A model generated the notes under the pieces. It was given only the letters and a program-made list of their open reading frames with translations, was not told where the DNA came from and did no database searches. Positions 1 through 64,000 of a DNA stretch of 64,000 nucleotides are shown here, one piece after another (the stretch's first letter is position 1; each line of letters begins with the position of its first letter). The position numbers were made by a program, and so were the translations under genes. The stretch lies in assembly GCA_016800925.1 (NCBI GenBank), contig JABCPU010000072.1, positions 1 through 64,000 of the forward strand, in the 5' to 3' direction. The stretch comes from Suillus spraguei. Its lineage: Eukaryota > Basidiomycota > Agaricomycetes > Boletales > Suillaceae.

Positions 1-73
1 TTCTCTGATTGTCCACATCGGCATCGGCATCGCCGATCCCCAGTATTATGTAAAAAGGGCCAGTTTCATCTGG

Positions 74-80
74 TATAAAA
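74..80 (+). promoter_or_regulatory. TATA-box-like element
   Basis: TATAAAA lies 40-46 bp upstream of the ATG at 120, a plausible core promoter distance for a fungal gene. Confidence 0.4.
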
Positions 81-119
81 GAAACCAGCGAGCCTTGACC
101 AACAGTATCATTTATTACC

Positions 120-314
120 ATGAGTATGCCTAACATCGGCTTCTACGTCTTACTCTTGTGTGTGGCCTTTGCGCGAATCCCAGCAGTAGTCGGCGAGCCC
201 TCATGTCCCAAACTTAATGACGACGAGGATGGTTCAGAATGTAAGTAGGTCTTGGTAATGGTGTTGGACACGGCTAACGAATCTCTAGCACTGGACGCGC
301 GGTATTGCTTTTAA
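120..314 (+). CDS. Possible small secreted peptide (two exons)
   Basis: The family is not recognised. The ATG at 120 opens a hydrophobic leader of about 25 residues (key stretch FYVLLLCVAFARIPAVVG) followed by a short acidic segment with a cysteine. A typical short intron runs 241-288 (GTAAGT donor, CTAAC branch-like site, CTAG acceptor). Splicing it gives a 48-residue peptide ending at TAA 312-314. The TATA-like box upstream and the clean intron argue for a gene. The very short mature part argues for a truncated or decayed one. It could be the 5' remnant of a longer secreted protein. Confidence 0.35.
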
Positions 315-1531
315 AGTTTCGATGAAGTGCAGGGATGCAGTGACGGGAAAGTTGATGTAAAGAATATTGGAACAGCAGACGATACGATTATCTTGTATAT
401 GATGGCAGTAGCCTTCCTCAACAACAAATTAGTATACTACTCAAACTGTACTTGATGACAAGACATACCATAGTATACATGTATCGTAACAGCGCTCGGC
501 CGTGTCCCCGTCGAATCACCTTGCAAGACTATTGAACAAGTAGTCACATGCCTTGAGATGCTGACCGCTAGTAAAAATATTTGTCGATGCTGCTCAAAGT
601 TTCGATTGAACTGTCCCCGTTGAAGTTTGAACTTGCCGGATAATCACCGCAATAAAAATTGAATTAACACCGGCGTCTGATTCCGTTGATCATGGCTTTG
701 GCGGCTCACACCTTAAGAGTGCAAATCGGACATGGAAGTGTTTTTCAACTGCCAGCGAGTACCGCCTTGGCCTCGGAGGCCTGAGGTCTCACAGCAGTTG
801 CCAACCAAGGCACCCGTCAGTTACAATAGGCATGGACACTGATCTATCAGGATCCATCATAAGTAAGAGATGACATCATTAAGAAACTTACTAGCCATAC
901 ATGACAGGTGAAAGTTCATGCTCCAAATCACTTCGAGTCTCCATGAGTCCATTTTGACAGTGTGCAAACTTAACCAGGCTCTGCAGATCTGAACATTAAC
1001 ATCTGAAACAGTGCATGTGCATGAGGTCGTAACTGTTCGGATCTTACACCTGACCGTAATGATCAGTATGATACGGTGCAAACTGGTGAACAATCATGGA
1101 AACTTCAAACCTGATTATTCAATGGGAAGAAGATTCAGGGTAGCGGAAACCAAGGAATGATGAACAATTTTGATTGGCTACAATTGTATTACTACATACT
1201 GTAACTCCGTATGTGGAGCGCCCATTTCATCCAAGCTCTCTGTATTCCCAGTCCGCAGCTTCTTCCACGCTGATTGCCGTGTTGGGAGTTTTGGATGAAT
1301 TATATTTTACATCAGGTATTACTAAGAGAGATCATTCCTCGAAGAATTATGTATAGCGCTAGTACGACTGATATGATGATCAGCCCCCTTCAACACCGCC
1401 GTTTCGATGGACAAACAGCCGCAATAGTCCAATTTGAACGTTCAAACATTCCTTCTCGTTTATAAAGGGTTGCGCCCTGGCTGGTCACTGATAGCTCGCC
1501 TTCCAACTACACCTCATACATCAAACTTCCA
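315..1531. other. Intergenic, no supported gene
   Basis: Only short overlapping reading frames without recognisable motifs are present. I see no RNA gene, repeat or transposon similarity here. Confidence 0.5.
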
Positions 1532-2495
1532 ATGACTGAAGTTACAGGCAAAGTAGACTTCAAAGTCGGTGGCGACACGTACCAGACCTGGTACAAAAAT
1601 TGTTGGGGATCTCACTTTGGGTTCACACCCTCTCGTCGTGCTGCACGGCGGCCCCGGCATCTCGCATGAGTATATGACACCCCTCGCCGAAATCCGCAAC
1701 AAATGCAACATCCCAGTCATCTTTTACGACCAGATCGGCATCGGCAAGTCCGTTTTTGAAGGTGTGACGGAGAAACCCAAGGAGTTTTGGACACTCGATC
1801 TGTTCATGGATGAGCTGGATAACCTTATTGCCCACCTTGGCGTGCAGAATGGCTTTGATCTTCTGGGTCACTCCTGGGGAGCAATGTTAGGAGCGCACTA
1901 TGCAAGCCACAGACACCCTGTGGGTCTTAAACACCTCATCCTCTCCAGTGGGCCCCATCCATGGCACTGTGGGAAGAAAGTACTGCCCAGCTACTGAAAG
2001 TATTGCCAGCGGATGTGAGGGAGGCGATTGAGAGGCATGAGAGAGAAGGGACAACAGATAGTCCTGAATATCAACAAATGATGGGGATTTTCTATGAAAA
2101 GCACGTCTGTAAGACCCCTTGGCCAAAGGTGATGGAGACGTCCTTTGCAGCCATGATGCAAAACCCCACCGTGTATCATACGATGTAGGTGATGTCTCGA
2201 CGTGCCTTTTTGACGTGGGCTGATCATTATTGTCAGGATTGGACCATCAGAGTTCACCATTACGGGCACGCTGAAATCATGGTCGTGTTTAGACCAGATT
2301 CACACAATCACGACTCCTACTCTCCTCACCAACGGTGTCTCCGATGAAGCACAGGATGTTTGCGTCAGTCCCTTCTTCCACAGAATCCCACATGTGAAAT
2401 GGGTACAGTTCTCGCAGCGTCACATGCCATTCTTGGAGGAGGAGGATCAGGCAAGATACTTTCAAGTGGTGGCTGATTTTCTGACGTATCCTTGA
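1532..2495 (+). pseudogene. Proline-iminopeptidase-like alpha/beta hydrolase, frameshifted
   Basis: The protein resembles alpha/beta-hydrolase fold enzymes of the proline iminopeptidase / L-amino-acid amidase group, which release N-terminal amino acids or hydrolyse amides. Visible features are the oxyanion loop HGGPG, the nucleophile elbow GHSWGA (catalytic Ser), an acid-side segment NGVSDEAQD and a His near the C-terminus in RHMPF. The start ATG is 1532. A 52-bp intron (2185-2236) joins VYHTM to IGPSEFTITG. Two single-base shifts break the frame: one extra A in the A5 run 1595-1599, and one missing base near 1953, just before MALWEE. Apart from these the coding sequence is collinear with the family. 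It is either a recent pseudogene or an intact gene with two assembly errors. Confidence 0.8.
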
Positions 2496-2759
2496 ACGGT
2501 CAACGTTTCAACCCTGTGAAATATATGTAATATATAGGTTTCAATGAAGGCACGGGAATGGAATAACCAAATAGCTACAGTGATATCCTCCTTCCATGAA
2601 TTCGGCTCAGGATCTTAACGTATTAGATGATCCTGTCTTGGATAAAGGACTTGCGCTGAAGCTCAAGAGTGTGGCGTTTGGATAAACGTTCGAAAGAGTT
2701 GTGACTTGACCCGACCTTTTACATAAGGGAACTTAGAGTAAGGACTGGCCGAACTAAAC
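2496..2759. other. Intergenic spacer
   Basis: Short spacer between the hydrolase and the LINE tail. I see no coding or repeat signal in it. Confidence 0.4.
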
Positions 2760-3090
2760 TCTCACGGTAAGAATTTCCCGTGCGTTAAAACTTCGAGTAT
2801 ATTTCTATAACACCTACTGTTATAATTAAGACGCGGTGCCCTGTGGGCTGTGTTGAAAGTTGATGCTAAAAGATGTAGGTATATATATACGTATGAATAG
2901 CTGAGAAGCTGGCGTCGAGGCGATTTCGTTGGCGAATGATGTCGGTTCGAGTTTGATACAAGGTATACATCTTCCTCCCCAGCCAGCCTCCACCGCTCTC
3001 TCCTTGTCCATATATGACACTTTCAAAAGCGTTGGACTCTTGAATGACTTCGTTAATTCCTTTTCCGTGTCTAGGATTTCATTGAGTATG
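2760..3090 (-). mobile_element. LINE 3'-end fragment (copy 1)
   Basis: About 330 bp closely similar, in the same orientation, to 4725-5110. Shared landmarks include CTCACGG at the low end, a ttctata..acac block, the stretch aagatgtaggtatatata, and a degraded coding end next to a conserved Ser/Leu-rich tail. The longer copy (4725-5215) shows it is the 3' end of a non-LTR retrotransposon read on the minus strand. This copy stops abruptly near 3085-3090, as 5'-truncated LINE copies do, right at the decayed end of the NACHT pseudogene. Confidence 0.55.
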
Positions 3091-4746
3091 ATTGGCGGCC
3101 CCTAAGGTCTACAACTTGGTAATGGTTTCGGTAAGCAGAGAGTTGCCAGGTGGAAATGGGAGTGCTGATACATACAGATGTGGCGTGCTGTGAAAAAATC
3201 ATACCGTCAAAGACTTCTGTACGTCCAATGAAGGAATCCATGCTCTTTACCACAAGCTCGACGTCGAAATTGTCCTTTCCCGTTGGAAAATGCACCTCAT
3301 GGCGTTCAGAGAAGCTAAGGTAAGCGGTTCAGCTGGGCCCAGTATTTGTCCCATCACCGAGTGGATTCTTGCTAGGGTAGTCGAACGCAGTTTCTGCGAA
3401 TGCTGGACATCGGTAGATGTATTCCCTTTCGTAATATCTATTATGTAGAATGAGAGAGACGATATGTGCTTCTCTCAGCCGATCGTGGGACACCATGGCT
3501 TCATAGCAATCAATCGGGGATATCCCAGAATGGGGTTCTCGCAAGCGAGACGCGTCCACTGGAAAAGTCCATCTGCTTTCCGGACTGCAAGCTCTTTGTC
3601 CTGGAAATCCAGCCCTTCCAACTCCTGGATATGTAAGCACGGATGCGCGCTTTGCGGATTCTGGTGGAATATCGTCCATAGATATTTATAGAATGTGTTG
3701 AATATCGCGAAACTCGTCTTTGATGTCACCAAGCGGGTAAGAGGTGACGATGAAGCGGAGTTTGTCTCAGAGATCTGTGATTTTTGAGACGGCGGGATTT
3801 GGATGTTTGCCAGCTAGAATACGGAGGAGGTCTCTTCGTGTCTCTACTCCACCGCTCTTGTTCAGAGCATCGATCACGATCAGGATGAGTTCCCCACTCG
3901 ACCGAGATGATTTCTCCAGTGATTCGACAAGAACTTTTTGCCACTACTGACGAGTCTTTTTGAGCGAATTCGCGGCCTGAACTGCATCTGCCAATGCCCG
4001 CCTCATCCGGGTCACGGTCAGCCAAGTCACGCGCAATCGTAGAAAAGACCTTTTCATGGCGACGATCTGCTTCTTGCTGACGGTCAAAAGAGTGACACCA
4101 ACCAAGCCCTCCCACGTCTTCGCACCACTTAGCAATGGTGTGGGTGATGGCTGATTTGCCCTTGCCTGCAGGGCCAGATAGCCACAGCGGGCGTGGAACA
4201 TTGTCCCCAGTGCAGTTGACCCATTCTGTGATCTGGGAAAGTATTTCTGTGCGCGTTCCTTGAAGGCATTCTCTTCTGGTATCTAGTCCTGCGCCCTCTG
4301 CATAAGTCCTGCCGCTGAGGGCCAATGTTTCTTCTGAAAAGGTGTGAATATATGTCAAGTCACAAGGACGTTTGAACCCCTACCGATACGGTGGACGTGT
4401 ATTGCTTTGTCGTGGATGTGTATGGTTACGTCGCGAGCAACCTGGTCCCGGAAGTTTTGCACGAGTCTATCGAACACGTCATTGTACTTTTCGATCGTAT
4501 CTTCCGTTTCCGAGACGACGTTTCAAGTCTGTTCCCTGTGATAATAGTAGAAGCTCGAAACGGCACGGAGCGCAAAAGCTTGTTAAGACTCACAAAAGTT
4601 CTTTGAATCCGAATAATTTCTGATAAAATGTGCGCATTTATGGGTCTGCTGAGAAATCTTGCCAAGAATGATGCACATCGATGTTCGTCTTGGGTAACGT
4701 GATCCACTGGTAGTCCCAAAATCTCACGGTTTGAATTTTCCAGCAT
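3086..4746 (-). pseudogene. NACHT (NLR-like) receptor pseudogene, multiple frameshifts
   Basis: Remnant of a basidiomycete NACHT-domain receptor of the class with segments resembling AEGAGLDTR, LQGTRTEILSQITEWVN and the P-loop GPAGKGKSA (around 4150-4170). N-terminal coding is readable from 4746 (MLENSNREILG), with a coiled-coil-like stretch (TEDTIEKYNDVFDRL) read in a second frame near 4430-4530. After the P-loop come FDRQQEADRRHEKVFSTIA, an MRRALADAVQAANSLKKT segment in another frame, a Walker-B-like IVIDAL region near 3860, and downstream helical pieces (MDDIPPE near 3675; FPTGKDNFDVELVVKSMDS near 3290). At least four frame changes are needed, so it is not functional. It belongs to a different NACHT subfamily from the cluster at 40.8-62.9 kb. 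Confidence 0.75.
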
Positions 4747-5215
4747 GCGTTAAAAACAGAGAGTATGATATATTTCTATACTACTACGGTTATATATAAT
4801 CAAGACACCGTACCCTGTGGGTTGTGTTGAAAGTTTACGCTAAAAGATGTAGGTATATATAATGTGAATAGCCGAGAAGTTTGAATTTTGTTGGCGCGTG
4901 ATATGTCGGTGTCCGAGTCTGATACAATATGGTACGTCTTCTTCCTCCTCTCCCCCGCCATCCGCCGCTCTCTCCTCTCCTCCCTATCTGGTCCCCTTAT
5001 TGTTAATATGACACATTTTAGAAGAGTTAGATTCTTGAATGAACTTCGTCAATTCCTTTCTCTGTGCCTATCATATAGGATTTCGTTCAGTATGATGTCG
5101 CGAGATACTGCATGTAAATGGGTGCGTTTGTGTGCGAATAAGGGACAGTCGCGTAGGATGTGTTCTCGCGCTTGATGTGGCTCATCGCATGAACAGTTGG
5201 TAGGAATAAAGTAAA
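4725..5215 (-). mobile_element. LINE 3'-end fragment (copy 2) with RT/RNase H C-terminus
   Basis: On the minus strand the 5' part encodes a cysteine/histidine knuckle of the type found at the C-terminus of fungal LINE polyproteins (CSCDEPHQAREHILRDCPLF, then NEILYD). This reads C-x-C-x8-EH-x4-C. The frame is lost around 5050, and the rest matches copy 1 at 2760-3090. The two fragments are direct repeats about 1.97 kb apart that bracket the NACHT pseudogene. Confidence 0.6.
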
Positions 5216-5334
5216 ACCGAGATGGTAAGGTGAATCATCATTGAGACTGCATTAAGAGCGGGATTTGCCGAACGCACAACAGCAGGAATAATGAGTTTGA
5301 CGGCGACGCCGTACTTTATGCATTTACAAAAGAC

Positions 5335-8034
5335 ATGGAAAACATACTTTCAATCGGAGCAGGCATTGCTCTGCGCGTCGTGCTCGACATTGCAACAGGC
5401 AAAGATAACAAACTTATAGGTTTGTTTCGAGCAGTCTTTTTTTTTCCAAGTATATCTAATTAACTTCGTTGCAAGGTATACTTATCGGACTCTGGGAAGG
5501 CGTCGTGCTCTCGCACTTCCTCTCAAAGTATACCCGTTCTCGATCGAAGTCAAAGGACCCGTACCTCGCCCTTGCTACGCGCATGGCAATTGACATTTAC
5601 TTATCACACTCACTTTCTCGCTTTGCCCTCACATGCGCATGGACGCCGGTCGGGCTTCTCCTCGCAGACATCACTCCCGGAATATGGCGCGATACGGGAT
5701 TGAAGAGTGTCTATAAGACACTGAGGAGAGAGGTGAGAGCTATCATGAAGGCCATGTCGCGATGGAAGGTCAAGAATGACTTGCGAGTACCGAGGATTTC
5801 CATCAAATATCCCGTACGAGGCTTGTTTACGCGTGCTCCACCATCATCTGTTGTTTCGAGTACCCGCGCTGCTCCTCCCGCTTCACCCTCCCAACAAATA
5901 CACAAAAGACACAAGCCACTCGGGACTGGCCGTCCTGCCCTGTCCGAGACGAATTCTGAGCTTAGTCGCGTACGCGAAGTCATTCCAGGTCCGTCTCCAG
6001 CATTCATATCAACCACAGTCGATCCTGCATGTCTTCCACCCATTGACCTGCACTCCCAACATATTTCACACCTCTCGGACTCTGGGCCTTCGAGACACGA
6101 CCCTACAACTCTCCATAATGACAACTGGGTGCACGTTAGTGTGTCTTCACATTCGCTAGAACAAGGGCAGGACCCAGAACTAAGTGTACTTGACATTCCT
6201 CCACTCACGTCTGAAAGCCAAATGATCACCGCAAACGTCGAAGTTGTCTCCCCAACACCTCGTATGCATATTAGCTCCCTCACTACAATCGCTGGTCACC
6301 AGGTGCCACTGCCGGACTCACGACCCGCATCCGTCATTGGTAGCGTTCTCTCCCTATTTGGCGCAAAGAGTATATTGAGTCGCGCGCGCGGCGAAAAGAC
6401 CAGGACAGACGTCGGAATTGATGCTACTCAGCATCAGGCAAGTACGACTGGGTGGGAACATCCAACCGTCGGACAAGAACAGCATCAGCCTAGCGCAGTG
6501 ACGGGACACCGCCGCATCAGCTCAGGCCCTGGACCTTCAATGCTCAGGCATGCTGATGACGATGATGAATCGGTGGTGGGTTCGGTGATAGGGAAAAGTG
6601 CAAGAACTGAGCCTATCTTCGGCGGTATGTCAGAGTCTCTGCCGCGTACCGGAGCAGCAGCAGGACTCTCTACCAAGACGACTGCGCCCGAAACTTTTGT
6701 AGGTGGGTTTGCAGTGGAATGTACCGAGAGTGTGTTTGCCGTCCAGTCAGGTATAACATCTCAGCCTCTGTTCACACTCGGACAATTCAATGTGCCGTCT
6801 CAAAACTCACCTGGGAACCCATCTCAAGCACCCACCCCTCCTGACGTTCCAACAATGAGGCCTACGATTCCCGATTCCCAACCTCTCATGGACTGGTCTC
6901 AACCATCAAATACTGATAGTATCCCAGGTCCCAACACCAACATCATTACTGACAATCCCCTCCTGAATTCTATCCCTAATGCAGACGACTCTGCCAGCAA
7001 CCAAAATCCTGCCCTTACCGCCGCTCAAAAACCGGAAAAATCAGGAAAGCCAGAAAAGAAGAAGAGAGGGCCCAAGAATGCTACACACGTGGCCTCACAA
7101 AGCACCACACCCGGTCCACCTGAGACTCCCCAAGACCAGCAGCAGACCTCTGTCTGTGCTCAAATACCAGGTCCTGACTCTCAAAATTTCGTAGGCTCTG
7201 TACCAGACCCCCTTCCCACCTCACATGGCCCAACGCAAGACGCGACTGTTTCTGTGTTGTGTACGACAGGGATAGACACAAACACAACGAAACACGGGCA
7301 TATCCGTGGGGTGCAAGGTTCTGACTCTCCCGAAGGCAGCCCCGACTCGCCGCCACCACCCTTCAAGGAGGTAGCCACGCCTATCGAGTCGACCCTCCTT
7401 ACCCCAGAGCAGACCGAGCGTGAGTCGCTGCGCGGAGAATTCTTGATGCGGGAGCTGAAGCAGCTGGAGATTCTTATTGCGAAAGCGGAGAGTGGGACAG
7501 GGCGAGGAAGTCCAAGTGCATTAAGTGTGGAGAGGCTGGATGGGCTCAAGGAGAGGCTTGGGATGGTCACAGGGAGAGTTGAGAGGAGGGTTTTTGAAGG
7601 TACTTTTTTGACTTGAATTATTTTGGCTTTAGGCACGATGCTAAATCTTCCGTTCCCATCCACAGACTCCTCCACCGAATTTGAAACCCCACATCAACTC
7701 ACCCTTTCAGGTATCGACGGTCCGTCAGCCGTTGACCTCGTGCATACCGCCATTGTAGATATGCTCCTGGAGACGGCCCACGCAGAACCATTGACGGTCG
7801 TTGGATATATCAACAAGCAGAAGAGGGGAGGTGGAAAGGCAGGTGATTTGAAGAATGCTGTTGTGGATTGGGTGAAAGAGTGAGTTTTTTTATCACATTA
7901 TTCCACCCACCCCTTAGCAGATGGGTTTTGTGTTTTTTTTTGTGTGGCCTCGCACTAATGTCTCGCCTCGAAGGAACAAGTTCAAGGTCCGGAACGACCC
8001 GACGACGCCATTTATTCTGAATATCACGTTTTAA
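5335..8034 (+). CDS. Gene A: multi-pass N-terminus, long Pro/Ser-rich protein of unknown function
   Basis: Four exons give 827 aa: 5335-5419, 5476-7599, 7666-7879 and 7974-8034, all introns GT-AG. The first ~100 residues are hydrophobic (IGAGIALRVVLDIA, ILIGLWEGVVLSHFL, LTCAWTPVGLLLADI) and look like two to four membrane segments. Residues ~120-640 are low-complexity, rich in Pro, Ser, Thr and Gln, and probably disordered. Near the C-terminus is a PPPPFKE motif, a charged helix (RELKQLEILIAKAESGTG) and a compact last segment (SAVDLVHTAIVDMLLET). The exon structure was confirmed by aligning it with paralogue gene B: exon 1 is 85 nt in both and the splice phases agree. No enzymatic motif is visible. 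It may be a membrane-anchored scaffold, but the function is unknown. Confidence 0.8.
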
Positions 8035-9046
8035 ATGTTTCGCGTGTTTGTCTATGGTGCTATCACCACCAGTGCGTGTCGTGTTCGCGACGACCCCCAC
8101 TCATGTTTTGTATATGTGGATCTTATCACGACCTATGTCGATCATTCAACCATGCAAGTACCCCCACCAATCACGTTACAACATTGATATCTTACCTATA
8201 CCGCGCACTCGATTTCATCACCTGGAAACAACACTGCTGGATGACGTTGTCTCTGTTCTTTATGCTCTGATTTATGGTCGCTCATAGGTACACAGTACAA
8301 GTGCTGTATTCTTTGTATATAGATTTATGCTGTACAAATAATCACTTTAACGAGTTTCTGCTTATGTTCTGTTTTGTGAGGCTCCTACAAGGGCCAAGGC
8401 TGCCAGGCATGTGATTCATGGTACATGGGCAATCAAACACTTCGGACTCCGGAGCATCAAAACACCCGCGGTGTGCGTCGGGCATCACGAGATGAACAAA
8501 GAATTTAGAATCTGCACATGCCGCTCCGGACTCCGTGATCATCCTGGTCTTCAGTTGCCTTCAATTGTCGAGTCATCCATTAGTTGAATTCCAAATATCA
8601 GAGGTAGTATCTTTAGATCCAAATGCTGAACGTCGAGAAACACTGGCGTACCTCTCCTACATGTTGATAAATTATAGAGACGGGGTTTAGGGCTGATGTA
8701 TGAGCCTTAACGCGGAACAAGGAAGACTATCGAAAGCCTCTTTTCAGTGCAGAAGGCCTATCAGTCTGTGATTATCCATTTGCTTGTTGTGTCGATAACA
8801 CGGCGTGTTCTGGACATCCCAGCGATTATGGTACTGCAGTAGCCTGAGAAGCTACTCTCACACCTCTCGAAGCAGCTGAGCTTCCCTTACATTGTGCGCA
8901 CTTGTGTGTTCTGGCAGCTCGCCTCAGCACCGAAGCGCAGATATTGTGGGTAAGGTCGGGACTGATTCTGTAGACCTCTTGGAGGAGGCCTCGATCGTTT
9001 TTTCAAGGCTACGAAGGCCCCACATCCATAAGGCATGAGGTTCTGC
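8035..9046. other. Intergenic, no supported gene
   Basis: Only short ORFs without motifs; no repeat structure recognised. Confidence 0.45.
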
Positions 9047-9053
9047 TATAAAT
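9047..9053 (+). promoter_or_regulatory. TATA-box-like element
   Basis: TATAAAT lies about 65 bp upstream of the ATG at 9115. Confidence 0.3.
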
Positions 9054-9114
9054 TTGGCTTGTCCATGCGTATTCCATCAAAATCGTGGGGCTCACCTGTT
9101 GCAACAGCTTCACG

Positions 9115-9306
9115 ATGTATGCCGACATCCTGTCCTTCGTTTACGTTTTATACATACTTCATATTTCGTGTGCCGCCCGCGCCATTGTTAAAGACACAGG
9201 TACGACTTATGTTCCAGTTCAGCTGAATGCTGATAACCTGTGTAAAAAAGTTGCCTCATGGATAGCTGGTGTGGATCTTTGGATGTCATCTGTAGCCATT
9301 ATCTGA
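9115..9306 (+). CDS. Possible small secreted peptide
   Basis: Not recognised. From ATG 9115 the reading frame starts with a signal-peptide-like leader (YADILSFVYVLYILHISCAARA). Unspliced it ends at 9306 after about 63 residues. A GTACGA donor-like site follows KDT at about 9196, so the real product may be spliced. Support is limited to the leader and the upstream TATA-like box. Confidence 0.25.
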   Translation: MYADILSFVYVLYILHISCAARAIVKDTGTTYVPVQLNADNLCKKVASWIAGVDLWMSSVAII

Positions 9307-12200
9307 TCCCTGTGGTAGTTCCCGCTGCCGACACTCAGGACGGAAGACTGTGGATAGCAGCTGTCCACGACGAAGTAACCCCAAGTAAAGGCAAGAAGTC
9401 ATAGCTCGTTATGCAGTGGCCTGAACTGATCGCCCGCAGTCCGCGCTAATGATCAAAATACGGGAGAGGCTCGAATGACGCCCCTCGTCGGTGCTCTTTG
9501 GCAAACAGGTGTCCATCAGGAAGTGTCACCTAGTCGAGGTAGATAAAATCGCTCGACTCATTCTTGATTTACCATTTATACTTTCTATGACAGGCAACAA
9601 CAGGGCAGATGAACTTGAACCGACACCGGTCGCTGTTTCTTTTCGGAAAACGGAGGGAATAGCTTCAAAATCGTGTTAGTCTATAAGAACGACTACTTGA
9701 CCAATGCTCACTAAGGATTATAGCGACTATTCAACGTGCTGAGGTTACGTACGTCTTGGGATTGCTATTTCAAAGCGCTGTTCACGAGAAGATCTCTGAT
9801 TCTTAAGGCGAGTAGTATAGTAACTGAATGATCGATCGAGAATTTTATGTGTCCTTGCGCAATAGACTGATAACGATTGAAGAAGTATTTTATTCGTGAA
9901 GGGCATCGCAGCAGTTGAAAAACAGTGTTGGAATGTTCTCACAGCTGGTGTCAGAAAAGACATTAAAGGGAGCTAGACTCAGCTAGTGAATTTTAGCTAC
10001 TCACCGTAACATTTCCAAGCACGTGACTTAAGAGCGAGTTGTCTACCTTGGCGTTACCAGCTCGGGATTCGGGAAGGCCGTGGTCAACGTTGAAGATTCA
10101 AGAAATTAGAAGTCTTACCACTTTGAAGTGCTGACTCGGATATTATCTCGACAACTATTGAGTCTGATTGTGTGCATTAGGGAAACATGATTAGTTGTCA
10201 ATCCGCAACTATTTTGTCATGTTAACCCCGGCGATCGCGTTTCAAGAATAAGCTGTCAAATTATTTTTTTAAAAACGCATGACGGAAGATGGTGACCAAC
10301 AGTACTTAAGGACGAGCACTTCCATGTCCGACCTCAGTGACTGACACCGAGTACAACTGCCGCTCACTGATCGTTATTAGGCTTGCAGGCGAGAAGGTCT
10401 GGTGAGTAAAGGTTGCAGTTGTATTTTTCCCCGCAAGTAATGACTCAGGTCCCAGATGTGCACAAATCACTGTGTACACGTAGAAACATAAACTGTCTTT
10501 GACCATGAAAGTTCGGAAGAGACCCGATGAGTAACGGGGTCTCCCGGCTGGCTTTCTAACGACGATGTTACTACTACCGATTTGGTCCGAAGTCTATTGT
10601 TGACTACGTAAATAATATTATGTAAAGCTTGCTAAAACACCATGACTTGGCTTGCCAAGAGATGGCCCGCAGTCGTGCCATATTCCACTCAGAAGGCGCT
10701 CATGGTGAGCCTAACTCATACGCCTTGTTTTGGAAATTGTAATGTGTAACTCTGATTCGGATACGCAGATTTTCTTGTTTGCTGAAGCGGTCATGAAACA
10801 CAGACTCCAGTGCACACTGCGCACCAGATATCTATAGGTGTCCCTAATGAATTGGTTGTGGTCATGCCCTGATAGCAACGACAAGTGAGTCAAACTCCAT
10901 AATACCGGCAGACTGCGGAGTCATTTAGGTTCAACTTCCTGGAGCAAGGATGACAACCGAAATGATAACGCACTAGGGCAAACTCTTGGTTTCTCCTAAC
11001 TACCACTATTAAATTCTCAGGCATCCGTATCGGTCGCACGCCCATAATAAACTAATCATAGGACACATTTAAACCCTCTTGTGCGGCTGTAGGTTATCGT
11101 GAATCGTACTCGGACATGAGCCGATACCTCACTTTGCGACGCCCAAAGCTGCTGTGTCAGGGAACAAACGTAGTTTCTGCTTTTGGTAGGACCTCTCCGC
11201 CTGTATGGCCTTAGGCCATTCATCCCCGGAACTGAGACAGTTCAAAATATCGGAGACGCTGACGCTCCTCGACATCAATTGTTTCTCGAATTTGAGCGAT
11301 ACAGTTCGCGGCGTCGCCAAGGAGTGATCACTGCTTGACGGTGAACCTAGTTCGCACTCTTTTACTTTCGCATCAACCCGGCATTGTTGACACTTCATGT
11401 CAATGCAGGGCTTCAGGGGCAATAACGTGCCGTATAAATTGGGTGAGGACTCCACTCATTCCGATTCTCGTAGTTTCTGAGCGTCGCAGCATCGTCAATA
11501 TAAGCAACCTCACCAGATATGTTGACCTTGTCTCACTTCACAGTTGCTCTCGCAATCGCATCCTCTACATTCTGTGTTACTATTCCTACAGTACCCCTCG
11601 CCGCTCCGGGGAGCTTTGGAAGGGGTCGGAACACGAAGAAGTAAACCAAAGAGGTCTGCCACCCTCTCGCCGCTCTGGGGAGCTTTGGCTGGAAGTACGA
11701 CATGAACAGGTAGACGTAGTAGGTCTGGCACTCTCACACCGATCTGACGAAGGAGGCTTTCTTCTCCACTGATATTTGAGGTCAGTTCCTGCGCGAGCTT
11801 TACGAATCCAGACCTGAATCACTACATACAGCCATACCATGTCATTCAACATTTAGTATCTGTTGATGATAAACGAGTAGCTCCATGCCCTTGTGGCATG
11901 GGTGGGCATATAGGCTACAACACGTGGGCAGCTTGGTCTTACAGGCAGTCCTCTGTTGCCATTCCGGACAAGTCTCGTATAATTATTCTTTTTTTTGTGT
12001 TCCAGTTTATTGTCCGGTGGGGCGGAGCCCTAAAGTAGACAATTTTCTTTTTGTCATGTTCATCTTATAACAGTGAGCACCCTGCACACCTATACTAGTA
12101 CTTATTGACACTTAGAACAAATGAACTGGATGACAAAACTACATGTAATACTAGTGTCACAGGCCTGACTACCAGGCATGTAGGAGAGCAGTTTCAAAGA
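9307..12200. other. Gene-poor stretch
   Basis: Nearly 2.9 kb with only short, motif-free ORFs on both strands. The only structure I can point to is the 69-bp imperfect tandem repeat at 11595-11737, annotated separately. Confidence 0.45.
11595..11737. repeat. Imperfect 69-bp tandem repeat, about two units
   Basis: TCGCCGCTC...GGGGAGCTTTGG recurs at 11598 and 11667 (period 69), each followed by a diverged ggtctg(g/c)ca block. It is a multiple of three and open on the minus strand, but no protein family is recognised. Confidence 0.5.
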
Positions 12201-12214
12201 TCAAACGACACAAT

Positions 12215-12670
12215 TTCATGGTGAGTGCTATGATTTTGTTTATCTATACAATACATCTCATATTTACTAGTTATTTTAAAAGGATTCTACACATATTCTC
12301 ATCTCCCCCATTCTACACTACCTATGTCCACTTACTGGATGGAACTTCAGTCTCTGGAAGACTCAAAAACAACCCTAAATATTGGCCTTTTTTTAGGATG
12401 CTGTCAGTGCACTCAATGGAAGCCACATTCATGTGTCACCCCCTGCCTTTGAATGCACTGTATACTGTAATCGCAAAGGTTTTGTCTCACAGAACTGTTT
12501 ATTTGCTTGCAACTTTGAGCTTAATTTTGTCTACTCTTTGACCAGGTGGGAGGGCTTAGCTAATGATGCTTGTATCTATGAGGACTATGAACATGACTTC
12601 CATATTCCACAGCAGAAGTATTACCTAGTGGACATCAGCAAACTAGCATTTTCACCACAGGCCTCACAGG
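12215..12670 (+). mobile_element. PIF/Harbinger transposase remnant
   Basis: The segment reads as a DDE_Tnp_4 (Harbinger) transposase core: SYFKRILHIFSSPPFY, NPKYWPFF, GSHIHVSPPAFE, NRKGFVSQNCLFACNF, RWEGLANDACIYED and DFHIPQQKYYLVD. A frameshift sits in the T7 run near 12392. The first catalytic position, normally Asp in a DG-x-H context, is Asn here (ALNGSH). The sequence stops before the last catalytic segment and runs into an LTR fragment at 12680. It is a truncated, inactive relic with no visible terminal repeats. Confidence 0.75.
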
Positions 12671-12679
12671 CCTCACAAG

Positions 12680-12808
12680 TGTCACAAATACCAAACACAA
12701 ACCATTATTCTTTCTTGAATTTCCCTAAAGCACCTAAACCCAGCACTAAGACAAACCCTAACCCTATCAAAATCCCTACAATTGCTTCTATGGTGCATGT
12801 CACTTAGG
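12680..12808 (+). mobile_element. Copia LTR fragment (5' end only)
   Basis: TGTCACAAATACCAAAC and the ~120 bp that follow align with the start of the LTR at 23238 (TGTCACGAATTCCAAATAC), including the shared stretch CAATTTCCCTAAAGC-like. The rest of the LTR is missing. Confidence 0.6.
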
Positions 12809-12900
12809 CACCACCAATTGTGTGCAGAGGCCAAATTGGCTCGAGGTTTGAAAAGCTAACCCTAACTCTAAACCTATTATGGTAACCCTATAGTGCACTG

Positions 12901-13374
12901 TGTTACGAACTGGGGTAGCGTCACCAGCGACAGTGAAAAGACACAGACGGTCTGCTGGGAGTTCTTACAATGTTCAAAAGAGAACAAGGTGAAAGTACTA
13001 GGAACGTGTTCCGAGTACGATCAAGGGTTCAGCCTCAAGGACAAGTCCGAGAGGTATCCGCGAGGATAGAGACTAAGGCTAAGGAGTGCTTAGACTTAGA
13101 GACGATTCAAGACGACTTAGGTTGGAGACCTAAGCGAAGGAGATCCCAGGTAAAACCCAGTAAGATTAAAGTAGCGAATCTACTACAAGTACACTGTGCT
13201 TAAATAGGCCAATATGTGCGCACAGACCAAGCGATACGTGAGAATGTAAGTGCGTATCCAAATAAGGAAGGCAACTATAGTACAGATGCGTTGAGCATAT
13301 GAGTCAGAGTCATGTTACGTAATATACAAGGTAAATGAAGTAGAAAATGAATAGGGGCACGTACAATTGTAACA
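12901..13374. mobile_element. Solo LTR with 5-bp target duplication
   Basis: A 474-bp sequence begins TGTTACGAACTGGGG and ends CACGTACAATTGTAACA, so the ends are inverted (TGTTAC/GTAACA). It is flanked on both sides by CACTG (12896-12900 and 13375-13379). That is the signature of an LTR retrotransposon reduced to a single LTR by recombination. An internal 77-codon ORF (12970-13203) is part of the LTR and is not called as a gene. Confidence 0.85.
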
Positions 13375-14865
13375 CACTGTCAAAGTAGAGGATGGAGAAT
13401 CTGCTTCGATATTGTTGTTGTAGACTTCAGCCTGAGCACAAAATATGTCATGCATGCAATACATAGTAACTGTCTCATTCAAGTCTACATTCTACCTGGT
13501 AAAATGACCAAAAAACACAATAACATCAAAGCTACTCAGGCTCGTGCAGCTCATTGGCCCAATAAGCCCATTCCTCCATCTCATTCACAAGCAGAACACA
13601 GTGTCATCATTGACGCTGAACACAATGACTCAAGTGCGCATAATGTGGGGTCCCATGGTGCAGTGTATGTTCCAATAGAAATTGACTCAGATGACAAGTC
13701 TGACTGTGGATACCTGGGTGGCATCAATACAAATTACTACTCAGATAGCGACTCAGATTACGAACCGGATACATCAGAGAGTGAGTGGTCCGATGGAGAA
13801 AGCCTCTGTGAACTTGGGGGCAATGATTTGGAAGAAAACCTAGCTGTTCTCAGAGTCGAAGCTGAAAGTCTTCATGGCTACCCAGTGGCTGTTCCCTTGT
13901 TTGAGAAGAAGACAGCAGTAGAATGGGAGAGGGCAGAGAAAAACAGGGCACTTGGATATAATGGCCACTCGGGCCAAACAAAGAGGAGGCATGATAAGGC
14001 TGCAAGAGAGCTTGCAGAATACCGTGAAAAGAGAAAAACTTTGTGAGTATTGAAGTTTGGATATTGAATAACATCTGAGTCACTCACCGTTCATAAGAGA
14101 TAATCCACAAGTCACCATGATGCGCAATATGTTTGCACGCCCAAGATGTCATCCACCCTCCCCATCTCTTCAGCCCCAGAAATCAAACTTACCTGACACT
14201 GAGTCACTACCGGCTGCCAGTCACCGATTGCGTTACCTCTCTGATGAATCAGATGATGAGACAGAATCCGATAGTGATGATAGTGATGGTGGTAGTGGTA
14301 CTGCGGCACCCCAAAATAGTTGTCAGCCAATTGTTCCAAGATTGAAATGGCGCAAGCTTGATGTGCCTTACTGTGAGCAGAGAATGCTGGGAAAGGAAAC
14401 CCAACTTGAGGAGATGAAGAAGGCATTGACCTCAATAGAAAGCTTTTGAAGGCAAAAAAAAACAGTGTTTGTTGGAGGTCCAAATGGGTTGCAGGCGAAA
14501 TGTGCATGCTCGATTCAAAGTTACCTGACTATGGTCAGCAAGAAGAATTGTCTCTCCATTGATGCATCACAGAGAGCAGCAGAAAGTCATGGATTTGCTG
14601 CAAAATGGGGTGGCTGCCAAGTGCACAGCTGGACCAGGCTATGGGTGGCAAATCACAAACTCCCTGAATCTTTGCAAGGTCGACATGCAAAGGTGTACTC
14701 CCTTCTTGGTGATCCCACCATTGCTGCTGAGCTGCATGCATATGTCCACTCAAAAAAATGGGTTGTAAATCCAGAAAAGCTCATTCAACTCTCCCAAGAT
14801 AAGCTTATCCCTACTGAGGCTGTGAAATATGCATAAAGCCTTGTTGAAGAAGAAATGCCTTGCGG

Positions 14866-16785
14866 TGTAAAGATACAACCTAGCTTGGGCTGTAGATAAA
14901 CCACTGCCTAAACTAGTATGTGAGTCTTGTGCTCCGTCTAGTCTGCTTCACTTGTAAGAACAAGAGCATTCGACCCTAAAGGGGGATGCCTATTAGTATG
15001 GTCAAGTTCGAGCCTATCTTATGTGTGAAACAAGCGTTGTGGTCAGCGGTAAGTTGCCACGGTCAGTGATGATACCGCCGGAACTAGCATCGTGAGTAGC
15101 GGTGCTTCCGTGGTCGAGATAAGGTCAGTAACGGTTGCGTTGAGTGAGCGATGTCAGCGGTGGTCTCAGTGGTAGCGGTGTAACGAACATATTGGCGCTG
15201 GGCTTAAAACCCCATATTTTGACACTCGTCTCACGTCTACAGGAGATAACACTTGTCCATGGCCGTCTTACCCCTTTAGCAGTACCAGCGGCATCCCACG
15301 CTTACCACACACCGTACCGACTGCCGCACCTCATTCCACAAACTGATGTCCTTCCATATCCTTGCCACGTCCACATAGCTCCATTTGGTGCGTAGTTTGT
15401 TTTCTGTTTGTTATCACTGATTCCACGGCAAGCATTATTACATGTTGCCTCGTGCCACAGCGCCTCACGCTATGTTTACTTACGGCGGTTACTACACACC
15501 AGTGCTACTGATCTCACCTAGAGTATTCCAAGTACATACAAATTAGGATATAAGCACCGCGTACCCCACACGATACAGTACCTGATTTTACCCCATTGCA
15601 CGTACTATAGGTCAGGATTACTGTCTAGCTCTGGATCTACCCAGTAGTGGACATAGTCTTTAAAGTTCCCTTATCGCTTGTTAATTCATCACGCTCGTTC
15701 TCTGTTACCGCTGGACTTTTGATTGTTACTTTGACTGAACTTCCCACGCTCTGCTACTTTACCGCTGAAAGTACCACGGACTTCTTTACTGTTTCTTTGC
15801 ACTGCTTGCAACCTTACCGCTACCGCTGAGACCACCGCTCAACACCGCTCACTCAACGCTACTGTTACTGACCTTATCTCGACGACGGTAGCACTGCTAC
15901 TCACGACGCTAGTTCCGGCGGTATCATTGCTGACTGCGGCAACTTACTGCTGACCTCGACGCTTGTTTCGCAAATAAGTTAGACTCAGACTTGACCATAC
16001 TAAATAGGCATCCCCCTTTAGGGTCGAACGCTCTTGTTCTTACAAGTGAAGCAGACTAGATGGAGCACAAGACTAACATACTAGTTTAGGCAGTGGTTTA
16101 TCTACAGCCGAAGCTAGGTTGTATCTTTACAGTGGTAAGGTTGCGAGCGGTGCAAGGAAACAGTAAAGAAGTCCGCAGTACTTTCAGTGGTAAAGTAGCG
16201 GTGCGTGAGAAGTTCAGTCAAGGTAACAGTCAAAAGTCCAGCGGTATGCCAGCAGTAACAGGGAACAAGTGTGATGTATTAACGAGCGATAAGGAAACTT
16301 TAAAGACTAAGTCCACTACTGGGTTGATCCAGAGCTAGACAATAATCCTGACCTATAGTACGTGCAATGGTGTAAAATCAGGTACCTGTATCGTGCGGGG
16401 TACGCGGTGCTTATATCCTAATTTGTATGTACTTGGAATACTCTAGGCGAGATCAGTAGCGCTGGAGTGTAGTAACCACCGTAAGTAAACATAGCGCGAG
16501 GCGCTGCGGCACGAGGCAACATGTAATAAGGCTTGCCGTGGAATCAGTGATAATGAACAGAAAACAAACGACGCACCAAATGGAGCTATGCGGACACGGC
16601 AAGGACATGGAAGGACATCGGTACGTGGAACGTGGTGCGGCAGTCAGTACGGTGTGTGGTAAGTGTGGGATGCCGCCGGTACTGCTAAAGGGGTAAGACG
16701 GCCATGGACAAGTGGTAACTCCTGTAGATGTGAGACGAGTATCAAAATATGGGGTTTTAAGCCCAGCACCAATATGTTTGTTACA
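14866..16785 (-). mobile_element. Solo LTR family Z, reversed, interrupted by its own family
   Basis: Read on the minus strand this starts TGTAACAAACATATTGG (16785) and ends GTATCTTTACA (14866). Its two halves, 14866-15178 and 16136-16785, total about 963 bp once the nested copy is removed. It is flanked by GCGG (14862-14865) and GCAG (16786-16789), a 4-bp target duplication differing by one G-to-A at a CpG. It sits inside the DDE transposase coding region. Confidence 0.8.
15179..16131 (+). mobile_element. Solo LTR family Z, nested in a reversed Z LTR
   Basis: A 953-bp sequence from TGTAACGAACATATTGG to GTATCTTTACA is inserted in the opposite orientation into the Z LTR at 14866-16785. Flanks are GCGG (15175-15178) and GTGG (16132-16135), again a target duplication with one CpG transition. 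A full-length relative lies at 18721-19682. Confidence 0.8.
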
Positions 16786-17257
16786 GCAGTCTCAAGAAGT
16801 ATATGGAGCTTGAATTATTCCCTCATATCCATCTGAAGGTTGGCTGAGGCATTTCACTGAGCACTGCTTGTCGATGGCTTTGGAGTGAAGGTTTTCATTT
16901 CCTCAAACACTGGAAGGGTCTCTATTTTGATGGATATGACTGTCCAGATGTCATCCACTATTGCCAACAACAATTCTTGCCTTTTATGAAAGCCTGCGAA
17001 GACAGATTGGTTCAATTCACTGTTGGTGACATCAATACTGAAGTACCAGCCAATCCTTCAAATTATGTTGAATGTTGTTTGGTTCTCTGTGCAGATGAGA
17101 TGACGGCACAGGCCAATGATCATGAATTTTATCTGTGGAAAAAGGGAGCAGGCCGAGGGCTTCACTGAAGTGATGTTATCTGCTCCACAGTTGGTCACTT
17201 GGTTGAAGCAGGAGAAACAATGGAATATGGCAAGAACCATGAAGGTTATTGGTGCGG

Positions 17258-18127
17258 TGTAGTGAACAAAGTCACACTGACCATGAAAGTGCTGTTTTAC
17301 ACAAGTTTCTCATTACTGCCTACAGCGGCTACCAGAAAACCCCTATAGTGAGCATTGCCCCTTTTCGCTTCGCTGGTACCATTTTCGCTCCATGGATCCT
17401 TGCCCCTTACTGAATCTCGCTACCAATGTCCTCCTGTCCATTCCATTTCCGTCTAAGATCCATTGGTGCGTAGCATGTTCGTTTCTGCCGTTACTAAAGC
17501 TATGGCAAGACTTACCTTACCTTCCGTGACACCGCTTGCTCGCTGCGTGCCTCTTAGCTAAATATCTCTATCTCGCTACCGTTCTCGCTATGTATTCCGG
17601 CTGTTCATGGTACATGTTAAAAAAAGGACTCTTCGCACATTCCAGTACTTTTACTTTTCCCTCTATGGTACACACAGTACTTAGGAATTGTCACCACTAC
17701 TGTCTCTAACAGAATAAAGTCTTTCGCCGAAGTCACTATCTCTTAAGAATTGTTTTACTGCTGCATGCACCACCACTCTTTACTGCTTTCCCACGCTTCA
17801 CCGCTTGTTTTACCGCCAGTTTCCCACGCCTTACCGCAGTTTTACCACACGCACTACCACTACCGCTACTTTACTGCTATCTTCCCGCGCTCTACCGCTA
17901 CTTTACCGCTACTTTCCCACAGAGCGGAGGTCACCACTAGCATCTCGCTACCTCTGATGGCAGTCTTGCACCACAGGTTGGGCATTATTGAACTATATTA
18001 ACTTAGCATTCCCTTTAGGGTCGAACGCTCTTGCTTTGCAAGTGAAGCAGACTAGACAGAGCGCAAGACTCGCATACTAGTTTAGGCCGTGGTTCATCTA
18101 CAGCCCAGGCTAGATTGTATCTTTACA
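17258..18127 (+). mobile_element. Solo LTR family Y (related to X and Z)
   Basis: It starts TGTAGTGAACAAAGTCACAC, similar to family X, and ends with the family Z terminal block (CATACTAGTTTAGG ... GTATCTTTACA). About 870 bp long, it interrupts the transposase between GYWCG and the LTEKIIPAFERAH segment. Flanking bases do not form a clean duplication. Confidence 0.65.
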
Positions 18128-18309
18128 GTGTGAGAATTTCTGCACTCAGGTTGGTCATCATCGCTGTGCCTGTATAAAAATATCTCATTTGTTCACTCTC
18201 AGCTTACTGAAAAAATCATCCCTGCATTTGAGCGTGCTCATGATCCCGGATATCAAGCACTATTCCTCATTGACAACTCTCAAAGACATTCAGCATATGC
18301 TGAGGACGC

Positions 18310-20236
18310 TGTAGCAAGAAAAGTCACGCTGGCCGTCAAAACCCCATTTTTGACAAGCATCTCATTAATGTCTGCGGCGGCAACCGAAGAAATTCCCTAT
18401 AGCAACGAAATAGCCCTTTCGCTCCGCTAAGGCGGAACCGTTCTTCTCTTGTGAACCCTTACCAGATCCTCGCGCTGATGCCCTCATGTCCTGTCCTATT
18501 CCATCTAGAATCCATTGGTGCGTAGTTACCTCACTTCTGCCATTACTAAATCTACGGCAGGATTTACCTTACATCTCAAGGGGCCGCTGCACACTGTGCA
18601 CCTCTTTATTAAGTACCCTGTTTATTTTCCTTCTCGCTACTGGACTCGCATAGCTATCTCGTATGTGCTCGCATATGTTTAAAAGGACTGAACATACATA
18701 CCATTACTTTTACTTCCCATTGTAATGAACATATTGGCGCTGGGCTTAAAACCCCATATTTTGACACTCGTCTCACATCTACAGGAGATAACACTTGTCC
18801 ATGGCCATCTTACCCCTTTAGCAGTACCGGCAGCATCCCACACTTACCGCACACCGTACCGACTGCCGCACCTTGTTCCATGAACCGATGTCCTTCCATG
18901 TCCTTGCCGCGTCTGCATAGCTCCATTTGGTGCATAGTTTGTTTCCTGTTTGTTATCACTGATTCCACGGCAAGCGTTATTACATGTTGCCTCATGCCGC
19001 AGCGCCTCGCGCTATGTATACTTATGGCGGTTACTACACTCCAGCGCTACTAATCTCGCCTAGAGTATTCCGAGTACATACGAATTAGGATATAAGCACC
19101 GCGTACCCCACACGATACAGTACCTGATTTTACACCATTGCAGTACTATAGGTCAGGATTATTGTCTGGCTCTGGATCAACCCAGTAGTGGACATAGTCT
19201 TTAAAGTTCCCTTATCGCTCGTTAATACATCACGCTCGTTCTCCGTTACCGCTGGCATACGACGGACTTTTGATTGTTACTTTTGACTGAACTTCTCATG
19301 CTCCACTACTTTACCGCTGAAAGTACCGCGGACTTCTTTACTATTTCTTTGCACTGCTCCAACCTTACTGCTACCACTGAGACCACCGCTCGACATTGCT
19401 CGTTCAACGCTACTGTTACTGACCTTATCTTGACGACAGTAGCACCGCTACTCACAATGCTAGTTCTGGCGGTATCATTGCTGACTGCGGCACCTTTCTG
19501 CTGACCACGACACTTGTTTCACAAATAAGTTAGACTCGAACTTGACCATACTAAATAGGCATCCCCCTTTAGGGTCGAACGCTCTTGTTCTTACGAGTGA
19601 AGCAGACTAGACGGAGCGCAAGACTAACATACTAGTTTAGGCAGTGGTTTATCTACAGCCCAAGCTAGGTTGTATCTTTACACTGTTACATCCCTTCACT
19701 AGGACTTAGTATCTGAAATGCTCGCTAGTCACAATCCATTTGCTTTTGAACTCTCCTCCATTCGAACATCGCTCTTAGATTTAACCGCCGGTAACTTTAC
19801 CGCTCAAAGTACCACACAACTTTCGACTTCACCACTCATAACCAGACCATGGCCAGTGATCTTGCTGGGTCATTTTCTCTCTCACCTGCGTTCTCGCTCA
19901 TACGGAGTTGCTGCTACCGCTACGCACCGCCGGTAGTATTAACATTTTCATCTCGCTCAAGTAACTTTGTCCTTGCTCTCGCTAGCTAACCATTGCAGCT
20001 ATCCTTACCGCACGTGTACCACTGACACCGCGCTAGTACCACCGATATACCGCTACTGCCGCTAACCTCGGAAGTTGGAATCCTCATTGCCATATTAGTA
20101 CTTTGTTGTTTCCTTCGCACTAACTTTGAAGGAATTGCTTCTATTTGCAGTCCTCTTGGGTCGAACATCTCACTCGCGCCTTCAGTAGGATTAACGCTGC
20201 ACTTATACTTAGGCCAGCGCTAGTTTCTTCATTTCA
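18310..20236 (+). mobile_element. Solo LTR family X, with a Z LTR inside
   Basis: It runs from TGTAGCAAGAAAAGTCACGC to TTTCTTCATTTCA. ACGC flanks it on both sides (18306-18309 and 20237-20240). It splits the transposase between AYAEDA and the downstream SHMNIHPGG. The family Z LTR at 18721-19682 is nested within it. Without that insert it is about 965 bp and aligns with the reversed copy at 21324-22269. Confidence 0.8.
18721..19682 (+). mobile_element. Solo LTR family Z nested in LTR X
   Basis: 962 bp from TGTAATGAACATATTGGCGC to GTATCTTTACA. The uninterrupted X copy at 21324-22269 supplies the empty site (cccattacattcc), confirming the insertion. The flanks CCAT / CTGT are a degraded target duplication. 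Confidence 0.8.
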
Positions 20237-20868
20237 ACGCTCTTCTTGTCAGCCACATGAATATTCATCCAGGGGGGAAACAGGCCAGCATGCAGAATGG
20301 ATGGTTTATCCATGATGGTATCCGAGTCAAGCAGGAAATGACATACCCACCTGACCATCCTGAACATCCTGGCGAGCCAAAGGGTGTCAAGGCCGTTCTG
20401 ACTGAACATGGCTTATATGAGCATCGGCGCGGCAAATGTAAATCAAAGTGCGAGGCAGATGCTACTCATTGCTGCAACAAGTGCATACTGGAATTGCAGC
20501 CTGATTTTCAGGAGCAGCATTCACTTGTTCAGGAGATCATTGAGGGCGCCAGTCATCTTTGCATATTCTTACCAAAGTTCCATTGTGAGCTGAACTTCAT
20601 CGAGTTTTTCTGGGGAAAAGTCAAGAGGTACCTTTGCAAGCACTGTGACTATACATTTGATGGGTTGAAGGCCAATATGCCACGAGCATTGGCATCCGTT
20701 TCATTGCAGACTATCCGCTTATGGGAACATTGGACTCACAGGTGGTTGGATGCCTATTGGTCAGGGCTTGGGACCAAGGATGCGCAGCTAAAGGTCCAGC
20801 AATTCAGTTCAACCAAGTATAAGTCCCACAGATGGGTTCCAGAGACTGTAGCACAACTTTTCGACTGA

Positions 20869-21075
20869 CTGTAGGTAGGGTAGATAGCAAGTGGCCAATC
20901 TGACTGCCAACAAAAAAATTATTTCTGTCAAATTTGACTGGATTGAAAATTGCTCTTACAGTTTTGTTCATCTCATTGAAAGGAACATTTTTGTAAGAGG
21001 AAATAAAATTCTGGTGTTTTCTGAGGTGGTAAGATGTTAGCACAAAATTGGTGGTGCCCAAGTGACGCGCACCAT
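20869..21075. other. 3' flank of the DDE element
   Basis: AT-rich non-coding sequence between the transposase stop and the copia LTR fragment. No terminal repeat of the DDE element is identifiable here. Confidence 0.3.
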
Positions 21076-21320
21076 ATAACCAAACTCCCTGATGAAGATA
21101 AAGAGATATGGTATGATGCTATTGGATAAGATAAGATTAGATAGTGTCACGTGATCTCAGAACCTTCTAGAACTATGATGTCATTATGATATCATCACTA
21201 TGTCACAACCATCACATCATATGCATATGATTCTCATTTCTATTTTATGATTGGCTAGTAATTTCAAACTCAATTTGTATCTCAGTTTTAATATGTGTAT
21301 ATAGTTAGCTAGTTTGTAGT
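21076..21320 (-). mobile_element. Copia LTR, internal fragment
   Basis: It aligns with the middle of the LTR at 23238-23712, sharing TGATGAAGATAAAGAG-like, GATAAGATAAGATTAGATAG and AATATGTGTATATAGTTAGC. Both ends are missing. It is the same orientation as the 23.2-kb LTR, as expected for the other LTR of the same element. Confidence 0.65.
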
Positions 21321-21323
21321 CAG

Positions 21324-22269
21324 TGAAACAAAGAAACTAGCGCTGGCCTAAGTATAAGCGCAGTGTTAATCCTACTGAAGGCACGAGTGAGATGTTTGAC
21401 CCAAGAGGACTGCAAATAGAAGCAATTCCTTCAAAGTTAGTGCGAAGGAAACAACAAAGTACTAATATGGCAATGAGGATTCTGACTTCCGAGGTTAGCG
21501 GTGGTACTAGTGCGGTGTCAGCAGTACACACGCGGTAAGAATAGCTACAACGGTTAGCTAGCGAGAGCAAAAACAAAGTTACTTGGACGAGACAAAAATG
21601 ATATTACTACCGGTGGTGTGGTAGCGGTAGCAGCAACTTCCGTATGAGTGGGAATGCAGATGAGAGAGAAAACGACCCAGCAAGATCACTGGCCGCGGTC
21701 TGGTTATGAGTAGCGAAGTCGAAAGTCGCATGGTACTTCAAGTGGTAAAGTCACTGGCAGTTAAATCAATGAGCGAAGTTCGAATGGAGAAGAGTTCAAA
21801 GGCAAATAGATTGCAACTAGTGAGTGTTTCAGACACTAAGTCCTAGTGAAGGAATGTAATGGGAAGTAAAAGTAACGGTATGTATGTTCAGTCCTTTTTA
21901 ACATAGGCGAGCACGTATGAGATGATTATGTGAGTCCGGTAGTGAGAAGGAAAATAAACAGGGTACTTAATAAAGAGGCGCACAGCGTGCAGTGGCCCCT
22001 TGAGATGTAAGGTAAATCCTGCCATAGGTTTAGTAATGGCAGAAGCGAGGTAACTACGCACCAATGGATTCTAGACAGAATAGGATGGGACATGAGGGCA
22101 TCAGCGCGAGGATCCAGTAAGGGTTCATGGGAGAAGAACGGTTCTGCCTTAGTGGAGCAAAAATGCTATTTCATCGCTATAAGGAATTTCTTCGGTTGCC
22201 ACCACAGACATTAATGAGACGCTTGTCGAAAACGGGGTTTTGACAGTCAGCGTGACTTTTCTCGCTACA
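21324..22269 (-). mobile_element. Solo LTR family X, reversed
   Basis: Reverse complement of the X LTR at 18310-20236 without the nested Z. On the minus strand it starts TGTAGCGAGAAAAGTCACGC (22269) and ends TTTCTTTGTTTCA (21324). It lies between the gag remnant and the partial copia LTR. The flanks do not match, so sequence was lost around it after insertion. Confidence 0.75.
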
Positions 22270-22330
22270 CCACCTCAGGATTCGTTTGGGAGGCAGTAGA
22301 GCTCGAGCTCCTGCCTTTCCCATTGTTAAC

Positions 22331-23092
22331 TCAAGCTGAGAGAGCTGAGTTTGGTCCCTTCTTGGATGGGCGGGTATCGGTAAGCAGACGATGCTCGTAT
22401 TCTTCCGTTACCATACTGATGAGTTCATGTGGACTTAGGGGAGTGCCCATGATCTTTGCAGTGGCCATTATTGATGACAGCATGGGACGGTATGATTCAG
22501 GAAAGAATGCCATAATTATGGCATAAAAGTCTCGGTTCTCGATTCCAGCCCCCATGCTTGCAAGGCACTCTTGTATGCGCAGCATTTCGCTGAAGTGAGC
22601 CTTGATATCTCCATGCTCAGTGCACCTGGTCTCTTGCAAATGCCTCCGTAAGTCCATTTGTACTATCTCTGTTTTGCCCTCATGTGTATCACAGATTTCA
22701 GCCCAGATCTTGGCTGCTGACTCCAATCCCTGTACCTGGAGGTACAAGCAGTTGCTTATGGTACTGAAGAGCTGTTGCCGGACTAGTGAGTCCTTTTGGA
22801 GGTACTTGTCTATTTTCTTGTCCATGGCCTCAATTGCTGCCTCCATGGCCTCCTTCCCATCAGCCTTTATGACCTTGTGGGTCTTTTCTTCAATTTCGAA
22901 GGGGACAGGTCTTACTGCACGACCATCAGCATACCGCATCAAACCTCTCGCACCTATGGCCATCAACGCTTTTCCTTTGTAGGTTATCCAGTTGCTGCCA
23001 TCCTTGGCTAGCTTCAGAATGTTAAAGAGGGTGGAGTTGGTGGAAGGGAGCATGTTATCTGTGGCAGCGTCAGGGCTCATAACCTCTTGCAA
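22331..23092 (-). pseudogene. Copia-type gag remnant
   Basis: A 253-codon frame with the layout of copia Gag (UBN2/DUF4219-like): LKLAKDGSNWITYKGKAL near residue 27, QLFSTISNCLYLQVQGLESA, LRRHLQETRCTEHGDIKAHF and FFPESYRPMLSSI. A stop follows SALSA, although reading on gives more Gag-like Ser/Thr-rich sequence up to the reversed X LTR. No zinc knuckle, protease, integrase or reverse transcriptase remains. Confidence 0.75.
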
Positions 23093-23237
23093 TAAGAGGC
23101 TAATGAGGGCAGGAGAAAGGGTCTATAAGGACAAGGTATGCTATTGCTTTCGTCAGTTAACGCTGATGGTACAAGAATCTATAGACTCACATCTCAGTCT
23201 CTCAAAGAAGAACTGAGATGTTTCTATGCTACGGCGC

Positions 23238-23712
23238 TGTCACGAATTCCAAATACAAATCATTACTCTTTTCTCAATTTCCCTAAAGCGTCTAAACCCA
23301 GCGCTAAGACAAACTCAAACTCTATCGAAATCCCCATATCCGCTTCTATAACTGAACTTCCTGATGAAGATGAAGAGATCTTTTATGATGCTATCGGATA
23401 AGATAAGATAAGATAGTATCATGTGATCTTAGAACCTTCTAGAATATGATGTCATAACAATGTCACAACTATCACATCGTACGATTCTCATTTCTATTTT
23501 ATGATTGGCTAGTAGTTTCAAACTCAGTTTACATCTCAGTTTCAATATGTGTATATAGTTAGCTAGTTTCGCTGTAGTAGTTCTTTAGTTCAAACCTCTT
23601 GTATCTACAACTGTAGCAATCCAAGACGTCCTTGCTCCTCTCTCTTCTTGTGATAACCTTAGTTTGAGTCCTAGTCTCTGCCCTTGTGTTAATTCGTTTG
23701 TGGGTTGTGACA
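23238..23712 (-). mobile_element. Copia LTR (5' LTR of the gag remnant)
   Basis: 475 bp with inverted ends TGTCACGAATTCC ... GGGTTGTGACA, next to the gag frame in the position expected for the 5' LTR on the minus strand. Fragments of the same LTR are at 12680 and 21076. GCGC occurs on both outer sides, which would be unusual for an inner LTR edge and may be coincidence. Confidence 0.7.
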
Positions 23713-25843
23713 GCGCTGGACTTTATAGTAAGTGAAACAGAAATGAAAATTTAGACATAACTCATTGACATATATTGTAGAGCCTTGGCCAACGTCAGCG
23801 CGCTGGATCCCACTGGCCTATTATGGCTTGCGCTCAGACCACGTTCCTCAGCTTCTCCCCCTCGTGCCTTGCTTCTCGGATTCTTCAGCCATTCCCTTCT
23901 CTTCTCCTTCTGGTGCGTCAGACTTCAACAGCAGAAAGCCTAGTGCAGATGAAGCTGGAATGTAGTTTAGTTATGCACTTGGGCTATACACATACCACCC
24001 TACTTTGTAGTGCACATTCCTCCCAAATGCACAAGTCTTATTTTGATGTCTGCTATTGTGCTGATGTACGCTGAGAGTAACAGTTGAGTTTCTAACTGAG
24101 TTTTGTTGAGCTTTACTGAGCTTTACCTGAGTTTAGTAAGCTTTACCAATTTTCTCAAACCCTACTTTGAGTCCCACTATTGTAGGAAGGCCTGGTGGAG
24201 GATCAGATGTGATACATCAGCTACCAATGGCTCAAAAGCACACAATGAGTTATAACATTGATGTATCCCACTTTTACAGTAGTTAAAGCAAATTTGATGT
24301 ATCAATATGGCATTATGGACTCATGATGCTGCAGTAAGGTGGGGAGGGTGTGGGAACAATTGATATTAAGGAGATTCCCAAAGTGGGCGATGTTTTGGGG
24401 GAAATTCCCACACTAGGTGGCCCAAAATGCGGAGCTATGAAGTGTAAGAATATTGTGGGGAGGTGTAGGTGGCCAAAAATGCGAAAATATGCTGGGAATG
24501 ATGTATACCTGGGATTCACCAAGGATACATCAACCTGGACAGTGGAAGGCTAAACTGAATGATGTATGGGGTTTTTTGGCTAATAAGCCAGTTTGGGTAT
24601 ATCCTTCCCCCACCCACAGGTGGAACTGTTGAGTTGCACACAAGTCTCAGACACGATCTGCAAGGTAATACCAACTCAGGTTTTACAGTGAACCCGCTGA
24701 CAAACGCATAGCGTCCTCCTACAGAAAAATTCCTACTTATATATGCCAGCCAACGCTAAAACCATGCTGCCGACGCCCAGTAATATTGCGCCATCAATGC
24801 GCCATCGATCCCGAAGATTCCTGATAAGTGTCGAGCTCGTACCTCGACCCTGATAATCCAACAGGAACCCACCATAGAACATGAGTGTCTAGTTTTGTAT
24901 AGCAGTGTCTTCGTGATGCCAAGTAAATAACAAATACTTGTGACAGAATGTCCACGTCAGTGCACAACAGGTATGCGAGCTTTCAGATCTAGTGAGACGG
25001 TGCATGGTGGCATGTGCGTTTCGTCTCGTAAGCCAAACACTTACGGGGTCCTACTTCGGATGTTTCCGAGACGTGAATTCGTTTCCGCATAATCACTCTT
25101 GCGCGGATCTCATTCAACACCTTGCAGCAATCATTTGGAATGAACTTCATGACCTTTGCTGAACAATCTGCAATCGTCAATGAATGCCGTTCGGAGGAAT
25201 TACCTTCATAGGTTTGAGAGATTTCGATCTCATCCCAGAGTACCTTCTCATCGCCTAGATATTGCATCTGTGCCATTCAATGAAACCTATGTAAGCGAGA
25301 TTCACTGCATCATCAGTTCTCAATGCATTCGAAAGCCACTGCGTTCACTACATCAAATTTTCGTCACATGAGTGAGAACGCGAAGAGTTTTTTCAGGAGC
25401 AAAAACTGTACGAATATTGTATTTCCTGACTTACTAGTGTAGACACATTTCAAAGTGGCCACGCATTGCCAGAATCACAGTATGCCGTCTGAAGTCGACC
25501 GAAGGCGTGTCCTTGGCACTTGTATACTAATAGTATGTGAGCACGCAACATCCCTAAGTACTACCTTCCTTCACCTGTTAAAAGATTCTCAGTATTTATA
25601 TATTCATTCATTTGGGTGGGTACAGCTAGAAACGCGTCAATTTGTGACTAGATATGAGATACGCCAGCAAGCCCCGCTAGGTATGTGAGAACACCAGGTG
25701 GTCGGAGAAGCAAACCATTTCTTGCCACATTTTATCGGGAAGTCAGTCCTTCACTCGTGATGACTTGGATCGCAACTATTCAGTCATCGCTTTCCTGAGG
25801 GGGACTAAGGTTCCCAAACGTTGCTATCGCGTTCGCTAGCACA
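23713..25843. other. Intergenic with short AT-rich repeats, no clear gene
   Basis: Around 24090-24150 there are irregular repeats of a (c)tgagctttac unit, and GATGTAT(C/A) recurs several times at 24210-24530. On the minus strand 25276-24989 is open for 95 codons (MAQMQYLGDEKVLWDEIEIS...) with a GTAAGTG donor-like site near 25040. It could be an exon of an unrecognised gene, but the support is weak. Confidence 0.35.
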
Positions 25844-25850
25844 TATATAA
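25844..25850 (+). promoter_or_regulatory. TATA-box-like element
   Basis: TATATAA lies 32-38 bp upstream of the ATG at 25882 of the aspartyl-protease-like gene. Confidence 0.4.
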
Positions 25851-25881
25851 TGGGTATGATATAACTTTTCAGTAAACTATC

Positions 25882-27330
25882 ATGATGTTTCCCGCTGCAT
25901 CCTGGTGGACGCTCCTGGCTTTGTCAATCTCAATCACAGGTTCGCCCGTTGAAGTTCGTAATTCCCGCATCATCCTCCCCATGACCAGCGGGCTACATTT
26001 CTCCAATGGTACCAACCCGGTGCAGCGCGATGATGTCCGACTTATTGATGTTACTTTGGATAATGCTTATGTGTTCTCCTCCGTAACAATTGGCGTTGGC
26101 GGTCACTTGCGCACCATATCCTGTAGGTTCAACACTGAGAAAATATGCGGTTACTAATGTATTATTGAAGACCGCTTGATTGTCAACACCGCGAGCGCGA
26201 TCACATGGATTGGCGCCAACAAGCGGTACCGCCCATTCAGTAACACTTGGTTTCCCATAAGTATAACCTACCCTTATTCGGAATACTTCTTTGCCGGTAT
26301 GACATACAACAATATCATAAGTTGAAAATACCTACGATCATCTATAGGAACACTATGCACCGATACCGTCGAGATTACTGATGGGAACGCCGTCGACGAT
26401 ATGACTATTGGTGGTGCCACTGAAACGCGGGGCGTTGCGCCTTTTGACGGTATGCTTGGCATGGGGCCTAGAAGCTTGTCTCGCGGCCTCATTCCAACCC
26501 AACCGGAAAGAACGCTTGAAACTGTTACCGAACGCCTGTTTATGCAAGGCAGCATTTCTCAGCCCCTTGTTGGTCTCTTTTTCAAGCCCTCTATGGATTC
26601 AGTCAATCTTGATAATGGAAGGCTCGTCTTTGGTGATCAAGACCCTGGCTTTAACATCGGCAACATCGCATACACGTAAGCTATCTCAGCTCCTGGATCA
26701 ATCCAGACTGATAGTAGTTATTTTGTTTCAGTCCTCGCACCAGCAGGATGCCTGCATCGGACTATTGGGGTATCGATCAGAGCATCGAGTACGGCGACAC
26801 GGAGATCTTACCACTCACCTCTGGTATCGTGGATTCTGGCATGACCTTTATTTTTATTGCCTCCGGTGTGTATTTAGAGTCAGCGAGTAATAATGGTCTA
26901 ATCAACGTTTGATAGATGCCTATGAAGTGTACAAGCGTGTAACCGGCGCTTATCCTGATCCGAGGACTGGAATGCTCTCTATTAGCCTTAGGCAGTACAA
27001 TGCCCTGTTGCCCTTGGAATTCCATATTAGCGGAGTACGTCAATTCTGTCAGCCCTCACACCCCTTGTTCAACATTTTGCATGGCAGCAAACCTACAAGC
27101 TGTCCCCTAACGGCCAAATATGGCCTCGTCAACTCAACTACATGATTCAGGGTATTGAGGATGGTATTTATCTCGTGATTAAAAGCCTTGACAAACCCAC
27201 CGGCCATGGGATTGACTTTTGTCTTGGCTACGCATTCCTCCAGCGTTTCTACAGTGTGTTCGATGCCTTCAGCGCCAGCCCCAGAGTCGGCTTTGCCACA
27301 ACCCCGTACACTAATGCCTTCACCAACTAA
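25882..27330 (+). CDS. A1 aspartyl-protease-like secreted protein lacking the first catalytic Asp
   Basis: Six exons (25882-26122, 26171-26296, 26348-26675, 26732-26865, 26916-27034, 27088-27330) give an open 396-aa protein, and all junctions keep phase. It starts with a signal peptide (ASWWTLLALSISITGS) and follows the pepsin/polyporopepsin A1 layout: VTIGVGG, then LIVNTASAITWIGANK, the flap region YPYSEYFFAG, FDGMLGMGP, the second catalytic motif GIVDSGMTF, and RFYSVFDAFSASPRVGFA at the end. The first motif, DTGS in active enzymes, is NTAS: both the catalytic Asp and the invariant Gly are changed, and the flap Tyr context is altered. The second Asp is kept. The intact frame suggests a selected non-catalytic protein, or a very young pseudogene. 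The family role is extracellular proteolysis at acid pH. Confidence 0.85.
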
Positions 27331-28400
27331 TATGGAATGCCAAAGTATACAAACCATCATTTTTCAGACGCACATCAGGAAAAAACCAAAATCGTAGGAG
27401 CCGTAGTGACAGCTACATAGTGCTACATAGCCACTGTAATGATATGTAGGCAGGTTGGAGCTCAAACCCGTGGCAGTTGGGTCAATTTGCGGTCGGCAGG
27501 CATGGTCGGCACGGCACACCCCGAGCGGCTGACCCATAATACTATAAACGAGCCTATGAGCAATAGATCTTATCTGAGAGACACAGATCCAAGATCCTCC
27601 ATTCTACAAGCGTTAGCAGTCCAATGATGTGTCCAGAGATCTGACAACGCCTCCTTCACTATGCCAGAATTCTAATCAGCATCCTGATATGTGCTCTACT
27701 ACAATCTACCTACCCCAAAGACCCAGAACCGTACCATACTTCTATTCTCTCAGGTGAAGGCTGGATCATGGAGCTTCTTACCGGTCATCCAGAACGCATT
27801 TGATGCGAACTGGGTATGCATGCACATGCCTTTGAAGCACTCATCTCTGAGCTCCGTAACTTTGGCTATGTTGACTCCAAGTTCGTCTCGCTGGAAGAAC
27901 AAGTTGCTATATTTCTATACTGCAGAGAATTTTGTTACTTCGAACTGTCATACATGGGTACTTTCACGTCTCATTGGAATGGATGTCCTATATGAATTAG
28001 GGTGTCGAGTGCTAAAAAAAACTTGTGTGTAATTTTTTCAATGGCAAAATATATTTGAATTATTTAAAGTTTAAAAGAACTTCGTTCAAGCTGGAGTATT
28101 GGATGACAGTAGTTGCGATCAAAATGGCAGGCCTAACAATGCTCGTCATTACGATACAACAAGTGTAATTATCTTTGCCAACATCACCATCACTATCAAG
28201 AACAACAAGGAGGAAGGGTATTCTCGTCGGGGGTATCGTATCTCGTACAGTCTCCATTACACTATTACTACAGTCGAAAATTGCCCACTCTCAGAACGAA
28301 TCGTAAAATTATTTCTGCACCATCAGCGTCAGCATCACATTAACAGGGTGTGAAAAGTTTTTTATTGATGCCAAATAAACTCACTCTGCAATAAACTCCT
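27331..28400. other. Intergenic, no supported gene
   Basis: Short ORFs only. AATAAA-like signals on the minus strand around 28355-28375 could serve the 3' end of gene B. Confidence 0.4.
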
Positions 28401-31279
28401 TCAATGCTTTTCCACAACGGTCTGCCTCTTCTTTGTAGGAGAAGACACTGTGACATTGATCGGTTCAGCGTCCTGCCGCTCAAGAAGTAAATCGACAATC
28501 GTATTCGTCAGCGCACTGGTGAGTTCCTGGGGACTTTTTCCAGGAGAGGGGACTTCGGGAACGGGTGGTGGGTATCTGGGTGAGTCTTGTTTCGCGGTGA
28601 ACACGAATGGAGTAAGACAGTGTAAAATCTATGGAACAAGAACGCACCAGCGAAAATAGTCCTTAAAATTCTTGCTTTTACGGCACTCAGACGGGCCTGA
28701 ATCTCGGAAGGGCCTTGTTCATCAGAAGAGTCCAGTTTCTCCTGTGCGCGTAATTCCTCGAGTCGGGCCACTTCTTTAAGTAGGAAGGCATTGCGGTGGG
28801 TTTCAGCTTCTTTTTGGACGGGAGTGAGAGGCGTTGGCTCTGATTTGAGAGTAGAGTCTGGAGGTAAAACTTTGACTTGGTTCAGATTACTGTGGGTGGA
28901 CATACATACCTATATCTTGGACTTCATCGCCTGCAACTTGTGTATCACCACTTGCAAGGTTGTCATCTTCGCGTGTGGCTTGGCTATCATCAATAACTCC
29001 TTGATTACCCTCCCCACCTTGTTCAGTCTTTTCTTGCTCTTTTTCTTGCCGTTTCTCTGGAGTATCGTCCTCTCGGTTTGCGCTTTCCGCACCTCGGGCA
29101 TGATCTCCAGTGTCTTGAGTAGTCTCAGTGTTCTCGATGGTACCCTCATTTGCCTTTTGTCCACCCACGTCATCCACATCTCCGATATTTTCGCTTATAA
29201 TTGCCCCTTCTCCTGTGGCAATCTGCGGCTCTTCTTCTCCCGCACCGCCATCGGCACCCTCACCTCTTGAATCTTCCGCGATCTGTTTGCTTGGCCCCTT
29301 CCGATCATTAACGCCTGCACCAAAATTCGCCCCACGCGGATGCACAGGCGACTCGAATTCTTTAAATGGCGGTGGCGGATCGTCATCAATATCAGCACCG
29401 CTGGTTTCTAAAGGATTAAACCGCCCCGTGACAGATTCATCGCACGCTCCTGCACCTGGGAAGATTGGGTCTAGTTCAGTAGATGGAGATTTGAGGCCTG
29501 GCATGGGACGAATTGGGATTGCAGGATCGTAATCGGTAGGGTTTCTGACGGAGGTGGATGTAAGACCTGGGCTTGTACACCTTGACTTGGGTTTGGGGGT
29601 AGGCGTCTTAGATGGGGCAATCGGTGTGTGGGTCCTGGAGAGAGGTGCAGGTGTGGGTGTCTTGGATGGAAGCGCAGGTGCGGGTGTGGTTGAACGGTGC
29701 TCTGCACTGCTATATTTCAAGTCCAGCTGTACATTTATGGTCGTTTTTTCAGTCGGGGGCGCTGGGGAATCGGTGTGTGGATCCTGGAGAGAGGTGCAGG
29801 AGCGGGCGTCTTGAATGGAAGCGCGGGTGCGGGTGTGGTTGAACGGTGCTCTGCACTGCTATATTTTAAGTCCAGCTGCAAGTTCGTGGTTGTCTGTTCG
29901 GTCGGGGGCGCTGGCGTTGGCGGTTTAGGTTGGGGTGCCGAAGCGTGTGCTGGATTTGGGAGAGTTGTGGGCGTCTTGGACGGGGAGAGGGACGTACTCA
30001 ACCCAAGCGCTGAACTAGTGCGCGCACAGTCATTGCCAGAATGTATTGAGGCGTACCGGAGCGCTGAGGCATCTGCCCGCCTGCCTGTATAGCAAACCCA
30101 CCGATTCCAGCAGCACCATCGGACAGGATAATCTGTTCAGGGTGACGAAGCATCGAATGTTGCCATTTGCTGGCTGGCATGGTGTGCTGTCAAACTCGAC
30201 TGGTTACCGAAGGTAGGCTGATTTTGTGCTTGTCCGAATACCGCCGCCAAGCTCGCTTGATGGGGTGGTGCGCGTGCAGGAGATGATCCTGATGGTGGAA
30301 CTGGCGATACATGGACAGAGAGATCAATCTCAGAATCTGGGATGGGAGGGAGAGCTCCCATGTGCGCGCGGGGGGTAGGAGAGATGATTTCGAATGTGGT
30401 TGTTGTGGCTACAGGTGGAGTGAAGAGCACGCTGAGGTCTTGATCTTGTTCCTGCTCCTGTTCTTGCATGTGGGATGGCACGGTGGTATGTACCCGCTCG
30501 TGATCTGGAATCAGTATAATGTCGTGCCTTGAAGAATCGGAATCAGAGCTGGAAGAGAGAAGGGACGGGCGGCGAGAGGGAGAATCTGGGTTGAAAGGAG
30601 GACGGTCAGGGTCGACATCGGTATGAATGAAAGCCGGGGAGGGTCCTAGAAGAACTTCACGTGTAAGAGTATTTGTCACAGAAGGGGTTACTTGGCTGGA
30701 TGGCGAGCCTGATGTTAAGCGTCTCTGTAGGATCGGGGTTGGGGAAGCTGGCGGGGCAGCACGCGTGCTCGACACATTGGTAGACGTTGGAGAACGAGAT
30801 AGAAAACCCGGTACAGGATTTGAGATAGATATGTTTGGGACCTGTATATCATTCTCGATCCTCCATCGTGGCACGGACCTCCTCATCGCTTTGGCATCTT
30901 TCCTTAGCGTCCTGTATGCATGCCTCAGCCCTGCCTGCCGCAACACGCTGGGCGCTATGTCAGCAAGGAGGAGCCCAACGAGTGTCCATGCGCCGGTGAG
31001 GGCAGAACGGACTATCGAGTTGACGAGCAAGAAGTCGATAGCGAACCGAGTAGCAAGGGCGAGATATGCATCGTTGGGATTTCGAGGATTTTTATGGAGG
31101 AAATGGGAAAGCACAAAACCTTCCCAGAGCCCGACGAGTGTACCTTGAATGATAATAATTAGATGAGCCATATTGACATTCTAACAAGACGCACTAGTAA
31201 GCCTAAGATCACTGTCAGTCAAGATATCGATGACGGCGCGTAGGGCGAGCCCAACACCGATGGCGACGACATTATCCAT
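28401..31279 (-). CDS. Gene B: paralogue of gene A, disrupted in the middle
   Basis: The N-terminus aligns residue by residue with gene A (MDNVVAIGVGLALRAVIDIL; TLVGLWEGFVLSHFLHK; TGAWTLVGLLLADIAPS), and exon 1 is also 85 nt (31195-31279, intron 31144-31194). The C-terminus matches too: PPPPFKE, the charged helix KEVARLEELRAQ, and SALTNTIVDLLLERQDAEP. Introns are placed at 28858-28909 and 28586-28647. The middle is Pro/Thr-rich and contains a 148-bp tandem duplication (29621-29914). Because 148 is not a multiple of three, it shifts the frame near 29760; another apparent shift lies near 30138. Gene B is therefore either a pseudogene or carries assembly indels. Function unknown; the N-terminus is predicted to be membrane-embedded. 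Confidence 0.65.
29621..29914 (-). repeat. 148-bp tandem duplication inside gene B
   Basis: ATCGGTGTGTGG starts units at 29621 and 29769. Both contain GGTTGAACGGTGCTCTGCAC and end in the GTCGGGGGCGCTGG block. The encoded peptide KYSSAEHRSTTPAPALP appears twice. Confidence 0.85.
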
Positions 31280-31445
31280 ACTATCACATACGCCGTGGAC
31301 GATGACGAGATTAGCTGAGCTCTGGATCTTGCAGCCCTTTAATTTGTGATCGAGCCAACGATCCGATCGCAACTCGAGGCTTCAGCACGGACCTATATGG
31401 GCAAATAGGAACAAATAACTTGATTACAGGGAACTGATTATATTT

Positions 31446-34400
31446 CTACCGTGCCCTAGCAAATCCTCCCGTTGACAAACTTTCTGGTACAGGTCCACCG
31501 CAATCATACGTTTTGTCCTCTGTGACAACTATTTCGATCTCCCCACCCACTCTAAACGTATCATAGAAATCAATGTAACATCTACTTTTCGCAGGAACTC
31601 CATTGATCGTCACGCTTTTCACATACGCGGGCACACCATCGGGTATCGGGTACGCCACAGACGCAGAAGAGTAATTGATAACAGTTACCGTAGTGTTGGT
31701 ATCGAGGTAGCTGTTGTGGATGGTATATTTTGGTGTGAAGGGGGAGACAATAAGGTAGTGCGTGGTTGAGGGAACTGCACCCGAGTCAAATTTCATGACT
31801 GGGTGAACGAATTTAGAACATACCAGGGTACAATCCTAAGAGATGGAAACTGAGGAGTGTTGCCATTGCGGCCTGATCGTCATTTCCAGGAAGACCCGCA
31901 ATGTCTGGATGTAATTCAGCATCGCTCCATATAAGCCAGATTCTCAAATCTTACCGATATCAAAGTTATTCATAACGATATCGCGGACACAGTCAACAGA
32001 GCGCCATGGTTGGTTTGCATAGTGATATCCGATGGGTGTCTGCACAGGTAAGCACCGTTTCAAGCTTGTATATCAGGGACTAACCTGGAAAGAAGGCTCG
32101 TTGCCTGCCAGGTAATATCCGGCCTGGATGTCGATAATGTGAATGCTAACCAGGACGACCCATAGGATGGACTCACTTCAAAGAAATGATCGAGTCGATT
32201 CATGAACGCTGTATCTCCTCCCATGAGCTCAACTAAGTATCCTGTATCATGTGGCGCATACCTGTTATTGTCCCTCATAAGACATCCAATCTCTACGTAA
32301 GAACAGAGACACTCACCAGCTATACTCCCACGACGATGATTCATAGAAACCGCTCTGGGTATCCTCCTGAAGCGAGCACGATCGACTGCTCGTATCCTTC
32401 GGTGAGCAGTCAATGGGGTCAGTGTAATAGAAGGTTCCATTGGAGAATCTCTTCTGCATGAATCCTGCAATGACAACGTCAGGATCGACGTCCCTGTAAT
32501 CACATCGACTCAACATACCTTGGTATCCATCACTGTCTACACTTGCGTCCCAGACATTGCGGTACCACTGCAAGGTTTGTGATCAGCAACTTCGGACGCC
32601 ACTGTTCGCTCACATATGATCGGTTCGTGTAGTATTCAACATCTTCTATTTTTCCAAGCACTTGTGCAACCTGGCGAATACCGAAGTCCTCGAATGCGTA
32701 CTAGAACGGGTACAGCCGAACCTTCAGATTGAAGAACACCAGCATTGATCACGGAGAATTCACCTCAAGAGTTCTACTTCCCTCCCTGGTCTGTCTACCG
32801 GTACTCCCAGTGTCTAGAACAGCAAAGGGTACGTAGGAAAATTGCCTGCAAACCTGATTTAGCGCTCGCACTCAATACACAACAAAGTCACGCACTTGTA
32901 CACATTCACCTGCCTGCCCATTGTATTCCATTCAGGCGGATTCACCTGCCCGTCCGTGACGAGGGCAGTATACAGCTCGTCGAGGTCGATCCCCAGCGCT
33001 TGCGCCTCATTGTGATAGTTCACCGCAAACTGTGCGACGATATTGTCACCGCTTGACCCACCTTGGGTCCACCCGGGCAGGTTGTTTGCGCGGCATTCCG
33101 GCATCCAGCCGAGTTTACGCCAGCCGTCGATGTAGTGTCCACGATTTGTGCGAATTCAACCGGGGAGTGAAGAGTCATGAGGGGGTAGAATGTTCGGAAC
33201 TGTACATGTAGGTGAGTAAAATTTTGACATCACATCATTGCTACCTACCGTGTCCCAGCTACAGTAAAGAGAGTCAAAATAGAATGATTTCGTGTTCGCA
33301 AACGCGCCTTGAGTTTCTAGAGTAGCATTATTCTGCAGAGACATCGTTAGCCCAACTTCGCTACAATGCTTTACACCCACAGGAGTTAATGACGCCCGGT
33401 ACAGGGACGAATACAGCATCTCCGTTACATTAGGGGCGTGTTTACAACATCGATTTCAATCTTGCTGAGCTTCTCTTGCCAAAGAGCCTTGGACGCCTTT
33501 TGGATTTCCTCAAAGGAACTTGTGCCAATTTCCTCCTCGGCATTGGCGCAGGCCTGGTCCGTCGATACAAATGAAATACCCACGCGAAGGATCACTTCCT
33601 TTGGGTTACCTCATATGAGAAGAGTGCACCTGATTGGTAGGGTGTACCGCCTATTATGTTCTGAGAGAGATTGAGGTGAGTCTGACCGAGTCCTTTTGCG
33701 TCGAGGCCGTAGCTAATGAGCATGTCATTAGATCAAATATACCACTAGCGCGCAGGCTCACGTATCACCCGTCCAGATACCATATTCACTCAGCTTTTGA
33801 GTTCCGCTGTTCAAGAGATCATAACAAGCAAATGCTTGGTAGTGGTACTCGCTGGGACCGAAGCTAACGCACAATTAAGCTGACTTACCATATCACTGAC
33901 CAACGACGCTTACCTGGAGCCGTAGTGGCCGCCAATTGTGATACGACCCCTATCTGGGTCAATATCAAGGGTCCCACCCGCAAATGATGCTGGCAAGTCG
34001 TTGGCTAGGTCGAGCACAAAGTACGGCTGCGAGCCCTCTGGGAATGTGAAGCGTTCTAGCCCAGCACGACGCGTCGATGTAGCTTCCATCTTGATATCAT
34101 TATCTAAAGTCAGCGAAAAGTAACCCGGGTACGCGTCTGTCGCGCTCGCTTCAGCTCCTAGGACTTCTATGCAACACAGACGACACCATACCATCGCTAT
34201 CGTTCTTCCTGTACCTCTCACGCGCCAGCAGCGTGGTCGTGCACGTGTCGAATCCTGAAGGACAAAGGAGGGGCATGACCTCAAAGTTACCATACGTCCC
34301 GAGGGATGACCCTGTGCCACTATCATGCATGGGGCTCATGCCGCGAGCTTTTTGGGATGGATCTGCGTTGTACCCTACGGACAAATAATCCTAAATTGTA

Positions 34401-34862
34401 ACGGTAGCGTGCGCAACCTGCAGAACAACTTACCCGCTGGCGCGTAACCCGTGAAGTCTACGGTGAATTTGACCTGGAAATAGGTGTGCGCGTTGTTGTC
34501 ACGGTGATATTGAAATCGAAACATCATACCATTCCGAAAGGCACTGACGCGCCTGGGCTGCATAGCAGACATCATTCAACGGCTCACGACGCGTCACGGA
34601 GGGAAACTTACCAAACATCCCCATAATTGGTGTAATCTGGAAAATAGCTGTCAGAACAAGCGAACTTCTAGCCGACAAAGGGATCTACCAGTTCCAATGA
34701 AAGGATTCACGAAAGCAGTGTAGTCGATATCCGTAGACTTGGATGCCTGGGCACCTGCTATGGCGGCACTGATACGTGTTTGAACATCTGGTGATGGCTG
34801 AGCGTATGTTGTGCCAATCCACACCGCTGTGACAGCAACAGATGCCAGTAGCCACCAACCAT
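31446..34862 (-). CDS. GH92 alpha-mannosidase, many short introns
   Basis: Secreted exo-alpha-mannosidase of glycoside hydrolase family 92, acting on alpha-mannosides of glycoproteins or cell-wall mannan. Family segments appear in order on the minus strand: IDYTAFVNPFIGT (~34710), PMHDSGTGSSLGTYGNFEVMP (~34320, in parts), MEATSTRRAGLERFTFPEG, FVLDLANDLPASFAGGTLDID, PECRANNLPGWTQGG (~33090), GFMQKRFSNGTFYYTDPIDCS (~32440), RYAPHDTGYLVELMGGD and LPGNDDQAAM (~31880). It ends at 31446 after GGFARAR. Exons are short and separated by introns of roughly 50-60 bp; I did not fix every junction. The signal-peptide frame (WWLLASVAVTAVWIGTTYAQ) is one base out of phase with the ATG at 34862, so a base seems to be missing just after the start. 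A TATA-like box is at 34909-34916. Confidence 0.8.
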
Positions 34863-34908
34863 GATCAGACTGTTGTTCGGTTCGTGTTGTGGGGCAGCTA
34901 GCAAACGC

Positions 34909-34916
34909 TATATAAT
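34909..34916 (-). promoter_or_regulatory. TATA-box-like element of the GH92 gene
   Basis: ATTATATAG on the minus strand, about 47 bp upstream of the ATG at 34862. Confidence 0.35.
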
Positions 34917-35334
34917 ACTGAGCGCTTGTGTAGATCTTCCGAAAAATTTATATGCATTCATTTAATGACCCGAACTTAATGACGGACAACTGGTAGTATT
35001 ACACCTTACGTGGCATCTGGAGATAGTTGCATGCAACTCAGTAAGGGTCAAGTATGTTCGTGACGTGGTTTTGAATGAGATTCATTATGGCTACGCCACG
35101 CAGAATATGTGATCATACGAAGAGCCTGAAAGTACAGGCATCAGTCTGCTACAGGGGCGCGATCAAGTTGAGACTGTGGGCATTAAACGGAGATAAACCC
35201 AGGATGATTCCGTCACACTTCAGGATCGAGACGTGGTTTGCCCTGCGACGTGGCGAATACCTCATGCTTGTCCGAGGTCTAAGGCCAAAACTTATTAGCA
35301 TTTTAACAAAATGTTGTAAGGTAAACCCACGGGG
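34917..35334. other. Intergenic spacer
   Basis: No coding evidence on the minus strand. The plus-strand ORF at 35075-35512 is judged to be chance, because it overlaps the conserved hydrolase exon antisense. Confidence 0.4.
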
Positions 35335-36037
35335 TTACGGTAGACCTTGGCTCCCAAGCTGTTTGCGGGCGATGCGTTCGAGTTCGTTACAAATGAAGTC
35401 GAGGCCTATACCATCACCATTCCAATACAATTTCTCCTCCTCCGGAAGCCTCGATAGAACATATCCTGATGCATCACCAGGACCTCTACCAATGCCAATA
35501 CGAAATCGATGAAAACGAGTTTCGCCTCCGAGTGCAGATATGATGCTACGGACACCGTTGTGCCCATTGGCAGAACCACCTATTTTGGGGGACAAAGCCT
35601 TCGGTTTATGACACAGTGAATCGTGGATAATGATCATTGCATCTGGGACTTTCACAGAATTGCGGAGAGCTCCTGCTACCGATGAACCGCTGATATTCAT
35701 GAGGGGCTCTGGCTGAGTGTTAAAAGTCATTCAGAAATTAGAACAGTTGGTTCACTAACTTGGTTTCAGGAGTGTCAGAGACACGGCAGTTTCGCCTAGT
35801 GTGACCTTTGAATGTCCAGTCACGCCGCCCATCGTTCTATCAGTGGACATATGTATATGTAGTCTCGCGGCTAAAGCGTCAATTATGAGGTGCCCAATGC
35901 TGCGGTTTTGATCAGTCTTTTACGCCAGTTGTTGACTATATTGCGACAATGAGAACTCACCTATGGCGAGTCTGAGGAAATGGAAGGTTACCCAGACCGA
36001 CGACAAGCAGTTGGGGAAGTCCTGGAATGATGGTCAT
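35335..36037 (-). CDS. Peptidyl-tRNA hydrolase (bacterial/mitochondrial type)
   Basis: The enzyme frees tRNA from peptidyl-tRNAs that drop off ribosomes; fungal copies of this type are often mitochondrial. From ATG 36037 the protein shows the family order: LVVGLGNLPFPQTRHSIGHL (Asn and catalytic His), LLKP, EPLMNISGSSVA, IIIHDSL, then GGSANGHNGVRSIISALGG and FRIGIGRGPGDASGYVLSR. Exon 1 is 35961-36037, intron 35900-35960, exon 2 35760-35899. The second intron (donor GTTAGT at 35759, acceptor just before CCAGAGCCC) leaves the last exon one base out of phase, so either the junction differs from my reading or there is a one-base indel. No transit peptide is obvious at this start. Confidence 0.8.
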
Positions 36038-36367
36038 CCCACGAAATTTGTCGGTTGTCGGTGTAGTGAGGTATACTGAAGGTCAGTCGGAGGAATCGAG
36101 CTTTAATAAGCCCTCGAGAGCTCCTTGAGTCATAGCTGCAGTCTGTGCACGCAAGTCAAACTAAGCGTGACCCGATGAAGTGTGACCCAAGTCTAGAAGG
36201 CCGAGAATATACCATATTTAGAAGTGCTTCGGAAAATAATTCTTATTGATTCCGACGTCCTCACCGTTCAGAACGCGGTTTCGGGCCACTCGTTCATTGA
36301 TAGGCGACTCTTGTTTATTCTTTCTTCCGTTTTCCGTTTTCCGTTTCCATCTTCTTATTTTTACACC

Positions 36368-38272
36368 ATGTCGTCGACTGCAACAGAGACTAGTAGTAAT
36401 GAACTCCGTCCTCGTCACAAACGCCGCTTTTCAACGAATGATGCACAGCGTAACCTCCGTCTGGCTATCTGCCAACGCCTGCCTCATTCAATTGAGGCAC
36501 TCGACCTCTCATCTAATTCAGCCAAAGAGACCTTTGCTGCACTCAAGTACCTCGTCTTATCATATTTAGAAGACATTGAGATGCGATTGGCCAAACTGGA
36601 GTCTCCAATCATACCGATCACTGACCTCCATCTCACCGAGGCTTTGAAGACTAAGGGTGGTCACTCTGTCGAGGACGCTAGACAGTGGGCAAAAGATGCC
36701 CTTGAGATGCTCCGTAGTATTCGAACGGACGTATGCTCTCACTTCCCGGACCTCCATCTTCCAGACATGTCTCCAGTAAAGTCTCATCTCCCCGAACTTC
36801 CCGACGTTCCTTCCCTAAGCGACGTGCGCTCGCGTTTACCGGATATTCCGAGTGTCCGTCCGCATGTGGCAGCCTTAGCACCGAGCGATATCACATCGGT
36901 GTTAGAACACGCTTGCTCCCGCTTTTCCGACTTCGACTTTTCTGGTTTTCTACCCACTCTTTCCGCTCGCCTCCAGTCCTTCCATGCGCACCTACGTTCA
37001 TTTGACCCTCGCTCTAGTGAGCTTTCATCTCTACCGGGAAATTCCCGTATATCCGGCCTCATTGATTCCATCATGTCCTCCGAACTCATCACTGAACTAT
37101 CTGATGATGTCACTGAAGCAGAGGCTATGTTAGAAGTGGCGGCAAAGGACGTTGCTCGTGCTGTAAAGCAATCATTCCAAGGATCACGGCTAATTAAGTA
37201 TGTCGACCTTCCGCCAAAATGGCGAAACAACCCATTTGTCCTCGGAGGCTATCGGTATGTAGCAAGCCCCTATCCTCTTTGCAACACGTTCATTCGTGTG
37301 TCAGGTTCATCCCCCTAGAGAAGTGGCCACTCATTATGATGTCGTTGTTTGCTGTACATAATGAAACCCGTATGTTATTTTTCTCATAAATATTATCACA
37401 CGCTAACTAGCATAAAGTGAACATACATACACATCTCATTCCATTCGTTCTTTGGCTCATCAACTTGATATACATATTTAATACATCAACTATTGTAGAT
37501 GCACCGGAGGTGGCATTTATTTCATTTGCTCTTCTGTGCCTTTTCAGCAGCGTGGTCTGGCACACCATGTCCGGCTGTGCACATCCTCAGGGTATGGAGC
37601 TTTGCGCACGAATAGACTATGTAGGCATTGGATGGTGAGTACAATTAGGCGCTTCCTGAATTTGCTGAATCGTTCACATCGTTACAGGCTTATCAGCGCC
37701 TCAGTTGGCACCGTCGTATATTATGGCTTCCAGAATTGTCATCCGGAAGTGGGAAACGCATTTCTCGTTTGTTGCTTGATGACTGGGATTGCAGGGAACG
37801 CATTCCCATTTTTCAAGTGGTTCGATCAAGCTGAGTATAAAGTAATGTTATTTTTTGTTATTTGAATGTGTTCTGACTTGACCCCTCCAGTACTTTCGCA
37901 TTGCTTTCTTTCTGTCCCTGGCATTTACCGCCACAGCCCCAATGACAGCCCTTGCATACCTCCAATCACCTGCACAGATGTTCGCTTTCGTTAGTGAGTC
38001 CCTTTCTCTACCATACTCTATGAATTTCCCCATATTGATGAAATTTTCTAGACCCCATTTGGCCCTCTATCATCTCATACCTCATTGGCCTCGTCTTCTA
38101 CGCAACACACATTCCAGAACGCTTCCTGTCCGAGCGGTACTCTCACTGGTTGGACTGGTGTGGTGGCGGTTCTCACGCCATCTGGCACGTTTTTATTGTC
38201 ATTGCTATCGGCCAGCACCATGCTGCGATCGCACAGTTCCGACGCGGCATCGAGTGTTATGCCGTGTCATGA
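36368..38272 (+). CDS. PAQR / hemolysin-III family receptor with long N-terminal extension
   Basis: Six exons (36368-37254, 37305-37369, 37418-37634, 37688-37841, 37891-37993, 38052-38272) give an uninterrupted 548-aa protein. Residues ~1-290 are a soluble, partly coiled region with repeated Leu/Pro segments (LPDVPSLSDVRSRLPDIPSV). The C-terminal half has the seven-segment PAQR (AdipoR/Izh) core: NPFVLGGYRFIPLEKWP, HNETLNIHTHLIPF, the metal-site pieces VVWHTMSGCAH and RIDYVGIGWL (His, Asp), and HAIWHVFI with the C-terminal His pair. Fungal members act in membrane lipid and zinc homeostasis. The extended N-terminus resembles Izh3-type proteins. The protein has no visible defects. Confidence 0.88.
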
Positions 38273-38608
38273 GACTGATTTTTCTTACGATTGTCGCCTG
38301 TGGACGGAGAAGTATTATTCATATTCATTTCTTATCTAGAGTAATAGCGAAGAAATAACATTTGCTATATCTTTTTCTCCATTCGTTGTAGACAATATTC
38401 ACTGAATGTCATGACAATTTTGCACTCTGGAGAGAGCTGTGTAGAGCTAATCCTAATCATGTGTGAATGCATCCGTGCGAAGGTCAAGTACAGCGCGCCG
38501 AAGAGTGGGACCTTAGGAGCTGTTGAACGTTGTCGTGTATGCAGGTCGCAGTGAAGATTGTTTCCTGTCCACGGCGACAAAGAAAGTGAGGATGTCCAGC
38601 ATGATTTA
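38273..38608. other. Short convergent intergenic region
   Basis: 3' ends of the PAQR and TAF12 genes face each other; no further feature seen. Confidence 0.5.
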
Positions 38609-39833
38609 CTATGCGAGCTTGCTCTCCCTCTTCGCTTGTTGCACCTGCGCCAAGCGATGACTGCGTAAAGTCATAGATGTACCTTGCGCTGTCTTCTTTG
38701 TTCCCGCTGCAGGTACGGAAGGTGCTACAGTAGCCTGAGATAAGGCTATTCGTGTGTCATCCGATGCAAATCCAGGAATACGGATATTGTGGTTGCGTTC
38801 TGAGACAAAGCAATGATCACTAGAACAAGAATGAATGAACTGATCAGACTCACCAAGGTGAAGCTGGAGGTCTTTGACTTCGAGCGTGTCACTGCCACGA
38901 TGATTTGCTAGTCGACAGCCAAAGTTTGTGACCGAGTCAATGAACTCGTCGGCGATTTGAAGAAGCAGCTGTAGATGACACAATAAGGGACACATCAAGG
39001 CACCCGAGTATAGTGGCTTACGTCCTCTACCTCAGGTTCGATCCGAACATTGGGATCAACACTTGAGACGAGGTCTTGTATTGATCGTCTCATGCTCTGA
39101 TCTGCCGGGGTATTCTTTCTCCGTGAATGATTATTCTCTAAGCTGAGCATGTTAGCGTCGTCGGTGGATCGTGCGATCTGAGCAGGGGTACCTGGTAATA
39201 TAGATCAAAATCGGCACGGACCACGATAAATAATCATCAGGAACTGACCAGACACTCTGCCACTAGTCATTCCACCTGTAAGAGTTGGTCTTCCTTGCTG
39301 TGCAGCTGCCCACTGGACGGGCCCCGGATTGGTGGTGTTGAGAGTTTGGCTAATGGGATACCCGTCACCAGGTGTGGATGTAAGAACAGGTGCTGGTGAC
39401 CCGCTTTTAAAAGCAGTAGCAGTCGTTACAGCAGTCCCGGTCTACCACAAACAGGATGAGACAAAGGAGATTCCTACCCGTTAAGTCATACCTTTGTACT
39501 GCCATTCGCGGCTGAAGTGCCAGCCACGCTTCCCGAAGCAGCACTGGTCGCGGACTTGTGTTTTTCAGCGTAATCTTTCAGCTACAGATAAGACGTCCAA
39601 GTGAGATAAATAAATCTCACTTGGTTTAAGAGCCGACGGACCTGCTGGATCTGTACGGCAGTGAGCTTGCCTTGCCGCATAAGCTCGCCAAGCTGGCCCA
39701 TATTCTGCTCGAGGAGCTGGGCTATGCGCGTACTCGATGCTGCTTCGCCATTTTGGGTTTTAAATGCACTGGTTAGGGCAGTGATTATGTTCGCGGGGTT
39801 TGGAGGAGCCGTTGCTGCTTCGTTCGTCGCCAT
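38609..39833 (-). CDS. TAF12: TFIID/SAGA subunit TAF12
   Basis: General transcription factor subunit that pairs through a histone fold with TAF4 (TFIID) or Ada1 (SAGA) in the nucleus. It starts at ATG 39833 ([16 protein letters not shown]). Exon 1 (39621-39833) has a Gln-rich helix ([20 protein letters not shown]), followed by a 39-bp intron and [16 protein letters not shown]. The histone fold is at the C-terminus: [60 protein letters not shown] and [19 protein letters not shown]-to-CAG intron restores LERNHN. Several further short introns lie between. The family core is well conserved and no disruption was seen. Confidence 0.85.
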
Positions 39834-40019
39834 ATTTATGATTTCTCGCAAGTCAAGTACTCTCACTATCAGAGGCGTGGTGTAAGCGTGAGAAAGCTTT
39901 ACTTCTTCCATGACCTCAAGTCATCGACATAACCTTGCAGTTGACATTCATGACGCTGGAGTAAAATATTGATGTTACAACAACGATTTCTACGGGGGCT
40001 AAGACCGGTCAAGGTGTAT

Positions 40020-40345
40020 TCCGATAGAAAAAATCATGGTCAGCGGCAGGTTTCGAACCTACACAACCCAAGAGAAACAGTCAATTCTTGATTCTGTTGT
40101 GGCAACTACCAGCTGGCTAAGACCAGTTACGGTGAACTTCCAAAGAAACCACTCATCAAGGTGTGTTCCGCTAGAAAAAAACCTCGTGGTTTGCAAATTT
40201 TGAATCTGCACAGCCCAGGGGTTTGATTCTGTTGTGTTGCGGTGAACTTCTAAACCATCCATGAGTGGATATCAACGTGTCACGGTGTTCCGATAGAAAA
40301 AACCTCGTCGTCAGCAGGTTTTGAACCTGCATAGTTCAGATTTTG
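40020..40345 (-). repeat. Three tandem tRNA-like units (degenerate tRNA or SINE)
   Basis: On the minus strand three units about 125-130 bp apart each carry a T-arm/B-box-like sequence (best: GTAGGTTCGAAACCTGC; others GCAGGTTCAAAACCTGC and a decayed one) followed by an oligo-T run of 6-7 and TCTATCGG. The unit at 40020-40140 also has an A-box-like TTAGCCAGCTGGTAG upstream and possible anticodon-stem pairing ACAAC/GTTGT around an intron-sized loop. The acceptor stem pairs poorly, so I do not call a functional tRNA. Confidence 0.5.
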
Positions 40346-40835
40346 TTTCTGTTGTAGCAACCACTCTTCACCATGCATCAGCGAATTGATGAGTCCTCGA
40401 TATTGTAGCCGTGGGAAGTATAATAACACAATTTAATTCTGCTGCCGAGTATACCCAAGCCAATCGTTTTGAGCTTCGACATTTTACTTAATTTCGTTTT
40501 GTATTACTGTAAGTGGTATTCAAGGCCTTTTCATGGAAAGAGCCTTTGGCATACATATGTTGACAAATCAAGCCCTTCTACATGTGAGAAGATACCTTTG
40601 GGGTTGGTCAACTTTTCTGGCCGCATGGCTTCCAGCGGCCTCCACTTTCAATAAGCTCCACATGACCACTAAGTAGAACACTAAGGGCGCGAAACTATCA
40701 GCATGGGTTGTCCACTGGGGCCTGGCATAAGATACATCAATGTGGCTAGAGAACGAGAATACAGTGTACAAGACTTGCTCATAATGCATGACATAATAAC
40801 GCATAATTCTCTTACAGCAACTTTCATATTTATTA
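40346..40835. other. Intergenic
   Basis: No supported feature between the tRNA-like units and the first receptor fragment. Confidence 0.4.
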
Positions 40836-41148
40836 TTTCTAACCACACCCTCGAGCACAGCTAGTATTTTCAGTTGGTTCATTGCATCTCGCATATCACA
40901 ATTTTCGTTAATGAGTGATGATCAATATCAGTACATCCATTTCTTGCCTCTCGCATGCTCTCCAACCTCTTTGATAGTTCTTGAAGGAACTTTGGCGAGA
41001 CTGTCCCAGGTAGCTGTTTCAATATAACTGCCCTGAACGTCATCCCCACCTAAAATGTTTGGAAGGAACCCGGATAAATCTTCTCAAATACATATACGGA
41101 TATCCATAGAAGAATCAGCTTATCTGGCTGCATGGAAAGGCTGGTGTT
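40836..41148 (+). pseudogene. 5' fragment of a cluster NACHT receptor (copy 0)
   Basis: About 310 bp similar to the start region of the intact receptor (48790-49110): the CTCGCATATCACAA leader block, ATGAGTGATGATCAATATCA, a GT...TTTGATAG segment, the CTGAACGTCATCCCCACC block and TTATCTGGCTGCATGG. It ends within the P-loop (GCTGGTGTTGGAA), and unrelated sequence follows. Stops are present in every frame. Confidence 0.75.
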
Positions 41149-42497
41149 GGAATCTGTTCTGATTTCGAGCTTGAAATTTGGCGGGTTCCGGACAGCCGCG
41201 GAGGTTCAATTGGCATTAAGCCTCGGCTAACTCTCGGCGACGATTACTTGATGAGCTACTTTTATTGACCCAGTCTGTGGGAGGTATGTGTGATGGATAG
41301 CAGAGTTATGCGATTGTGTGCTGCAAGTGTGTAGTACTATATGCCATATCGTCACATGTATTCTCCTCAGTTCACTGGTCGGCGGCGGCCTACGCTCCCG
41401 TGCTTTTCAGTTGCTCATTTATTCAATGGCTTGAGCCACAATACTCATGTAGTTATCCACAGAAATCTACGGGATCACATAATGACGCACATCTCTCATT
41501 CACCGCTGAGCACTATCGACATATCTAGCTGTGCAGTAGCCGTACAACAGCCTCGTGTCCTCCTGCAAGCACTGGACGGCGAGCGCCTACTCGTTCAACC
41601 GTATTCTACAACAATCCAGCAAGCCGCTTTCCATACCAGAATAGATTGAAACATCCAACCGTCCATCCCATTTTTATCAGGCTTCGCACTCTCCATCAAG
41701 CGACAGTTGGGTCGTTCTGCGACTAAGTCTTGTTACAATTTACAAGCTTCGATTCAAATATTCGTACGTCGTCCCTCCAGGTAACTATCGCCCGGATTAT
41801 TTCTGACCACACCCTCGAACCTAACTAGCACTTTCAGCTGATTCATTGCAACTCGCATATCACAACCTTCGTCAATGGGTGACGATCAATGCCAGTACTT
41901 CTTCTCTTATTTCTTGCATACTCCCTCACATCTTCGACAGCCCTTGAAGGAAGTTGGGTGAGACTGTTCCAGGTCGCTGTCAAAGGTGCTCAATATAACT
42001 CGCCTGAACGTCATCCCCGCCCGAAATGTTTGGAAGGAACCAGGGTGGATCAGTGTTCTGCCAGTCAGTGACCGCAGTGTTCATTCACTGAACGCAAAGT
42101 GTGGGAAAGTCGATGAACGTCAGCAACGTTCACTTGATTGTGAACGTGTCGGGTGCCATGAGTCCTTTGTATCTTCTATATTTAGAAATTGACTGATGCT
42201 TTTCGATTCATATCTCGCGGTATAGATGATAGTATCGACTCTATCGAGCGCGCAAGTGACGACGTCTAGCTACATATGTATGAAAAAACGTCACTCTCAC
42301 ACGACCTCGCCTTCTTCGCTGCATCTGGTAGCATTATTGATCAAGGTGAGTTTTGTGTCTTGATCATTATGTATGGCTTAACGCTGTAATAATCCACGCA
42401 GGAACCTCGTGTCCCTCACCTATATGGCATGTTGCGGCTCTCAGTCGCCTACTCATTCTTGAGCTCTTGTTCACCACCATTCTGCAACTGTTGTCTC

Positions 42498-45155
42498 ATG
42501 GCTAGCGGAAAAAGGAAGACTCGCAGTACTAATCGGGGTTGGGGGTGGACAGAATTTACAGAACATCCTGGTTACGAGAGTTCGGACCCAGCATCGATGG
42601 TGCAGCAGAAGGCTAAGGTAATCTGCACCAGACAACTCGAGCATTATGTTGCGGCAGAACGGGCTCGTGATGAACTCGAGGTATAATTTGGATCACGGGA
42701 TCATGTACGAGACGAGGATGCGATTAAAGGAGCAGGTAAGCTTAAATTGTACCATCCATCTATTTCTAACACTTTCTATTGTAGTGTGGGCTACTGGCCA
42801 ACATGATCCACAACGAATTTGGCACATCAGTCGTCCAAAAACACTCCTGACGCACATCCGAGACTGTGAGCTACATACGGAAAGTGTTCGTTTGCGTGCG
42901 CGAGCTGACCTTGCGGCTCGCTTCAATCAAGTCACACAACCCATGGCTGCAGTGCACGCTACACTGCCCATACCTCAATTATACGAAGATCCCCCTCAGA
43001 TCGCAGGACCATCATCAGCTGCACATTCAATATATCCTCCGTCTTCTGCTCCACCAGCTCTCGGTCTCTTCATTCTGAGTCTTTCAGTGCCGTCTCCGCA
43101 TGCTAATGGCTCTTCGGACTTGTTATCTTTACCAAGCCCACTGGCATTTGATTCTCGTGCACCCAGTCCCGCAATTTCTGACATCACGCTCCTTTCACTT
43201 CCCTCGAAGCGCCAGCGCCTGACTTCAGGTTCATATCGCTCTGTTTCGCAGCCTGTCACTACTGGGTCTGTCTTGTCACCGCTCGTCGGAGCTCATTGGC
43301 CAACCAGCCAGACTTGGACTGATGCTGACCAGGCAGATTGGGAAACAGGGTTAGCGCGGGTCACTGCGAGTGCAGGATTACCGCTACGATGGGTTGAGAA
43401 TCCAGAGTGGTTGAAACTTTGTGATAGATTTATTCCTCGAGCAAAAGTACCATCAGCAAAGGTTCTCACAAAACGTGTCATGCCTCAAGTTCTCCGCAGT
43501 ATCAAAGCCACTGCAAAAGAAGAATGTTGTGGTGCAGTCAGAACTCTGCAATGTGATGGCTGGACTGGCGAGAATAGCCATCATTTGATTGGTTTTATGA
43601 TGACTGTAAAACGAAAGGTAAGCACTGTGGATGTTTTACAAGCTTTTCCGTCTAGTGGCTGAACCAACTGCTTTGTCTTACTAGTTACATGCTGTCCGTG
43701 TTCACAATGCATCTGGTGACTCACACAATGCCGAAGAACTCCTCAAACAGATTATCGAATCAATAAATCAAGTCGAGAGCGAGTGGGGAGTCATTATTAT
43801 TGCATGCACTACTGATGCATCTGGAGAGTCTCGTAAGGCTCGACGACTACTTCGCACCAAATTTCCGCACTTGGTAACACCTGACTGCCTAGCTCACCAG
43901 GTAGGTTGTCGATGTGAGAATAGTATGTGAGCTAACTTCATCTACTATTCACAGTTTAACCTTATTGTGGGGGATCTCTTCAAAGCCAAGGATGACTATG
44001 GGCAGTATGGTGACCTTGCACAAGAGTTAATTACATGGCTTCGTAGCAAAACCTACGTTCTCGCACTCCTTCGTGAATTGCAAATGTCAACCATGGGAAA
44101 GACATTGAGCATCATTCGCGCTGTTCTCACTCGATGGTTATCACATTATTTCATCAGGAAATTCACACATTCCTTAACATGCTTAATCAGCTTAACTCAC
44201 TTATCTCAAAACTTGTTTGCTCTCTCTCACATCATTCACCTGGCATATCTTATATTTTTTGAGTGCGAAATACAATAAAACATGTATATTAATATATCTC
44301 AACTTTTTTTTTCTGAATTCATTCACATTGAAATTTTGGACAAGTAGATTCAATTTCACCAAGGCAGTTAAGTGTAAATAAGTCCGCATAAGGGCACGTC
44401 AAGGAATGTGTGAATTTCCTGATGTCGCGCAAAGGAACAGGTAATATATTTACTAGACTCGGAGCTGTATTCCTCAATATCTAACCTATTTCTACCCATA
44501 GGGCACACCAGTTGATCCTCTCGATATTTGGGATGGATTTTCACACAGCAGCTCCGAAATCAAGCCCCTCCAGAAAATTGCTCAGCGAATTCTTTCGATC
44601 TGTCCAAATTCTGCTTCATGCGAGCGTCTTTTCAGTATCTTTGGCACAATCCTGACGAAATGGTGAAATCGGCTTTCCACTCAGAATCTTATGCTACTTG
44701 CAGAGTTAAAGATGTACCTCCACGAGGAACATGTTCGCGCAGGCTCCGTCAAGAAGCGTCTCAAACGGTGCTACTGCCAGAATACCACTGAGGCTAACCC
44801 TACAGAGGGTGACACAGATGCCTTTGGTGATGATTCCCAGCAGACGAGCAATGAAGTTCGTGAGCACAGAGGGATACGGCAAATTGCTGCACACTTGATT
44901 CAAGCTGTCGAGGATGAAGAGACATTCACCATCTCCGAGATTACGGAGGCAACTACCAATCCGTCAGACTTCCAGCAAATTCCTATCAAGGATCTCTTTG
45001 ATTTTTCTCGTGCTCAAGATTGGCTAGGATCCTTCTACCAAACAGCCATACGAGGCTTAGATGCGGAGGTTGAGTTATACGAGCTGTTGGATTTGGATGC
45101 CGATGGTATTGACGACCCAGAATTTCCGCACGCAGATGAGATTTTGGACGAGTAA
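42498..45155 (+). pseudogene. hAT transposase, degenerate
   Basis: ATG 42498 (MASGKRKTRST) starts a multi-exon transposase with RVTASAGLPLRWVENPEWL, AVRTLQCDGWTGENSHHLIGF, ACTTDASGESRKARRLL and FPHLVTPDCLAHQ. The hAT C-terminal dimerisation region follows: PVDPLDIWDGF, ILSICPNSASCERLFSIFG and LSTQNLMLLAELKMYL. Decay is clear. A TGA at 44664 stands where Arg (W-R-N-R-L) is expected, a 271-bp MITE replaces or interrupts the central catalytic part after AVLTRW, and the sequence normally between them is absent. The C-terminal acidic tail ends at 45155. Confidence 0.75.
44153..44423. mobile_element. MITE inside the hAT transposase
   Basis: A 271-bp AT-rich insert has perfect 23-bp terminal inverted repeats: 44153-44175 starting ATCAGGAAATTCACAC and 44401-44423 ending GTGTGAATTTCCTGAT. 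There is no coding capacity. A CAGG-type end would fit a hAT-derived MITE; no clear target duplication is visible. Confidence 0.8.
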
Positions 45156-45337
45156 AATGACTGACGAGTTTCTTGGTGATGCGGGCCTTAGCCAATCAGA
45201 TACGATTATATAATATTTTCTCTCGGACTCCTGGTACCATAGCTGTTCACGTTTACCTGTCGACATAGTGACGTTCACCGGTGAACATTCACTGACTTTT
45301 GTGAACGTTCGGCGACCGGACGAACACTGGTACATAA

Positions 45338-45416
45338 TGATCAAGACACAAAACTCACCTTGATCAATAATGCTACGGTAGCATTATTGATCAAGGTGAG
45401 TTTTGTGTCTTGATCA
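45338..45416. repeat. Perfect 39-bp inverted repeat (hairpin) with 1-nt spacer
   Basis: Arms 45338-45376 and 45378-45416 are exact reverse complements (starting TGATCAAGACACAAAACTCA). The right arm sequence also occurs at 42328-42366 near the left end of the hAT element, and that match extends to 42373 against the reverse of 45331-45376. Confidence 0.9.
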
Positions 45417-46958
45417 GTGGATCTCCTCAAATACATCCACAGATGCCTGGACGACAGGAAGAAGAATCAACTTATTTGGCTGCATGGCACGGCGGGTGTC
45501 GGAAAGTCTTCTGTTGCATTTACAGTTGCTGAGAAGATGAGAGATCTAAAAGTGACCGAAGAAACGAATGTCGAAAAGCGGCTTGGGGGAATTTTTTTCT
45601 CGCGCGAGAAAGCGGAACGTCGCACGGCTAGATATTTTTGTGCAACGCTTGTATACCAGCTTGCCACCAATTTTACAAGCATCCGCAAGGATGTGAACAG
45701 AGTTATCCGCGACAATCCCGCTCTACTAGATTCCAATACACCTCTCTGCGAGGCTCTTTTTCTCAAACCTCTCCGATGGCTTCGACCCAGATTGCGCGGG
45801 TGTCCACCTTTGTCGTTTGTTGTCGATGCCATTGATGAATGCCCATCCAAACCGAGTTTACCGATCTGATCCTTTCCCTTGCGCGGGCTCTCCGCGATCC
45901 TGATCTGCCCGTTACCCACATTCTGCTCATGAGTCGCTCGGAATCGCATATTAACAAAGTATTCCAGAACGGCGAGGTGCGCCCGTTGGTGCGCGAGATA
46001 CCAGTAAGAACTTCTGGGAGGGTGGCATGATCTCATTAGACGGTGCAGACGTTGACAACGATATCTGTATGTTCTTGCGGCATTCCTTCGGAGAGCTGGA
46101 AAATCGCCATCCAAATTTCCCTCAACCGTCGGAGGATGACCTTGCAAAGCTGGCGAGCCGAGCGGGCAGACGTTTCATTGTGGCATCTACGATGATGAAG
46201 ACAATGATCCCCGCGATCAGTTGCAGCTGATGCTCGACCCGACGAGCAAGCTACTGCCAGGAACAGAGGTGTACAAGTTATACGACCTTATCCTCTCCAC
46301 TTGTGCCGATCCCAAGCGGGACACCTGCATTTGTCCCTCGTTGCTGCCCTCACAGACCCCCTGCCGATCTCGCAAATCTCAATCCTTCTTAACCCTGGTC
46401 TGGGTAGGGATGTGCAGACAACACTGATACAACTACGGTCTATCATGGATATCTCGATAGATAGCACTCTCCCCGTGAATTTCTATCACTCGTCCATTCG
46501 CGACTATGTTTCCGACCCCTCAAATTGCAGCCTTCCTCAAATACACATTGCATCACCTCACCTTGCCAGATTTCTTGATGCTTCCGATTTTCTTGGCATT
46601 GAAACACTAGCATCATTCTACCTCTGAAATACTAGCCAACTCCCTACAGCCAGGGAGATAGTTCATGCTCTGAATGCCTTTGAGAATTTCGCAAACGAAG
46701 CAGTGGAGCGCAGTCGAACAGCTTCCGACCCTCTGCAGTACGCCTGTCACAACTGGGCCATACATCTCTCGCGTGCCCCCAATCCATGGGATGATCCGCT
46801 CAAATATATACCAGACTTTTTTGAATGATCATATGACCCGATGGCTGGAAACGGAGTGGTGTTTGAAGGGTCTGCGGTCTTGCCTTGTCATATTATCTGA
46901 GGGGCAGAAAATTTTGAAGGTATGTTATGTTTCAATGATTGAAGGTAGTCATAACTGA

Positions 46959-48854
46959 TTTCTTCGCCCCATGTTCATGTTATTTAGTCCATGACGTGAC
47001 GTCTTGGAATTATCTCATCTTTAGTCCGGATTATTGGGCTGTTGACGCGCTGGTGGACCTATTGTTGATACCAACCTAGAATTCTCTCGAGCTCTGGAGC
47101 AGTGGCACGTTCAAAAAGCCTGTTCGCACTATCATTCATATGGAGATCGCTTATCACTGTAGTTCGATGACGAGACAATGCATCGGAAGATTGGTGAGAA
47201 ACTCATCTATATATATAAAGCGCGACTGGTGTCTACTGCCAGTTTTTGCGGCTCTTCCCGTCCATGGGATGAGTCGTGCTGTATTGTTGTGTATTCATCA
47301 TTCTTTCTCCTTTTTTGACTCTTTTATTGACTACCCTGGCGACTTTCGCTTCTTTTTATGGCGTTGTGGGTCTCCAAAATGGCAGCCGGTATCAAATCGA
47401 CTGGAAGAATTACTGGCGATACGATGGTTTCATTGCCGCTCCAGAAGTGGGTGACATTCGTGTCAACATCTTTGCCAACATCGCCTCCGTCCACCGCGTC
47501 ATGCTGTACTGTTGTGTTCTGTCTCGTCTTTGTGGCTCTCATGCTGTGTTGTTGCTTGTCCATGCCTCTGTGCTGAACTGGCAGTGCACTGCGCGCAACT
47601 GCATATGGCCATGCACGCACGGCATATCATATGTTCGGCATCCCAGAAACTGACAACAATGTCAACTTACGCGGTTCCATTCACCTTGCTGTGTTGCTGC
47701 GTGTTCATAGCTCTATCTCCTAGTTGACTGTTCTTTCCTTACTACTATGGTGACCTCTCCTTTAACCAGCCATGTAGATCTCGAGGCTCAACACGGCAAT
47801 TCGCAACGTGCTGCTCCGTGGGTGATCTACAATTCACCAAATTGGAATGGATACGAATAACTTTGTTGATTTCCACGCTCAGCAGCCTTTCTATTTGAAA
47901 CCGAGTCGAGCATAACATAAACTGCGAGGGCATCTGATTGACTTCCGCCAACCAGGACATGTACATTGTACAGTTGTAGCCCGGAGGATTTGGCATAAGG
48001 CAAGAATTGTGTCTGCGACGACGTTGTTTTACATTTTTTGACATAGTCTGAGTTAGAAGTGGCTGAGACTTCCTCTAGTCTTGCTATATAGAAGACAGTG
48101 TTTTGGGAGACAGCTGATTATAAGATTTCAGATATTAAGTTGGTCAATGGTCTGCTTAATATGCTGCGCCAGCAAAGAAGCAATGACGTTGAAATATTTC
48201 TCATGGCAAGAGAATTTGATGGTTTCAAGTTCAAGGGCGCCGTACCTATAGGATTATGTTTTTGACATTTTGGGTCCTTCTTGGAACGGATATGAATGTC
48301 TTCCTCGCTCGCCGGCTGGGGCCAGCCACTGCGAGAGCCTGTCTGAGACTAAGAGACTTCCGGCGCCAACCTAGCTCAATATTCAAATACTAATGGTTGA
48401 TTGCAGTTATGCAGGCCTACTAGGATAACATTTATCCTAGGGGATCACATAATAGCGCACATCATATCTAGCGAACACCATCCATGGTTCTGCCTTGTGT
48501 AATCATGGCGGTTTTAGCACGGTGGCGGGCCGCACAGCAGCCTCGTGTCCTGCTGCAAGCACTAGACGGTGTCTCGAGAGCTTACTCGTTCAACTGTATT
48601 CCACAACAATCCAGCAAGCTTTCCATACCAGAACAGATTGAAACATACATACATACATTCCATCTTCATTACACTTCGCACTCTCCATCAACCAACAGCT
48701 GGGTCATTGTGCGACCAAGTCTTACAAGTTTCGATTCAGATCTTCGTACGTCCGTCCAGGAAACTATCACCCAGATTGTTTCTAACCACACCCTCAAAAC
48801 CTAACCAGTACTTTCAGTTGGTTCATTGCTTCTCGCATATCACAACCTTCATCA
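46959..48854 (+). other. Inter-receptor spacer with duplicated flanking blocks
   Basis: This holds a 3' flank shared with the other copies (TCCATGACGTGACG..., also near 53400, 57770 and 62950). It also has repeated GCTGT(A/G)TTGTTG(T/C)GT-type blocks at 47275-47760 and a relic at 48120-48260 whose plus-strand translation includes LVNGLLN and IFLMAREFDGFKFKGAVPIG. The last 400 bp (48430 onward) are the upstream block conserved before each receptor (GCCTCGTGTCCTGCTGCAAG...). Confidence 0.5.
48430..48854 (+). promoter_or_regulatory. Conserved upstream region of the receptor copies
   Basis: The same order of blocks precedes the copies at 41.5, 48.5, 54.6 and 59.1 kb: a GGGAT(T)CACATA block (three of them), CCTCGTGTCCT(C/G)CTGCAAGCACT, ACAACAATCCAGCAAG, CTCTCCATCAAC, and CTCGCATATCA just before the ATG. 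Conservation of a non-coding stretch among copies with decaying coding regions may simply reflect recent duplication, but it probably includes the promoter. Confidence 0.45.
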
Positions 48855-51800
48855 ATGAGCGACGATCACTGTCAGTATTCCATCTCTTATCTCGCATGCT
48901 CCCTCATATCTTTGACAGCCCTTGAAGGAAGTTGGGCGAGATTGTCCCAGGTCGCTGTTACAGGTGCTCAGTATAACTCCCCTGAACGTCATCCCCACCC
49001 GAAATGTTTGCAAGGAACCCGGGTAGATCTTCTCAAATACATCTACGGGTGCCTGGACGATCCAGATAAGAATCAGCTTATTTGGCTGCATGGCACGGCT
49101 GGTGTCGGAAAGTCTTCTGTCGCGTTTACAGTCGCTGAAAAGATGAGAGGTCTAAAAGTGACCGAAGAGACGAATGTCGAGAAGCGGCTCGGGGGAACAT
49201 TCTTTTTCTCGCGCGAGAATACGAAACGTCGCACGGCTGGATATTTTTTTCCGACGCTTGTCTACCAGCTTGTCACCAATTTTCCAAACATCCGGATGGA
49301 TGTGAGCAGAGTTATCCGCGACAATCCCGCTCTGCTAGATCCTAACACACCTCTCTGCGACCAGATGGAGGCTCTTTTTCTCAAACCTCTCCGATTGCTT
49401 CAATCCAGATTGCGCGGGTGTCCACCTTTGTCGTTTGCTGTTGATGCTCTTGATGAATGCACATCCAAAGACGAGGTTGCCGATCTGATCCTTTCCCTTG
49501 CGCGGGCTCTCCGTGATCCTGATCTGCCCGTTACTCACATCCTACTCACGAGTCGCTCGGAATCGTATATTAGCGAAATCTTTCAGAACGACGACGTGCG
49601 TGCGTTGGTGCGCGAGATACCCGTGAGAACTTCTGGGGAGGGTGGTATGATCTCATTAGATGGCGCAGACGTTGATAACGACATCTGTACGTTCTTGCGG
49701 CACTCCTTTACAAAGCTGGGAAGTCGCCATCGCGACTTCCCTCAGCCATCGGAAGGTGACCTTGCGAAGCTGGCGAGCCGAGCGGGAAGACGTTTTATCG
49801 TGGCGTCTACGATGATGAAGTTTATCAGCGACGATGAAGACAACGATCCCTGCGATCAGTTGCAGCTGATGCTCGACCTGACGAGCAAGCTGTTACCAGG
49901 AACAGAGGTGTACAAGTTATACGACCTTATCCTCTCCACATGTACCGACCCCAAGCGGGCATACCTGCACTTGTCCCTCGTTGCTGCCCTCGCAGACCCT
50001 CTACCCATGTCGCAAATCTCAACACTTCTTGGCCCTAGGTTGGGCGTGGATGTGCAGACAACGCTGATCCAGCTACGGTCTGTCATGGATATCCCGACAG
50101 ACAGTGCCCTCCCCGTGAATATCTATCACTCGTCCATTCGCGACTATGCTTCCGACCCGTCAAACTGCAGCCTCCCTCAAGTACGCAACATCGCATCACC
50201 TCACTCCCTACTGGCACGTTCCTCTCTCCGATTGATGATGAAGATTCCAAAAAGCACGGCTCTCTTGGATGCACTCTCAGAACTGAAGAAGCAAAGCAAG
50301 GCTATGCAACCCGAGGACCCCCATAAGTTAAAAGAGTCATTAGCGTTTCTTGTTCAGCCACCCGAACCACTATCAGCTGTCATGTGCATGCTGTGGCTTC
50401 GAGGAGATCGCACTTCAGATTTACTATCTTGGCTGGAGACTGTAGATGGACGTGCCTGGCTACAGATCCAGGAAGGACGATGCTGGTTGCAGACCCAAGA
50501 GGGACGAGACTGGTTGCAGATCCTGAGAGGACGAGACTGGTTGCAAATCCAGGGAGGGCGAGACTGGCTGCAGACGCAGGGAGGACAAGACTGGGTGCAG
50601 ACCGAGGGAGGACGAGACTGGCTGCAGACCCAGGAAGGACAAGATTGGCTGCAGGCCAAGGGAGGACAAGACTGGCTGCAGACCCAAGGAGGACAAGACT
50701 GGCTGCAGACCGAGGGAGAACAAGACTGGCTGCACACCAAGGGAGGACAGGAGTGGCTGCAGACCCAGGGAGGACAAGACTGGCTGCAGAACGAGGAAGG
50801 ACGAGAGTGGCTGCAGACTCAGGGAGGACGAGACTGGCTGCAGACTAACGGAGGACGAGACTGGTTGCAGACCCAAGGAGGACGAGACTGGCTGCAGACC
50901 TGGAGAGGACCAGGCTGGCTGCAGACCAAGGGAGGACAAGACTGGCTGCAGAGCGAGAGAGGACAAGACTGGCTGCAGAGCGAGAGAGGACAAGACTGGC
51001 TGCAGAGCGAGAGAGGGCACGACTGGCTGCAGAACAAGGGAGGACGAGACTGGTTGCTGACCGAGGGGGGACAAGACTGGCTGCAGACCCAGGAAGGACC
51101 AAGCCGGCTGCAGACCCAGGAGGAACCCAGTCAGGTGCAGACCCAGGAAGGACCAAGCCGGTTGCAGACCCAGGAGGCACCCAGCCAGCTGCAGACCCAG
51201 GAAGGATCAAGCCGGTTGCAAACCGAGGGAGGACAAGACTGGCTGCAGACACGGCGAGGACGAGTGTGGTTGCGCACCCCAGAAGGACGAGACTGGTTGC
51301 AGACCCAGGCAGGACGAGACTGGCTGCAGACCCAGGCAGGACAAGACTGGCTGCAGACCTGGCAAGGAGAAGATTGGCTGCAGACCGAGCGAGGACGAGA
51401 CTGGCTGCAGACACAGGGAGGACAGGACTGGCTGCAGACCCAGAGAGGACGAGACTGGCTGCAGACCTGGGAAGGACGCCAAAGCTGGCTGCAGACCGAG
51501 GGAGGACGAGACTGGGTGCAGACCCAGGAAGGACGAGACTGGCTGCGGACCTGGGAAGGACGAAGCTGGCTGCGGACCCAGGGAGGACGAAGCTGGCTGC
51601 AGACCCAAAGAGGACAAGACTGGCTGCAGACCTGGGCAGGACGACAGTGGGTGCAGACCCAGGAAGGACAATACTGGCTGCAGACCCAGGGAGGACGAGG
51701 CTGGCTGCAGACCCAGGGAGGACAAGACTGGCTGCAGACCTGGGAAGGACGACAAAACTGGCTGCAGACCCAGGCAGGAGAAGACTGGCTGCAGACCCAG

Positions 51801-53372
51801 GCAGGACGAGACTGGATGCAGACCCAGGCAGGAGAAGACTGGCTGCAGACCCAGGCAGGAGAAGACTGGCTGCAGACCCAGGGAGGACGAGACTGGCTGC
51901 AGACCCAAGGAGGACAAGACTGGCTGCAGACCCAGAGAGGACGAGACTGGCTGCAGACCTTGGAAGGACGACAAAGCTGGCTGCAGACCAAGGGAGGACG
52001 AGACTGGGTGCAGACCCAGGAAGGACGAAGCTGGCTGCAGACCCAGGAAGTACAAGACTGGCTGCAGACCCAGGAAGGACGAGGCTGGCTGCAGACCCAG
52101 GAAGGACAAGACTGGCTGCAGACCTGGGAAGGACGACAAAGCTGGCTGCAGACCAAGGGAGGACGAGACTGGCTGCAGACCCAGGCAGGACGAGACTGGA
52201 TGCAGACACAGGCAGGACGAGACTGGCTGCAGACCTGGGAAGGAGAAGACTGGCTGCAGACCGAGCGAGGACGGGACTGGCTGCAGACCGAGCGAGGACG
52301 AGACTGGCTGCAGAGCTGGAAAGGACAACGAGGCTGGCTGCAGACCCAGCAAGGACAGGCCTGGCTGCAGACTCAGGGAGGACGAGACTGGCTGCAGACC
52401 CAGGGAGGACAAGACTGGCTGCAGACCTGGGAGGGACAACAAGCCTGGCTGAAGATCCAGCCTGGACTAGCCTGGCTGCAGACCCAGGAAGGACGAGACT
52501 GGCTGCAGACCCAGCGAGGACAAGACTGGCTGCAGACCCAGCGAGGACGAGACTGGCTGCAAACCCAGGAAGGGCGGGAATGGCTGCAGACCCAAGAAGC
52601 ACGAAACTGGTTGCAGACCCTGAGCGGACAAGACTGGCTGCAGACCTGGGAAGGACGAAACTGGCTGCAGACCCTGAGCGGACAAGACTGGCTGCAGACC
52701 TGGGAAGGACGAAACTGGCTGCAGAAATGGGAAGGACGATACTGGTTGCAGACCCAGGGAGGACAACAGTGGCTGCAGAGCAAGGGAGGACGAGGCTGGC
52801 TGCAGACCCGGGGAGGACGAAGCTGGTTGCAGACTCCCCACGGTCAAGCGTGGCAGTCCACTCCTGCGGCTTCCGTCTGGGTAACAGTGGAAGAATTCTT
52901 GAAGACATCAGAAGCAATTAATGAATACATCATTACCGGCGACACGCCTTTAATGCCAGTTTTTCGAGCAATCCAGCAGTTCAAGACCTTGCCAGATTTC
53001 TTGATGTTTCCGGTTTTCCTGGCATTGAGACACCAGCATCATTCCACGTCTGCAATACCAGACAGCCTCTTATCAACCAGGGAGATAGTTCATGCGATGG
53101 ATGCCTTTGAGAGTTTTGCAAACGAAGCACTGGGACGCAGTCGAACAGCTCCCGACGCTCTCAAGTACGCCTGTCACAACTGGGCCTCACATCTCTCGCG
53201 TGCATCCAATCCATGGGATGGCCCGCTCAAAGATATATTCCAGGCTTTTTGGAATGATCATATGATTCCCTGGCTGGAAATGGAGTGGTGCTTGAAGGGT
53301 CTGCAGTCTTGCCTGGTCATCTTATCTGAAGGGCAGAAATCTTTGAAGGTGTGTTTCAACGATTCAAGGTAG
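48855..53372 (+). CDS. NACHT (NLR-like) receptor with ~88 Trp nonapeptide repeats
   Basis: 1505-aa uninterrupted frame. Residues ~35-75 (AQYNSPERHPHPKCLQGTR, then VDLLKYIYGCLDD) and the P-loop GTAGVGKSS (80-88) mark a basidiomycete NACHT receptor. Walker B is SFAVDALDE (193-201), followed by HILLTSRSE (229-237) and the winged-helix/superhelical region up to ~525 (YHSSIRDY at ~424). Residues ~533-1335 are about 88 tandem copies of a 9-residue unit, WLQTQGGRD, in which Trp is almost fixed and residues 5, 6, 8 and 9 vary. The C-terminus (~1336-1505) returns to the family's helical part (YACHNWASHL, WLEMEWCLKGL). By analogy with fungal NLRs the NACHT module would oligomerise on ligand sensing by the repeats. 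No effector domain is visible, and the start is uncertain because a GT...AG segment (48875-48918) follows the ATG. Confidence 0.85.
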   Translation: MSDDHCQYSISYLACSLISLTALEGSWARLSQVAVTGAQYNSPERHPHPKCLQGTRVDLLKYIYGCLDDPDKNQLIWLHGTAGVGKSSVAFTVAEKMRGLKVTEETNVEKRLGGTFFFSRENTKRRTAGYFFPTLVYQLVTNFPNIRMDVSRVIRDNPALLDPNTPLCDQMEALFLKPLRLLQSRLRGCPPLSFAVDALDECTSKDEVADLILSLARALRDPDLPVTHILLTSRSESYISEIFQNDDVRALVREIPVRTSGEGGMISLDGADVDNDICTFLRHSFTKLGSRHRDFPQPSEGDLAKLASRAGRRFIVASTMMKFISDDEDNDPCDQLQLMLDLTSKLLPGTEVYKLYDLILSTCTDPKRAYLHLSLVAALADPLPMSQISTLLGPRLGVDVQTTLIQLRSVMDIPTDSALPVNIYHSSIRDYASDPSNCSLPQVRNIASPHSLLARSSLRLMMKIPKSTALLDALSELKKQSKAMQPEDPHKLKESLAFLVQPPEPLSAVMCMLWLRGDRTSDLLSWLETVDGRAWLQIQEGRCWLQTQEGRDWLQILRGRDWLQIQGGRDWLQTQGGQDWVQTEGGRDWLQTQEGQDWLQAKGGQDWLQTQGGQDWLQTEGEQDWLHTKGGQEWLQTQGGQDWLQNEEGREWLQTQGGRDWLQTNGGRDWLQTQGGRDWLQTWRGPGWLQTKGGQDWLQSERGQDWLQSERGQDWLQSERGHDWLQNKGGRDWLLTEGGQDWLQTQEGPSRLQTQEEPSQVQTQEGPSRLQTQEAPSQLQTQEGSSRLQTEGGQDWLQTRRGRVWLRTPEGRDWLQTQAGRDWLQTQAGQDWLQTWQGEDWLQTERGRDWLQTQGGQDWLQTQRGRDWLQTWEGRQSWLQTEGGRDWVQTQEGRDWLRTWEGRSWLRTQGGRSWLQTQRGQDWLQTWAGRQWVQTQEGQYWLQTQGGRGWLQTQGGQDWLQTWEGRQNWLQTQAGEDWLQTQAGRDWMQTQAGEDWLQTQAGEDWLQTQGGRDWLQTQGGQDWLQTQRGRDWLQTLEGRQSWLQTKGGRDWVQTQEGRSWLQTQEVQDWLQTQEGRGWLQTQEGQDWLQTWEGRQSWLQTKGGRDWLQTQAGRDWMQTQAGRDWLQTWEGEDWLQTERGRDWLQTERGRDWLQSWKGQRGWLQTQQGQAWLQTQGGRDWLQTQGGQDWLQTWEGQQAWLKIQPGLAWLQTQEGRDWLQTQRGQDWLQTQRGRDWLQTQEGREWLQTQEARNWLQTLSGQDWLQTWEGRNWLQTLSGQDWLQTWEGRNWLQKWEGRYWLQTQGGQQWLQSKGGRGWLQTRGGRSWLQTPHGQAWQSTPAASVWVTVEEFLKTSEAINEYIITGDTPLMPVFRAIQQFKTLPDFLMFPVFLALRHQHHSTSAIPDSLLSTREIVHAMDAFESFANEALGRSRTAPDALKYACHNWASHLSRASNPWDGPLKDIFQAFWNDHMIPWLEMEWCLKGLQSCLVILSEGQKSLKVCFNDSR
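50448..52850 (+). repeat. 27-bp tandem repeat array encoding WLQTQGGRD units
   Basis: About 88 near-identical 27-bp units (core GACTGGCTGCAGACCCAG), with about six 30-bp units that add one residue (e.g. GRQSWLQT). Synonymous and non-synonymous differences are concentrated at a few positions. The three reverse frames are also largely open, purely because the unit lacks stop triplets. Confidence 0.92.
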
Positions 53373-54905
53373 CCACAACTGATGTCACCTTATGTTCGCA
53401 GTGCATGACGTGACGCCCTGTTCGGAGTTCTCATCTTCAACCTAGACTCTTGAGTCGTGGACGCGCAGCCCGGCTCTGCACTCACGGCGTTGAACCTATT
53501 TGTTGACACCAACCTCTTGAGGCTTGAGCTCTCGAGCAGTGGCATGTTGAAAAAGCCAGTTCGGACTATCGTACAGGTCATTCACCACCCTACTTTGATG
53601 TATTTTTGCATTTTAACGATGCTTTGCTCATCCTGTAATGTATGATATTTCATAGCCCATCACATCGACAGTACTGTATAAAAATAAATCGACTGAAAAC
53701 CTTACCATCTGACTACAATCGATTACTTAGCCATTGATAAATGAATCCACAGGCGGCGCCTGATAGAATCTGAAACTTGTTGGCCCCACTGCTAATCATC
53801 TCGACGCCCTTCTTCGACAGCCGGCCGTGTGGACAGACAATATTTTGCGTCCATTGCTCTGTGTCACTGACATCGTGTTGCTTTGAGAGTTTAGCGGGAC
53901 GCGAGCCACGGCCACTGGTCACTTTGTTCTTCCCGTGTTCGGCGCTTCAGGCAAGGCAAATGCATTCGCAAGATAACCTTGACGTTACGATGTCAGACAT
54001 GGAAGATATACTTCTCGTTCGAAGGATGGATCGTATACTATAAGAAATAAATGCTCTCTGATAGAGTTCAGCGTTCTGGGAAAAGGTATCAACGCATGCT
54101 CGACTTCTCTCCAAATCAAAGTTACCTCTGCGCCGTAAAGGTCCTTTCCCAAGTTCCATTGAACGATATTGAGCCATTGCTGTGGAGTCTGGCGAGAATA
54201 GTGGACACCAGATGTGGATTAGATGTTGCGAACGACGGCTTCAGGATCCGCTGAGAAACGTTCAGGTTAGTGGAACGTCCGCTCGATATGCGGCGCCTGC
54301 AAAAAAGTAAAGACGTTAACTCGAATACGTTTCTCATGACAGGGGAAGTTGGTGGCTGCAAATTCATTGGAGTCCACTGAGAAATGTCTAAGTCGGTGAT
54401 CCGGGAATGGATGATCTGCTTGACATGAGGGTCGTTGATATGTTAGGGAATTTGAAATTCGATGTCCCCTGGGACTCTTCACTTAACGGCATGTTTCGCT
54501 AAACTGTGACGGTGCGTAATCTAGTTACCTCTGAGCGCTCGATGTGGTTCTGTCCAGCGTCTGGCTGTACAGTAGTGTAGCCGCACACTGCAGCTTCGTG
54601 TCCTCCTGCAAGCACTGGACGGCGAGCGCCTGTTCGTTCAACTCCATTCTACAACAATCCAGCAAGTTTTCCGTACCAGAAATAGATTGAAATATCCATC
54701 CGTCCATTTCATCTTCGCACTCTCCATCAACTGACAGCTGGGTCGTTTCGGGACTAAGTCTTGTCACAACTTAAAAACTTTGACTCATATCTTCGTACGT
54801 CGTCCCTCCAAATAACTATCGTAGATGTTATTTCTAACCACAACCTCGAACCTAACTAGTACTTTCAGTTGGTCCATTGCAACTCGCATATCACAACCTT
54901 CATCA
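53373..54905 (+). other. Inter-receptor spacer with duplicated blocks
   Basis: Contains the shared 3' flank, a block similar to 58090-58290 (GCCACTGG(T/A)CACTTTG, CATCGTGTTGCTTTG), a relic of the LLDMRRLQ-type sequence at ~54280-54345, and the conserved upstream blocks from 54590. No independent gene is supported. Confidence 0.45.
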
Positions 54906-57754
54906 ATGAGTGATGATCAATGTCAGTGCTTCCATCTCTTATACCTCGCATGCTCCCTCACATCTTTGACAGCTCTTGAAGGAAGTTGGGTGAGATTGTC
55001 CCAGGTCGCTGTTAAAGGTGCTCAGTATAACTCTCCTGAACGTCATCCCCACCCGAAATGTTTGGAAGGAACCAGGGTAGATCTTCTCAAATATATCTAC
55101 GGATGCCTAGACGATCCAGAGAAGAATCAGCTTATTTGGCTGCATGGCACGGCTGGTGTCGGAAAGTCTTCTGTCGCGTTTACAGTCGCTGAAAAGATGA
55201 GAGATTTAAAAATGACCGAAGAGACAAATGTCGAAAAGCGGCTAGCGGGAACATTCTTTTTCTCGCGCGAGAAAACAGAACGTCGCACGGCTGGATATTT
55301 TTTTGCGACACTTGTCTACCAGCTTGCCACCAACTTTCCAAACATCCGGAAGGATGTGAGCAGACTTATCCGCGACAATCCCGCTCTACTAGATCACAAC
55401 ACACCTCTCTGCGACCAGATGGAGGCTCTATTCCTCAAGCCTCTCCGGTGGCTTTGACTCAGATTGCGCGGGTGTCGACCTTTGACGTTCGTTGTCGATG
55501 CCCTGGATGAATGCATATCCAAACCCGAGCTTACTAATCTCATCCTTTCCCTTGCGCGGGCTCTCCGTGATCCTAATCTGCCGGTGACCCACATTCTACT
55601 CACGAGTCGCTCAGAATTGCATATTAGCAAAGTCTTTGAGAACGACGAGGTATGCCGGTTGGTGCGCGAGATACCTGTAAGAACTTCTGGGGAGGGTGGC
55701 ATGATCTCATTAGACGGCGCAGACGTTGACAACGACATATGTACGTTCTTGCGGCATTCCTTCAAAGAGCTGCGAAGTCACCATCCCGATTTCCCTCAGC
55801 CATCGGAAGGTGACCTCGCGAAGCTGGCAAGCCGAGCGGGCAGACGTTTCATTGTGGCATCTACAATGATGAAATTCATTATCGACGTTGAAGACGATGA
55901 TCCCCATGATCGGCTGCAATTGATGCTCAGGCTAACGAGCAAGCTGCTACCAGGAACGGAGGTGTACAAGCTATACGATTGTATCCTCTCCACGTGTGCC
56001 GATCCAAAGCGGGCATATCTACACTTGTCTCTCGTTGCTGCTCTCACAGAGCCTCTCTGCCTATCTCGCAAATGTCAACACTTCTTGGCCCTGGATTGGG
56101 CAGGGATGTACATACAACGCTGATACAGCTACGGTCTGTCATAGACATCCCTACAGACAGCACTCTCCCCGTGAGTCTCTCTCACTCGTCCATTCGCGAC
56201 TATGTTTCGAACCCCTCAAACTGCGGCCTCCCTCAAGTAAACGATATGGTATCACGTCACTCCCTGCTCGCTGGTTCCGCTCTTCGCTTGATAATGAAAG
56301 AGATTCCAGAAAGCACAGCCCTCTTGGATGCACTCACAGAACTGAAGAAGCAATGCAATGCAATGCAACCTGAGGACCCCCAGAAGTTACAAGACTCATT
56401 AGCGTTCCTTGTTCAGCCACCAGAGCCACTGTCAGCTGTCATCTGTATGCTGTGGCTTCGGGGAGATCGTACTTCAGAATTACAGTCTTGGCTGGGGACT
56501 GTGGATGGGCGTGCTTGGCTGCAAATCCAGGCAGGACAAGACTGGTTACAGACCCAAGGAGGACGAGACTGGTTGCAGGCCCCGAGCGGACGAGACTGGC
56601 TGCAGACGCAAGACGGACGGGAGTGGCTGCAGACACGTGGAGGACGAGACTGGCTGTGGACCCAGGGAGGACGGGAGTGGCTATGGACCCAGGGAGGACG
56701 AGAGTGGTTACCAACACAGGGGGGACAAGAATGGTTGCAGAGCCAGGGAAGTCAAATGTGGCTACCGGCCCAGAGAGGTCGGGTGTGGTTGCCGACCCTG
56801 GGGGGACAAGTATGGCTGCCAACCCTAGGAGGTCGGGAGTGGCTGCCGACCCTAGGAGGACGGGAGTGGTTGCCAACCCAAGAAGGACGAGAGTGGCTGC
56901 AGAGCCAGGGAGGACGAGGCTGGCTGCAGACTCAGAGAGGACGAAACTGGCTGGGGACCCAGGGAGGACGAAACTGGCTGCAGACCCGGGGAGGACACGA
57001 GTGGCTGCAAACTGAGGGAGGACGAGAGTGGCTGCGGACCTTGGGAGGACGAGAGTGGTTGCGCACCCCAGAAGGACGAGACTGGCTGCGAACCTCAGGA
57101 GGACGAGAGTGGCTGCAGACCTCGGGAGGACGAGACTGGTTGCAGACCCCGGGAGGACGAGACTGGCTGCAGACCCAGACAAAACGAGACTGGCTGCAGA
57201 CTCCCCATGGTCAAGCATGGCAGTCCACGCCTGCGGCCTCCGTCTGGGTGACGATGGAAGAATTCTTGAGGATATCAGAAGCAATCAACGAGTATATCAT
57301 TACCAGCGACGCGCCTTTGCTGACAGCTTTTCAAGTAATCCAGCAGTTCAAAACCTTAGAAGATTTCTTGATGTTACCGGTTTTCCTGGCATTAAGACAC
57401 CATCAACATTCCACCTCTGCAATACCAAACAGCCTTCTCCTACCAGACAGGGAGATAATTCATGCTATAATTGCCTTTGCGAGTTTCGCAAGCGAAGCAC
57501 TGGAACGCAGTCGAATGGCTTCTGACGCTCTCAAGTACGCCTGTCACAACTGGGCCGTACATCTCTCGCATGCCCCATATCCATGGGATGACACGCTCAA
57601 TCATATATTTCAGATTTTTCGGAATGATCATATGATTCCCTGGCTGGAAATGGAGTGGTGTTTGAAGGGTCTGCGGTCTTGCCTTGTCATCTTATCTGAT
57701 GGGCAGAAGTTTGTGAAGGTGCGTGTTTCAATGACTCAAGGTAGCCACAACTGA
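54906..57754 (+). pseudogene. NACHT receptor copy 3, ~26 repeats, premature stop and frameshift
   Basis: Same architecture as the intact receptor: ATG 54906, NSPERHPHPKCLEGTR, GTAGVGKSSVAF, LTFVVDALDE, HILLTSRSE. A TGA at 55455-55457 interrupts the frame where copy 1 has CGA (Arg). A two-base CT insertion near 56053-56058 shifts it again (PLPISQ region). Beyond these the frame is open to 57754. About 26 repeat units (56508-57215) show more variety than the intact copy, including WLPTLGGRE and WLWTQGGRE types. The C-terminal helical part is complete (YACHNWAVHL, WLEMEWCLKGLRSCLV). Two lesions are few for a pseudogene of this size, so decay is recent or some strains may carry an intact allele. 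Confidence 0.8.
56508..57215 (+). repeat. 27-bp repeat array, ~26 units (copy 3)
   Basis: Same 9-residue periodicity as the main array but with Pro or Trp replacing Gln at position 3, and Leu or Ser at position 5, in a block in the middle (56700-56900). Confidence 0.85.
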
Positions 57755-58616
57755 TGTTCCATGATGCTTTGGTCCATGATGTGACCCTTGAAATTATTTC
57801 ATCTCCAGTCCGGACTCTCAAGCTCAAGTCGTTGACGCGCAGGCGCTAATAGTACTAACAAACGTCGAACTTATTTTTCAGACCTACTATGGCCAGCCTA
57901 GAGTTCTCTCTCGAGCTGTGGCACGTTCAAAAACCAGTTCGCACCATCACAGAGGCCGCTCATCGCTGTAGTTTGATCACGAGACTATACTTTTGCGGTA
58001 TTTGACAGCCCACCACATTGTCAATGCGGTAGAGGCGGGGCGACTGAAAGCCTGCCACCTGACTACAATCGATAGCCATGTAAAAGTGAATCCAAGTCAG
58101 CGCCTCAGTGATGGAATCTAAAACTCATCAGTCTCGCTGCTAAAGACCTTACTGCCCTTATTCGATAACCGGACCTGCGCACAAACAATATTTTGCATCC
58201 GGTGCTCTGCGTCGTTGACATCGTGTTGCTTTGTGAGTTCACCAGAACGCGAGTCATGGCCACTGGACACTTTGCTCTTCCCGTCTTCGGCGCATTCAGA
58301 TAGACTTCCGCCAGCCTGGACATGTACAAGTGCGGAGGAGGCATGAGGCAAGAATTGTATCTGCGTTCTACGACGGTGTTTTACATTTTTTGACAGTCTG
58401 AGTTAAAGATGGTTGAAACTTCCTCTAGTCCTGCTCTATAGAAGCCAGTGTTTGGGGAGACAGCTAATTATAAGATCTACCTTTGTTTATTTCCACTGCA
58501 ATCACGTTGACCCGCTGGTCGTGCAAGATCTTCACCACCGTCACTACTAGTATTAGTAGCATTTAGTTTTCCTTTTTTTTGGCATCATTCCCTCCACGCT
58601 CGTATTACTCGTGCTC
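57755..58616. other. Inter-receptor spacer
   Basis: Shared 3' flank (57770-57850) and a block resembling 47930-48070 and 53750-53940. No gene supported. Confidence 0.4.
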
Positions 58617-58640
58617 ATATATAACTCGCACCAATCGCAC
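58617..58640 (+). promoter_or_regulatory. TATA-box-like element
   Basis: CATATATAACTCGC lies about 35-45 bp upstream of the ATG at 58661. Confidence 0.35.
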
Positions 58641-58660
58641 GTCTCTCCCGATCTCGTATC

Positions 58661-58960
58661 ATGTCGTATGAGATTCGGGCTCAGAAGGTCTGTCCCTCTA
58701 CGTCCGGGCTTTTCGTTTTTTCAATTCCAAATACCGAACCCAAAATGCTTCGTTGCAGACTGCGTATCCAGATATCAAGTTGGTCAATGATCTGCTTGAT
58801 ATGCGGCGCCTGCAAAGAAGCAATGACGCTAAAATATTTCTCATGGTAAGGAATTTGATGGTTTCAAGTTCAAGTCGTACCTATAGAGAACGCTTGTGGA
58901 TAGGATGTTTGGCTCTTCTTGGATCGGATATGAATCTCTGATTTGTTTTCCGCGCTCGGC
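58661..58960 (+). CDS. Small ORF duplicated with the receptors; possible upstream exons or gene relic
   Basis: Not recognised. From ATG 58661 (MSYEIRAQK) a candidate 65-bp intron (GTCTGT...TTGCAG) joins to TAYPDIKLVNDLLDMRRLQ and then RSNDAKIFLM. Then follows a reading equivalent to REFDGFKFK, which needs one extra base here but is open in the 48.2-kb copy. The same block is found 600-750 bp upstream of the receptor starts at 48.86, 54.91 and 59.46 kb. It could be the end of a small neighbouring gene carried along by duplication, or an N-terminal exon set of the receptors. Confidence 0.35.
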
Positions 58961-59458
58961 TGCCAGCCTTGACTCAGATCGAGGATCTATCAACTGAGTA
59001 ACATAATCCACAAATACTAATGTTGATCAATCCAGCGCAGTTATCCTAGGGGATTCACATATATTTAGTTCACCTCTGAGTACCATCATCGACATGGTTC
59101 TACCTGATTCACTAACTGTTGTGTAATCATGGCGGTGATAGTGTGGCGGGCTGCACAGCAACCTCGTGTCCTCCTGCAAGCACTAGACGCCGTCTCGAAA
59201 GCTTACTCGTTCCACAACAATCCAGCAAGTTTTCTGTACCAGAACTGATTGAAATAACATTCCGTCTTCATTACGCTTCACACTCTCCATCAACCAACAG
59301 CTGGGTCGTTGTGCGACCAAGTCTTACAAGTTTCGATTCAGATCTTCGTACGTCGTTCGTCCAGAAAACTATCACCCAGATTATTTCTAACCACACTCTC
59401 AAACCTGACCAGTACTTTCAGTTGGTTCATTGCTTCTCGCATATCATAATCTTCATCA

Positions 59459-62400
59459 ATGAACGACGACCACTGTCAGTATTCCATCTCTTATCTCTCG
59501 CATGCTCCCTCACATCTTTGACAGCCCTTAAAGGAAGTTGGGCGAGATTGTCCCAGGTCGCTGTTAAAGGTGCTCAGTATAACTCCCCTGAACGTCATCC
59601 CCACCCGAAATGTTTGGAAGGAACCCGGGTGGATCTTCTCAAATACATCTACGGATGCCTGGACGATCCAGATAAGAATCAGCTTATTTGGCTGCATGGC
59701 ACGGCTGGTGTCGGAAAGTCTTCCGTTGCGTTTACAGTCGCTGAAAAGATGAGAGATCTAAAAGTGACCGAAGAGACGAATGTCGAAATGCGGCTCGGAG
59801 GAACATTCTTTTTCTCGCGCGAGAAAACGGAACGTCGCACGGCTGGATATTTTTTTGCCACACTTGTCTACCAGCTTGCCACCAGATTTTCAAGCATTCA
59901 GGAGTATGTGAGCAGAGTTATCCGCGACAACCCCGCTCTACTAGATCCCGACACCCCTCTCCGCGACCAGATGGAGGCTCTTTTTCTTAAACCTCTCCGA
60001 TCGCTTCAACCCAGATTACACGGCTGTCTGCCTTTGTCGTTTGTTGTTGATGCTCTTGATGAATGTACATCCGAAGACGAGGTTGCCGATCTCATCCTTT
60101 CCCTTGCGCGGGCTCTCCGTGATCCTGATCTGCCCGTTACTCACATCCTACTCACCAGTCGCTCGGAATCGCATATTAGCGAAGTCTTTCAGAATGACGA
60201 CGTGCGTGCGTTGGTGCGCGAGATACCCGTGAGAACTTCTGGGGAGGGTGGTATGATCTCATTAGATGGCGCAGACGTTGATAACGACATCTGTACGTTC
60301 TTGCGGCACTCCTTTACAAAGCTGGGAAGTCGCCATCGCGACTTCCCTCAGCCATCGGAAGGTGACCTTGCGAAGCTGGCGAGCAGAGCGGGAAGACGTT
60401 TTATCGTGGCGTCTACGATGATGAAGTTTATTATCAACGATGAAGACAGTGATCCCCGCGACCGGTTGAACCTGATGCTTGACCTGACGAGCAAGCTGCT
60501 ACTAGGAACAGAGGTGTACAAGTTATACGACCTCATCCTCTCCACATGTACCGACCCCAAGCGGGCATACCTGCACTTGTCCCTCGTTGCTGCCCTCGCA
60601 GACCCACTGCCCATATCGCAAATCTCAACACTTCTTGGCCCTGGGTTGGGCAGGGATGTGCAGACAACGCTGATTCAGCTACGGTCTGTCATGGATATCC
60701 GACAGACAGTGCCCTCCCCGTGAATATCTATCACTCGTCCATTCGCGACTATGTTTCCGACCTGTCAAACTGCAGCCTCCCTCAAGTACGCGATATCGGA
60801 TCACCTCACCCTCACACCCTACTCGCACGTTCCTCTCTCCGGTTGATGATGGGGATTCCAAAAAGCACGGCTCTCTTGGATGCACTCTCAGAGCTGAAGA
60901 AGCAAAGCAAAGCTATGGAACCTGAGGACCCCCATAAGTTAAAAGAGTCATTAGCGTTTCTTGTTCAGTCACCCAAACCACTGTCAGCTGTCATCTGTAT
61001 GCTATGGCTTCGAGGAGATCGCAGTTCAGATCTACAATCCTGGCTGGGGACTGTGAATGGGCATGCCTGGCTGCAGACCCAAGGGGGACGAGACTGGTTA
61101 CAGATCCTGAGTGGACAAGAGTGGATGAAGACCCAAGGAGGACGAGAGTGGATGAAGACCCAGGGAGGACGAGAGTGGCTGCAGACCCAGGGAGGACGAG
61201 AGTGGCTGCAGACACAAGGACCAGACTGGCTGTGGACAGAGGGAGGACAAGACTGGATGAACACAAGGGAAGGGAACTACTGGCTGTCATGCCTGGTAAA
61301 TGACCGGATGCAGGCCCGGGAAGACGATACCGTATGCAGACTCCGAGAGGACAAGACCTGCTGCAGACACGAGACCGTATGCAGACTCAGGGAGGACAAG
61401 ACTGGCTGCAGACCCAGGAAAAACGAGACTGGCTGCGGACCCAGGGAGGACGATGCTGGCTGCGGACCCAGGGAGGACGAGACTGGCTGCAGACCCAGCA
61501 TGGGGAAGACTGGCTGCAGACCCAGGAAGGACGAGACTGGCTGCGGAAACAGGGTGGACTGCAGACCAAGGGAGGACGAGACTGGCTGTTAGGCCAAGGT
61601 GGGAGAGACTGGCTGCAGACCCAGGAAGGACGAGACTGGCTGCAGACCCAGGAAGGACAAGACTGGCTGCAGACCCAGGCAGGACAAGACTGGCTGCAGA
61701 ACGAGGGAGGACGAGATTGGCTGCAGACCGAGGAAGGACAAGACTGGCTGCAGACCCGGGATGGACGATACTGGCTGCAGACCCAGGCAGGACAAGACTG
61801 GCTGCAGACCCGGGGTGGATTGCGGACCCAGGGCGGACGACACTGGCTGCAGACCCAGGCAGGACAAGACTGGCTGGAGACTTCGGAAGCACTAGACTGG
61901 CTGGAGACCCAGGGTGGGCAAGACTGGTTGCAGACCCCGTATGCGCGACAATGGCTTCAGACCCTGAATGGGCAATACTGGCTAGACACCCTGGAAGGAC
62001 GAGACTGGCTGCGGAACCTGGGTGGACGAGACTGGCTGTTGAGCCAGGGTGGGGGAGAGTGGCTGAAGACCTGGATGGGACGACAGTGGCTGGAGAGCCA
62101 GCAAGGACGAGACTGGCTGCAGACCGAGGGAGGAGGAGACTGGCTGCAGACCCAGGCAGGACGAGACTGGCTGCAGACACAGGATGGACAAGACTGGCTG
62201 CAGACCCAGGGAGGACAAGACTGGCTGCAGACCCATGGAAGACGAGCCCGGCTGCAGACCCAGGAAGGACGAGACTGGCTGCAGACCCAGGGAGGACGAG
62301 ACTGGCTGCAGACCCAGGGTGGGCAAGACTGGGTGCAGACACCGTATGGGCGACAATGGCTTCAGTCCCCGTGTGGGCGAGACTGGCTGCAAACTCCCCA

Positions 62401-62895
62401 CGGTCAAGCATGGCAATCAACTCTGCGGCCTCCGTCTGGGTAACAATGGAAGAATTTTCGAGGATATCGGAAGTAATTAACGAATATATCGTTACCAGTA
62501 ACGCATCTTTACTGCCAGCTTTTCAAGTCATCCAGCATCTCAAGACCTTGCCAGATTTCTTAATGTTTCCAGTTTGCCTGGCATTAAGACACACCGTCTC
62601 TGCAAAGCAGGCTCTCTATTTACCAGACAGGGAGATAATCCATGCTATGAATACGTTTGAGAGTTTCGCCAACGAAGCACTGGAACGCAGTCAAGCAGCT
62701 TCCGGCGCCCTCAAGTACGCCTGTCACAACTGGGCCATACATCTCTCGCGTGTCCTCAATCCATGGGATGACACGCTCAATCATATATTCCATGCTTTTT
62801 TGAATGGTCATATGGTCCCCTGGTTGGAAATGCAGTGGTGCTTGAAGGGTTGCGGTCTTGCCTTGCCATTTTATCTGAAGGGCAGAAATTTGTGT
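59459..62895 (+). pseudogene. NACHT receptor copy 4, ~50 repeats, several single-base indels
   Basis: Collinear with the intact receptor: GTAGVGKSSVAF, LSFVVDALDE, HILLTSRSE, YHSSIRDYVSD, array, YACHNWAIHL. Differences from the intact copy that break the frame are: a 2-base longer GT...AG segment (59479-59524), one missing C near 60700 (MDIPTDS context), one missing G near 61323 inside the array, one missing C near 62424 (STPAASVW context) and one missing base near 62850 (CLKGLRS context). An unusual block at 61205-61330 includes WMKTQGGRE units and a non-repeat insertion (NYWLSCLVNDRMQ). The pattern of single-base deletions could be real decay or consensus errors. Confidence 0.78.
61047..62415 (+). 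repeat. 27-bp repeat array, ~50 units (copy 4)
   Basis: Same unit as the other arrays. It contains variant units (WMKTQGGRE, WLETQGGQD, WLQTPYGRQ) and one deletion that shifts the frame. Confidence 0.85.
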
Positions 62896-63420
62896 AGGTG
62901 TGTTTTAATCATTCAAGTAGCCACAACTGATGTCGCCTTATGTTCCATGATATTTAGTCCATGATGTGACCCCTTGGAATTATCTCGTCTTCATTCCGGA
63001 CCCTCAGGCTTGAGCCGTTGACGCGCAGCCCGGCATTATTATGTAGTACTCACCAATGTCCCCTCTGCGTCCGAGCTTGTTACTTTTTAATTCCAAAAGC
63101 CGCAGCCAGAAGCCTTCCCCCACCGCACCACGAAAGCGGGGCTTTCATGATGAAATACCTCACTCAGCTTTCTCTCATTCCCATTCACGCTCTTCTCGCC
63201 GTCTTGCAAGTGTGCACATTCAATAAAATTAGTATTGCATCTTCTCCTTCTATTAATTTTACCTACTTCGTCAGACATCCCCACGGCCATCGTACAAAGC
63301 TTAAAGTCCTTTGGGGTCGAAGACCCTACCTATATCGGACATATGTAGCCATCTTTGACGCACGCTCCCGGTTTCAATCGTCCGTACAATATTATTTCTG
63401 TATGCAACTCTTTCCTACAT
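62896..63420. other. Downstream flank of the cluster
   Basis: Begins with the shared 3' flank (TCCATGATGTGACCCC). A plus-strand frame at 63148 starts with a hydrophobic leader (LTQLSLIPIHALLAVLQV) but has no other support. Confidence 0.35.
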
Positions 63421-63471
63421 GATCTGAAGAAATATGAAAAGCAGAATTCCTCGTTGAAGTCGTTTACTCAC

Positions 63472-64000
63472 GTAATCATGAACGTCGTCCTTCTGGAAGC
63501 TTGGAGCAGATGACTGTGACATCACACCCTTTGATGCGACATCGGGCGAATCATCAACGTTGATCATGAAGTCACCGTCATCCAAGCCGACGTCCGGTAT
63601 GAACTGTCCATTCAGCGACCTGTCTTCGTGCGACCCACGGCTCTCGTCATCTGGAAGGCCTGGATGCATAGAATGTTTCGGCCGACAGACAGATTCCGGT
63701 AAATCGCGATAAGCGCGAGTCGTGTTTGCAGTGAAATGTGAATTGGCTTGATATGCACGACGTGGTGTCACAGAAGACGGGGGCATGCGTTCAGGGACTA
63801 GATACCGGAAGTGGTATGTGGCAGAGAAGATAAGCACGGGGCGTTGACGGCCCAAGTGTCTTGGCAAACGAGGCGCTGGGTCTGCAGGACAGTACACATC
63901 GTGAAGGATGGTGTATATGGTAGGGTCTTTGGGGGATGATCATACGTCCGTTTTGTGTCCAGGTCAGAAAGCACGAACCTCGTGATTTGCGCAATATCTC
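63472..64000 (-). CDS. Partial gene running off the right edge, unknown product
   Basis: Minus-strand exon ending at a GTGAGT donor (63471) after DDVHDY. The reading includes DLDTKRTYDHP, then DPTIYTILHDVYCPADP, RHLGRQRPVLIFSATYHFRYL, and an acidic Ser-rich part (LDDGDFMINVDDSPDVAS). A single base appears to be missing in the C run opposite 63931-63935, which otherwise joins both halves smoothly. I do not recognise the family; the 5' end is outside the window. Confidence 0.5.

Follow-up and report, generated by a model that had tools for sequence, protein, structure and literature searches.

According to excerpts of PMC10197012, the sensors of fungal NLR receptors are most often built from ANK, TPR or WD40 repeats, with units 20 to 40 residues long. 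In Podospora, the NLR repeats combine high internal conservation with concerted evolution and hypervariable interaction sites (in the available parts of PMC4986451), and diversifying selection has been described for them in excerpts of both PMC4986451 and PMC12222747. Searches of openly licensed PMC text listed no paper recognizable, from its title or the opening of its abstract, as describing a nonapeptide-repeat NLR, and the terms looked for in PMC9815663 and PMC4986451 do not occur there.

Here, we describe such a gene in a stretch of 64,000 nucleotides of DNA, analysed as a whole and called the window throughout, and place it among its relatives in the same genome, in other fungi and in bacteria. 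We lean, by a little more than an even chance, towards a Suillus-type cytosolic NLR in which an inserted nonapeptide array would serve as a diversifying recognition surface and signal through its NACHT domain.

Architecture of the window gene

Pfam matches the predicted protein of the window gene (Table 1) with both PF24883 (74.5 bits against a cut-off of 24.8, E value 1.5e-20) and PF05729 (37.1 bits against a cut-off of 26.7, E value 3.7e-9), which together span residues 67-243. With the P-loop GTAGVGKS at residue 80 and the Walker-B-like motif VDALDE at residue 196, the protein has the NACHT/NPHP3_N ATPase, both nucleotide-binding motifs included, that is expected of a fungal NLR. The motif YHSSIRDY at residue 424 presumably marks the end of a winged-helix-like part. 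At the other end, no N-terminal effector is recognizable: among 55 fungal relatives in which the anchor motif is present, 47 show at most 30 residues ahead of it, a count taken from 56 rows of which one is a bacterial chance match, and one to which upstream exons may add.

Table 1. Positions in the window of the NACHT-nonapeptide gene, its parts and the neighbouring paralogs.
Feature	Position	Strand	Description and basis
NACHT-nonapeptide NLR gene	48855..53372	+	One open frame of 1505 codons; putative start codon; Pfam
NPHP3_N/NACHT ATPase core	49053..49556	+	P-loop 49092-49115, Walker-B-like motif 49440-49457; Pfam and motif location
YHSSIRDY part and lead-in to the array	50124..50429	+	Motif location; helical in the model of paralog L011
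Array of ~89 nonapeptides	50430..52850	+	Consensus W-L-Q-T-x-G-G-R/Q-D; Tandem Repeats Finder and W-L-x-T anchors
Conserved C-terminal region, ~170 residues	52851..53369	+	Helical in the model of the paralog; last ~60 residues resemble post-NACHT helices of other NLRs
Paralog 2	54825..57754	+	Stop codon interrupts NACHT (ORFs 54825-55457 and from 55464); ~25 units at 56516-57201
Paralog 3	59119..62964	+	NACHT 59659-60162; array 61067-62391 split over different reading frames
Degenerate paralog	44691..46627	+	NACHT fragments scattered over several frames, with no visible array

The array occupies residues 526-1332. Tandem Repeats Finder reports a 27-bp unit in 87.7 copies at 50448-52834 with 80% matches, and our count of roughly 89 units is the sum of 82 found by a regular expression on W-L-x-T anchors, six that lie inside four 18-residue gaps and one 27-residue gap, and the leading unit at residue 526. 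A DNA pattern of three units matches 46 times in the window, 25 times in this array and otherwise in two other arrays, with no match in 100 dinucleotide-preserving shuffles. Six units of the window array are ten residues long; the extra residue falls between G7 and the next W in all six, and W stands at position 5 in five of them. Searched with Pfam, the window protein shows no WD40, ANK, TPR or LRR, and no WD40 family even at E ≤ 1, so that the WD40 repeats of an HNWD-type receptor are not found there. The preliminary description of this DNA had proposed a complete NACHT module, some 800 residues of W-based nine-residue repeats behind it and a C-terminal helical part, and all three were recovered in our analysis. 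That the frame is open says little by itself about coding, since the array can also be read through in other frames and on the minus strand (for example, over 690 residues on the latter).

Elsewhere in this genome, the NACHT of other NLRs leads into a helical-looking segment that reads L-S-Y-x-x-R-F-W ... F-W-L-E, and at one locus (L044) WD40-like repeats, identified by eye, come after it. The last 60 residues behind the nonapeptide array align to this segment by hhalign with an E value of 3e-4 and a probability of 38, compared to 0.034 and 1.5 for a reversed control, with 21 family sequences as input against six of the eight NLR loci (L039 and L040 did not fit the cutting motif). By eye, the sequence ahead of the array resembles the start of the same segment. 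Because the end behind the array aligns to the segment and the sequence before it resembles the segment's start, we take the array, on moderate evidence, to be an insertion into the helical segment behind the ATPase, ahead of the last helices of that segment. The array had at first been assigned to the sensor position of an NLR; it does lie in a sensor-like place, but as an apparent insertion rather than as a C-terminal swap for WD40. One Suillus lakei protein (P0134) was considered as an example of WD40 swapped for the array among receptors of one NACHT clade. We discarded it because in this protein WD40 precedes NACHT on the N-terminal side and the gene model looks fused.

The nonapeptide unit in fungi and bacteria

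The genome search covered 86.2 Mb in 1,256 contigs, where the scoring of 31 out of 625 first-look candidates yielded 94 match rows. By our own grouping of these rows, the family occupies 31 gene-sized places, the window gene included, and the number of distinct genes is smaller because some loci are near-identical pairs. At least three units lie in the frames of each of 29 loci (L009-L037), 17 of which have a frame of at least 900 codons, and 19 frames of at least 900 codons carry arrays. NPHP3_N gives 150 match rows, all above its cut-off (150 of 366 candidates scored), which indicates a genome rich in NLRs. The window itself also holds, at 3729-4379 on the minus strand, a NACHT fragment of another NLR, of the type that by eye bears WD40-like repeats in L044. 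Elsewhere in it, an ORF at 22334-23122 (minus strand) resembles a retrotransposon gag start by eye, a 149-bp tandem duplication with 88% matches lies at 29613-29914, and two ORFs, at 5460-7613 (plus strand) and 30140-31180 (minus strand), have starts that look related by eye.

A query of the protein database with the array and C-terminus returned 92 matches, many of them environmental proteins and a few bacterial (Bifidobacterium, RTX-type). The named fungi among them all belong to Suillus or Rhizopogon, both Suillineae (Boletales), and other fungi may be missed because only the 7,993 candidates sharing most words were scored. Judged from these matches, the assembly probably comes from Suillus itself or from a near relation. 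Three protein searches yielded 142 proteins altogether, 112 of which have at least five W-x8-W steps; the remaining 30 comprise bacterial RTX-type proteins along with NACHT models that are short or cut off. The array receptor reported from this DNA is real as an architecture but no single oddity, having 31 places in this genome and relatives in Suillus and Rhizopogon. In one Suillus discolor gene model (P0133), pre-array sequence is joined to post-array sequence and the array skipped as if it were an intron; this may reflect either an error of gene prediction or a genuine splice variant.

We derived unit statistics from 725 units of exactly nine residues in the 19 long frames, with W and the spacing imposed. 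Leucine stands at position 2 in 96% of them, threonine at position 4 in 85% and glycine at position 7 in 88%, with positions 3, 5, 6, 8 and 9 variable, giving W-L-x-[T/S]-x-x-G-x-x as the core of the unit.

This core is also found outside fungi. Four surface proteins of Bifidobacterium sp. ESL0690/ESL0769 (P0078, P0093, P0094 and P0095) match the window array; in P0078 and P0094 the array is C-terminal, ahead of a wall-anchor-like tail, and among 50 distinct units from the four proteins G7 is present in 96% and T or S at position 4 in 96%. The three-unit DNA pattern occurs in 13 stretches of genome contigs and one viral stretch, and four of these look by eye like real coding sequence. One is a bacterial contig (L048:2-3055, plus strand) that encodes a subtilase (PF00082, 5e-33) with a long C-terminal array of W-L-x-S/T-P-x-G-Q-D nonapeptides (39 W-x8-W steps). 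The others, L050 (Clostridia), L058 (Endomicrobiia, beside DnaJ) and L059 (viral contig), hold shorter or looser runs, as does the protein P0096. The other ten of the 14 stretches were set aside, as by eye they look like other frames or simple repeats, and a search of genome contigs with the bacterial array matched a pattern in 18 stretches and confirmed no relative. The arrays of Bifidobacterium and L048 are like the fungal array in their core, W1-L2-[T/S]4-G7, and in their period of nine, but they are bacterial, commonly have Pro at position 5 and come without NACHT; they may share an origin with the fungal array or have converged on it.

A regular solenoid or stack of turns had been suggested for the array from its period. 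This is plausible, but two AlphaFold2 runs disagree: a whole paralog (L011) is modelled with one short helix per unit and the array alone as a beta-solenoid, and beta-solenoids are a known class of AlphaFold2 artefact. Over the modelled helix window, the conservation moment of the own-genome units is 5.5 at 100 degrees compared to 0.7 at 170 degrees. Conservation periodicity nevertheless fails to separate helix from strand, because between 10% and 59% of nine-position shuffles reach the 100-degree moment: 10% for the own-genome units, 15% for a database set that left out only P0078 and P0093-P0096 and so holds a few bacterial RTX-protein units, 10% for Bifidobacterium and 59% for L048.

Foldseek with the whole-paralog model found CED-4 as the best match and the only one below 1e-3 (E value 3e-4), and in a second structural look at this model STAND proteins tied with many other AAA+ ATPases; both comparisons covered mainly residues 41-349 and barely included the array. 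The array-only model gave a single match under an E value of 1e-3, 6n2b, with a TMq of 0.47. When solved structures were searched by sequence, the P0078 array led to designed propellers, subtilases were among the matches listed for L048 (60 of 160), and P0096 gave no relevant match.

These observations leave room for a broader and more tentative reading, in which W-L-x-[T/S]-x-x-G-x-x would be an undescribed minimal solenoid occurring in fungi, bacteria and a viral contig, with a two-turn helix per nine residues capped by T/S, and in a large family of Suillus-type NLRs a recognition scaffold in which every short helix would display a few changeable residues and the read-out would be tuned by gain or loss of nine-residue modules. 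We regard it as possible rather than probable.

Constraint, array dynamics and rival explanations

The preliminary description had noted strong similarity between units with variation at few positions and had proposed comparing substitutions position by position. We ran this comparison as pN/pS, counting synonymous and non-synonymous differences between the units of 18 arrays (the 19 long frames minus L025, which is nearly identical to L023). As a descriptive measure, with core positions picked on the same data and units that are not independent of each other, pN/pS is lower at positions 2, 4 and 7 than at positions 5, 6, 8 and 9 in 18 of 18 arrays. The strong similarity of units and their variation at a few positions are supported. 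Because synonymous changes do occur at positions 2, 4 and 7, these are probably kept by amino-acid constraint and not by mere homogenisation. In the window array, pN lies above pS at positions 6 (0.46/0.18), 8 (0.32/0.17) and 9 (0.36/0.24) but not at position 5 (0.39/0.56). When all arrays are pooled, pN exceeds pS at position 8 only (0.385 compared to 0.310).

Arrays also differ from each other by whole units. Two pairs of loci on different contigs share 98.9% identity over 6.5-7 kb and resemble either the two haplotypes of a single individual or copies that arose by recent duplication. L031 and L032 are distinguished by two 27-bp indels within the array; L023 and L025 by one 27-bp indel in the array, inside which L023 also shows a Trp-to-stop difference. 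In L016 and L022, the 5' parts are 99% identical and the arrays strongly rearranged. The mean DNA identity of units is 0.73 within an array compared to 0.67 between arrays (plain means). Array differences in assemblies may be artefacts of misassembly from short reads, as pointed out in the available part of PMC12222747. By analogy, the constraint by position together with the differences in whole 27-bp units fits a fast-diversifying recognition array like the Podospora NLR repeats.

A first rival to such a recognition surface, which we consider unlikely, is that the array serves as a rod for spacing or oligomerisation, by which distance or avidity would be set, and that no specificity lies in its variation. 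Array length would suit this role, as it varies widely, from 11 counted units (in a frame-broken gene) to 84 among 18 arrays, and in the Bifidobacterium surface proteins, where a stalk role is natural, the C-terminal stretch is built from the same core. A plain spacer would, however, have no need of an excess of pN over pS at positions 6, 8 and 9 of the window array and of the reverse at positions 2, 4 and 7, although relaxed constraint could mimic this pattern.

Less probable again is that the array represents a minisatellite growing within a gene family in decay, tolerated there but mostly without function. Signs of decay are present, as 12 of the 29 loci have no frame of 900 codons and none of the window's three further paralogs is intact, two being broken genes that have an array and one a remnant; moreover, the variable positions are near-neutral. 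What such a minisatellite would not explain is the amino-acid constraint at positions 2, 4 and 7, found in every one of the 18 arrays, together with 19 array frames of at least 900 codons and a core that is the same in Suillus and Rhizopogon.

The remaining rival comes from Pfam, in which the RTX profile (PF00353) matches the window array at 8e-49, with 163.5 bits against a cut-off of 23. A piece of 22 units still reaches PF00353 at 1.9e-19, along with Cyt-b5 barely over its cut-off, and residue order matters for the RTX match because none of nine rearranged or shuffled versions of the piece reaches this family. Among these controls, three of eight periodic ones (the reversed piece and two column permutations out of seven) score above cut-off with other, unrelated Pfam families, at 8e-13 in the best case, and the fully shuffled one reaches no family above cut-off. 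Pfam significance for such repeats is therefore inflated and unreliable, though the PF00353 match exceeds the controls.

The defining unit of RTX is GGxGxDxUx, with calcium-binding residues. We aligned 827 units to it by setting G7 on the G at RTX position 4, which places T4-x5 where RTX has GG; G7 is then present in 719 units, D9 at the calcium position in 359, GG in one, and GG, G and D together in none. We rejected RTX membership on these missing residues, and do not assign the array to RTX because they are missing and because the significance of such repeats is inflated. The initial view that no described family matches the array has to be amended, as a Pfam profile does so above cut-off, but in the absence of the residues that define it. 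The likeness consists of the nine-residue period, a G-x-D/E-x-L spacing and the profile match, whereas the array differs from RTX in its T-x at GG, its unconserved D, its fixed W and a protein that is probably cytosolic.

We consider it improbable that an RTX-type calcium-binding beta-roll has been put to use within an NLR, given the missing residues and the lack of a PF00353 match in P0078 and the L048 subtilase, which share the core, and despite a weak similarity in sequence to RTX domains of solved structure (window array 5e-5, profile 9e-5), the source name of the relative P0022 ('Ca2+-binding RTX toxin-like protein') and the beta array-only model with its weak match to an RTX block (E value 0.12, probability 0.57, TM 0.40, rmsd 3.5 over 94 columns). 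The RTX calcium-binding label that databases attach to family members is, we argue, misleading here.

Proposed function and comparison with known receptors

We return to the array as a recognition surface. By analogy with the Podospora NLR repeats, the array most likely recognises something, with its variable outward residues and its number of units setting specificity and NACHT relaying the event. In the presumably expressed protein, the conserved W1, L2, T4 and G7 would build a repetitive solenoid-like rod from which residues 3, 5, 6, 8 and 9 would face outward, differing from unit to unit. Unequal exchange would add and remove 27-bp units while the loosely constrained outward residues vary, so that the surface would differ between copies and between haplotypes. 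A ligand bound on the array would release NACHT for ATP exchange and oligomerisation, and the oligomerised NACHT would in turn give a signal of the non-self or cell-death type.

A nine-residue unit on a fixed Trp would be a recognition scaffold unlike ANK, TPR or WD40, in fungi for which little is known of how they recognise non-self or symbiotic partners; Suillus-type fungi are ectomycorrhizal. If the array does form a solenoid, it would make an appealing repeat for protein design and would put the bias of AlphaFold on short repeats to the test.

Among known receptors, the HNWD/het-d and het-e NLRs of Podospora anserina (NACHT-WD40) are, like the product of the window gene, NACHT receptors with many near-identical tandem units and, in probable likeness to it, have hypervariable positions and unit combinations that differ between alleles, as described in the available parts of PMC12222747 and PMC4986451. 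Their WD40 unit lies in a C-terminal sensor, whereas the nine-residue unit of the window gene lies ahead of the last helices. The WD40-type NLRs of the same genome (L044) have NPHP3_N/NACHT and probably the same post-NACHT helices in common with the array family, but in L044 WD40-like repeats, seen by eye there and not in the array family, stand behind those helices, whereas the nonapeptide repeats stand between them.
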